Assembly: GCA_903922465.1 (NCBI GenBank)
Contig: CAIXTV010000030.1
Location: 1 to 43,225 of the forward strand
DNA: 43,225 nt
From: an uncultured bacterium
GTDB taxonomy: Bacteria > Bacteroidota > Bacteroidia > Bacteroidales > CAIXTV01
Reading direction: 5' to 3'
Of this stretch, positions 1-43,225 are shown piece by piece; the first letter of the stretch is position 1, and each line of letters starts with the position of its first letter. Below the pieces are notes generated by a model that saw nothing but the letters and a program-made list of their open reading frames with translations, was not told the origin of the DNA and did no database searches. A program made the translations under genes and the position numbers.

Positions 1-20
1 AAGTATCGAATTAGGGGGAA

Positions 21-56
21 TTTGAAAAATATATCCTTGGATTATATTTACTTTTG
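21..56 (+). promoter_or_regulatory. Promoter of the DUF4249-like lipoprotein gene
   Basis: TACTTTTG at 49-56 fits the Bacteroidota -7 consensus TAnnTTTG. A TTTG at 21-24 could be the -33 element, with a slightly long spacer. Transcription would start near 63, about 25 bases before the ATG at 89. Confidence 0.5.
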
Positions 57-88
57 CCAGCAGTATCCATTTCGATTAAACATTGCCA

Positions 89-1093
89 ATGAAAAAACTC
101 ATTCGTTTCCTTTTTCTGCTTCCGGGCTTATTTGTATCCTGCGAAACCGACTTTAATGTTATTGCCAATTACAAAGAAGTCGCAATTGTTTATGGCTTGC
201 TCAATCAAAACGACTCCATTCATTATCTGCGAATAAGCAAGGCTTTTTTGGGCGATGGCAATGCACTTACTTATGCACAGGTAGCCGACTCATCGAGTTT
301 TGGATCCGATATAACTGTTGTGCTTAATGAAACCCCAACTTCAGGGCCTGAAAAAGAAATTGTGTTCGATACGGTTACACTGTTTAATAAGGAAACAGGT
401 GTTTTTTATTCTCCAGGCCAGCTATTTTATTTCTCAAAAGCAAAACTTTCGGAAAGCAGTAGTTATAAGCTAAAAATCACCAACAAAAAGACCGGCTATG
501 AAGTAAGTTCCCAAACTAACCTGATTCATAATTTCAGCATTTCAAAGCCACTATCTGGTTCTACCGTAATAAGTTTTAAAAGGTCAAGCACTTCGAAGAA
601 TAAATTTACTTGGCAAAATGCAATTAATGGCAGAAGATACCAATTTAAAGTCTATTTTAATTATAAGGAATTGGATATCAAGGATGATACAACTTATAAA
701 AGGGTTCTCTGGCTTTTTCCGGAGCATATTGCAGAAAGCATTGATGGTGATTATAAAATTGATGAAACTTATGTGAACGAAGACTTCTTTAAAATATGCA
801 CAAAAACATATTATACGGATAAGGCGAAGGAAGACAGTATAGTAGCGCGTTTTGCATCGACCATTGAACTTGAAGTTGCGGTTATTGGCGATGAATTCAA
901 CACTTATCTTGAAGCAAATGGACCCTCAACCGGAGTTTTGATTGAAAAGCCTGTGTATAGCAATATAACCAACGGACTTGGTTTGTTTTCGAGCGTATAT
1001 GAAATTCGCCGCGCACCACTTGAACTTGGACCGGAAACCGTGTTAGACCTGCACGCTATTGATTCTTTAAAATTTGCAAAACCAACAAAATAA
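89..1093 (+). CDS. DUF4249-like outer-membrane-associated lipoprotein
   Basis: The protein has 334 residues. It begins with a lipoprotein leader, MKKLIRFLFLLPGLFVSC, whose cysteine (residue 18) would be lipidated after signal peptidase II cleavage. I chose the ATG at 89 because the TTG six bases upstream would only lengthen the leader. The mature part is rich in beta-strand-like segments and starts with a stretch like the DUF4249 family (a VYGLL segment, then a serine/aspartate-rich segment and a strand-forming VVLNE segment). DUF4249 proteins are often encoded beside TonB-dependent receptors; the sequence before position 1 is not available to test this. The function of the family is unknown, and the family assignment is from sequence style, so it is moderate. 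It probably sits in the outer membrane or on the cell surface. Confidence 0.6.
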   Translation: MKKLIRFLFLLPGLFVSCETDFNVIANYKEVAIVYGLLNQNDSIHYLRISKAFLGDGNALTYAQVADSSSFGSDITVVLNETPTSGPEKEIVFDTVTLFNKETGVFYSPGQLFYFSKAKLSESSSYKLKITNKKTGYEVSSQTNLIHNFSISKPLSGSTVISFKRSSTSKNKFTWQNAINGRRYQFKVYFNYKELDIKDDTTYKRVLWLFPEHIAESIDGDYKIDETYVNEDFFKICTKTYYTDKAKEDSIVARFASTIELEVAVIGDEFNTYLEANGPSTGVLIEKPVYSNITNGLGLFSSVYEIRRAPLELGPETVLDLHAIDSLKFAKPTK

Positions 1094-1341
1094 AACATTT
1101 GCAGCAATAATTTGTATCTTCTATTTCACTAAATCAAATCTGCTAATCATAAATTATTATGTTGAATGATTGTATGTGGATAAAGATCAGGGTTTTCTAA
1201 GCCAACCTATACGGGTTAGGTATTTTAGCTCAATATTTTATGTGTTTTCACCGATTCTGCACATATTTTAAATATGCTGGGTCGCTAATGAATATTTTTT
1301 TTCAATCCTTTTTACTTCGTCTAAATATGTCAAAACCTTTA

Positions 1342-1349
1342 TACATTTG
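1342..1349 (+). promoter_or_regulatory. -7 element of the proline dehydrogenase gene
   Basis: TACATTTG matches TAnnTTTG. It lies 20 bases before the ATG at 1369 and argues against starts further upstream in the same frame, which would lie before the transcript. The rest of the 275-base gap from 1094 holds no gene or clear terminator that I can see. Confidence 0.6.
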
Positions 1350-1368
1350 CACCCTTAAAAACTTCACA

Positions 1369-2535
1369 ATGCTTTCATTTGAAAATACTGAAATAGCCTT
1401 TCGTTACAAGAGCAATTCCGATTTGTCGAGGGCGCGGATGTTGTTCGGCACCATTGCCAGTCCTACTCTGGTTAAAATTGGGAAATCGCTCACTTACTTT
1501 TCGCTAAATCTGCACTTGCCAATCGCATGGATCATTAAACCAACACTTTACAAGCATTTTGTAGGTGGCGAAACACTTGATGAATGTGAGAAAACGGTGC
1601 GGTTATTAAGTAAATACCAGGTGAAATCCATCCTTGATTATTCGGTCGAAGGTGGCAAAGACCGCGAAAGTATGCAGCGCACACTCGACGAAACCCTTCG
1701 TTCAGTTATTCATGCTGCAAAGCATCCCGATATTCCTTTTTCTGTTTTTAAGCCAACTGCTTTTGCTTCGCAGGATGTTCTAACATTGGCATCCGAAAAT
1801 GGAAAAATAGATAGCGAAACTGCCAAATCCATTCAGTTTTTTAAGGAAAGCGTAGAAAAACTCTGTAAAACTGCATTTGAAAACGATATTCCTATTATGA
1901 TAGATGCCGAAGATTCTTGGTATCAGCCATTTGTCGATCAGGTGGTTACCGAAATGATGGAAAAATACAACAAGCAGAAAGCCATCGTTTACAATACCTT
2001 ACAAATGTACCGTACCGATAGGCTTGACTTCCTGAAAAATGCATTGCACAAAGCCGAAGAAGGGAATTATTATCTTGGGATGAAATTTGTGCGTGGCGCT
2101 TACATGGAAAAAGAGCGATTCCGTGCTGCCGAAAAAGGGTATCCATCACCTATTCAGCCCGATAAAGAAGCTACCGATAAAAATTATGATGCTGGAATCG
2201 CTTTTTCATTGGCACACCTCGACAGAATTTCGGTTTTTAGCGGTTCGCACAACGAAAAAAGTAATTTGCTGTTGGCAGAATTGATGGAAAAACTTGGGCT
2301 TTCCCACAACGACCATCGGATTTGGATTTCGCAACTCTATGGTATGAGCGATCATATAAGCTTTAACATGGCCAACGAAGGCTATAATATTACCAAATAC
2401 ATCCCTTACGGACCGGTGCGAAATATTTTGCCATACCTTATACGAAGGGCGGAAGAAAACACTTCGATTGCCGGGCAAACTGGCCGCGAATTAAGCCTTC
2501 TGGAACAAGAAAGAAAAAGACGAAATCAGGGGTAA
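1369..2535 (+). CDS. Proline dehydrogenase (one-domain, FAD-dependent)
   Basis: The enzyme oxidises L-proline to pyrroline-5-carboxylate, passing electrons through FAD to the quinone pool at the inner membrane. The 388-residue product matches the stand-alone Bacteroidota PRODH family in length. Visible marks of the PRODH TIM barrel are KFVRGAYMEKER at 239-250, YGM at 324-326, a YIPYGPV stretch near 345, and RRAEEN at 359-364. By comparison with PutA, the paired arginines of the last motif hold the substrate carboxylate. No aldehyde dehydrogenase domain is fused, so P5C oxidation must be done by another gene. The start at 1369 is set by the promoter just upstream. The gene appears to be transcribed alone. 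Confidence 0.95.
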   Translation: MLSFENTEIAFRYKSNSDLSRARMLFGTIASPTLVKIGKSLTYFSLNLHLPIAWIIKPTLYKHFVGGETLDECEKTVRLLSKYQVKSILDYSVEGGKDRESMQRTLDETLRSVIHAAKHPDIPFSVFKPTAFASQDVLTLASENGKIDSETAKSIQFFKESVEKLCKTAFENDIPIMIDAEDSWYQPFVDQVVTEMMEKYNKQKAIVYNTLQMYRTDRLDFLKNALHKAEEGNYYLGMKFVRGAYMEKERFRAAEKGYPSPIQPDKEATDKNYDAGIAFSLAHLDRISVFSGSHNEKSNLLLAELMEKLGLSHNDHRIWISQLYGMSDHISFNMANEGYNITKYIPYGPVRNILPYLIRRAEENTSIAGQTGRELSLLEQERKRRNQG

Positions 2536-2766
2536 AATGTTTTTTTTACCTCAATATGGAATTCTTTTAAGCAAATATCCTTCTCTATTATTCAGGAAAA
2601 TGGCTCATTTGAATTTGCACTTTGCCATTTTCTATTTGCTTTCCCCACATCACTTTGCACTTTTATCTTTGCACCTTTATCTTTCATCTGTTCCATATCA
2701 ACTTTTCCCTTTCAACTTTTCAATCCCGTTTGTTAAAAAACCTTAATCCAATACTGTGGTTCTTGT
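2536..2766 (+). other. Gene-free pyrimidine-rich stretch with repeated TTTGCAC
   Basis: No believable gene lies between the proline dehydrogenase and the GH89 gene. The plus strand is very rich in C and T and repeats short words such as TTTGCAC and TATCTTT between about 2610 and 2690. One of them, TATCTTTG at 2664-2671, matches the -7 promoter consensus but lies far from any start. No terminator hairpin was seen. Confidence 0.5.
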
Positions 2767-2800
2767 ATTGCCGTTTTTTAAGGCAATATGCTATCTTTGC
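2764..2800 (+). promoter_or_regulatory. Promoter of the GH89 gene with a candidate operator
   Basis: TATCTTTG at 2793-2800 is a perfect -7 element, and TTG at 2769-2771 is placed correctly for the -33 box (21 bases between). Between and overlapping them is a 7-bp inverted repeat, TATTGCC at 2767-2773 and GGCAATA at 2783-2789. A repressor bound there would block the promoter, but this role is inferred only from position. Confidence 0.6.
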
Positions 2801-2819
2801 CACCCAAAATAAATAATAA

Positions 2820-5705
2820 ATGAAAAATACCTTTTTACTGATAATCATATTATTAGCCTCATTTCCTTTTATCACAACCGCCCAAAGTAAAGTACAGGGC
2901 AATACCGATAAGGAGATTATGGCAGCAAAACAAGTCTTGATGCGTGTAGTTGGGATGAAATCTACTTCGTTCCAATTCGAAATCATACCTACTGAAAACG
3001 GCCTCGATGTTTACGAAGTAATCGCCGTTGGTGGCAAAGTACAGGTTAAAGGATCAAGTACTATTGCCTTGACACATGGTGCTTACGATTACATCAACAA
3101 AGCTTGTAACATGCAATATACATGGAGCAGCCAACAACTTGCATTGCCCAATAATCTTCCCGATTTTTCAATCCCACGCACAGTATCGCCATATAAGTTC
3201 CGTCAATATTACAACGTTTGTGCTTTTGGTTATAGCACTGCTTTCTGGCATTTTTCCGATTGGGAAAAAGAAATCGACTGGATGGCGATGCACGGTATAA
3301 ATATGCCATTGGCCATGATGGGTCAGGAAGCTATTTGGCAAAAAGTTTACAACGACATGGGGATAACAAACCAGGAATTAGCCGATTTTTTTACAGGACC
3401 GGCTTTCTTGCCTTGGCAGCGTATGGGCAATATTTATAAACATGACGGGCCTTTGCCACAATCGTACATCGACCAATCCATGGAATTACAAAAGCAGATC
3501 CTTACCCGCATGAAACAACTTGGGATGACTCCAATTGTACCAGGTTTTGCAGGGATAGTACCTGCTGCCTATTCCAGGGTAAATCCAGCTACTCTGCTTC
3601 GCGAAATGAAAGGTTGGTGCAATTTCCCTGCCGATTACAAATCGTATATACTTGCGCCAGGAACTGCCGATTTTACTAAAATCGGGAAAAACTATGTGAA
3701 CGCTTACCGGCATACTTTTGGCGATGTGCATTATTATATGGCCGATCTTTTTAACGAAAACGAAGTACCGGTTTCGGCAACCAACCGAAACGAAGAGCTT
3801 GCAATTTATGGCAGGTCTGTATTGGATGCTATAACCGAAGCTGATCCCGACGGTGTTTGGGTGATGCAAGGCTGGCTTTTTTACAATAATGAGAAGTTCT
3901 GGGATAAAAGTGCTGTTGAATCTTTCTTAAGTCGGGTTCCGAACGAAAAAATGCTGATTATCGATTTGGCAAACGAAAGTTTTGCCGGTTGGAAAAAACA
4001 CGATGGTTTTTATGGCAAACCATGGATATACAGCACAATACATAATTATGGCGGCAATTCGCAATTAGGTGGGAATTTGCCGTTTTTTGCCACAGATGCA
4101 CCTAAAATGCTTGCAAATCCTAAAAAAGGAAATGTTGTAGGGTTTGGTATTTCACCCGAAGGAATTGAAAACAACGAAGTGGTTTACGAATTGCTATCGC
4201 AAATGGCCTGGACAAACAAGGAAGTGAATATCAAAAATTATTTTACAGATTTCACCAAGCAGCGTTATGGCAGTACAGATGACAAAATAAACGAAGCATG
4301 GCTGGCATTGTTAGGATCTGTTTACGCAAGCAATAACGAGCATCCGTTAAACCTTTATCAGTCAAGGCCACCTTTTGGCTCAAATGTTAATAGGTTTGAT
4401 GATCCAAGTTTCAATCGTGCTGTCGATTTGTTTCTACAATCCATTGGCAATTATAAAGGCAGTCCTCTGTTTCAAACAGATTTGGCTCAGATTATTACCC
4501 AATATGCCGGCAATAAAGTTGATATTCTTTTACAAAGGGCAATGGAACTGAACAAACAAGGCTCACCAATAGAAAGTAAACGTGTATTTGGGAGGGCTTT
4601 TGAACTTATGCTGATGATGGATGGACTAGTCTCAACTATTCAGGATCAACGCCTCGAAAGAATGATCGACAATGCCCGGAAATGGGGAAAAAACAAGGAA
4701 GAAGCCAATTATTTTGAAGCAGATGCCAAAAGACAACTGACCCAATGGGGAAATAATTCGACACCAGTTCTTCACGAATACGGTTCAAAAGTCTGGAGTG
4801 GTTTAATCAGGGGATATTATTTGGGTCGTTGGAGCGCATATTCGCAAGCCATTCAAAAAGGGCAAAGCATCGACATGGATAATTGGGAAACCAATTGGAT
4901 AAATACCCCCGGATCGCTCACCAAAGCACCAACAACAGGCAATGCCAGCACTTATGCCGTAACTTTATACAAAGCTGTAAATGAATATATTGCTGAGAAT
5001 ATACCACAGGTAAAAATTTCTATGGTGTATGCCGGCAACAATAAAGCCCTGGTAACATTAATTTCACTTCACGATAGCCTTACCATGAATTATTCAACTG
5101 ATGGGCTTGCTCCAACGGCTGATCTAAATAATTATAAGAAACCTTTCGAGGTAAATTTGCCAGCAACCATCAAGGCCGCAGCATTTAATAAAAATATGCC
5201 TTCAGGCGACATCAGCTCCGTTTTTGTTCCTGTTTCATTTGGTAAAACCGCCAGCATTTCAACTGTGCCTTCCGAGAGATACAAAGCACAATATGGAGTA
5301 ACCTTAACTGATGGCGTTTTGGCTTCGGCTAATTATACCGATGGCAAATGGCTTGGGTACGAAGGTGAAAATATGGCTGCATTGATAAATCTGGACGGCA
5401 AATTTAAAATCTCAAAAGTTTCGTTCAGTTATCTCGAAAATAGCGATGCCCTTATATTTGCACCGCTTTCTGTAATTGTTGAAACATCTGAGGACGGCGT
5501 TACATATAAATCAGTAGGGGTTAACGATTTTAATGCCAACAATTGGAACAAAGCTGTCCAAAAGAATGAATTTTCCCTTAAATTCCCCGAAACTGATGCT
5601 TCTTTTGTGAGGGTGCTTATCCTTAACAGGGTGAATTGCCCCGAAAACCATTTTGCAGCGGGTAAAAAAGCATGGTTGTTTGTTGATGAAATTGCTGTGG
5701 AATAA
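2820..5705 (+). CDS. Secreted alpha-N-acetylglucosaminidase, GH89 (NAGLU family)
   Basis: The 961-residue protein starts with a signal peptide (residues 1-22, cut after TTAQ). It then has the small NAGLU N-terminal domain (about 25-120), the TIM barrel (about 120-460) and the helical C-terminal domain (to about 740). GH89 enzymes remove terminal alpha-linked GlcNAc, for example from heparan-type glycans or mucin caps. The two catalytic acids can be placed: E313 in FNENEVP (acid/base, equivalent to human E316) and E453 in NNEVVY (nucleophile, equivalent to human E446). After the catalytic unit come a chitobiase C-terminal-like segment (about 755-830, with LTMNYSTDG) and an F5/8C-like beta domain (about 840-960) that probably bind carbohydrate. 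No SusC/D genes are nearby, so this is not a visible polysaccharide utilisation locus. Export to the periplasm or surface is expected. Confidence 0.95.
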   Translation: MKNTFLLIIILLASFPFITTAQSKVQGNTDKEIMAAKQVLMRVVGMKSTSFQFEIIPTENGLDVYEVIAVGGKVQVKGSSTIALTHGAYDYINKACNMQYTWSSQQLALPNNLPDFSIPRTVSPYKFRQYYNVCAFGYSTAFWHFSDWEKEIDWMAMHGINMPLAMMGQEAIWQKVYNDMGITNQELADFFTGPAFLPWQRMGNIYKHDGPLPQSYIDQSMELQKQILTRMKQLGMTPIVPGFAGIVPAAYSRVNPATLLREMKGWCNFPADYKSYILAPGTADFTKIGKNYVNAYRHTFGDVHYYMADLFNENEVPVSATNRNEELAIYGRSVLDAITEADPDGVWVMQGWLFYNNEKFWDKSAVESFLSRVPNEKMLIIDLANESFAGWKKHDGFYGKPWIYSTIHNYGGNSQLGGNLPFFATDAPKMLANPKKGNVVGFGISPEGIENNEVVYELLSQMAWTNKEVNIKNYFTDFTKQRYGSTDDKINEAWLALLGSVYASNNEHPLNLYQSRPPFGSNVNRFDDPSFNRAVDLFLQSIGNYKGSPLFQTDLAQIITQYAGNKVDILLQRAMELNKQGSPIESKRVFGRAFELMLMMDGLVSTIQDQRLERMIDNARKWGKNKEEANYFEADAKRQLTQWGNNSTPVLHEYGSKVWSGLIRGYYLGRWSAYSQAIQKGQSIDMDNWETNWINTPGSLTKAPTTGNASTYAVTLYKAVNEYIAENIPQVKISMVYAGNNKALVTLISLHDSLTMNYSTDGLAPTADLNNYKKPFEVNLPATIKAAAFNKNMPSGDISSVFVPVSFGKTASISTVPSERYKAQYGVTLTDGVLASANYTDGKWLGYEGENMAALINLDGKFKISKVSFSYLENSDALIFAPLSVIVETSEDGVTYKSVGVNDFNANNWNKAVQKNEFSLKFPETDASFVRVLILNRVNCPENHFAAGKKAWLFVDEIAVE

Positions 5706-5724
5706 CGAATATTTATACAAAAAC

Positions 5725-5766
5725 AAAAAACAAACCTTTGAACTATATGTCAAAGGTTTGTTTTTT
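5725..5766. terminator. Bidirectional terminator between GH89 and DUF4301 genes
   Basis: A 17-base arm at 5725-5741 pairs perfectly with 5750-5766 around an 8-base loop. The plus strand ends in a run of T and the minus strand in a matching run, so it can stop transcripts from both convergent genes. Confidence 0.9.
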
Positions 5767-5793
5767 TTATGTCGATTGCCAATACTTGAATTT

Positions 5794-7338
5794 TTATTGA
5801 TGTTCTTTTCTCAACAAATCGTTTACTGTTTTAACTGGGTTAAATGTACTTATTGGTATTTCGACAAACACTGTTATCCAGTTTGCCATGGCACCATTCC
5901 ATAACCCAGGCAATTCCTGCGCTTTTAAATCCTTGCCGTCTTTAGATTTGGTTGAAATAAAGCCTGTTGTAGGATCAACAAATTTCCTCAAATCGAAGAC
6001 TTTACCTTTATAATCACGTACGCCACAAACCAAGTCCACAGGGTTGAAGTGTGTCGATTTTCCAAGAATTTCTTTTTGCTTGGCATTGTCCATATCAATT
6101 TGTGACGATTCGACTATTTGTAACGATATTTCGCCATTCGGTTCCTTAACCCAAAATGGGCCACCACCTGGTTCGCCTTCGTTTTTCACCATCCCACAAA
6201 CTTTAATGGGCCGGTCGAGCTTGTGGTGCAGATAATCAATCTTATCTTCACGGGCCATGTTGCCGAATTCCGGATCTACCACGAATCCTAGTTTTGATTT
6301 AATAAATCGTAAGATCGTTCTCAGGTCTTCATCATCTGGTTTATCATCAAGTGCTTCGAGGTGCTCAAAAACAGCATCCTGCAATTCGAAAAGATAGCCG
6401 CCCAAAACTTTCTTGTAAAGGTAAGTATCGGCTTTCATGCTGTCGGGCACAATATTATCGATATTTTTTATAAAAACAATCTCGCTTTCCCTGTCGTTCA
6501 GGTTTTCAATCAATGCTCCATGTCCACCTGGCCTAAACATCAGCCTTCCATCGGATTCGCGCATCGGTTTGTTGCCCATATCAACAGCAATTGTGTCAGT
6601 TGACGATTTTTGCAGCGAAAAAGTAAGTTCATAAGTAAGGTCAAAAAGGTCTTCGTACTTTTCTTTTACCCGGTTTATTTCTTCCAGAAACATATCGGCA
6701 TGTTCGGGTGATACCGTAAAATGTATTGCCGACCGTTTTTCTTTGTCCTTACAGTAGTTGGCAGCTTCTACCATGTGCTCTTCAATCGACATGCGCGCAC
6801 CATCAGGATACGAGTGGAATTTAAGCAGGCCTTTCGGAAGATTGGCATAATTTAAACCAACAGGGTTCAGCAAGTAGCTGATTATAGTCTTGTATTCGAA
6901 CTTTGCCAAACATTCTGTTATGCGGTAATCATCCTTGGCTAAGGCATTTGACAAGTCGTTGTAAAATGCAAAATCTTTGATCCTTTCAAAAAAATCCTTT
7001 ACAAGCTTTAACTTGGGTGAAGTTTGAAGTTGTTGGATTTCCTCGTCAGAACCATTAAAAGATTCCATATATTCGAATAAATGTTTGAACATACGGCTTG
7101 CAGCACCCGAAGCAGGAACAAATTTTAAAACTTCATAGCGTTTTGAATTTGAATCATAATAATATGACAACTTTTTTGCATCCCGCTGGTTGAAGGCTTT
7201 TAAACCATCGCCAACAATTGCCGGCCTATCAAGATTGATAAACGGAAATCCTTTCTTAAAGTTATCTATTTGTGATTCAACTACTTTTGGGTCGCTTCCG
7301 CGTGATTGCAATTGTTTTAGATCATCTTTTGTAAACAT
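5794..7338 (-). CDS. DUF4301 family protein, nucleotidyltransferase-like
   Basis: The 514-residue cytosolic protein belongs to DUF4301, common in Bacteroidota and of unknown function. Near the N-terminus, FVPASGAASRMFK (about 73-85) resembles the glycine-rich phosphate-binding loop of sugar nucleotidyltransferases. Further motifs are FRPGGHGALIENL near the middle and EPGGGPFWVKEPNG towards the C-terminus. Together they suggest a sugar-phosphate or NTP-handling enzyme, but the reaction is unknown. An upstream extension of the frame exists, but I chose the ATG at 7338 because TAACTTTG lies at 7365-7372 on the same strand, about 26 bases upstream. The gene is alone, convergent to the GH89 gene. 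Confidence 0.85.
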   Translation of the reverse strand: MFTKDDLKQLQSRGSDPKVVESQIDNFKKGFPFINLDRPAIVGDGLKAFNQRDAKKLSYYYDSNSKRYEVLKFVPASGAASRMFKHLFEYMESFNGSDEEIQQLQTSPKLKLVKDFFERIKDFAFYNDLSNALAKDDYRITECLAKFEYKTIISYLLNPVGLNYANLPKGLLKFHSYPDGARMSIEEHMVEAANYCKDKEKRSAIHFTVSPEHADMFLEEINRVKEKYEDLFDLTYELTFSLQKSSTDTIAVDMGNKPMRESDGRLMFRPGGHGALIENLNDRESEIVFIKNIDNIVPDSMKADTYLYKKVLGGYLFELQDAVFEHLEALDDKPDDEDLRTILRFIKSKLGFVVDPEFGNMAREDKIDYLHHKLDRPIKVCGMVKNEGEPGGGPFWVKEPNGEISLQIVESSQIDMDNAKQKEILGKSTHFNPVDLVCGVRDYKGKVFDLRKFVDPTTGFISTKSKDGKDLKAQELPGLWNGAMANWITVFVEIPISTFNPVKTVNDLLRKEHQ

Positions 7339-7364
7339 AGTTATGGTTTTTTGCGTGTAGTCGT

Positions 7365-7372
7365 CAAAGTTA
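7365..7372 (-). promoter_or_regulatory. -7 element of the DUF4301 gene
   Basis: On the minus strand this reads TAACTTTG, matching TAnnTTTG, about 26 bases upstream of the chosen ATG. Confidence 0.55.
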
Positions 7373-7581
7373 GCAATAAAGGTTTTACTAAAAAGATTTT
7401 TTGAAAAGAACAATGTGCATTTATGACAAAATTCTTGAAATGAAATATTATCATATTGTTATTCAGCAATATAGATGAAATTATTAAATTAGAGATTTCT
7501 ACAATATAGCAGTTATCCGAGGTGTTTATCTTTAATGTTGAAATATTTCTTTCACTTATGTTAGTCATTTCAGAAAAATAG

Positions 7582-7589
7582 TATCTTTG
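7582..7589 (+). promoter_or_regulatory. -7 element of the tRNA-Leu operon
   Basis: TATCTTTG, a perfect match to TAnnTTTG, ends 10 bases before the first base of the mature tRNA-Leu, so the 5' leader is only a few bases long. Confidence 0.65.
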
Positions 7590-7599
7590 CAGCCGCATT

Positions 7600-7683
7600 G
7601 CCCAGGTGGTGAAATTGGTAGACACGCCAGCTTGAGGGGCTGGTGTCCTTAAGGATGTGCAAGTTCGAGTCTTGTCCTGGGCA
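7600..7683 (+). tRNA. tRNA-Leu (anticodon GAG)
   Basis: This is an 84-base class II tRNA. The acceptor arms GCCCAGG (7600-7606) and CCTGGGC (7676-7682) pair, with discriminator A at 7683. The anticodon stem CCAGC/GCTGG encloses the loop TTGAGGG, with anticodon GAG at 7634-7636, reading CUC/CUU leucine codons. The long variable arm and the GTTCGAGTC T-loop are present. CCA is not encoded. Confidence 0.97.
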
Positions 7684-7709
7684 CTCATCGCACTTTAATA
7701 GTTCCATCT

Positions 7710-7793
7710 GCCCAGATGGTGAAATTGGTAGACACGCTGGTTTCAGGGACCAGTGGCTTTACGGCTGTGCAGGTTCGAGTCCTGTTCTGGGCA
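7710..7793 (+). tRNA. tRNA-Leu (anticodon CAG)
   Basis: This is an 84-base class II tRNA, 26 bases after the first and co-transcribed with it. The acceptor arms are GCCCAGA (7710-7716) and TCTGGGC (7786-7792), with discriminator A at 7793. The anticodon stem CTGGT/ACCAG encloses loop TTCAGGG with anticodon CAG at 7744-7746, reading CUG. It is the gene nearest the integrase at 8159 and may be the landing site of the island. Confidence 0.97.
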
Positions 7794-7807
7794 CCCTAAC
7801 AAAAAAT

Positions 7808-7845
7808 AACCGCTTGTAAACAGTTGTTTATAAGCGGTTTTTGCT
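7808..7845 (+). terminator. Terminator of the tRNA-Leu operon
   Basis: Arms 7808-7821 and 7826-7839 pair over 14 bases with one G-T pair and a 4-base loop, followed by TTTTTG. It lies 15 bases after the second tRNA. Confidence 0.85.
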
Positions 7846-7912
7846 TTGATGAACGTTTCTACACCACTTTCTATTTGAATCCGAAATAGTCATAAGAAAT
7901 CCAAGAAATAAA

Positions 7913-7965
7913 AAAGCCTGTAAATCACTGATTTACAGGCTTTAAAGTCGGGGTAGTAGCCCGAC
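7913..7965. repeat. Two adjacent hairpins between the tRNA genes and the integrase
   Basis: The first hairpin is a perfect 15-bp inverted repeat (7913-7927 with 7929-7943, one base between), containing AAAGCCTGTAAATCA. The second has GTCGGG at 7947-7952 with CCCGAC at 7960-7965. The first could be a terminator of a lost gene. Both could instead belong to the integration site. No other copy of these words was found in the window. Confidence 0.6.
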
Positions 7966-8125
7966 AAGTCATTAATAAGGTAGTATAACAAGATATTTTA
8001 AATAACTTTAAATCAATGATATAGCAAATTTTGTAGCTCCTTTAAAATACCAATTTATTCTAAGTTTCTTGAACAATATTTGAACAATTATTTTTTTAAT
8101 TTTTCAGACTAAACGATTTGTTTGC

Positions 8126-8133
8126 TAACTTTG
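8126..8133 (+). promoter_or_regulatory. -7 element of the integrase gene
   Basis: TAACTTTG matches TAnnTTTG and lies 25 bases before the integrase ATG. Apart from this and the hairpins above, 7966-8158 holds nothing that I recognise. Confidence 0.5.
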
Positions 8134-8158
8134 TTTTTCATTTTAACCTTCATCTTAT

Positions 8159-9502
8159 ATGCTACCATATTTCAAAATGCGAAAATATGCTGATAAAAAT
8201 GGCTATCAACAAATTCAATTAATTTATTTCAATGAAAGTAATTTAAAACTGGATACTGGTGTTAAAACTAAACCTGAATATTGGACGGGTCAAGTCGAAG
8301 GGCAAAAGAGCAAGAATCAAGTTGAGGGTCGAGTTGTCAGCCGATGTTCGGAAATTAAACAAGATGCTAAACTAATAAATCTCCAATTGGACAAAGCAAA
8401 GAAAAAATTGGCTGATATTATCTTTACATTTCGCTTGAAGAATGATTATTATCCAGATATACAATTTGTGAAAGAGTCATTCTATTCTGAAAAAATGAAA
8501 ATTGATAGAGATCAAGATGTTCGGACGCAACTATATAAATGGATTCCTGAAAAAGAAAAAAAGCACGAAGTGAGAATCTATTATACCGTTTTACACGATT
8601 TGATAGACATGACTACAAAAGGTCAAAACAATTGGAAAAAAATTTCGAAAGATAAACTGGAAGATATTCTTGCAAATAGTAAACCTTTATTGTTCAGTCA
8701 AATAACCAATAAATTTAAAGAAGATTATATTGACTATCTAAAAAAAAGAGAAACTTTAAGGTTAGGTGAAGTAAAAACCATACAGTATAACACTATAAAT
8801 AAGCGATTTGAAGCATTTAGGGCTTTTCTATCAGCCATGCATGATAAAGGCATCAATGAATTCGACTTTTATAAGAAGTTCAAAACAGAACTTGAGGAGA
8901 TTGATAAACAACCTGTTATCATACCCAGACCTAAAGAGTTTATTACTTTGATGAATGCTGATTTGTCCCTTAACCAGAGATATGAATTTGTAAGAGCGAT
9001 TTTTATTGTAGGGTGTTTAACTGGATTACGTTTTGGAGACCTGATTAAAATTTCTAAAAAAAATATAGAAGTTAAAGATGGGGTACGATATATAATAACA
9101 GATATTTCTAAAACTGAGGATAAACAAGTTAGAATTCCATTACATGATATTGGTTACAAATTTCTGACCCAATATAATTTTAATTTTATTATTTCTAATC
9201 AGGATTTAAATAGAAATCTTCATGAAATGTTTGAACATTTAAAATTTGATAGAGAAGTAACAAGATATGAAAAAAGATCAAAAAAGAGTGTGCCCATTAA
9301 TCTCCCTTTCCATAAGCTGGTTACGATGCACAGTTCCCGAAGATTTTTCATTTCTACATTAATAAATTCAAAGAAAGTTTCGCTCGGGAATATAATGAAA
9401 TGGACGAGGCATAGCACAGATGTCATTCTGAGTTATATTGAAGAAGGTTATGAAGAAGAAGATCAGATGCGAGAAGTGTTTTCGTCATTTGAGCAAAATT
9501 AA
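8159..9502 (+). CDS. Tyrosine recombinase / phage-type integrase
   Basis: The 447-residue enzyme would cut and rejoin DNA at an attachment site to move an island. It has a Bacteroidota-type arm-binding N-terminus (about 1-95, with KNGYQQIQLIYF and a W at TKPEYW), a SAM-like core-binding domain (about 110-250) and a catalytic domain. The catalytic residues can be seen: R291 in GLRFGD, H391 and R394 in HSSR, H418 in WTRHST and nucleophile Y426 in LSYIEE. Placement next to two tRNA-Leu genes and the AT-rich accessory genes after it fit an island integrase. No excisionase or relaxase gene follows. The gene looks intact, so it may be active. Confidence 0.95.
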   Translation: MLPYFKMRKYADKNGYQQIQLIYFNESNLKLDTGVKTKPEYWTGQVEGQKSKNQVEGRVVSRCSEIKQDAKLINLQLDKAKKKLADIIFTFRLKNDYYPDIQFVKESFYSEKMKIDRDQDVRTQLYKWIPEKEKKHEVRIYYTVLHDLIDMTTKGQNNWKKISKDKLEDILANSKPLLFSQITNKFKEDYIDYLKKRETLRLGEVKTIQYNTINKRFEAFRAFLSAMHDKGINEFDFYKKFKTELEEIDKQPVIIPRPKEFITLMNADLSLNQRYEFVRAIFIVGCLTGLRFGDLIKISKKNIEVKDGVRYIITDISKTEDKQVRIPLHDIGYKFLTQYNFNFIISNQDLNRNLHEMFEHLKFDREVTRYEKRSKKSVPINLPFHKLVTMHSSRRFFISTLINSKKVSLGNIMKWTRHSTDVILSYIEEGYEEEDQMREVFSSFEQN

Positions 9503-9570
9503 TAAATAGACCTATTTCAGCCTGTAATTAATAGGAAAAGCCGATTTTGAAGTCGGAAATTTCTAAAAAT

Positions 9571-9696
9571 GTACCCACAGATATTTTCAAAAACCTTTGT
9601 GGTTGTTAGCCATAAAGGTTTTAGTTTTTAATTGAAGAGTAGTTATGTGTGAATATGTCTGAAGGCAAGATTTACGCAAACTTTATTTGTGGGTAC
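9571..9696. repeat. Inverted-repeat segment after the integrase, with an internal terminator-like hairpin
   Basis: GTACCCACA at 9571-9579 is repeated in inverted form at 9688-9696. Within lies a strong hairpin with arms at 9590-9602 and 9610-9622 (one G-T pair, 7-base loop), followed by a T-rich tract that could end the integrase transcript. The rest of 9503-9842 has no gene that I can support; a short direct repeat, ATTGCTTTA, occurs near 9742 and 9775. Confidence 0.55.
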
Positions 9697-9842
9697 AGCA
9701 ATGTTGTTTCATGTTATTCTTATCAGATGATTATTAAAGGCATTGCTTTAAATTTGTTTCAAATATTTAAATGTATTGCTTTATGAAAACTTATAATGTT
9801 ATCAAGATTTTGATGTTTATACTTAATACACTTCTTGTAGAT

Positions 9843-9905
9843 AAATTATATATCATGTTAATATAATCAGTTTATATCTGATATTATCATCATAATATAT
9901 AATTT
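9843..9905. promoter_or_regulatory. 63-bp palindrome upstream of the abiE operon (candidate operator)
   Basis: A perfect 11-bp outer inverted repeat, AAATTATATAT at 9843-9853 and its complement at 9895-9905, shares its centre (9874) with an inner one, ATCAG at 9866-9870 and CTGAT at 9878-9882. Most bases between them also obey the dyad. It abuts the -33 element of the abiE promoter. AbiEi antitoxins are known to repress their own operon by binding inverted repeats, so this is the natural candidate. Confidence 0.5.
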
Positions 9906-9906
9906 A

Positions 9907-9942
9907 TTTTTGTTCGGATTCCAATATTATGTGTTACCTTTG
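9907..9942 (+). promoter_or_regulatory. Promoter of the abiEi-abiEii operon
   Basis: TACCTTTG at 9935-9942 is the -7 element and TTTTTG at 9907-9912 the -33 element, 22 bases apart. The ATG of abiEi is 46 bases further on. Confidence 0.6.
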
Positions 9943-9988
9943 TGATGTTTTATGTTTATAATATCAGGTTAAAACTGTTTTTCCTAAC

Positions 9989-10810
9989 ATGAATAATAAA
10001 ACTATTTCATTCCAGTCAGCAAAATTATTGAATCATCTGAACCAGCAGAACTTAGAATTCTTCTCAATTCTGGATGCTCAATCTATTCTTTTAGATAGTA
10101 AGAAAGGAACCGTCATAGAGTTAATAAGTTCCATGATCTCACGTGGACTTTTAATGAGAATTAAGGATGGGCTATATCATGTTATACCTTATGAGCGAGA
10201 TTGTACCAGTTACTTTCCGAACTGGCATCTAACAGCTCAAGCTATGGCTAATCCGAAACAATTTTATATTGGGTTTTATAGTGCATTGGACTTATATGGA
10301 CTTATCACTCAACCATCCCAAATCGAACAGGTAATAATTGTTGAACGTGTACAACCCAAACTCCAAAAAGTGGGTGATATAACTTTCGATTTCATCACGT
10401 TAAGCAAGTCTCATTTTTTTGGATTTAAGAATCAATGGATCGATGATTTTAATAAGGTGAGTTTTTCTGACCTTGAAAAAACGATTATTGATTGTTTGTA
10501 CATACCTCGCTACGCTGGCGGTATTACAGAAATCTCAAAGGCTATATATAAATGCAGAGATCAGATTAACAAGGGACGGCTTTTTAATTATCTGGAGCGG
10601 TTCGATGTGCAAGCAGTTAACAAGCGACTTGGTTTTATACTTCAACATCTGGAACTATTAAGCGATTTCAGGCAAGAGTTGGCTAAAACAATAAAAGTTG
10701 GATATATTACATTAGAACCTTCATTACCAAAATCTGGTCGCCATCATTCCACATGGAAAATTTTTGATAATTTAGATATCAGCACAGTAACACACACACT
10801 CAATACATAA
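9989..10810 (+). CDS. abiEi: AbiEi-type antitoxin and autorepressor (type IV toxin-antitoxin)
   Basis: The 273-residue protein has the AbiEi layout: an N-terminal winged helix (about 1-65, ending in GLLMRIKDGLYHV) and a C-terminal antitoxin domain (from about 85, with the YIGFYSALDLYGL stretch). AbiEi is known in the family to repress its operon and to counter AbiEii without a stable complex, which defines type IV systems. The toxin gene follows after 3 bases. The palindrome at 9843-9905 is a likely target of its winged helix. AbiE pairs protect against phage by abortive infection and can stabilise mobile DNA, which suits a position just inside a putative island. Confidence 0.88.
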   Translation: MNNKTISFQSAKLLNHLNQQNLEFFSILDAQSILLDSKKGTVIELISSMISRGLLMRIKDGLYHVIPYERDCTSYFPNWHLTAQAMANPKQFYIGFYSALDLYGLITQPSQIEQVIIVERVQPKLQKVGDITFDFITLSKSHFFGFKNQWIDDFNKVSFSDLEKTIIDCLYIPRYAGGITEISKAIYKCRDQINKGRLFNYLERFDVQAVNKRLGFILQHLELLSDFRQELAKTIKVGYITLEPSLPKSGRHHSTWKIFDNLDISTVTHTLNT

Positions 10811-10813
10811 TAG

Positions 10814-11629
10814 ATGATAAGAGCTGGAGAAATTCAAATAAATGCAGCAAAACTTGGAGTAAGAGATACTCAAATCGAAAAGGATTATGTCATTTCATGG
10901 ATTCTTTATGGTATAGCTAATAATGAATATCTTGCTAAGCATCTGGTTTTCAAAGGTGGGACTGTATTAAAGAAAATCTATTTTCGTGAATACCGATACT
11001 CTGAAGATATGGATTTTACTTTTATTGATGCCGATTTTAATCCTATCATTATCAAAGTTGCTATTGAAGAACTTATTCAATGGGTTGATGAAGAATCACG
11101 GATAAAGTTGGCTATTTTGGATGAAACTCAACACGAGACAGGTAACTATAATTTTTATCTATCTTACATTGGACCGCTTGGGGGAAAAGGGGATAATAAG
11201 AGTATCAAAGTTGATATAAGTTGTGACGAGATGATTTATTATCCTGTTGAAGCAAAAGATGTGATCAATTCCTATTCTGATCTCACTTCAGTATATGGAG
11301 TAAAGTGTTATGTACTGGATGAATCTATTGCTGAAAAGATGAGGTCTCTGATGCAACGGACAGCTCCAAGGGATTTGTATGACCTATGGTATTTATTCGA
11401 GATTGAAGGCAGGAATATTGAAGATTGTGTTTATGCATTCCAAGAAAAAGCTCAGTATAAGAAATTAAATCCGCATGAACTGGTACAGGTAGTTATTAAA
11501 AAAGAGCAGATTTTTTCTAAACTATGGGCAGATCACTTACAGCATCAGGTAAAGGATTTACCTGATTTTAAAGAGGTCTGGAGAGAGTTAGGAAAATACT
11601 GGAAAAGGTTTGAGAAGTTTATCCCGTAA
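10814..11629 (+). CDS. abiEii: AbiEii-type nucleotidyltransferase toxin
   Basis: The 271-residue protein belongs to the AbiEii/AbiGii toxin family of DNA polymerase beta-like nucleotidyltransferases. Family motifs are visible: KDY at 23-25, FKGGTVLKK at 46-54, SEDMDF at 63-68 with metal-binding D65/D67-type acidic residues, and PRDLYDLWYLFE in the C-terminal half. Characterised relatives block growth by modifying tRNA or using GTP. The start lies 3 bases after the abiEi stop, so translation is coupled. All key motifs are present, so the toxin looks active. Confidence 0.9.
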   Translation: MIRAGEIQINAAKLGVRDTQIEKDYVISWILYGIANNEYLAKHLVFKGGTVLKKIYFREYRYSEDMDFTFIDADFNPIIIKVAIEELIQWVDEESRIKLAILDETQHETGNYNFYLSYIGPLGGKGDNKSIKVDISCDEMIYYPVEAKDVINSYSDLTSVYGVKCYVLDESIAEKMRSLMQRTAPRDLYDLWYLFEIEGRNIEDCVYAFQEKAQYKKLNPHELVQVVIKKEQIFSKLWADHLQHQVKDLPDFKEVWRELGKYWKRFEKFIP

Positions 11630-11640
11630 GTCAAATTATA

Positions 11641-11697
11641 TTTTTTGAATTAGAGGACAACTTTATAGATTCGTTTAAGGTGGTTCTGAAAAATTAA
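11641..11697 (+). pseudogene. Remnant of a second copy of the 13515 gene
   Basis: Translated from 11647, the DNA reads ELEDNFIDSFKVVLKN and then a stop. The gene at 13515 begins with ELDDYFVDSFKAALKN after a short leader, and the DNA also matches base by base over most of this stretch. Only the 5' end of the copy survives, just after abiEii and with no start codon of its own. The hipBST operon and a repeat element lie between the two copies. Confidence 0.75.
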
Positions 11698-11799
11698 AAC
11701 TACTATTTTAATCAAATGAATACCGATAAATACTAATAAGTAAAATAATGCCGTTATAGCAGTAATTTATTGTAATATTTTTTTTGTTTTAAAATAAAA

Positions 11800-11825
11800 T
11801 ACTTATTTTTACCGCAATAAAAGTA
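11800..11825 (+). promoter_or_regulatory. Possible promoter/operator of the hipBST-like operon
   Basis: An imperfect inverted repeat, TACTTATTTT at 11800-11809 and AATAAAAGTA at 11816-11825, surrounds a -7-like word (TATTTTTA, one base off TAnnTTTG) just before the ATG at 11829. HipB proteins bind such repeats in their own promoters; here it is inferred from position. Confidence 0.35.
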
Positions 11826-11828
11826 AAT

Positions 11829-12071
11829 ATGGCACAATCTCAAGAATTAGCAGAATTGATCAGGCTTCATAGAAAGGTAGCCAAATTAAGTCGTGTGCAA
11901 TTAGCAGAACTGGCTGAAGTTGGGAAAACTGTGATTTATAATATAGAGCATGGGAAAGAATCTGTTCAATTGGACACTCTACAAAAAATTCTTAATGTGC
12001 TGAATATAAAGATAGTATTAACCAGTCCTCTAATGGAGGATTTACAAAACACTGAAAATGAGAAAGGCTAA
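11829..12071 (+). CDS. hipB: HipB-like helix-turn-helix protein
   Basis: The 80-residue protein is a single Xre-family helix-turn-helix domain (about 8-62, with LSRVQLAELAEVGKTVIYNIEHGK). It is the first of three overlapping genes; its last 14 bases overlap the next gene. In HipBST systems HipB binds DNA and helps HipS to restrain the kinase. The gene context, more than the sequence, sets the HipB assignment. Confidence 0.88.
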   Translation: MAQSQELAELIRLHRKVAKLSRVQLAELAEVGKTVIYNIEHGKESVQLDTLQKILNVLNIKIVLTSPLMEDLQNTENEKG

Positions 12072-12372
12072 GGTATATGTAAAAGGCGTTGAGGCTGGAA
12101 TTCTTACCGAGTTAATACAAGGTAAAGATTATGTGTTTGAATATCACGCTGAGTATGATGGTCTTGCTGTTTCACGTACAATGCCCATTAAAGAGAAAGT
12201 TTACAAATTCGATAAATTTCCGCCATTTTTTGATGGGTTACTACCTGAAGGTATCCAACTGGAAGGGTTGTTGAAAATAAAAAAAATTGATAAGAATGAT
12301 TGCTTCTCCCAATTGATTTCGGTTGGCGAGGATATGGTTGGAGTTGTTACAGTAAAAGAAGTTACAGAATGA
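12058..12372 (+). CDS. hipS: HipS-like antitoxin (separate HipA N-terminal subdomain)
   Basis: This 104-residue protein corresponds to the N-subdomain 1 of HipA (VYVKGVEAGILTE, then FPPFFDGLLPEG, then GEDMVGVVTV). In classical HipA this part is fused to the kinase, while in HipBST it is a separate protein that acts as the antitoxin. The gene overlaps hipB by 14 bases and the kinase gene by 4 (ATGA). The start is fixed by the conserved beginning MRKAKVYVKG. Confidence 0.85.
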   Translation: MRKAKVYVKGVEAGILTELIQGKDYVFEYHAEYDGLAVSRTMPIKEKVYKFDKFPPFFDGLLPEGIQLEGLLKIKKIDKNDCFSQLISVGEDMVGVVTVKEVTE

Positions 12373-13301
12373 ACCGCTGCCCGATAACATATACTCCATG
12401 TGGGGATAACAAATATAGCGAAGCTGGTCTTAGGCTTTTATCGCCCCAATTAATTTCTTTGAGCGACCTTGAGTACACAGCCGAAGAACAAAGAAGAGAA
12501 GCATACAACCGTGCAACAAAGATGTCGATTCAAGGTGTACAGCCAAAGCTGAGCGCAGTATTGAACACGAAGGAAGGTAAATTCGAAATCGTTGACACAG
12601 GAGGAAAGTACATACTCAAGCCGCAGCATCAGTTATATCCAGAAATGCCAGAAAATGAAGACCTGACTATGAAACTTGCTAAAAAGATTGGCTTGGCAGT
12701 TCCGTTACATGGTTTGGTGTGGTCGAAGGATGGCACCTTAACGTATTTCATCAAACGGTTTGATAGAAAGGGAAGGAATGAAAAAGTGCCTATCGAAGAT
12801 TTTGCACAATTGTCTGGATTAAGCAGGGATACAAAATATAATTATAGTTTGGAAAAGGTTGTTAAAATTATTGATGACTACTGTACTTTTCCCGCTATTG
12901 AAAAGCTGACTCTTTTTAAACTTGTCATATTTAGCTATCTGGTTGGCAATGAAGATATGCATGTAAAGAACCTTTCCATAATCACGGAAAATAATAAAGT
13001 TACACTCTCCCCATGTTATGACCTTGTGAATTCAACAATCGAATATATAAAGCAAGATGAAGAAATCGCTCTGCCCCTGATGGGAAAGAAGAAGCATCTC
13101 ACAAGTAGTCATTTAGTAGATTATTTCGGGGTTGAAAGGTGTAAGTTACCTACCAAAAGTATTGATAATGTTATGGAAACAATCTTTTCGGCAGTCGGTA
13201 AATGGAAAGAATTGATAGAAATCAGTTTTTTATCAAAAGAAATGAAAGACAAATATCATGCTTTGTTGGAAACGAGGCTCGGAATTTTGAGAATTCGTTG
13301 A
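12369..13301 (+). CDS. hipT: HipT-like serine/threonine kinase toxin
   Basis: The 310-residue HipA-like kinase lacks the N-terminal subdomain, which is the gene before it. The glycine-rich loop is SIQGVQPK (S53 onwards), the catalytic loop NEDMHVKN contains D196, H198 and N201, and the metal-binding aspartate is D218 in CYDLV. All are intact. The known E. coli HipT phosphorylates tryptophanyl-tRNA synthetase; the target here is unknown. The start ATG at 12369 overlaps the hipS stop, so I excluded a longer frame opening at 12300 that runs inside hipS. The usual phosphorylated serine of the loop is S53; the position two residues later is glutamine. Confidence 0.88.
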   Translation: MNRCPITYTPCGDNKYSEAGLRLLSPQLISLSDLEYTAEEQRREAYNRATKMSIQGVQPKLSAVLNTKEGKFEIVDTGGKYILKPQHQLYPEMPENEDLTMKLAKKIGLAVPLHGLVWSKDGTLTYFIKRFDRKGRNEKVPIEDFAQLSGLSRDTKYNYSLEKVVKIIDDYCTFPAIEKLTLFKLVIFSYLVGNEDMHVKNLSIITENNKVTLSPCYDLVNSTIEYIKQDEEIALPLMGKKKHLTSSHLVDYFGVERCKLPTKSIDNVMETIFSAVGKWKELIEISFLSKEMKDKYHALLETRLGILRIR

Positions 13302-13350
13302 GCTTTATGCTGAATTAATTTTGAGACCACTCCTAAAACCTAAAAATGAA

Positions 13351-13455
13351 GAAACGCCACGGAGGCACAGAGGATATAGAGGCACACAGAGTATTGTTAA
13401 TCAGCACTATAAACTTTGTAAAACTTAGAGAATTAGTGCCTGAGTGGCAAAAAAA
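13351..13455. repeat. Palindromic intergenic repeat of the GGAGGCACAGAG type
   Basis: The left half repeats GAGGCAC-like words (13356-13392). The right half carries the complement: GTGCCTGAGTGGC at 13436-13448 mirrors GCCACGGAGGCAC at 13356-13368 with two mismatches. The unit is about 100 bases, AT-rich in the middle and followed by a run of A. Elements of this style are scattered between genes in many Bacteroidota and other genomes. No protein is encoded. Confidence 0.6.
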
Positions 13456-13514
13456 GACTTTTCGAAGTGGACTCAAAGTTCAAATTGTTAAGAATTCATT
13501 ATTAAAATGATCGT

Positions 13515-13913
13515 ATGGCAAAAGAACATTTTTGTGAATTAGACGACTACTTTGTAGACTCGTTTAAGGCAGCTCTTAAAAATTTAAATATTCCAGTAGA
13601 TGTTAAATTTGTTTATCAAAAAAATGATAAACAAAAAACAATGGTGAAAATCAAGAAAGTTGCACGTACCTATACTGTCATGCTAAAAGCTGATTTAATT
13701 GTCTCATTTAATGGAAATTACTTTTATGCATTTGATGATGAAACAAAGAATATTTTGATAGAACAGGAACTCGCATTAATTGAATTTAATATGGATAGTG
13801 CAACATTAAAATTAGTTAAACCAGATTTGATGACATCATCAGCGTTGGTTGAAAAATATGGCTTAAATGCGGTAAAAAGAGCCATTCAGATTAATAAGTC
13901 TTATTCAGATTAG
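13515..13913 (+). CDS. Hypothetical protein, possibly a decayed phage-type metallopeptidase
   Basis: This 132-residue protein has no signal peptide or membrane segment. The C-terminal half (ILIEQELALIEF, then KPDLM, then VEKYGLNAVKRA) is laid out like small phage-associated metallopeptidases, in which a helix with an HELxH zinc motif is followed by a charged segment and a conserved YG. Here the first histidine would be Q and the second is missing, so a zinc enzyme is unlikely. This likeness is my inference. A 5' fragment of a second copy sits at 11641-11697. The gene stands alone. Confidence 0.6.
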   Translation: MAKEHFCELDDYFVDSFKAALKNLNIPVDVKFVYQKNDKQKTMVKIKKVARTYTVMLKADLIVSFNGNYFYAFDDETKNILIEQELALIEFNMDSATLKLVKPDLMTSSALVEKYGLNAVKRAIQINKSYSD

Positions 13914-14029
13914 CAACTGGGGTTACCTGAAGAAACGAAAACTAAAATCAAGAAATGAAAAACTCTGCATTAATAAACACATGGATACACATGGGGATTT
14001 TACCCGATATGGCAGAGCTCAAATAATTC

Positions 14030-14278
14030 ATGGCTATGAAATCGACAAATTTTGCATTGCGGATTGCAGGTATAATATTTTTTCTTGTTGCTATCCTGCA
14101 CTTACTTCGAATTATTACGAAAGTTCCAATACTCGTTTCTGGATGGTTGATTCCTATATGGGTAAACTGGATGGGATTCGTGGTTACAGGCTTATTAAGC
14201 GTTTGGTTTTGGTGGATTTCACGCCATAAAAAGGATGAGTCAGCTTTCTATTTAAAAGATCGGAATCGATATAACTGA
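14030..14278 (+). CDS. Small two-helix inner membrane protein
   Basis: The 82-residue protein has two strongly hydrophobic segments, about 8-28 and 38-65, and a short basic tail (SRHKKDESAFYLKDRNRYN). A second in-frame ATG two codons later is an equally good start. An 82-codon frame overlapping it in another register (from 13981) lacks these features and I treat it as noise. The family function is unknown. It converges on the DUF2721 gene with only 14 bases between. Confidence 0.7.
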   Translation: MAMKSTNFALRIAGIIFFLVAILHLLRIITKVPILVSGWLIPIWVNWMGFVVTGLLSVWFWWISRHKKDESAFYLKDRNRYN

Positions 14279-14292
14279 GATTTATTATTGCA

Positions 14293-14715
14293 CTATTCGT
14301 TTTTAATATCCGTTGCTTCATGTTCCATGTCGCTCAAATGAAGGTCTAAGGCTTTTACTGAAATTTGGATTTCATAGATTGATATACCCAGCGATATTAT
14401 CATCATTATCAGAGCTATACCAAACATCCAAACAGCAATGCCCTGTTCACCAACAAAGATTAAGAACATGGTTCCAACGCACAGGAATAAGCTGGCAACA
14501 CCCATTATCTGCATATTTTTTGTAAGGTATAGCCTTTTGCGGAGATTGGCAATTTGCCCCTTGAGCAATTCATTTGGGTTGGCTTTAAATTTCTCATGCA
14601 GCCCACGGATCAATGCTGCATAACCCATGAATCTGTTAGTATAAGCCAGCAGGATCAGCGAGATCGCTGAAAATAAAAGGGCTGGCGTGGTGAGGGTAAT
14701 TTGTTCGTGCATCAT
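14293..14715 (-). CDS. DUF2721 family inner membrane protein
   Basis: The 140-residue protein begins MMHEQITLTTPALLFSAISL and continues LLAYTNRFMGYAALIRGLH, the typical opening of DUF2721. It has a first membrane helix at about 8-27, a cytosolic helical linker rich in K and R (IANLRKRLYLTKNMQ), and two more helices in the second half. Earlier in-frame ATGs exist at 14745 and 14781; I chose the one that gives the usual family N-terminus. Function unknown. Confidence 0.82.
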   Translation of the reverse strand: MMHEQITLTTPALLFSAISLILLAYTNRFMGYAALIRGLHEKFKANPNELLKGQIANLRKRLYLTKNMQIMGVASLFLCVGTMFLIFVGEQGIAVWMFGIALIMMIISLGISIYEIQISVKALDLHLSDMEHEATDIKNE

Positions 14716-14940
14716 GTTAGGATTTGGAATGGCTAAAGTAACCATTTTGATACTATTTAGTTTTACAGAACTGAACGACATGTCATTTTGTTAACTCTTT
14801 CCACAATAGCATTGCCGAGCAACCAAAGTTGCATATTAACAAGCCCATAGATGGCATTTTAAGCCTCTACAAAGCCTTAATTAAATTTTTCCGAAAGGTT
14901 CTCCAATATCATTACTAATATTCTACATTTGCTGGTAGCT

Positions 14941-14958
14941 ATCCCACGAATGTGGGAT
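14941..14958. repeat. Short perfect hairpin
   Basis: ATCCCAC at 14941-14947 pairs with GTGGGAT at 14952-14958 around GAAT. It lies between two divergent genes, 56 bases before the ATG at 15014. There is no T-run, so it is not a typical terminator. Confidence 0.4.
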
Positions 14959-15013
14959 TTAGTTCAATAAAATGTATAAATCATTGAAGACGAATTCCTT
15001 AAATTATTATTGA

Positions 15014-15343
15014 ATGGAAGATGTAATGGTGCATAATTTTATTGTTGGGTTTGCTCTAATTGTTAGTCTGATATTTCTCTTGAAAATTTGGAACCTTATG
15101 GTAAGAAATTACAACAATAACATATTATCAAATTCTACGTGTGATAACTGTGGTTCTGCTTTAGGTTCCAAAAGCCTGACTGAAGCCATTCAAAGGTGGG
15201 AGATTGATAAGCAAAGGATGAAAGAAGAAAAAACTATGCCAACAATTTTATTAAGTGATATGTCCCTAATCTGTCCAAAATGCGGGAAAAAAAATTCTGA
15301 ACAAGAATTATACAGACGTAACAGAGAAAAAAGAAATAAATAA
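15014..15343 (+). CDS. Membrane-anchored zinc-ribbon hypothetical protein
   Basis: The 109-residue protein has one N-terminal membrane helix (about 8-28) and a soluble part with two CxxCG knuckles, CDNCG (about 43-47) and CPKCG (about 87-91), which should form one zinc ribbon. The two knuckles are about 40 residues apart, separated by a charged helix. Function unknown. It is followed by a lipoprotein gene about 100 bases later on the same strand. Confidence 0.65.
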   Translation: MEDVMVHNFIVGFALIVSLIFLLKIWNLMVRNYNNNILSNSTCDNCGSALGSKSLTEAIQRWEIDKQRMKEEKTMPTILLSDMSLICPKCGKKNSEQELYRRNREKRNK

Positions 15344-15448
15344 ATCATAATTAGAATGATTTACAAAAACTACTGATGTAACTCCTACGTCATATTGCAA
15401 ATAAATAACACTGAATACTTTATAAACTCACAAACTAAAAAAAGCAAC

Positions 15449-16345
15449 ATGCGGACAACAAAAATCATTTTAGGAATTGGAATTGTGATCTCACTTTTCG
15501 GTTGTGCCCCTTCTTCGCAAGAAATGATGAAAAACGAGGTAATGGATAGCACATCAAATGCTTTCATATCTTCATCTGCGGCAGTTGAAAACGGTAAGGA
15601 CACAACACATAAATTTATAAGAACTGCTGATTTGAAATTTAAAGTTAAAAGTGTCATCAAATCAACCTACAATATTGAAGACATTACAAACCGACAGGGT
15701 GGTTTTGTAACATACACTAACCTGATGAGTTCTATCGATAATGTTACGAATATTTCGGTTAGTGCGGACTCTTCACTTGAGACAACTTACTATACTGTGT
15801 CAAACTCAATTACCATAAGAGTCCCCAACACCAAACTCGACACAACACTAAAAGAAATATCAAAAAACATAGACTATTTGGACTACAGGCTTATAAAAGC
15901 TGATGATGTTGCTTTGCAAATTCTTTCGAATAATCTTACTCAAAAGCGGTCGGCAAAAAATGAACAACGATTAACAAATGCAATTGACAATAGAGGAAAA
16001 AAGCTAAACGAAACTACAGTTGCAGAAGAAGTTCTATTAAGTAAGCAAGAACAAGCTGACAATGCAAAAGTTGCTAACCTTTCACTGATCGACCAGATCA
16101 ACTTTAGCACTATCAATTTGTCTATTTACCAAAGACAAACCATTAAAAGAGAACTAATCTCAAATGACAAGAATATCGAAGAATATAAACCCAGTTTTGG
16201 AAGTAATATACTTGATGCACTAAAATTTGGGTGGGATATTTTAGCCGCATTCATAGTTTTCTTAACAAAACTTTGGGGGCTATTCTTATTTGGAATTGTA
16301 GCCTATATCCTTTACAGGAAATTTGGAAACAAATTTAAAAAGTAA
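15449..16345 (+). CDS. DUF4349 lipoprotein
   Basis: The 298-residue protein starts with a lipoprotein leader, MRTTKIILGIGIVISLFGC, with the lipidated cysteine at 19. The DUF4349 domain (about 55-265) shows the usual IRTADLKFKVK opening, the GGFVTYTNL stretch and the ITIRVPNTKLD strand, followed by a long helical part. A membrane helix at about 262-288 with a basic end (YRKFGNKFKK) closes the protein, as is typical of the family. I chose the ATG at 15449 because the longer frame would bury the leader. The family function is unknown. Confidence 0.88.
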   Translation: MRTTKIILGIGIVISLFGCAPSSQEMMKNEVMDSTSNAFISSSAAVENGKDTTHKFIRTADLKFKVKSVIKSTYNIEDITNRQGGFVTYTNLMSSIDNVTNISVSADSSLETTYYTVSNSITIRVPNTKLDTTLKEISKNIDYLDYRLIKADDVALQILSNNLTQKRSAKNEQRLTNAIDNRGKKLNETTVAEEVLLSKQEQADNAKVANLSLIDQINFSTINLSIYQRQTIKRELISNDKNIEEYKPSFGSNILDALKFGWDILAAFIVFLTKLWGLFLFGIVAYILYRKFGNKFKK

Positions 16346-16588
16346 CCAAACTGAAGGTTTACTGCGGAAAATCTTCCATGCATTTTAGTTAATTCGCTGT
16401 AGAAATAGCAAATCATACAAATGAACGTCAAATCAGTTCCTAATGAAATATTAAGGAATTAAGCTCATTTATTATTTTTTAATTTCATCACTTAAAAAGC
16501 TCCCATTTAGATTTCCGTTATGATCCATCCTTGTGCAAACAATGGCACTCAGAAATTAGAAATGATATTACTATTGCGATTATCTTCA

Positions 16589-17851
16589 TCATTTAAAACT
16601 AAATATAATTGGAAGTGTGAAAACCACAAAGACTGTCCACATTGTATAGATCGGCAAATACTTCGCAATAGTTAATTCAACCTGATTAATCTCACCATTT
16701 TTGAAATTGACCTTTATCAAATCAACCATTATTAGAACCAAGTTTGCAAATATCAACAGATTTGAGCCAAGTACAGCAACCCTATTAGGAGTAAACCCAA
16801 ACTCTCCAAGTCTGTATAAAATTGCTGACAATGCCACCAGATCGATGATCAAGGATACGACAGAAAGAACAAGCAAGATGATTTCATTAAATCTTTGTTT
16901 TTTGTTTATTGAAGTTTCCGAAACTGCGAAAACAATAATCCCCATTACTCCGAGCAACATCAGGTTGAAAATTAATAAAAAATCTCTGTCATTATATGGG
17001 TCTTTCCCTGCTAACGGAATGTTAATCAGATAAATTATCAAAGTTATGACTACAAGTGGGCTGAAAATATTTGCGATGATTGGAGCTATCTTATTCGTTA
17101 CAGTAGGATAATAGCGAATTATATATGTTGCTACAATTGGAATAGAAACCAATCCCCAAATGACAATGTAATCGAAGTAGAATTTTTCAATACTGATTCC
17201 GATGGAAGAAAATAATCCCATTGTGATGCCAGTGAGGATCATTCCTGCAATCAGAAGTAAGGCACTCAAAATCGCCAAGTCTCCGTTGTATTTTATGTAA
17301 TCAATGCGCTTACTTTTATCGCCTAAATTAAAGTCGATATAGAGCAATCCGTATATACACCATAGTAAAAGGGGCAGATGGATGTATGCTAAATTTATTG
17401 AGCTACTTTCTCTTACAGACGGCAATAGATTAATGTAGATCGCTGATACTAAAAATGCTCCAATTGAAATAATCTGGTGCTTCTTTTTCAGAAATTCTTT
17501 GGTAAGAATGGCATAAATGGATAATCCAAATAGAACTATTAATCCAGCGTTTTTCTCATAGAAGAAATATTTTTCAATATCAATGTTAATGAATGTGGGT
17601 AGTTTGATTAAGGTTCCCGTTATTAAACAGGCAATAATTAGAACCAGAATATCAACATTTGTAACCTTGTTTTTACTCTGTTCAGGTCTTTCATATTCTA
17701 ACCTAATTTTCCAAAAACCAGCAAGTTCATTACCTGCAATTTCAGGATAGATTTTCAGGAATCCATTTTCGAAAATTGTCTTGTCCTCATGATATAGTTT
17801 CTCAAGTTCTTCGGGATTAGATATTACTTCTTTTATTTTATTTTCTATCAT
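16589..17851 (-). CDS. DUF4153-like polytopic membrane protein
   Basis: The 420-residue protein has a soluble N-terminus of about 65 residues (NPEELEKLYHEDKTIFENGF, ending in FWKIRLEYE) and then about eleven membrane helices. The segment NKIAPIIANIFSPLVVITLII followed by NDRDFLLIFNLMLLG is characteristic of DUF4153. The function is unknown. It is the last gene of a minus-strand series, 58 bases after the SanA-like gene, and converges on the DUF4349 gene across 243 bases that hold no gene and no clear terminator. Confidence 0.75.
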   Translation of the reverse strand: MIENKIKEVISNPEELEKLYHEDKTIFENGFLKIYPEIAGNELAGFWKIRLEYERPEQSKNKVTNVDILVLIIACLITGTLIKLPTFINIDIEKYFFYEKNAGLIVLFGLSIYAILTKEFLKKKHQIISIGAFLVSAIYINLLPSVRESSSINLAYIHLPLLLWCIYGLLYIDFNLGDKSKRIDYIKYNGDLAILSALLLIAGMILTGITMGLFSSIGISIEKFYFDYIVIWGLVSIPIVATYIIRYYPTVTNKIAPIIANIFSPLVVITLIIYLINIPLAGKDPYNDRDFLLIFNLMLLGVMGIIVFAVSETSINKKQRFNEIILLVLSVVSLIIDLVALSAILYRLGEFGFTPNRVAVLGSNLLIFANLVLIMVDLIKVNFKNGEINQVELTIAKYLPIYTMWTVFVVFTLPIIFSFK

Positions 17852-17909
17852 CGATGCAGTTTTTTAAATGTAAGCTAACTTCAGTTTTGGATAATAATAT
17901 GCTGGTTAA

Positions 17910-18551
17910 TCATCTCAAAATAATTCTTTCCCCTAAGAATTTAGGTTTTACACGGAACATCAGGTCTAAAAACATTTTATCCCGTGCAAAGAGTTCTCGC
18001 AATTTTGTTTTAAATCCTTTATATGCGGTAACTTCTTTCGCATTATATCCATAAGCGTTAATGCCATATTTTCTCGCCAAGTAAACTGCTCTTTCATTGT
18101 GAAACTTTTGTGAGATAACGATATATGAACTTTGTCCGAATATTTCCTTTGCTCGCACAACTGCATCCAAAGTTCTGAATCCTGCATAATCCAAGTAAAT
18201 TACGCTGTCAGGAATCCCATTCCGCACAAGTTCCACCTTCATATCCAAAGGCTCGTTATAATTTGTATGGCTATTATCACCGCTAATAATGATGTTCTTT
18301 ATTTTCCCGCTTTTGAATAATTGAACCGTAGCATCAATTCGATTGAAGAAAAAGTCGTTTTTATTTCCGTTCTTCAAGTTTTTACTTGTTCCAAGCAATA
18401 ATCCGACTTGATTATATACCACGTTTACAGTATCATCAGTTATAAACGATTTCGTTGAATTAGTAACAATAGCATTAGCCCAAATTGTTAAAATTGAAAC
18501 AATTATGACTGAAGTAATAAGCGCAATTTTAAAGAACCGTTTTCGTTTCAT
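17910..18551 (-). CDS. SanA/YdcF/ElyC family protein (DUF218)
   Basis: The 213-residue protein has an N-terminal membrane anchor (about 8-27) and a Rossmann-like DUF218 domain outside. The family layout is visible: GLLLGTSKNL near 50, RIDATVQLFKSGKIKNIIISGDN near 72-94, YLDYAGFRTLDAVVRAKEIF near 118-138 and ISQKFHNERAVYLARKYG near 146-163. SanA relatives affect cell-envelope permeability and resistance to vancomycin, but the reaction is not known. It starts 4 bases after the gene before it, so the two are co-transcribed. Confidence 0.87.
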   Translation of the reverse strand: MKRKRFFKIALITSVIIVSILTIWANAIVTNSTKSFITDDTVNVVYNQVGLLLGTSKNLKNGNKNDFFFNRIDATVQLFKSGKIKNIIISGDNSHTNYNEPLDMKVELVRNGIPDSVIYLDYAGFRTLDAVVRAKEIFGQSSYIVISQKFHNERAVYLARKYGINAYGYNAKEVTAYKGFKTKLRELFARDKMFLDLMFRVKPKFLGERIILR

Positions 18552-18555
18552 ATAG

Positions 18556-19014
18556 TTACATCATCCAATCAATAGTTGAATGTTTCTTTTTCATTTTATC
18601 CCAAAACCCCTCGCTCCAATCCATGACAACGGTAGCTTGCCAATCCATCGGAAAGTCAGTAAACACTGCTTCTACCATTTTGCTTCCACAACCCCTTATC
18701 GTTGAATTGATCTCATAAAAGTTTATGTATTTATATTTCGGCTCAAATAGAATTGTTATACCAGTGGCGGAAAGGTGATCTGGTGTGGTAATTGGATTTT
18801 TCACTCTTGTTCCAGCAATTTCACTTGATGCAGCAATACTATCATCAGTTAGTTTCACATATTTAATAAAATCCAGTGTGGATAGCCTGATTGCCATATT
18901 TATGATTTCAACAGGTAGTACTTTCACCCGATGAATTGCCCATATCTCAGTGCCATTTTGGATAATTGGCGAGAATATAGTATCAAATTCCTTTCTTTTT
19001 ATCCAATTATCCAT
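18556..19014 (-). CDS. Hypothetical protein, possible GNAT-like acetyltransferase
   Basis: The 152-residue soluble protein has a mixed alpha/beta pattern. The segment IRGCGSKMVEAVFTDFP resembles the acyl-CoA binding turn and helix of GNAT acetyltransferases (usually RGxGxG/A), and the C-terminal WSEGFWDKMKKKH fits the last strand-helix of that fold. The start could also be 39 bases earlier (ATG at 19053). Assignment to GNAT is tentative because the rest is not recognisable. It is 4 bases upstream of the SanA-like gene. Confidence 0.6.
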   Translation of the reverse strand: MDNWIKRKEFDTIFSPIIQNGTEIWAIHRVKVLPVEIINMAIRLSTLDFIKYVKLTDDSIAASSEIAGTRVKNPITTPDHLSATGITILFEPKYKYINFYEINSTIRGCGSKMVEAVFTDFPMDWQATVVMDWSEGFWDKMKKKHSTIDWMM

Positions 19015-19133
19015 GCTCAGTAATTTATTTTCTCTCTTTTGCTCTACACACATTTATTTAGTCTCTCTATACTAACGTTCAAAAAGTATTAATTCTTAGC
19101 GGTACTTTGGCTGGATTTTATCGTTATCATTTA

Positions 19134-20195
19134 TTAATGTCTGTCTTCTAATATTCCAATTAAGCTGACAAGGGATATTGTTGCTGATGCGCAAAGGGAA
19201 GCATCTTTTGCATTAGCTGTCCGCTTATGTGTTAATTCATTAGCTAAGTCATTCGAGGCTCTTGCATACTTTCTAATATTTTCATTAGCACCACCTTCAA
19301 GCTCAATTGCAATGTAGGCATCAAGCATACGTTTTGCATCCGTTTTGCTTGGTTTAACTCCGTCTAATGTTGGGTGCTTCTTCTCGTTGAAAATTGCTTG
19401 TGCAATGGAAATAATTGTTTCTCTACATAGTAATCCAATAGTTTGAAATTGCTCTTCATTTGATGCTTGTTTAAGTCGCATTTTAATTTCTTTAATAGTT
19501 CTGTCTATTCTTTCCCATCCAGTCATATTAACAGAAATATTAAGCAATTCAGGCTGTTCTGTTTCCTGCAAAGAATTTAATAAATTACTATACATCTCAC
19601 CAATAAATGCTCTTCTATCTCTGTATTGTGGCAATTCGCCAGAACTCCATCTTGCATACCATTGCCAAAGGTCACTGAAGGAATTGGGATTATCAATGAC
19701 AAGTCTTTTTAAAGCAGTGCTTACTTTTGTATATCGTTTTTGATATTCGGTATTTACTTCTTGGATTTTCTGCCCACCAGTCGAAACTGATATCATTATG
19801 TCTTTAAGATAGTTAATTTCAGCTATAAATTCGTCTTTATTAAAATGGTCTGCAATTCTGTCCCACTCAAGTTTAGGAACTGATTTTGGAATTATATAGA
19901 CCTGCCCAACGTGCATATTTTCATTAGGTCTTAAAACCAATTCGATTTTTTCTTGAACTTTTGCCTCAATTCCTGAGAGCCGTTCTTGAAGTTTTACAAA
20001 TTTGTCAACTGAAACAGTAATGTATATTGAGTAAAAGTATGTACCCCTATTCCAATTGTCATAATGAGTCTGCTCTGAAGTAATTTCTGAAGTTCGCATC
20101 AAGTCTGCAAGTTCCAAATCCTTATCAGCACTGAAAAGTTCGGTTACAGTTAAGATAGTTTTTCGTAATTCGTTTTTGTCGTCAAGCACAATCAA
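19134..20195 (-). CDS. Uncharacterised protein with Abi-like helical C-terminus
   Basis: The 353-residue protein has no signal or membrane segment. It appears to start at a TTG (20195) or a GTG two codons later, since the next ATG would remove 32 residues. The middle contains ARWSSGELPQYRDRR (about 195-210). The C-terminal 110 residues are helical (LCRETIISIAQAIF, then ASNDLANELTHKRTA), like C-terminal domains seen in abortive-infection-type proteins. It lies directly downstream of an Abi_C gene, so a defence role is likely, but I do not recognise the family. Confidence 0.65.
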   Translation of the reverse strand: MIVLDDKNELRKTILTVTELFSADKDLELADLMRTSEITSEQTHYDNWNRGTYFYSIYITVSVDKFVKLQERLSGIEAKVQEKIELVLRPNENMHVGQVYIIPKSVPKLEWDRIADHFNKDEFIAEINYLKDIMISVSTGGQKIQEVNTEYQKRYTKVSTALKRLVIDNPNSFSDLWQWYARWSSGELPQYRDRRAFIGEMYSNLLNSLQETEQPELLNISVNMTGWERIDRTIKEIKMRLKQASNEEQFQTIGLLCRETIISIAQAIFNEKKHPTLDGVKPSKTDAKRMLDAYIAIELEGGANENIRKYARASNDLANELTHKRTANAKDASLCASATISLVSLIGILEDRH

Positions 20196-20272
20196 ATAAT
20201 TTATTTTTTTCCCTAAGTTCTATAGTTGGTATTTTTACAATTGTTGGCGTTAAATGCATAATTGCATACTCG

Positions 20273-21199
20273 TTACAACTCTATTAGTTCAGTTGTCTCT
20301 CCATTAGTCGCTAAGTAAAGAATAGCAATCTCTGAAACTACGCCAACAATTAGTTTCGCATATTTTGTTTCTAACCCCTTGAAGTCCGCCTCTTTTCCGT
20401 GTCCTGTTCCATATCCATTTCGCAGTTCGGCAACTCCATGAACAACTGAAGCAATGCCGCCAAGAATTTGCCTAATAGCTTTCTCTGCTTTTTCAGGGTC
20501 ACTTGCTTGCTTTGGTGTAAAGTCGAGAACAGAACTGGTTGTTTTCAACAATTGTGGTAAAGTCCAGTCAGGCTCAACTACAGTAGTTTTCTCCTTTAAT
20601 ATTGATTTGCAGGTCGTTTCCAAAAGTTCTTTAGCTGTTCCAATCGCAAGGTCAGTGTCCGTGTTTATGGCATCATTCATTGTATTAATTTTCCCGTTCA
20701 CATAATCTGTGTTCAGGTATTTTTTTATCTCGGCTTTTTTTGCTGCAAAGTGAGCTTGTCCAGTAACCTGTTGTCGACCTGAATATATAGGCTTTCCTGA
20801 AACTTCGTCTGTCTGAACAATTTCATAACCATCACCAGCTAAATGGTTATTGTAAATCTCTAATAATTTCGTAGCTTCTTTAATATTTGTTCGAACTATT
20901 GGATGAAGAGTTGTGGATAAAAACTTCAGGTATAGTTCATCTTCACAATGAAGAAGATTTATTCTCGGGTCGGTGTATATCCAGTTTATATCCCAGTCAT
21001 TATTACTAACCGTGTGCTGCCAAATGTCATCATAGGCATTATCATAACGATAGTCACGGGATGGTATTCTCTTTAAATTAAATAGTCTGGCTAAAAAGTC
21101 TGGCTCATTTTGATTGCCATAATACCAAAGTCTTTCCAGTTGCATTTCGTCAGCGACAGACTGTCGGGTTACATCCGTTATTTTGTTTTTTGCTTGCAT
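20273..21199 (-). CDS. Abi_C domain protein (abortive infection family, HEPN-like)
   Basis: The 308-residue cytosolic protein ends in an Abi_C domain (about 185-300). The hallmark ELRNGYGTGHG is present, with R260 and H267 forming an R-N-x5-H motif like the RNA-cleaving centre of HEPN ribonucleases. It is preceded by the typical GTAKELLETTCKSIL and PQLLKTT helices. The N-terminal part (1-180) is not recognised. Abi_C proteins are linked to abortive phage infection by context; the target RNA is unknown. It lies 77 bases upstream of the 353-residue gene, on the same strand. Confidence 0.85.
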   Translation of the reverse strand: MQAKNKITDVTRQSVADEMQLERLWYYGNQNEPDFLARLFNLKRIPSRDYRYDNAYDDIWQHTVSNNDWDINWIYTDPRINLLHCEDELYLKFLSTTLHPIVRTNIKEATKLLEIYNNHLAGDGYEIVQTDEVSGKPIYSGRQQVTGQAHFAAKKAEIKKYLNTDYVNGKINTMNDAINTDTDLAIGTAKELLETTCKSILKEKTTVVEPDWTLPQLLKTTSSVLDFTPKQASDPEKAEKAIRQILGGIASVVHGVAELRNGYGTGHGKEADFKGLETKYAKLIVGVVSEIAILYLATNGETTELIEL

Positions 21200-21307
21200 A
21201 GTTTTTTTGTATGGTGCTCCCTATTATAGGACAGCTTTAGGTCAAAATTAAGATATAATCTGTTACTCGGATAAAACCACATTTCTAATTCTCCTCTCTT
21301 TACACAA

Positions 21308-21538
21308 TCAGATTGTGAATGAATACTTCTTCCCATCAGCCAAACTATGGCTACCCATATTATGCCCATGAACCCAGATATCCCCTGACTTATTCTCATA
21401 GTTATGGAACTCAACCCAGCCATCAGAATGAGTTCGTTTTTCATCCGTTCCAGCTAACCAGCCATAGTCGATCATCACACCGACATCACCTGCTGGTTTA
21501 CCGTCTTTATAAATTACTTTTACTGAGAAGTGGCTCAT
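21308..21538 (-). CDS. Small conserved-looking beta-rich hypothetical protein
   Basis: The 76-residue protein has no signal peptide. Its pattern (SVKVIYKDGKPAGDVGVMI, then DGWVEFHNYE, then IWVHG, then LADGKKYSFTI) suggests a small beta-sandwich such as a carboxypeptidase-regulatory or transthyretin-like fold. I chose the ATG at 21538 because the eight earlier residues add nothing. It precedes the Abi_C gene by about 110 bases on the same strand. Function unknown. Confidence 0.6.
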   Translation of the reverse strand: MSHFSVKVIYKDGKPAGDVGVMIDYGWLAGTDEKRTHSDGWVEFHNYENKSGDIWVHGHNMGSHSLADGKKYSFTI

Positions 21539-21736
21539 TATTAGTAAAATTATAGTTTCCATTTTGAATAGTTTCTCTAAATCAATTTTAATTAGAAATA
21601 ATTGAATTAGGCTGCAATAATAAGTATTAAATCAAACTTTTAGTTTGTTTATTTCCCCAAAATTGCAGACATATTATTTCTTCATAAATATTCTTTATTC
21701 GAATGTCAAAGAAGGACACGAATAATCTAAGATCAA

Positions 21737-22843
21737 TTATATTGCAAAACTACAAACTACATATGAATTGCCCCCATATTCACACTTGTCTTCGGAAAAT
21801 TCACATTGATAACAAATCCCGTAAAATGGATCATCTAAAATTGATTTAATTTTTCTTAGTCCTTCATAGAAAAGATTGTTTGATTTAATTTCCTGCTCTG
21901 ACAAAGCCCCTGTATTAGAGTCTTTAGGAATTACGACCAATTTTTCTTCGCCCAATTCAATCCATTTTTCATTAGGTAATGTTCCGTATAGTTGCCCATT
22001 CCAAAATTCTCCATCTATTATATTTTTAAGTACGGAATGTTCATAATATTTTGATTGTGCTAATTTAGAGATTTCGAATTTTCTTAAAGGACAAGATGAT
22101 GCTACGCCTTTTTCAGTTCGAATTAATTTACCGTTTAAATCGTCTTTATATTTAAAATATTTGGCTTCAACTTCTTTTTTATTATTCTCAAAATCAATTT
22201 TATTTTGCTCTATTTGTTTGCGGATCGAATCTTTTTTATGTTCAATGTAGTCTTGATCTGAACGAGTATCGAGAATCCAATAAATTGATGGGTTGTCAGA
22301 GTTTAGAAAATTAGTAAGAGAATTTTCGTCAAGAAGCTGTTCTCTCAGATCAATTTCAATACATGGAATGCCCATACCACGAATCATCTCGATTTTGAAA
22401 TCGTCCAAAAAATGAGTGCGAGCAAACTCGATAAATATTTGTTTTTTTTTAATAAATCCTATTGCATCAGGAATTATTTTTGTTTCCTCTACGAAAATTG
22501 TTTTTTCAAGTATTATGGTATCAAAGGTCAAATTTACACTTTCTCTGAAAATGGAATTTTTATTGTTAGGGTTATAATCATAATGGTAAGAGGGAATTGT
22601 CAATCTTTTAGTTCTTTGCAATATGGATTTTGCAAGAAGATGTAAAGCCGATTCTACCGCACCCTCACACTCCTTATCTGATTTATGTGCAAAATGTGCT
22701 ACTTTTATATTAGAAAAGTTATTTTTAGCTATTAATGGATGCATACAATTAGGGCAGAAGCAATTGCATGCTAAACCATTTTCAACTTCGGAAACATGTT
22801 TTAGCTCACCCTCAAATAAGCCATATGTAAGTAACTGCTCCAT
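21737..22843 (-). CDS. CoiA-like zinc-finger PD-(D/E)xK nuclease
   Basis: The 368-residue protein has the CoiA layout: an N-terminal zinc knuckle (C26, C28, C30, C33 in CNCFCPNC, then AHFAH with H50 and H53) and then a restriction-endonuclease-like core. Likely active-site acids are D126 in IIPDAIGF and E139 in IFIEFARTH, followed by K150 and a CIEIDL strand. CoiA-type proteins act in DNA uptake or recombination; many related nucleases sit in defence islands. The C-terminal part has a further cysteine set (CYQCEFSEDKC) that could hold a second zinc. The 174 bases before the next gene hold no gene. Confidence 0.8.
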   Translation of the reverse strand: MEQLLTYGLFEGELKHVSEVENGLACNCFCPNCMHPLIAKNNFSNIKVAHFAHKSDKECEGAVESALHLLAKSILQRTKRLTIPSYHYDYNPNNKNSIFRESVNLTFDTIILEKTIFVEETKIIPDAIGFIKKKQIFIEFARTHFLDDFKIEMIRGMGIPCIEIDLREQLLDENSLTNFLNSDNPSIYWILDTRSDQDYIEHKKDSIRKQIEQNKIDFENNKKEVEAKYFKYKDDLNGKLIRTEKGVASSCPLRKFEISKLAQSKYYEHSVLKNIIDGEFWNGQLYGTLPNEKWIELGEEKLVVIPKDSNTGALSEQEIKSNNLFYEGLRKIKSILDDPFYGICYQCEFSEDKCEYGGNSYVVCSFAI

Positions 22844-22967
22844 TATACTTTGAATTAAAAAATTAGAATCTTAATTATCTTCTATTCCTGAAGGCTTTCC
22901 CTAACATATTGAGAGAAACAACATTTAGATGAATAGCATTTTACTCCCGATTATAATCATCCCTAAA

Positions 22968-23402
22968 TTAACCTATCGGCAGAATTGTAAACTCATTCCC
23001 ATCCTTATCCTTAACTACCACTTTAGGCTCTATAGCTGGAACATACCCGAACGTATCCATTGTTTCAAATTCTAACTTTTGGTTCTCCAAATCAGTATCA
23101 TCGCCACCGCCTAATATTTGAATAGTATCATTCCCAATTCGGCTATATACCTGTAGGGAGTATTCTAAGACATCATTAAAACCGAAAAATCCATTTTTAA
23201 TAAGAAATTCGATTGCTTTGTTTGTCGTAGAATAAACCGCCATAGCCTTCCGCCTGATGACCATTGGATCATCATCATTTGCAAAATTACCAACTAAACT
23301 AAACGGTACATCATTACACCTGAATTCAAAATTGACGGAATACTCAAATAATGGAATTTGAATTGGGTCTGACTTTTTATACTTATGAAAATATCTGATC
23401 AT
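22968..23402 (-). CDS. Hypothetical protein
   Basis: The 144-residue protein has no signal, no membrane helix and no family that I recognise. It is acidic in the middle (GGGDDTDLENQ) and strand-rich at both ends (VNFEFRC and PKVVVKDKDGNEFTILPIG). It lies between the CoiA-like and recombinase genes on the same strand, with 124-base and 81-base gaps on the two sides. The start MIRYFHKYKK is the only ATG near the beginning. Confidence 0.55.
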   Translation of the reverse strand: MIRYFHKYKKSDPIQIPLFEYSVNFEFRCNDVPFSLVGNFANDDDPMVIRRKAMAVYSTTNKAIEFLIKNGFFGFNDVLEYSLQVYSRIGNDTIQILGGGDDTDLENQKLEFETMDTFGYVPAIEPKVVVKDKDGNEFTILPIG

Positions 23403-23483
23403 GAACTTATATATAAATTATTTTACTCGAGTTTTTGAAAAATTTGAGGATGGAGGACCTGCATGAAATAAATTCATCGATAA

Positions 23484-24107
23484 CTATGAAGCCATCAATT
23501 TCTTGATTTTCGATACGGTATTGATGGCATATCCTGTTATTCCAGCGATCCGCCTTATACTGAGATTACTCTTGTTGACCAAATCCACAATCGATGAATA
23601 TTTCGATAATTGTTTTTGTTTGTCAGCCTTACTGCCTTCCTTGCGTCCGTTATATTTTTTTTGGAGCTTCGCCAAAGCTATACCTTCAGCTTGACGAATT
23701 TTTCTTTGGCTATTTTCCAACTCAGCTCCAATACTTAACATCTGAAGCAACATCATAACCATAGGGTTTTCTTTGCCATTTTCTAAGGATACCATGTTAA
23801 ACTGTTGCACATAAATTGCAATACCTTTTTTATGGAATGTATCTACAGTGATTAAAATATCAACTACCCGCCTTCCAATTCGACTGATCTCTGAAACAAG
23901 TATGAGCCGAATATCGTTTTGAACTACATATTCGAGTAGTTTATTAAATTCCTTCCGTTCCGTAGTCTTAACAGTGCCGCTTACCGTTTCTTGAAATACT
24001 CTTTTTACTGTCCAGCCTTTTTCTGCTGCAACCTGCTTAAGATTCAAAATTTGACGTTGGTTATCTTGTGACAAACTGCTCACCCTTGACCAAATTATTG
24101 CGTCCAT
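23484..24107 (-). CDS. Serine recombinase (resolvase/invertase family)
   Basis: The 207-residue enzyme has an N-terminal catalytic domain that begins MDAIIWSRVSSLSQDNQRQ, with the likely nucleophile S10. It continues with the VSEISRIGRR motif, the long linking helix (MLLQMLSIGAELENSQRKIRQAEGIALA), and a C-terminal helix-turn-helix (about 165-205, LSIRRIAGITGYAINTVSKI). The size fits the small resolvase/invertase group. Such enzymes resolve transposon cointegrates or flip short segments. I found no matched inverted pair of crossover sites nearby, so its substrate is unknown. I chose the ATG at 24107 over an earlier frame opening because of the conserved N-terminus. Confidence 0.92.
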   Translation of the reverse strand: MDAIIWSRVSSLSQDNQRQILNLKQVAAEKGWTVKRVFQETVSGTVKTTERKEFNKLLEYVVQNDIRLILVSEISRIGRRVVDILITVDTFHKKGIAIYVQQFNMVSLENGKENPMVMMLLQMLSIGAELENSQRKIRQAEGIALAKLQKKYNGRKEGSKADKQKQLSKYSSIVDLVNKSNLSIRRIAGITGYAINTVSKIKKLMAS

Positions 24108-24276
24108 TTGTATCATATTTAGAATGACCGCAATATTAATACATTTTGGCGATATAATCAAATTTTTCGGTCACAATTTTGAATCAACTTCAGGTGTACC
24201 CCAGATGTAAGACAAGGTGGTTCGGATTATTCAAATTTGTTCAAATGAAACGATTCAGGTACTCGTAAAACATCAT

Positions 24277-24366
24277 GCGATAATTGTCCCAATATCGCCA
24301 CTCATTTATTATAAGTCGCTTTTACTAAATGGTTATTTTTATGCGATGATTAAAGTAATATCTTTG
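24277..24366 (+). promoter_or_regulatory. Promoter of the LytTR regulator operon with two CGATAATT-like words
   Basis: TATCTTTG at 24359-24366 is a perfect -7 element; the ATG follows 18 bases later. GCGATAATT at 24277-24285 and GCGATGATT at 24343-24351 resemble the direct repeats found downstream of the kinase gene, so the operon may be self-regulated. They are 66 bases apart, not the 21 seen there. Confidence 0.5.
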
Positions 24367-24384
24367 TTACTTATAATTATCATT

Positions 24385-25143
24385 ATGATTTCCTGTATTA
24401 TAGTCGATGACGAGAGCAAAGCTCGTGAAACATTCGAAAAAATCGTTGCACGTTATCTTTCAGAAAAACTAAAAATTGTTTTTTCAGCGTCTTCGGTAAA
24501 AGAAGCTGTGCATGGTATACACAAGTATAATCCCCAAATGGTATTCCTTGATATTGAAATGCCTGAAGAAAATGGATTCAAACTCTTTGACTATTTTGAT
24601 ACTGTACGATTCGAGGTGGTATTTCTTACAGCATTCCAGCGTTATGCCATTACTGCTTTTAAATATGCTGCATTTGATTATATACTCAAACCACTCAACT
24701 TTATAGATTTGAGGGAGGTTTTAATACGATACGAGAAAAAACAAAAAGAAGAAAATAATACGACACGCATTCAAACCTTACTGGCAAACCTCAATGTTGG
24801 CGGGGATATCAATAGTAAAGTGGCACTCCCAACTTTATCTGGGTTCAAAATGGTAAAGATCAATCACATTATTTATTGTGAAGCTGACGAAAACTACACC
24901 AAAATAAATACGGCTCAGGGTGAAATGATTCACGTTTCAAAAACTTTAAAATTTGTAGAAGAACTGTTGCCACCTGAGTATTTCTTCAGAATCCATAAGT
25001 CTTATTTGGTCAATTTGAATTACATCAAATCGTATGACCGAACCGATGGACATAAAGTAATTCTTGAAAGTGGTGTTGAACTTGAAGTTGCCTCCAGACG
25101 GATAGACGAGTTTGTAACAGTGCTCACCCATAAAAAATCCTGA
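24385..25143 (+). CDS. LytTR-type response regulator
   Basis: The 252-residue regulator has a receiver domain (1-115) with acidic D8/D9 and the phosphorylated D56 in VFLDIEMP, the conserved TAF...YAF pair and the K of KPL. A LytTR DNA-binding domain follows (about 145-250, with IIYCEADENYTKI, FFRIHKSYLVNL and VILESGVELEVASRR). It should bind paired 9-bp direct repeats. I chose the ATG at 24385 because the promoter at 24359 lies after the upstream start codons of the longer frame. The sensor kinase gene follows after 12 bases. Confidence 0.94.
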   Translation: MISCIIVDDESKARETFEKIVARYLSEKLKIVFSASSVKEAVHGIHKYNPQMVFLDIEMPEENGFKLFDYFDTVRFEVVFLTAFQRYAITAFKYAAFDYILKPLNFIDLREVLIRYEKKQKEENNTTRIQTLLANLNVGGDINSKVALPTLSGFKMVKINHIIYCEADENYTKINTAQGEMIHVSKTLKFVEELLPPEYFFRIHKSYLVNLNYIKSYDRTDGHKVILESGVELEVASRRIDEFVTVLTHKKS

Positions 25144-25155
25144 TAATTTACAACA

Positions 25156-28100
25156 TTGTTACAGATAGCCAGAATAATTATAATCTTTGTTTTACAACTA
25201 TTCACGGTAACACTGTGGGCTCAAAAATACTATTCCCAAAATTACACTATTAATGAAGGGCTTCCAAGCAACAGCATCAATGCGATTTATAAAGATTCCC
25301 GTGGTTTGATGTGGATAGCAACAGATGCAGGACTATGTTCATTTGATGGGAAGGCATTTAAAATCTACAATACTACTGAAGGGCTTGCGAGTAATAATAT
25401 ATCTTCTATAAATGAAGATAAAGAAGGTAATCTGTGGATCGGCTGCATGAATGGAGGACTATCCAAATTTGATGGGCGACATTTTACAAAGTATACGACC
25501 AAAGATGGGTTGATCAGTAATGCCGTTAGAAAAGTATGGTACTCAAAGAAATTTGATCTGCTTTTGGTCGGAACAAATGATGGGTGTAGTGTTTTGGATG
25601 GAAAAAAAATCCTTTCTTTTTCAGCAAAAGAAGCTAAAGCTCAGTTTGACAAACTCTTTATTACAGGTTTTCTTGAAGGTGAGAATTATATTGATGTTTA
25701 TGCTGCTTTAACCAGTACAACAATCCGTTTTTATCCAAAAGGCAAAAGGTTTATACTAAACAATGTTAATAAGTCAAGTTCCTCCACTTCACCTTTGGTG
25801 CTTGGAAATGGCGATACGCTGATTGGGAACGAGAGGTTAGGGATAATTGTAAATAATGGAAAACATAGCCATCAGTTCAATGAAATTGGACAGGTGTTTG
25901 GTTTTTCTAAAGATGAATTTAATAATGTCTGGATCGCAGGATGGGCTGATGAATATGACCGTAAAGAATTATATGGTGGACTATTTAGATACGATGGCAA
26001 GAAAGTTGAAAGATTCAGTGAAAAAGTAGGAATAACAGATCGAAGTGTATGGACGGTATTTTATGACTCTTGTTTTCATATTCTTTGGGTAGGAACACTC
26101 AACAAAGGACTCTATAAAGTTCCTGTGTCAGCATTCACTTACTATGATGCTATGTACTTTAAATTACCTGACCTTTCGGTTAATGACCTTTTGATTAATA
26201 TGGGTTTATTGTGGATAGGGACAAAAGGATATTTGATCAGTCTTAATGATAGCGGGACATTCTCCACAATTGATCTGAAAAAATACACCAGCTTTAATAA
26301 AAATGAATACATAAAAATATTCCAGAAAACCAATTCTTATCTTCTTGATAAAGAGGGTTCATTCACCAAATACAAGTCATTAATAAAGAATGGGTTATAT
26401 AATTATCCGAATCCATACTTAGTTATTATGGATGATTTGGGATTTTCGGAAATTGCACCTCCCCGATCCCTGTATGACCCTGAATTGTTCTCAAAAAAGC
26501 TTCAGACTCTAATTTCGCATTATGTATATTTATCGCCCAATATTTTTCAGCTTGGTAAAGATTCTTATGATAATATTTTCTTCTCGGATAATTTTGGGCT
26601 AAAAAGGCTGGATTATAAAAATGGGAGAATTTCATTAACAGCTATTCCATCTAAAACCAGTGTGCAGAACTTTATTTTTGATAATAATGATTCCTTATAT
26701 CACACAGGGTTAGCCTATAAATCTGTCTACCTTGCATCCGTTTACCCAGAATTTAGATACCCTATCAATTGCCGCTACGAGGTTCCAAATATCAATCAAT
26801 TTATAACTAAGAATAGTGAGATATGGGTTGCGAGTAAAACAGAAGGGTTTTCCCGATTATACCATGGACAAGTTGATGCATTTAGTACAAATGATACATC
26901 TCTGCCAAAAATAATAAACTGTTTGAGCTTTGATCAATCTGGAAATGTAGTAGTTGGTGCCAACAATGGGGAAATTCTTATTGTCAGCTATGTAAAAGGT
27001 AAACTGAAGATTCTTCGTAAGATCACAAACAATGATGGAATTTTGGGGAATGTAATCCGATGGATGATCGCTGATGCCAAAAATCGTCTTTATGTAGGAA
27101 CAAATCTTGGATTGAACCTTATTGATTTGAATACGGTCTATTCAAACGAAAAAGTGCGGATACGTTTTTTTAATCAGGATCAAGGATTTACAGACTATTC
27201 TGGCAAAACAGCAGAATTGGATTCTAATGGGAATATTTGGGTAGGAACCGATAATCAATTGGTGAAGATCAATACAGCCTTACTGGAAATTCTCAGTAGC
27301 ACAGAACAAAGTCCGAGCATTCAAAGTGTTGATGTTCACAATCATTCTTTTCAGTTTATTGGTCAGAACCCTAAACGCAATTTGGTCAGTGGAATTCCGA
27401 ATAAATATAGGTATGATTCTGACCAGACATCTCTGACTTTTCATTTTTCTACCCTTAACTATCTTGTGCCTGAAAATACATACTACCGATACAGACTCAA
27501 CGGATTAAATGATAACTGGACACAGTTTAATCCTGATCCTAAAGCTGTTTTCACCTCTCTCAATGCAGGGAAATACAAATTGGAGGTTGAAGTTTATAAT
27601 AGTATAGATAATTCACGTGTAGAAAAGATAGAACTTGATTTTTCGATAGCACGTCCATTCCATAAAACATGGTGGTTCATAACGTTGATGGTTTTGACTT
27701 TTTTATCAATAATATGGCTCCTTTATCAATCAAGGATCAGTGAAATACGAAAGCGTGAACAACAGAAAACTGAACTACAGCAAGAAATGGCTAACATTGA
27801 AATGAGGGCTCTACAAGCCCAAATGAAGCCGCATTTTATCTTTAATGCCATCAATTCAATTCAATCTTATATTCTCGATAATGATGTGGATAAGGCATTA
27901 TATTATCTGATCATGTTTTCAAAGTTGATTAGAAAAACCTTGGAAAATGCATCTAAAGAGGTTATACCGTTAGGTGAAGAACTGGAATACTTAAGGTTCT
28001 ACATTGAGCTTGAAAAAATGAGATTTGATGGGCTTTTTATTTATGAAGAGATAATTGATCCAGAAATTTCACTACAATCAACTTTAATCACACCGATGAT

Positions 28101-28437
28101 CATTCAGCCATTTATTGAAAATGCTATCAAGCATGGATTAATGGAAAAGAAAGAAAATGGCAAACTTTATATAGAGGTTCAGCAAATGGATAAAGCTGGA
28201 TATAAGTTTATCGTTGAAGATAACGGTGTTGGACGGAAATATTCCCAAAGTCGGAAAGATAGCATGATCACTATTCATCAATCTAAAGGCATCCAAAACA
28301 TTTCAGATCGATTTGCTTTGTTAAATGATAAGCACAAGACCAACTTATACAGTTTTAGTATTATTGACATGGGGGATGATAAATTGAATTCTTTAGGTAC
28401 CAGAGTTGAGGTTACCTTCCCTACCCATCATGCATAA
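25156..28437 (+). CDS. Propeller/Y_Y_Y sensor histidine kinase, LytS type
   Basis: The 1093-residue sensor has a signal peptide (1-22, ending LWAQ) and a periplasmic two-component regulator propeller (about 23-720, with Reg_prop repeats such as GLPSNSINAIYKDSRGLMWIAT and GLASNNISSINEDKEGNLWIG). A Y_Y_Y domain (about 760-830), one membrane helix (about 840-860), a coiled coil, and a LytS-type kinase follow. The phospho-accepting H893 is in MKPHFIFNAINS, the N-box is PFIENAIKHG (about 985-994) and the G-box EDNGVG. It starts at TTG: the frame is closed upstream by the stop at 25141 and the first ATG would delete the signal peptide. It should phosphorylate the LytTR regulator encoded 12 bases upstream. 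In related proteins the propeller senses extracellular glycans; here the ligand is unknown. Confidence 0.93.
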   Translation: MLQIARIIIIFVLQLFTVTLWAQKYYSQNYTINEGLPSNSINAIYKDSRGLMWIATDAGLCSFDGKAFKIYNTTEGLASNNISSINEDKEGNLWIGCMNGGLSKFDGRHFTKYTTKDGLISNAVRKVWYSKKFDLLLVGTNDGCSVLDGKKILSFSAKEAKAQFDKLFITGFLEGENYIDVYAALTSTTIRFYPKGKRFILNNVNKSSSSTSPLVLGNGDTLIGNERLGIIVNNGKHSHQFNEIGQVFGFSKDEFNNVWIAGWADEYDRKELYGGLFRYDGKKVERFSEKVGITDRSVWTVFYDSCFHILWVGTLNKGLYKVPVSAFTYYDAMYFKLPDLSVNDLLINMGLLWIGTKGYLISLNDSGTFSTIDLKKYTSFNKNEYIKIFQKTNSYLLDKEGSFTKYKSLIKNGLYNYPNPYLVIMDDLGFSEIAPPRSLYDPELFSKKLQTLISHYVYLSPNIFQLGKDSYDNIFFSDNFGLKRLDYKNGRISLTAIPSKTSVQNFIFDNNDSLYHTGLAYKSVYLASVYPEFRYPINCRYEVPNINQFITKNSEIWVASKTEGFSRLYHGQVDAFSTNDTSLPKIINCLSFDQSGNVVVGANNGEILIVSYVKGKLKILRKITNNDGILGNVIRWMIADAKNRLYVGTNLGLNLIDLNTVYSNEKVRIRFFNQDQGFTDYSGKTAELDSNGNIWVGTDNQLVKINTALLEILSSTEQSPSIQSVDVHNHSFQFIGQNPKRNLVSGIPNKYRYDSDQTSLTFHFSTLNYLVPENTYYRYRLNGLNDNWTQFNPDPKAVFTSLNAGKYKLEVEVYNSIDNSRVEKIELDFSIARPFHKTWWFITLMVLTFLSIIWLLYQSRISEIRKREQQKTELQQEMANIEMRALQAQMKPHFIFNAINSIQSYILDNDVDKALYYLIMFSKLIRKTLENASKEVIPLGEELEYLRFYIELEKMRFDGLFIYEEIIDPEISLQSTLITPMIIQPFIENAIKHGLMEKKENGKLYIEVQQMDKAGYKFIVEDNGVGRKYSQSRKDSMITIHQSKGIQNISDRFALLNDKHKTNLYSFSIIDMGDDKLNSLGTRVEVTFPTHHA

Positions 28438-28446
28438 TCGCCTCTC

Positions 28447-28496
28447 ACGATAATTCCAGATTTCCAGACGATAATTTGTAAAAACCAACGATAAGT
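28447..28496 (+). promoter_or_regulatory. Three ACGATAATT direct repeats just after the kinase gene
   Basis: ACGATAATT occurs at 28447-28455 and again at 28468-28476 with 12 bases between, and ACGATAAGT at 28488-28496 after 11 bases. Known LytTR regulators bind pairs of 9-bp direct repeats spaced by 12-13 bases. The third copy overlaps the terminator stem. That this is a LytTR site is inferred from geometry. Confidence 0.5.
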
Positions 28497-28516
28497 AATT
28501 GTTGGTTTTGGTTTTT
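28480..28516 (+). terminator. Terminator of the regulator-kinase operon
   Basis: AAAACCAAC at 28481-28489 pairs with GTTGGTTTT at 28501-28509, followed by GGTTTTT. It lies about 45 bases after the kinase stop codon. Confidence 0.65.
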
Positions 28517-28607
28517 ATCAAGCAAACTACTTTTGATCTGTGCCTCACATTTATAATTACGAGTGAAGGATAGATCAAGATATTCTAATATGATTTTTTA
28601 TATTTAA

Positions 28608-28678
28608 TACTTTTGCATATTCAATCATTTAACTTATCCAAATAAGTATAAGACCTCGATTTGAGGTCTTTTTTTTTA
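28608..28678 (+). ncRNA. Candidate very small RNA: promoter, hairpin, terminator
   Basis: A consensus -7 element, TACTTTTG at 28608-28615, is followed about 35 bases later by a strong terminator: AAGACCTC (28650-28657), 5-base loop, GAGGTCTT (28663-28670), T-run. In between, ACTTAT/ATAAGT (28632-28637 and 28642-28647) forms a small hairpin. Transcription would begin near 28622 and give an RNA of roughly 50-55 bases with no reading frame. No good -33 box was seen. The kinase operon already has a terminator upstream, so this one seems to serve a separate transcript. Confidence 0.4.
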
Positions 28679-28735
28679 CTAACTTTACTTCAATTTTGAT
28701 ATAATTGAGAAAGTGTTTTTTTATCGAAAGATTTT

Positions 28736-28785
28736 CCGATAGTTTTCCAATTATCAACGATAATTTTCAAAATTCAGCGTAGAGT
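28736..28785 (+). promoter_or_regulatory. Candidate LytTR binding site upstream of the secreted kelch protein
   Basis: CCGATAGTT at 28736-28744 and ACGATAATT at 28757-28765 are direct repeats with exactly 12 bases between. A weaker third match, GCGTAGAGT at 28777-28785, follows at the same pitch. The block ends about 30 bases before the -7 element of the next gene, the usual place for an activator. The regulator encoded at 24385 is the obvious candidate to bind. Confidence 0.5.
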
Positions 28786-28816
28786 AATTCACCTATTTTT
28801 CTCGATTTTGTCGAAA

Positions 28817-28824
28817 TATCTTTG
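28817..28824 (+). promoter_or_regulatory. -7 element of the secreted LamG/kelch gene
   Basis: TATCTTTG is a perfect match. No clear -33 box is present, which fits a promoter that needs an activator. The ATG is 64 bases downstream. Confidence 0.55.
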
Positions 28825-28888
28825 AATAGTAATTGATTGAGGAGCTTTTCCTTGGTCATAAAAAGAAACCCACTTAAATCATTAAACC

Positions 28889-31720
28889 ATGAAAACAAAT
28901 CTACTTTTATTATTAAGCATCATTGCATGCATTTTCCTGAATTTGGCAACAGATGCTCAAATCCCTACTAATGGAGTGGTAGGTTATTATCCATTCAACG
29001 GGAATGCTCAGGACATGAGCGGGAATTCAAATAACGGTACAGTAAATAATGCTGTATTATGTCAGGATCGATTTGGAAACGCTAATAGTGCCTATGAATT
29101 TAACGGTACAAATTCCTTTATTCAGATTGCGAATCCAAGCCAATTTAACATGGCTGGAGCTTTTACTCTTTCAATGTGGTGTCGAATCAATACTTCAGCA
29201 TCAAATTTAGGAGCATTTTTTAGTAAATCAAATCCAAGTGCTTGGGTTGATAATGATAAAGCCATCGACCATAATGCAGTAAGAAATATTGGTACCGATA
29301 TTTGCGCATTTGGTGCACCGCACACAGTTAATTCTATTTCAAACTACCAGTGGTACCATCTGGTATGGGTATATGGTATTACTTATTCAACTGTATATAT
29401 CAATGCTGTGCCACAGGTTATGGATTATAACTGGAGCAACCTTCCGTTCCCAGCCGATAATCCTTCATCTATTGTATGTATTGGGAAGCAGGGAGATGGT
29501 CGATATTTTAACGGACAGGTTGATGATATCAGGTTTTATAATTGGGCTCTGTCACAAAATGGTATAACATCATTATTTAATGAGAATCAAAATTCATGTT
29601 TAGGAACTTGGACTACAAAAGCAGCCATGCCAACTCCACGATCTTCTGCTGGATCGGCTGTTGTTAATGGAAAACTATATGTAATTGGAGGGTTCTTAGG
29701 CACTAATGCTAATACTGGGATTGTTGAAGAATATGATCCAAGCACAAACACATGGACAACTAAAAGCCCAATGCCCACGATTCGTCAATACTTTGGAGTT
29801 GCGGTGGTTAATAATAAGATTTATTGTGTAGGCGGTTCATATATGAATTCGAATAGGTTAACTGTTAATGAAGTATATGATCCTCAAACGAACACTTGGG
29901 CAACGGAAACTCCAATGCCAACGGGAAGGGCTGGATTAAGTTGTGAAGCTGTAAATGGAAAAATATATGCTATAGGAGGTATGACAACTTGGATTTCACC
30001 AGGAACTAACATTGTTGAAGAATACAATCCCGTAACCCAATTATGGACAACCAAACAACCTATTCCAACAGCAAGTGGAGACTTTGCCACTGCTGTATGT
30101 AATAACGAAATCCATGTTTTTGGTGGAACGGATGGTTCTTTAATTGCTCTAAACTTACATGAGGTTTACTATCCTTTAAACAATACATGGAATACGCTTT
30201 CACCATTACCAACTCCAAGATATAGCATGAAAGCTAAAACATTATCTGGCAAAATATACGTAATTGGTGGGGCTACTACTTATCCATATACTATGACAGG
30301 AGCCAACCAAGTGTATGATCCATTAACGAATAGCTGGGTAACTCAAACGACAATGCCAACATTAAGGATAAGTTTTTGTTTAGAAAATGTCAATAACAAA
30401 TTATACGCAATTGGAGGACAAATTAGTGACTACGGTACATTAAATACAAATGAAGAATTTTCTTCGACTGAACCTGTTATTACATCACAGCCCCAAAATC
30501 AAACGATATGTAAAAATGGGGCTACCTCATTTACGATTATTGCAACAGGAGCATCACTTACTTATCAATGGTACAAAGATGGGGTAATGCTTTCAAACGG
30601 CAATCTACCCACATATTCAGTCTCAAACGCTCAGTCATCAGATATAGGGAATTATTATTGTATAGCGACAAATAATTGTGGTAATTGCCAAAGCAGCTCA
30701 GCAACATTAAATGTCATCGTTGTTACCCCTCCTTCAATTTTAGGAGCCACAGTTGTTAATGGATTGTCTGTTCAAACTTATTCTGTAAGCACAACTTCTG
30801 GCTCAACATATTCATTCAGTGTAGTAAATGGCAGCCAAGTTTCTGTGACAGCTAATAGTATTACCGTTCAATGGGGAAGCACTGGTGTCGGGCAAATTAT
30901 TTGTACTGAAACCAGTTCTATGGGTTGTGTAAGCGAGCCATCAATATTAAATGTAACAATCTTAGGAAGTCCAACGATCACTCTTCAGCCTCAGCCCCAA
31001 ACGATCTGCAAAAATTCTAACACTTCCTTTACTGTTGGATCATCAGGCTCATCTCCATTTTATTATACGTGGTACAAGGATGGGAATCAACTACCTAATG
31101 GGAACCAGCCTACTTACAATCTAAATAATGCTCAGCCAGCGGACGCAGGAAACTATTACTGTGTAGTTAATAACGCCAACGGAAGTGTTCAGAGTAACTA
31201 CGCTGCATTAATGGTCGTTGTTGTAACACCTCCAACAATTTGGGGTTCGGCTCTTGTCCCTGAGTGGTCAGTACAAACATATTCCGTAACTCAAATCGCT
31301 GGCTCCTTATATGCTTTCAGCATCGTAGGTGGAAATATTCTCTCAACAACAGCAAATAGTGTGACCGTTCAATGGGGGAGTATTGGATATGGTCAAGTTA
31401 TTTGTACCGAAACGAATTCGATGGGATGTGTTAGCGATCAATCAAATATAATTGTAGCAATTGGTTCGGTTGGAATTCAGGAGCCAATTGCAGATAAAAT
31501 AGCCATTTACCCTAATCCGACCAGTGGGAAAATCAACATTTCCTCAGAGAAGAATATGCAAACAATAACAATTTTCAATTCTTTTGGTGCCAAAATCGCA
31601 GAAGAAAATGTAGAAAATCAGCAATTCAGCTTTGATTTGGCACAATATGGTCGGGGAGTTTACTTTATTTCAATAGAAGATGGTAACAGTTTAATTAACA
31701 GGAAGATAGTGGTAAATTAA
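28889..31720 (+). CDS. Secreted LamG-kelch-Ig-like protein with T9SS sorting domain
   Basis: The 943-residue protein has a signal peptide (1-24, ending TDAQ). A LamG/concanavalin-like domain (about 35-220) starts GVVGYYPFNGNAQDMSGN and is typical of carbohydrate or matrix binding. Six kelch repeats (about 230-525, each with IGG and W plus MPT) should form a six-bladed propeller. Two tandem units of an Ig-like domain plus a PKD-like domain follow (about 530-690 and 690-860). A type IX secretion C-terminal domain closes it (about 865-943, IYPNPTSGKINIS ... ENGxSLINRKIVVN-like end), so the protein is exported and anchored on the surface or released. Its gene lies just behind the LytTR operon and probable LytTR sites. 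No catalytic domain was seen; adhesion or binding is inferred. Confidence 0.9.
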   Translation: MKTNLLLLLSIIACIFLNLATDAQIPTNGVVGYYPFNGNAQDMSGNSNNGTVNNAVLCQDRFGNANSAYEFNGTNSFIQIANPSQFNMAGAFTLSMWCRINTSASNLGAFFSKSNPSAWVDNDKAIDHNAVRNIGTDICAFGAPHTVNSISNYQWYHLVWVYGITYSTVYINAVPQVMDYNWSNLPFPADNPSSIVCIGKQGDGRYFNGQVDDIRFYNWALSQNGITSLFNENQNSCLGTWTTKAAMPTPRSSAGSAVVNGKLYVIGGFLGTNANTGIVEEYDPSTNTWTTKSPMPTIRQYFGVAVVNNKIYCVGGSYMNSNRLTVNEVYDPQTNTWATETPMPTGRAGLSCEAVNGKIYAIGGMTTWISPGTNIVEEYNPVTQLWTTKQPIPTASGDFATAVCNNEIHVFGGTDGSLIALNLHEVYYPLNNTWNTLSPLPTPRYSMKAKTLSGKIYVIGGATTYPYTMTGANQVYDPLTNSWVTQTTMPTLRISFCLENVNNKLYAIGGQISDYGTLNTNEEFSSTEPVITSQPQNQTICKNGATSFTIIATGASLTYQWYKDGVMLSNGNLPTYSVSNAQSSDIGNYYCIATNNCGNCQSSSATLNVIVVTPPSILGATVVNGLSVQTYSVSTTSGSTYSFSVVNGSQVSVTANSITVQWGSTGVGQIICTETSSMGCVSEPSILNVTILGSPTITLQPQPQTICKNSNTSFTVGSSGSSPFYYTWYKDGNQLPNGNQPTYNLNNAQPADAGNYYCVVNNANGSVQSNYAALMVVVVTPPTIWGSALVPEWSVQTYSVTQIAGSLYAFSIVGGNILSTTANSVTVQWGSIGYGQVICTETNSMGCVSDQSNIIVAIGSVGIQEPIADKIAIYPNPTSGKINISSEKNMQTITIFNSFGAKIAEENVENQQFSFDLAQYGRGVYFISIEDGNSLINRKIVVN

Positions 31721-31771
31721 TTGCCCTGCTTAATTTTAACCATTACTATCAAGCGTTCCGTTTAAATTAAA

Positions 31772-31810
31772 ATGAAAAGAGGCTGCTATTTAATAACAGC
31801 CTCTTTTCAT
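31772..31810. terminator. Terminator of the secreted LamG/kelch gene
   Basis: Arms of 14 bases, 31772-31785 and 31797-31810, pair perfectly around an 11-base loop. The left arm is A-rich and the right arm contains CTCTTTT. It may work in both directions. Confidence 0.8.
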
Positions 31811-31951
31811 ATAGCAAAACTAAACTTAAAGATTTAGTGATAAACTTTAATATTTGCCTTAGTTTTTTAGTACTTTTGATGGTATCAAATCCAATATGTA
31901 TGGTATAGAAAAAAGACATAAAATATAATAGAGACGTTAGCTATTAGCCTA

Positions 31952-32061
31952 CTTACGAAAACTGGTAATTTTTAAACAACCATGGTTTAATAAGTTTAAC
32001 GTCCACGCTCTGGCGTGGACTTAACTTATTTGTGGTTGTAGGTATACCAGTACCTCGTAAG
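31952..32061. repeat. Large imperfect hairpin element (110 bp)
   Basis: Nested arms share one centre: CTTACGA (31952-31958) with TCGTAAG (32055-32061), CTGGTA (31962-31967) with TACCAG (32045-32050), ACAACC (31976-31981) with GGTTGT (32034-32039), and GTCCACGC (32001-32008) with GCGTGGAC (32013-32020), the last flanked by AATAAGTT-type pairing. It lies in the gene-free stretch 31811-32160. A -7-like TACTTTTG at 31871-31878 lies upstream, so it could be transcribed as a structured leader of the gene at 32161. It could also be a mobile palindromic repeat. Confidence 0.7.
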
Positions 32062-32160
32062 CATTTAATGTTAATGTTCCACGCTATTTTTATGTGGAAA
32101 ATCTACAAATGAATAATTCTTAATAAAACAATAAATATATACTTACCTAAATCTTTAACC

Positions 32161-32733
32161 ATGACAAATTCAACAGATTCGCAAGAAAGCAATACCCAAG
32201 TCCTTTCAAAAAAAATTGAAATGCTTTTAAATCCAAAATGGAAATATGAGAAAACCCCGATTTTTGTTGAATGCAATGATTATGTAAAACTTTTAGAAAT
32301 TGCAGGGGGTGCTATAAATAATGAAAATAAATTCGATGTGTTTTTTCAAAGAAATCCATTTTTTTCTACCAATGGATCGGAAGACAGTAAGACATGGACT
32401 AAATTGGAAATGGAGTTTAATGATTACTGCAACTTTTTTGACAAGCACAAAACTACTTCAGTTGCCTTTACTACAAAGCGGCTTATAGGATATTCTAATC
32501 ATACTGAAATGAGAGTTATTGACTATCCTATTGATGTCAAAATGATTATAATTTTCCCTGATTTTAACTTATGGGATTTAAACTCACAGTTAGAAATTTC
32601 AAAAATTTCCGAAAAACATGATAACATTCTTGTAATTGGGCAAATAAGAAGCGATCTTAAATTTGCAAGAAAACATCTGAATTTGAATGCGATGAATAGA
32701 GGCATGCATATTAATCTCATTGAAGTTAATTAA
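32161..32733 (+). CDS. Hypothetical protein
   Basis: The 190-residue protein is soluble, without signal peptide or membrane segment. It alternates charged helices and strands (FVECNDYVKLLEIAGGAI, VAFTTKRLIGYSNH, VKMIIIFPDFNLWDL) and ends NRGMHINLIEVN. I recognise no domain. It is the first of three same-strand genes of unknown function; the next starts 29 bases after its stop. The start follows a short AT-rich leader and is the only ATG in this position. Confidence 0.55.
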   Translation: MTNSTDSQESNTQVLSKKIEMLLNPKWKYEKTPIFVECNDYVKLLEIAGGAINNENKFDVFFQRNPFFSTNGSEDSKTWTKLEMEFNDYCNFFDKHKTTSVAFTTKRLIGYSNHTEMRVIDYPIDVKMIIIFPDFNLWDLNSQLEISKISEKHDNILVIGQIRSDLKFARKHLNLNAMNRGMHINLIEVN

Positions 32734-32762
32734 TAGCCAGAGGTTTAATACCCCCAAAAAAC

Positions 32763-33497
32763 ATGATCGATAGTTATAGCATCTACGAAACCTCAAAAGA
32801 TCGCTACTGGATAAAGACAGCATCGGGCATACCTCTTCATCTTCACAAAGACCACAAAAATTATGGGCTTTCAAAACCTGCCATTGACTTACTTCTAAAG
32901 GATATCGCATTTAATTACCCTGATGATGCTGGTATGTTGGAGCAGCCAGACAAATCATTGTGCTATCAAATCTATCAGGTATCAGAGGAATACCCTATTA
33001 TCCCTACTTTACCTGATGAGTTTTTCGAAGACATGATCCAATGGGATTTATGTTATCGTTTAGCCTCGGATCCTCTATGGCGGGAGGAACAAAAACAACA
33101 TATCCAATGCGTCATAGATTTTATTAACAGCAATGGGGCTAAATGGGTTGACCTGATGATTAATGGAGCTTCTGACCGTGAAGAAATGAAGAAATGGGAT
33201 GTTGATAAAACTCCTGATGATATCGTTCAACTCCTTTTCCCACTTTACAGGCAGATGAGTAATATTCAAAATAATTTCGCATATATTCTTTATCGCTTTT
33301 CTGTAAGTGTCTCAATCACCTTACCCCTTCTTTTTGTATTAGGTAAAATCGATGTCGATCAGTTTGTGGATGCTTATTATTATCTGCACCCCGAAGGCAA
33401 AGATGATAATCCTAAAAAAAGAGAAAAGTGGAAAATTTTAGATCGGCAGAGAATATTGAATGGTCAAGAGTTTATCCAGATTATTGGACAACCTTAA
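32763..33497 (+). CDS. Hypothetical protein
   Basis: The 244-residue protein is rich in tryptophan, tyrosine and acidic residues. Segments such as DSYSIYETSKDRYWIKT, PTLPDEFFEDMIQWDLCYRL and FSVSVSITLPLLFVLGKIDVDQFVDAYYYLHP (about 180-212) do not point to a known family; the last is mildly hydrophobic but probably not a membrane helix. It is co-directional with its neighbours and shares a likely operon with the genes at 32161 and 33544. Confidence 0.55.
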   Translation: MIDSYSIYETSKDRYWIKTASGIPLHLHKDHKNYGLSKPAIDLLLKDIAFNYPDDAGMLEQPDKSLCYQIYQVSEEYPIIPTLPDEFFEDMIQWDLCYRLASDPLWREEQKQHIQCVIDFINSNGAKWVDLMINGASDREEMKKWDVDKTPDDIVQLLFPLYRQMSNIQNNFAYILYRFSVSVSITLPLLFVLGKIDVDQFVDAYYYLHPEGKDDNPKKREKWKILDRQRILNGQEFIQIIGQP

Positions 33498-33543
33498 TAA
33501 TGCCATAAAACAACCCTTATACAAAAAAATCAAAAATCACATT

Positions 33544-33786
33544 ATGGAAAAATCAAAATTATCACCAGAGGAAGTCGATAAATATGAAAAAGATAATGAG
33601 TGGTTAATAGACGTCTCAAACAGATATCGTGGGTTAAAAGATGCCATTTTGAAAGATGCTACTGAGTGGAAAGATGGCGAAATTGGGGATTTAATTTTCC
33701 AAAACAGTATCTACAAGTCTATAGATGAATTTGTAATAGAACACAAATCCAGACTGCTTAAATATTTAAATTCTTTGAAAGACTAA
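33544..33786 (+). CDS. Small helical hypothetical protein
   Basis: The 80-residue protein begins MEKSKLSPEEVDKYEKDN and is predicted by eye to be almost all helix, highly charged, without membrane segments. I chose the ATG at 33544. A longer frame opens at 33460, but it would overlap the end of the preceding gene by 38 bases. It closes a set of three same-strand unknown genes. Function unknown. Confidence 0.5.
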   Translation: MEKSKLSPEEVDKYEKDNEWLIDVSNRYRGLKDAILKDATEWKDGEIGDLIFQNSIYKSIDEFVIEHKSRLLKYLNSLKD

Positions 33787-33802
33787 CTTAAAACGCTTGT
33801 TG

Positions 33803-34024
33803 GAAAACCACTATTTATATTGCTATTACTTAATTCCTGATACATGAAAACTTTTCTCAAATTGAATAAAGGTAATGTCGAATTGTAAAATGGCACAGCC
33901 CAGCGAGTTAAAACCTTTTACAGTAAGGGTGTTGCCATTTGAGTAGATTATTGCGAAAAGGGTAAGGGTTCAATCCAAGTTCAATATTCAAAGGGGCGGC
34001 TCCTGATAAAAAATAGTGGTTTTC
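33803..34024. repeat. MITE-like element with 14-bp terminal inverted repeats
   Basis: GAAAACCACTATTT at 33803-33816 is found in inverted form at 34011-34024 without mismatch. The roughly 220 bases between carry no gene on either strand, so this gap (33787-34055) looks like a small non-autonomous element or a structured segment. No clear target-site duplication was seen. Confidence 0.5.
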
Positions 34025-34055
34025 AAGTGATATGTACAATATAGTTCCTGCTCAA

Positions 34056-35783
34056 CTACTTCACAAAACCAATCCTGCTCCGCTGTTGGAATTTGCCGAT
34101 ATTTTCCTCTTTGAGGTAGTTAATAATCAACGCAAGTTCTGGTTGATCAGTGCCATATAGTGCCCGTTGCATAATAAGTTTCCGCTGGACATTCTCGATA
34201 ATTGCCCCAGTGATCTCATACTTGGACAGGATCATCAGTTCCTGCTGGTTCAACCACGGAATTTTATCAGCCCATATTTTTCTGCGGACTTCAACGCTCG
34301 GTTTTTCCAGCTTCTTTTTTATAATGAACCTCCTATAGAAACTATCGTCAAAATTATCTTGAAGGTTGGTCGTTGACAGTAAAATTCCGTTTAAGGTCTC
34401 AAATTCATTCAACAGAATGGTGAGTAAGGCATTATTCGTAGTTTGGATGCTTTGATTTGTACCATCACCACTATGTCGCTTACCTAAAATTCCATCTGCT
34501 TCATTGAGCAGAAATATTGGAGCCAATGTTGATTTTACAACCATCTCACGATAAAAATCGAATGCTTTTTTAATCAATTTTTCACTCTCCGAATAATACA
34601 TGGATTTTGCCTCACTCAACTTGAAATTAAATATATCCCTACCCGTTTTTTTAGCAATGGTATAACATAGCTGGGTCTTTGAAGTACCTGCTTCACCATA
34701 GAACAACATACACAAACCTTCGGGTAAACCATCGTCAGCCAACCGTTTCATCATGTTATGATAATTTTCGGGCTGTAGAATATCAACGATGAAATCGATT
34801 TCTTTCTGATCCTCTTCAGCATAGAACAGGCGTTTTTCAACAATATCTTCAGTTTTAATAATCTGGAATTGTCTGTTCGGAGCAGTTTTTGTTTTGGTAA
34901 ACATTTCCGCATTTTCTCCAACTAAAAGTCCCCATGCTTTTTCTGTTAAATGAGCGGAAGAGTCATAGCGGAAATAGCCTTTTTCGAGTTCAACCAATTC
35001 ATGCTTTTGTAGCGGATGTTCAATGTTTATGAACTGCTTACGGATTTTCATGTTTTCTTTGATATCAGGAAAAAGAAAACAAACCAACTTCGTTAGATCA
35101 ACTTCATTATTTGGGTCTTCGAGAAATGCACTGCAAATGCACAGGAATAAAATCAGATTTTGGTTATCTAAATTATAAGCTTTTAAATCAATAACAAACT
35201 GGATGTCGTTGTTTTGCTCCAGTGTTTGATTCAGCACGGAGTACACTTCAGTTTCGTTTTGAAACTCATCTTTTGTGTAAATAATATTTGTGACAATTTT
35301 CATCAAATCGAAAACATCACCAGCTTTTCGTGAAGCAGGAGCGTATTTTTCTCCACTTGTTAATGCATGATAAAAATCCTTATTGACGAAATACTCCTGC
35401 GAGTTTAATTGGGTTTGTCTTCTTCTTTTTCTGTTGTCTTCGGCAGTTGGTCTAATAAATTGCCTATCAATCAGGATTTTTATCTGTGGAATGTGTTTTG
35501 CAAGTGTTATAGGACTGATATCAAAAAATCGTGAAAGCTCAGTAAACTCGACCGAATTTGATTGAAGATTTATCGTAATAAGAGCTGAAAGCAAAATAGT
35601 TTGAAGCTCGGTAATTCCGTAAAAATCTGCCACAATCTGAACATGTGGGCGAACCAAATCTTTGAATTCAAGTGACAGGTTAGACTCATACGCTTGCGTA
35701 GCAATGATCTCAATGTTGTCAAGCATTGAAAGTGTTTCAATGTTCTCTATAATTTTATATGGTTGTTTTGTTTTACTGCTCAT
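34056..35783 (-). CDS. AAA+ ATPase with altered Walker motifs
   Basis: The 575-residue protein has an N-terminal helical part (1-330, including a winged-helix-like segment near 75-112 and a basic RKRRRQ stretch at 118-123) and one AAA+ module (about 335-560). Walker A is GEAGTSKT (363-370). Walker B is FLLNEAD (424-430), with N where an aspartate is usual but with the catalytic E kept. Sensor 1 is in STTN (N473) and paired arginines R484/R485 are the likely finger. The C-terminal lid follows. ATP-driven remodelling of a partner is expected. It is the last gene of a five-gene operon and overlaps the preceding gene by 4 bases (ATGA). The partner proteins are probably the two solenoid proteins upstream. 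Confidence 0.87.
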   Translation of the reverse strand: MSSKTKQPYKIIENIETLSMLDNIEIIATQAYESNLSLEFKDLVRPHVQIVADFYGITELQTILLSALITINLQSNSVEFTELSRFFDISPITLAKHIPQIKILIDRQFIRPTAEDNRKRRRQTQLNSQEYFVNKDFYHALTSGEKYAPASRKAGDVFDLMKIVTNIIYTKDEFQNETEVYSVLNQTLEQNNDIQFVIDLKAYNLDNQNLILFLCICSAFLEDPNNEVDLTKLVCFLFPDIKENMKIRKQFINIEHPLQKHELVELEKGYFRYDSSAHLTEKAWGLLVGENAEMFTKTKTAPNRQFQIIKTEDIVEKRLFYAEEDQKEIDFIVDILQPENYHNMMKRLADDGLPEGLCMLFYGEAGTSKTQLCYTIAKKTGRDIFNFKLSEAKSMYYSESEKLIKKAFDFYREMVVKSTLAPIFLLNEADGILGKRHSGDGTNQSIQTTNNALLTILLNEFETLNGILLSTTNLQDNFDDSFYRRFIIKKKLEKPSVEVRRKIWADKIPWLNQQELMILSKYEITGAIIENVQRKLIMQRALYGTDQPELALIINYLKEENIGKFQQRSRIGFVK

Positions 35784-36328
35784 GCTTCATTTTGTAGTAA
35801 TTCATCCCAAGAATCCCAAAGCAATTTACCCAATGGTGTAGACGAGGTTTCAACGGTTGAACTATAATGGGTCGCAATTTGATTGATCCCAAGCAATATC
35901 TTTAGAATTGAAATAGGTTTTCCATGGTTATCAGTTTTAAATTCTTCAAAATACAAGGTGGTTTCGTTTTCCTCATCTAAAACCGAATGATAAGTTTGTC
36001 GAATAGATTCATAGATTAGTTCAGTATCAGCCGATTTGCCGAAACACTTTATTTTTGCCAATGACCTGTCGGTTTTTATGTTGATTTTTTGGCTAAGGTG
36101 TAAAATGAGTCGTTGTTTGTAAATTTGATTATCAAAATAAATTTCAGCAAACAAGTTGAGATACATGGGTTTAGGCTCATACGGATAAATTCTTTTTACT
36201 TTATCAGGTGTCATAGATTCCATGATTTCCACCTTTTCCTCATAAGTACAAGGCTCATTATCATCCCAATATATTATCCGTGAATTGGATTTATCAGTGT
36301 AAGTTTCCCAATCTACTCTTGTTATCAT
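35780..36328 (-). CDS. Hypothetical protein of the AAA+ operon
   Basis: The 182-residue soluble protein begins MITRVDWETYTDKSNSRI. It is strand-rich (YLNLFAEIYFDNQIYKQRLILHL, TTLYFEEFKTDNHGKPISILKILLG) and ends in a helix (PLGKLLWDSWDELLQNEA). No known domain was recognised. A TTG nine bases earlier overlaps the stop of the upstream gene and is an alternative start. Tight packing with its neighbours, with a 4-base overlap with the ATPase gene, shows that it belongs to the same operon and probably the same complex. Confidence 0.65.
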   Translation of the reverse strand: MITRVDWETYTDKSNSRIIYWDDNEPCTYEEKVEIMESMTPDKVKRIYPYEPKPMYLNLFAEIYFDNQIYKQRLILHLSQKINIKTDRSLAKIKCFGKSADTELIYESIRQTYHSVLDEENETTLYFEEFKTDNHGKPISILKILLGINQIATHYSSTVETSSTPLGKLLWDSWDELLQNEA

Positions 36329-36333
36329 AGGTT

Positions 36334-37872
36334 TCAATTTGAAGGTTTAAGTGATAAAGAAACTATCCAATTCTGAACATAGTTATCAGCCTCGGTTTTG
36401 TAACCATTTTTCACCAAATGGGGCGACATTATAAGCTGGGTCTCGATTTTGGTTTTGCTGACATAAATGGCTTCTGTAAGTTTAAGAGCTTTTTTATACC
36501 GCCTACGTTTCAAAGCCAATAAAGGCATGTAAGAGTAGATAGTATTTTTACAATTCCATTCTAAGGTCATCTTTGCAGCTAAATCAAAAAAACCGTTTTC
36601 GGTAAACGATAGTGTAATTTTGTTCCTCAAATCATCAGCCACTTTAGTGTCGTCCAAAAAATAAACAGTTTCAGAAGCAACTCGGTATAAACGCTTAATC
36701 TCTGAATCGTTGGTAGATGAATTTGTGATTTCATCTTCCCTTACCAGTTTCTTAATTTGCTTAAGGATAGTGAAAATCGCACAATTCACATCCGTTGTGT
36801 GATTTTGATCCATCATCCAACCACCATTGCAACCTACACCACCCCACCTTTCACGTAAAAGATCATAAGCCTGTGCGGTATATTCATAGAAAATTGCTGA
36901 AGAGAACAGATAGTTAAATACTAAACAGCCCTGTTCAAAATCAAGTGTTTTTTCAATTCTGTATAACACATCTTCAACACGCATTTTGAGCTCATCAGGA
37001 CGACCAAATATCATTTCAATTTCGGAAAGTTCAGCAGCACACATGGTTTGAATCAATAAATCATCAATATCCCCAACAAGTTCTACGGCTTCATCTATCA
37101 TGACATCTACGACCTTTGTACTTTTGATCCTAATGTGATGCAGGATTATCTGAACCAATACCTCAAACCTGATTAAAGGTTGATCCTGATGCCCAAGAAT
37201 TTCAAAAGCCTTATCATAAAGATCATTTTTGAGATACGCTTCAACCAGCCCTGTATAAAGAAAAGCACTTTTCGGGTAATCCTTAACTTGAAATATAATA
37301 TTCTCCGCTTCGTCAAATTCTTTCTTTAACAGGTGGGCAGCAAACATTGCTTCTATTACAAAGATTCTATCATCCCGTAAATCAATTTGAGGCAACATTT
37401 TTTTTGCCTTTTTATGGTTGTTTGCTTCAATGCAATTTTCAGCAATTTTCAGAAGCGCATTCTGGCACCTTTGGGTTTCGAGCTTTGAATAGAGGAAAAT
37501 TAACGAGTTAACATATTTATCATCAGCAAAATCACCCAAAGTTAATAGGACAGACAAACCCTGTTCGTGTCTGTTTAAATCTATGCCAATGAGCATTGGT
37601 TCAATATCAACACCAAGAACATGAAAGTCTATTAATAGCTGGAACAGATATTTATCAGGCACCAGATCAAACAATTTCTTTGGGGAATTACCCGTTGAAA
37701 TCAAAAGTTCATTCATCAAATTACCGACTACTTTTGATTTTTCGGTTTCATCCAATGACACCTCATATATTTTACCGTATAAATTGGCTATTATGGCTAA
37801 GGTAGCCTCGTTAGAACTTGTATTTTGTCCTTGAAAAAGATCGGATGTTTTGATGCCTGAAGGTTCTGTCAT
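36334..37872 (-). CDS. Alpha-solenoid (TPR-like) protein, copy 2
   Basis: The 512-residue protein consists of repeated helix pairs of about 34-40 residues (for example LLKIAENCIEANNHKKAKKML and AFLYTGLVEAYLKNDLYDKAFEIL), a TPR-like scaffold for protein binding. It has no signal peptide. It is a clear paralogue of the gene upstream: both have NLY/HxKxYxxSLDETEK near the start and KNGYKTEADN-VQNWI at the end, and the leader before the ATG is also repeated. The N-terminus has an extra 15 or so residues (TEPSGIKTSDLFQGQNTS). The gap to the upstream copy is 67 bases. Confidence 0.75.
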   Translation of the reverse strand: MTEPSGIKTSDLFQGQNTSSNEATLAIIANLYGKIYEVSLDETEKSKVVGNLMNELLISTGNSPKKLFDLVPDKYLFQLLIDFHVLGVDIEPMLIGIDLNRHEQGLSVLLTLGDFADDKYVNSLIFLYSKLETQRCQNALLKIAENCIEANNHKKAKKMLPQIDLRDDRIFVIEAMFAAHLLKKEFDEAENIIFQVKDYPKSAFLYTGLVEAYLKNDLYDKAFEILGHQDQPLIRFEVLVQIILHHIRIKSTKVVDVMIDEAVELVGDIDDLLIQTMCAAELSEIEMIFGRPDELKMRVEDVLYRIEKTLDFEQGCLVFNYLFSSAIFYEYTAQAYDLLRERWGGVGCNGGWMMDQNHTTDVNCAIFTILKQIKKLVREDEITNSSTNDSEIKRLYRVASETVYFLDDTKVADDLRNKITLSFTENGFFDLAAKMTLEWNCKNTIYSYMPLLALKRRRYKKALKLTEAIYVSKTKIETQLIMSPHLVKNGYKTEADNYVQNWIVSLSLKPSN

Positions 37873-37939
37873 ATTTATCGTTTTTTAGGTTTATTCTCTT
37901 TCCCCTGTTATTACAACTCTTCGCATCAGAGTTTTCATT

Positions 37940-39427
37940 CTAAAGGCGAATATTATCTTTAATCCAATTCTGAACAAAGTTATCAGCTTCGGTTTTGTAA
38001 CCATTTTTTGTCAACAGAGGTGCCATTATAAGCTGTGTCTCGACCTTTAACTTGTCAATAGGAATCTTTTCTGAAAGATCAATAGCATTTTTATACATCC
38101 TTTTTTTTAGGGCTAAAAGAGGGATGTTTTTACTTACCGAGTTTTTATAACCTTTGTTACTTATCTTTTCATTTATAGTTAATGCTTCGTTGAAAAATCC
38201 GTTCTCGGCAGATGAAATTGCTATTTGATATGATAAGTCATCTAATTCACTATCGTCATCCAACATGCTAATTGTGTTTTGCGCTGCATTGTAAAGACCT
38301 TTTATTTCTGAATCATAGGTGGTAAAATTTGAGATTTCATTCTCTCTGGTCAATTTTTTTATCTGTAATAAGATTGCATTGATTGCACTTTTGATATCAT
38401 CTACATGGGCTTCAACCATCCTAAAATTCCCATTACTATCAACTCTACCCCATCGGCTATTCAATATTTCGTATGCTTGATCAAAATAATCATTAATAAT
38501 CAAAGTCGAAAAGAGATATTTGAATGCTAAACTTCCTTCATTTGGATCAAGAAGATGATCGATTCTGAAAAGCACATCTTCAATGTAATCATTCAATTCT
38601 TCTGGTCGCCCCAGAATCATTGCAAGTTGAGCAAGTTCATTGATACACATCGTCTGTGCGTACTTATCATCAACAGCTTTTGACATTTCAATCAATTCCT
38701 CGATCAATACATCAACAACCTTGGTGTTCTTTGAACGGTCATAGTCAAGAATAATCTGAATAAAGATTTCAAACTTGACCAATAAATCGTTTTGTTCTGG
38801 GAGTATATCGAGAACTTTTTTATTCAATCCATATTTATTGAGTCTTTCAGTCAATTCCGAATACTTTGATGCCTTATCAGAAGCATCTTCAGTTAAATTA
38901 ATCACCCCTTCAGCTTTTTCATATTCATTATTATGCAGGTGAGATTCGAAAACAGCATCTAATACGACTGTTCTATAATCGGGGAGATTTAAATCAACCA
39001 ATATTTTATCAACAGCAGTGTAGTTGAATAATTTGGCACATTCAATTGCGATTTTAGAAAGAGCATTCTGGCGATTTTCATTTTCGAGCCTTGTGCATAT
39101 GAAAAGTAGTGATTTTAGAAACTTTTCATCTGAAAAATCGCCAAAGGTTAACGAGACTGAAAGCCCAACTTCGATGTCCACTAAATTTATTTCCCTTAGG
39201 AAAGGCTCTATATTGATACCTATTGTTTGAAGTTCAACAAGTAATTGCAAGAGGTATTGTTCTGGAAGTAGATTAAACAATTTCGCTGGAGAGTTCCCCG
39301 TGGATAACTCAAGGTCGTTTATCAAATTACCGACTATTTCAAGTTTTTCGGTTTCATCCAGTGATATGTCATATAACTTACTATGCAAATTGGCAATTAT
39401 AGATAAGGTGTTTTGTCCTTCTATCAT
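37940..39427 (-). CDS. Alpha-solenoid (TPR-like) protein, copy 1
   Basis: This 495-residue paralogue of the next gene is helical along its whole length, with TPR-like pairs such as NALSKIAIECAKLFNYTAVDKI and SLAFKYLFSTLIINDYFDQAYEIL. It lacks a signal peptide. It starts MIEGQNTLSIIANL and ends KNGYKTEADNFVQNWI. It follows the small membrane-anchored protein after 18 bases. A scaffolding role in a complex with the AAA+ ATPase is inferred from context. Confidence 0.75.
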   Translation of the reverse strand: MIEGQNTLSIIANLHSKLYDISLDETEKLEIVGNLINDLELSTGNSPAKLFNLLPEQYLLQLLVELQTIGINIEPFLREINLVDIEVGLSVSLTFGDFSDEKFLKSLLFICTRLENENRQNALSKIAIECAKLFNYTAVDKILVDLNLPDYRTVVLDAVFESHLHNNEYEKAEGVINLTEDASDKASKYSELTERLNKYGLNKKVLDILPEQNDLLVKFEIFIQIILDYDRSKNTKVVDVLIEELIEMSKAVDDKYAQTMCINELAQLAMILGRPEELNDYIEDVLFRIDHLLDPNEGSLAFKYLFSTLIINDYFDQAYEILNSRWGRVDSNGNFRMVEAHVDDIKSAINAILLQIKKLTRENEISNFTTYDSEIKGLYNAAQNTISMLDDDSELDDLSYQIAISSAENGFFNEALTINEKISNKGYKNSVSKNIPLLALKKRMYKNAIDLSEKIPIDKLKVETQLIMAPLLTKNGYKTEADNFVQNWIKDNIRL

Positions 39428-39445
39428 ATTTATCGTTTTTTAGGT

Positions 39446-39760
39446 TTAATTTCTATCTCTTGTTCGTGACCATATAAAATATAGGAATCCAAACACGAAA
39501 ATTGTGCCATAAAATTTTTGGTGAGTTACAACTGATTTCTTCAGACCTTGTTTTTTGATATCACCCACCACAGCTTCAGCTAAATCTTTTACACTCGCTG
39601 TAAGTGAATCAAAACTCGCAACAATGTCTTTGATCTCCGTGGGTTTTTGTTTGGGCGGATAAGTTATCTCTTCTTCCTTCGTAACCATACCGAAAGCTGA
39701 AGCCTCGAATCCACAAACAAGAGCTATCAACAATACACAAATAAGCAACCGTGCTCTCAT
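39446..39760 (-). CDS. Small secreted or membrane-anchored protein of the AAA+ operon
   Basis: The 104-residue protein has an N-terminal hydrophobic leader (MRARLLICVLLIALVCGFEA, likely cleaved near ASAFG), a short charged helix (IKDIVASFDSLTASVKDLAEAV, about 43-64) and a C-terminal membrane helix (about 84-98) with a basic tail (SRTRDRN). The helix between the leader and the anchor would face the periplasm. It is the first gene of the operon and has a clear Shine-Dalgarno sequence. I recognise no family. It could anchor the operon's products to the membrane. Confidence 0.6.
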   Translation of the reverse strand: MRARLLICVLLIALVCGFEASAFGMVTKEEEITYPPKQKPTEIKDIVASFDSLTASVKDLAEAVVGDIKKQGLKKSVVTHQKFYGTIFVFGFLYFIWSRTRDRN

Positions 39761-39767
39761 AGAACAT

Positions 39768-39774
39768 CCTCCGT
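39768..39774 (-). promoter_or_regulatory. Strong Shine-Dalgarno before the AAA+ operon's first gene
   Basis: On the minus strand, CGGAGG lies about 8 bases before the ATG at 39760. Such a clear site is unusual in Bacteroidota, where it is mostly weak or missing, and it supports the start. Confidence 0.5.
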
Positions 39775-39933
39775 TATTTTAAAAAAAAGTGAGTGGTGAT
39801 GGAACCAGTTCAGTTCCAATTTTTTTTATCCAGATTTTATTCGTACTTTTATTGTACCAAAAAATTAAAATCGCACTACAAAGTTTACACTTTTTTTCTG
39901 AGAAAAAAAATTAAATTACAAATAAAATACATT

Positions 39934-40233
39934 ATGTATAGAGACCCCAATGAAATCAAGGCTTTCAAGATGTATCAAAAAACTAAGGTGATCCTGTTCA
40001 TTTTAGTGTTGGTTTTACCGTTTTCGTTCTTTTTGTTATATTTTGATGCGGTGGTCACTTTTTTGATTTTTAATATTAGAGACCTAACAATGCTGCGTTT
40101 TTTATTTGAGTTTGCATGGTACAAAATACTTATATTCAGCATGATACAATATTGCGTGATCTTACTACTTTCGAGTATCTATTATCATGTTATTAAAATT
40201 ATTATCAAAAATAAATACTTTTTCTTGGGTTAA
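39934..40233 (+). CDS. Small membrane protein
   Basis: The 99-residue protein begins MYRDPNEIKAFKMYQKTK and has two strongly hydrophobic stretches (about 19-46, and 58-88). I chose the ATG at 39934 over the frame opening at 39793, whose first part is AT-rich and implausible as protein. It lies 6 bases before the DUF2779 gene, so the two are probably co-transcribed. Function unknown. Confidence 0.6.
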   Translation: MYRDPNEIKAFKMYQKTKVILFILVLVLPFSFFLLYFDAVVTFLIFNIRDLTMLRFLFEFAWYKILIFSMIQYCVILLLSSIYYHVIKIIIKNKYFFLG

Positions 40234-40239
40234 GCCGAT

Positions 40240-42207
40240 ATGAAACCACGTTTTCTGACTAAATCCCGATTTAAACTCGCCCTTGAATGCGAGACAAAAC
40301 TTTTTTACACCAATAAAAAAGAGTACCCAGATTCAAAAGTTGATGATCCATTTTTGGAAGCCCTCGCAGAAGGCGGATTTCAAGTTGAAGAGTTGGCAAG
40401 ACTATACCATGCAGGTGGAATACTGGTCGATGGATGGGATTATGATAAAGTAATTGAGACAACCAATTCACTATTACTTCAGGATAAAGTGGTCATTTAT
40501 CAGGCAGCTTTTAAGCACGAAAACCTTTTTATTCGGGCAGATATTGTCGTAAAAGAAGGCAATAGGCTCAAACTGATTGAAGTTAAAGCAAAATCTTTCG
40601 ATGGTAAGGATTCCATGGATTTTCTAAATAAAAGTAACTGTCTGGATTCTAAATGGATACCTTATATTTATGATGTTGCTTTCCAAAAATATGTAATCAC
40701 AAAAGCTCATCCCGAACTTGAAGTTTGGTCATATTTGATGTTGGCAAATAAAAATGCAAGAACTTCAGTTGATGGGCTGAACCAACAGTTTTTGATAACC
40801 CGAAATAAAGACGGGTACCCTGAAATAAAGAATAAAGCAGGGTTATCAACATTAACCTTGGGCAACGAAATCCTTATCAAGGTCAAAATCGATGATATCA
40901 TTGATCGAATTTATGCAGGTATTGACACGGCTAATTATCCCGAAATACTTTTTAAAGATCGGATAAAGATTTTATCCGATTATTATTTTAAGGATAAGAA
41001 AATCGAAAGTTCATTGGGAAGTAAATGCAAAAACTGCGAATTCCGATGCGAACCTACAGAGCTTAAAGCTGGGATGAAATCTGGTTATCACGAATGTTGG
41101 AAAAGCATGGCGGAGTTCATAGATCATGATTTTGATAAGCCATCTATACTTGAATTATGGGATTTCAGAAAAAAAGATCAAGCGATTCAGGATGGAAAAT
41201 ATTTTTTGAATGACTTAACCAATGACGATATTGGTGATGCTAAGTCGAAAAAAAGTGGAATGACCAGAACTGAACGTCAGCGAATCCAGATTCAAAAAGC
41301 TGTTGAGAATGATAACTCCATGGTTTTGATGGTGGATGAACTTAAAGTTGAAATGGATTCATGGAAATACCCTCTGCATTTCGTAGACTTTGAGACCACT
41401 GCCGTTGCAATACCTTTCCATAAAAATATGCGTCCATATGAAGGTGTGGCATTCCAATTTTCGCATCATACTATTGATGAATTTGGTAATCTTAATCATG
41501 CTGGTCAATACCTGAATATCGAACGTGGGAAGTTCCCGAATTTTGATTTTGTAAGGGCATTGAAGAAAGAACTGGATCAGGATGAAGGTACCGTCTTCCG
41601 TTATGCAACCCATGAGAACAGCTACTTAAACATGATTTATGTTCAGCTAAAAGAGTCTCCTGTTAGTGAAGTTCCTGATAAGAATGAACTCTGTGATTGG
41701 ATTATTACTCTAACGCACAGCACCGAAAAACAAACTAAAAAATGGGTAGGCGACAGGAACATGGTTGATCTTTTGGAAATGGTAAAAAGATTCTACTACG
41801 ATCCGTATGCCAAGGGCTCCAACTCCATCAAAGCCATTTTACCAGCAGTTCTAAACCGCAGTAAGTTTCTTCAGGAAAAATATTCAAAACCTATATACGG
41901 AACTGATGAAATCCCCAGCCACAATTATATAGATAAGGTGTGGATACAAATTAAGGATGGGGTTGTGACAAACCCATACAAATTGCTTCCGCCAATTTTT
42001 GAAGAAGAAGAACTGGAAGAATACATTGTTGATTCAACTTTAGCTGAGGGCGGAGCCGCAATGGTCGCTTTTTGCAAGACTCAATTTGCTGAAATGTCAG
42101 ATGTTGAGAAAGAATTGGTTAGTATAGGCTTACTAAAATACTGTGAGCTCGACACATTAGCTATGGTATTGATATGGGAGTTTTTCAGGAACGAGATTTA
42201 TGGTTGA
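40240..42207 (+). CDS. DUF2779 protein: Cas4/RecB-like nuclease plus DnaQ-like exonuclease
   Basis: The 655-residue cytosolic protein joins two nuclease folds. The N-terminal RecB/Cas4-like nuclease has D101 (FIRADIVV) and E114-x-K116 (IEVK), with a cysteine set, C17 plus C263, C266, C270 and C286, placed to hold an iron-sulphur cluster as in Cas4 and AddB. The C-terminal DUF2779 domain (about 375-655) shows a DnaQ-like D383-x-E385 (HFVDFET) and a closing acidic D638 (CELDTLAM). The two active sites look complete. Families with this build are found widely and often near DNA-processing genes; no function is known. It follows a small membrane protein gene by 6 bases. Confidence 0.88.
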   Translation: MKPRFLTKSRFKLALECETKLFYTNKKEYPDSKVDDPFLEALAEGGFQVEELARLYHAGGILVDGWDYDKVIETTNSLLLQDKVVIYQAAFKHENLFIRADIVVKEGNRLKLIEVKAKSFDGKDSMDFLNKSNCLDSKWIPYIYDVAFQKYVITKAHPELEVWSYLMLANKNARTSVDGLNQQFLITRNKDGYPEIKNKAGLSTLTLGNEILIKVKIDDIIDRIYAGIDTANYPEILFKDRIKILSDYYFKDKKIESSLGSKCKNCEFRCEPTELKAGMKSGYHECWKSMAEFIDHDFDKPSILELWDFRKKDQAIQDGKYFLNDLTNDDIGDAKSKKSGMTRTERQRIQIQKAVENDNSMVLMVDELKVEMDSWKYPLHFVDFETTAVAIPFHKNMRPYEGVAFQFSHHTIDEFGNLNHAGQYLNIERGKFPNFDFVRALKKELDQDEGTVFRYATHENSYLNMIYVQLKESPVSEVPDKNELCDWIITLTHSTEKQTKKWVGDRNMVDLLEMVKRFYYDPYAKGSNSIKAILPAVLNRSKFLQEKYSKPIYGTDEIPSHNYIDKVWIQIKDGVVTNPYKLLPPIFEEEELEEYIVDSTLAEGGAAMVAFCKTQFAEMSDVEKELVSIGLLKYCELDTLAMVLIWEFFRNEIYG

Positions 42208-42388
42208 AAAAAATAAAATCATAATAATTCGCTACTCCCATACACTCCATCCATCAGGTAATATTTCCAATTTTGAACCTGAGCCGTTATGCTGAAAGAA
42301 CTAAACTTGCCGTTCAGTGCTGAGTACGAAATGGCGAAAGGGATGGCGAAGGGGGATTAACTCTAATTCTGTTTGTTGGGTTTATAGA

Positions 42389-42871
42389 TTATTTCAATGA
42401 TATTTCCCACTCCCTCAGCTTCTGCTGGAGAGATTTTCTGGCGTTTGCAGGACTTGTTGATGTCAGTGTAATAAGTTCCATCTGTGGCATACTTATTTTC
42501 ATTTTCATAAAAGTGCTGAATGACTTTTCCCCGTTGAACGCCAATTTTTTCAAATTTGGATATGTTTCAAATAAGCCACTGAAATCATTTAGCTCCGCAT
42601 TTTTGATATTTGAATCTAAACTACCGACACGATCTGCTTCGGTCATCACATCCCATAACCCGATTTTATTCTTTAGCAACAAATCGGTTTTCTCGCTGTA
42701 TTTAGTTAGCGTTAGATTGTTGTTGAAAATCGCAAATATAATCTTCCAAAACTGGTTCTGTGGATTAGCATAATACTCGCCAGCCTTAATGGATAAATCG
42801 CTGGGCAAGGAGCCTAAAATCAATATTTCGGTGTTTTGATCGATGATAGGTGGGAAGCCTGATTTTTTCAT
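42389..42871 (-). CDS. DNA-deoxyinosine / uracil-DNA glycosylase family protein
   Basis: The 160-residue enzyme of the uracil-DNA glycosylase superfamily (family 6, hypoxanthine-DNA glycosylase type) cuts damaged bases from DNA. Visible motifs are ILILGSLPSD at 16-25, then YYANPQNQFWKI at 33-44 (N36 and N39), and the C-terminal STSPANA at 138-144 that replaces the HPS loop of classical enzymes. Length is normal for the family. Convergent to the DUF2779 gene; the 181 bases between hold no gene and no clear terminator. Confidence 0.9.
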   Translation of the reverse strand: MKKSGFPPIIDQNTEILILGSLPSDLSIKAGEYYANPQNQFWKIIFAIFNNNLTLTKYSEKTDLLLKNKIGLWDVMTEADRVGSLDSNIKNAELNDFSGLFETYPNLKKLAFNGEKSFSTFMKMKISMPQMELITLTSTSPANARKSLQQKLREWEISLK

Positions 42872-42901
42872 TTTATATTAGAGTGGTTATAAATTAGGAG
42901 T

Positions 42902-43165
42902 TTAGATTAATTCATCATCATCACCATCCAGTATTAGGTCTAATCTTAATCTTCTAAGATCATTTTCCATTTCTGCAATCGTTGTGTACAATTCTTCCAG
43001 CTTTCCATTTAGTATGCTAACCATAAATTTGTTCAATGGGTTAGAACTGTTTTTCTCGATTAGATTAATCAATTCTAATTCCGTGTTTTCATAATACTCA
43101 TCTTCCACTCTACAAATAAGTAGTTCTATTTCTCTATTAATTCTTGCAATTTCTTGTTGGGTCAT
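42902..43165 (-). CDS. Small coiled-coil hypothetical protein
   Basis: The 87-residue protein is highly charged and helical (MTQQEIARINREIELLICRV and NGKLEELYTTIAEMENDLRRLRLDL), ending in an acidic tail (DGDDDELI). The frame can be extended to a TTG at 43189, but I chose the ATG at 43165. It lies 30 bases upstream of the glycosylase gene on the same strand. Its promoter may lie beyond the window. Function unknown. Confidence 0.5.
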   Translation of the reverse strand: MTQQEIARINREIELLICRVEDEYYENTELELINLIEKNSSNPLNKFMVSILNGKLEELYTTIAEMENDLRRLRLDLILDGDDDELI

Positions 43166-43225
43166 AACCTTGATATTTGTGTCCAACAATCTTTACATCT
43201 TCATCCCCCACATCCTCTCATCCAA

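Follow-up and report, generated by a model that had tools for sequence, protein, structure and literature searches.

The stretch of DNA analysed here (the window, 43,225 nucleotides from an uncultured member of the Bacteroidales) contains a group of six intact, closely packed genes. Five of these, g1 to g5, form an operon of minus-strand open reading frames (34056-39760), while the sixth, 2TM, is read divergently from g1. The coordinates of the operon were confirmed, as was the tight same-strand packing noted in a preliminary description of the locus, where the intergenic spacing from g1 to g5 is 18 bases, 67 bases and then twice a 4-base overlap, the first of these being the g3/g4 junction that the description had left unresolved. 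The strong Shine-Dalgarno sequence reported at the head of the operon is GGAGG, located 8 bases upstream of the g1 ATG, and promoter and terminator scans of the locus gave results at the level of chance. The features of the window are as follows.

40240-42207, plus strand: DUF2779 protein (PF11074, 77.6 bits), starting 6 bases after 2TM on the same strand
39934-40233, plus strand: 2TM, a membrane protein of ~99 aa, divergent from g1
39446-39760, minus strand: g1, 104 aa
39419-39464, minus strand: leader repeat before g2, 46 nt, 87% identical to its partner before g3
37940-39427, minus strand: g2, 495 aa, alpha-solenoid (TPR/PPR-like)
37864-37909, minus strand: leader repeat before g3, 46 nt, partner of the repeat before g2
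36334-37872, minus strand: g3, 512 aa, alpha-solenoid, tandem paralogue of g2
35780-36337, minus strand: g4, 185 aa, soluble protein of no known family
34056-35783, minus strand: g5, 575 aa, AAA ATPase
23484-24161, minus strand: serine resolvase
20273-21199, minus strand: intact abortive-infection-type protein (AbiJ_NTD3 + Abi_C), on the same contig as the operon

The window also contains a DNA-deoxyinosine glycosylase gene at 42389-42871 on the minus strand (TIGR04274, 180 bits against a cut-off of 80) and, convergent with the operon, three successive same-strand open reading frames (190, 244 and 108 aa) at 32161-33786 on the plus strand, for which Pfam has no model above its cut-off.

Among g1 to g5, Pfam, NCBIfam and PADLOC recognize nothing but the g5 AAA domain, which is also the sole match of any strength in PHROGs, and the set as a whole is unmatched by the models of these four libraries, in agreement with the initial view that its order fits no known system. 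None of the family libraries searched assigns g1, g4, 2TM or the solenoids to a known system; in PADLOC-DB 2.0 (2023), g2, g3 and g4 are without a match and g1 has a weak 12-bit match at the level of chance. A description of the gene set was not found in the open-licence literature.

The most useful marker for finding the set elsewhere is g4. A g4 search uncovered a second copy in the organism's own genome (contig C41), a g4 profile recovered a copy in genome G590 (E 6e-36), and the profile of the next round recovered one in genome G713 (E 3e-27). The g4 homologues are 29-33% identical by tblastn (G590, E 8e-23; C41, E 1e-15; G713, E 2e-10), by which all homologies across the three loci were scored and found to be significant. 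The set is hereby known from three genomes of one order, together with the reduced copy in the window's own genome, and the genes are arranged as follows.

G590 (locus L076), 7706-8005, minus strand: 2TM
G590, 8156-8464: g1, divergent from 2TM
G590, 8681-9214: g4
G590, 9229-10968: g5
G713 (locus L079), 7901-8533, minus strand: serine recombinase, directly upstream of the set
G713, 7445-7759, minus strand: 2TM
G713, 7194-7424, minus strand: hydrophobic protein of 76 aa
G713, 6883-7197, minus strand: g1
G713, 6886 to 5282, minus strand: single solenoid gene
G713, 4764-5285, minus strand: g4
G713, 3050-4774, minus strand: g5, with a hydrophobic protein of 81 aa next after it
C41 (locus L048), 7306-7596: 2TM
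C41, 6789-7325: g4, the only other gene of this reduced copy

The occurrence of homologues in the same order in a second genome makes the operon more than a chance assembly. The expectation that its five genes stay together elsewhere was borne out in G713, where the order is kept with one solenoid, but not in G590, where only g1, g4 and g5 are found and no solenoid gene lies between them. Comparison of gene content shows that the conserved core consists of 2TM, g1, g4 and the g5 AAA ATPase, and that the solenoid is an optional module, absent from G590, single in G713 and tandem-duplicated in the window; G590 either works without a solenoid or has an incomplete set. The two solenoids can no longer be regarded as a fixed part of the set, nor the five genes as the whole unit, since 2TM, which was overlooked because it is divergent, is present in all four copies. 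The DUF2779 gene was considered as a core member and rejected, since ~57 kb separate it from the set in G590 and it is carried by a different contig in G713.

Apart from the window's genome (G000), G590 and G713, none of the genomes examined yielded another convincing g4 copy; these were 43 genomes of the G590 family, 393 sampled genomes of the order and 129 of the class, in overlapping sets. Weak matches were discarded in G128, where the match has no reading frame to itself, and in G009, where it falls within a gene resembling a DNA polymerase III subunit. Close relatives of g5 and g2/g3 were not found in genome_contigs, nor were those of g1, g2/g3, g4 and g5 in viral_contigs, and relatives of g2 are absent from plasmid and phage collections and those of g4 from the plasmids. 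A structure of g4 predicted from one sequence was useless (pLDDT 36).

The solenoid proteins g2 and g3 are paralogues (49% identical) that arose by tandem duplication, as marked by the 46-nt repeat common to their start regions. Every Pfam model falls below its cut-off for both proteins, and their preliminary designation as TPR-like agrees with the predicted structure of g2, which is an all-helical solenoid (pLDDT 72.7, pTM 0.44, built from only two sequences) resembling the helical-repeat solenoids of LGN, the TPR domain of O-GlcNAc transferase and PPR proteins. The best match of this model to TPR/PPR solenoids of solved structure (Z 12.9, rmsd 9.7 over 324 residues) lies in a range where a common arrangement alone may be shared, and the fold is a common one that implies no function for g2. 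The G713 solenoid is 30% identical to g2 (E 1e-58) and 32% identical to g3 (E 3.5e-67) by tblastn, and its frame has one in-frame TAA at 5999-6001. Outside the organism's own genome there was no match to g2 or g3 as a query in 198 genomes of the order, nor to a g2/g3 profile in 395 genomes of the phylum.

Two small proteins of the set are predicted to be associated with the membrane. According to hydropathy, 2TM has two transmembrane segments, and its C-terminus, N(R/K)xFF, is common to all four copies; the window protein is 52% identical to that of G590 over 99 aa (E 1.5e-28) and 30% identical to the C41 copy from its own genome. Its open reading frame is listed from a GTG at 39793, and homology puts the start at 39934 or 39940. 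The g1 protein, with homologues that are ~30% identical by tblastn in G590 (E 1e-15) and G713 (E 2e-14), has a YPP(K/Q) motif, a middle part predicted to be helical and a C-terminal hydrophobic segment (HxKFxGSI...LKNRR) that passes a simple hydropathy cut-off in G713 and falls below it in the window and G590. The signal-peptide-like N-terminus of g1, together with this hydrophobic segment and its basic tail, favors the previous prediction that the first protein of the operon is secreted or anchored.

The g5 protein is a classical AAA ATPase. Its N-terminal region of ~340 aa, part of which weakly resembles a winged helix (profile match to winged-helix chains, E 0.04), is followed by a single C-terminal AAA module (PF00004, 65.7 bits against a Pfam gathering score of 21.2). 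Its motifs are Walker A GEAGTSKT, pore loop MYYSES, Walker B LLNEAD and Arg finger RRF, such that the catalytic Glu of Walker B (NEAD), the sensor Asn (TTN), the Arg finger and the aromatic pore loop are all kept, and the Walker B Asp is replaced by Asn throughout the family of this ATPase. The canonical Walker A motif, GxxxxGK[ST], is present in G713 (GLSGCGKS) but not in the window or G590, both of which have GEAGTSKT, where the last Gly of the P-loop is Ser; g5 is counted as a variant AAA domain because its PF00004 score is far above the cut-off despite this change. The Ser hints at altered ATP hydrolysis and suggests slow or nucleotide-switch behavior rather than fast unfolding, and it could also mean that the ATPase is dead. 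By tblastn, g5 is 61% identical to its G590 counterpart over the full length, without stops, and 31% identical to that of G713, and in a FastTree phylogeny the three operon ATPases form a clade of their own (support 0.92).

With g5 as the query, about twenty full-length relatives were found (~30% identity, 550-610 aa), and g1, g2/g3, g4 and 2TM are absent from their surroundings. This unnamed ATPase family (L023-L042, L080-L083) occurs in about a tenth of the sampled genomes of the order and also on plasmids (of Prevotella, Segatella, Aliarcobacter and Chryseobacterium), where the relatives are all solitary and adjoin DUF262 pairs, a 3'-5' exonuclease, a WYL gene or a LeoA-type dynamin; the phage collection contained none. 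The closest relatives are usually solitary as well; about half adjoin a regulator of the WYL type, and nucleases of the DUF2779 or GmrSD type occur near several. Across 23 genomes, 12 WYL genes were counted no more than 2 kb from an ATPase gene of the family, versus 0.08 expected; of 14 DUF2779 genes, 5 were no more than 6 kb away, versus 0.057 expected. The P values are optimistic in that both families were picked after the neighborhoods had been inspected. BrxR-type WYL regulators co-localize with phage defence (PMC9122601), DUF2779 has been grouped with presumed 3'-5' exonucleases (PMC3985635), and other neighbors match PDC-S26, PDC-S01, HEC-01, SoFic and AriA in PADLOC, making the solitary family itself a candidate defence ATPase. 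Large open reading frames beside some relatives (L026 and L029) were considered as possible diverged solenoids; by eye, the L029 pair reads as a MoxR-type ATPase and its partner.

No known system tested here fits the set. The best PADLOC match of the g5 AAA domain (59 bits) is to IetAS, an anti-phage system of the ATPase IetA and the subtilase IetS, but g5 scores 51.9 bits against the NCBIfam IetA equivalog cut-off of 510 and differs in its N-terminal part and its partners; the subtilase is absent, and g1 to g4 have no peptidase match in Pfam, PADLOC or NCBIfam. MoxR-VWA or Bat-type operons do not correspond either, since g5 belongs to PF00004 and VWA is absent among its partners. The classical AAA proteins Cdc48/VCP, Rix7, MSP1 and Pch2/TRIP13 are similar to g5 in the AAA module and in the pore-loop and Arg-finger motifs, but g5 has one AAA ring and a bacterial N-terminal domain, and g1 to g4 and 2TM are without relatives in those systems. 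The solitary WYL-linked family is closest, with full-length homology including the N-terminal region, the NEAD of Walker B and defence-type surroundings; its members, however, have TGKT where the window and G590 have TSKT and are without g1, g2/g3, g4 and 2TM, and no WYL gene lies within 2 kb of the window, G590 or G713 ATPase. The set is best regarded as a variant built on a known kind of ATPase, and as new in this form.

All four copies sit among defence or mobile genes. In addition to AbiJ and the DUF2779 gene in the window, these include type III R-M Mod/Res, a PrimPol-helicase and a serine recombinase ~600 bases from the set in C41, a MotA/MotB-like pair with a ZorB-type match ~5.5 kb from the set in G590 (L076 1-2143), and a restriction-type helicase and the serine recombinase in G713. 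The accessory, defence-like location suspected at the outset consequently holds for every copy, while the secretion role considered with it is not supported, and the operon is accessory and probably moves horizontally.

The original proposal had the ATPase remodelling or loading a complex of solenoid proteins. Since G590 has no solenoids, it is doubtful whether this is the core function. The reading favored here, albeit tentatively, is that the set is a remodelling switch of the AAA type, anchored in the membrane and most likely directed against phages or plasmids. In such a switch, 2TM and g1 would be located together in the inner membrane, g4 would couple g5 to both, and g2/g3 would serve as a scaffold for recognition or docking, a role that would account for the varying number of solenoids. 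Upon a signal, the g5 ring would bind ATP and remodel the membrane unit, leading to a leak or growth stop before the invader spreads, with 2TM and g1 as putatively toxic agents of membrane damage. The retained pore loop, Walker B Glu and Arg finger and the predicted membrane segments are consistent with a switch of this type. A role in defence is suggested by the conservation of the set and its order across divergent genomes, by the reduced 2TM and g4 copy on C41, by the defence or mobile genes listed above around each copy and, in the wider ATPase family, by the WYL/DUF2779 enrichment and the PADLOC-matching neighbors. Against defence, guilt by association is post hoc and accessory islands gather many types of gene, the association with WYL is that of the solitary relatives, no WYL gene adjoins the window set, PADLOC does not include g1 to g4, and the stop in the G713 solenoid and the possibly inactivating P-loop Ser must also be considered. 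Slightly less likely is the complete scheme of a bacterial immune machine of a new kind, in which a membrane pair, 2TM and g1, would be ruled via the g4 linker by an AAA ring with a modified P-loop, with swappable solenoid sensors. Such a machine would have evolved from a solitary AAA defence ATPase under WYL regulation that gained effectors in the membrane and scaffolds.

Among the alternatives, it is unlikely, although not greatly so, that the set is a module for the maintenance, transfer or regulation of a mobile element and that the defence neighbors are fellow passengers. The recombinases next to the set in G713 and C41, the 70% identity of the window resolvase to that of G713, the solitary plasmid relatives of the ATPase and the rare, patchy distribution of the set are all in accord with such a module, but the resolvase of the window is separated from the set by ~15 kb that include genes of apparently chromosomal type, the recombinase of C41 shares just 27% identity, neither relaxase nor transfer genes were seen next to the set, and g2 and g4 relatives are missing from the collections mentioned above. 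Rather unlikely, too, is a role in the quality control or extraction of membrane proteins, similar to that of Msp1 or Cdc48, where g5 would thread substrates, g4 and the solenoids would be adaptors, and g1 and 2TM the anchor. Solenoid adaptors are frequent partners of ATPases of this type, the g5 AAA module is nearest to Cdc48/VCP chains in sequence (MSP1 and Rix7 were also matched), and the ATPase family has a threading-type aromatic pore loop GESE motif; yet housekeeping quality control would not be expected to be distributed so patchily among accessory islands, the P-loop is altered in two of the three operon ATPases, and Pfam revealed no protease domain. That these are decaying or passenger genes with no current function is improbable: the single stop in the G713 solenoid, the lone 2TM and g4 remnant on C41 and the P-loop change would be expected of decay, but all six genes of the window copy are intact and lie close together, g5 matches that of G590 over its full length without stops, and the solenoids are still intact after their duplication. 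An NSF/SNAP/SNARE-like apparatus for remodelling membrane complexes, to which the set might be compared by analogy of architecture only (a single AAA ring, a helical solenoid and a small anchored protein), is very improbable, given that the middle of g1 is predicted to be outside the cytoplasm and that G590 has no solenoid. The g2 model, of moderate confidence, matches TPR/PPR-type folds only, with no SNAP protein among the solved-fold matches listed.

If the set is indeed a membrane-anchored remodelling switch, four protein families that are unmatched in the libraries would be united in a single machine open to testing, and an unnamed but widespread family of AAA ATPases would probably have a function in anti-phage islands. 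The copies and their relatives would also provide a natural series, from the solitary ATPase to 2TM, g1, g4 and the ATPase, and then to the same unit with one and with two solenoids, by which the roles of the modules could be separated.
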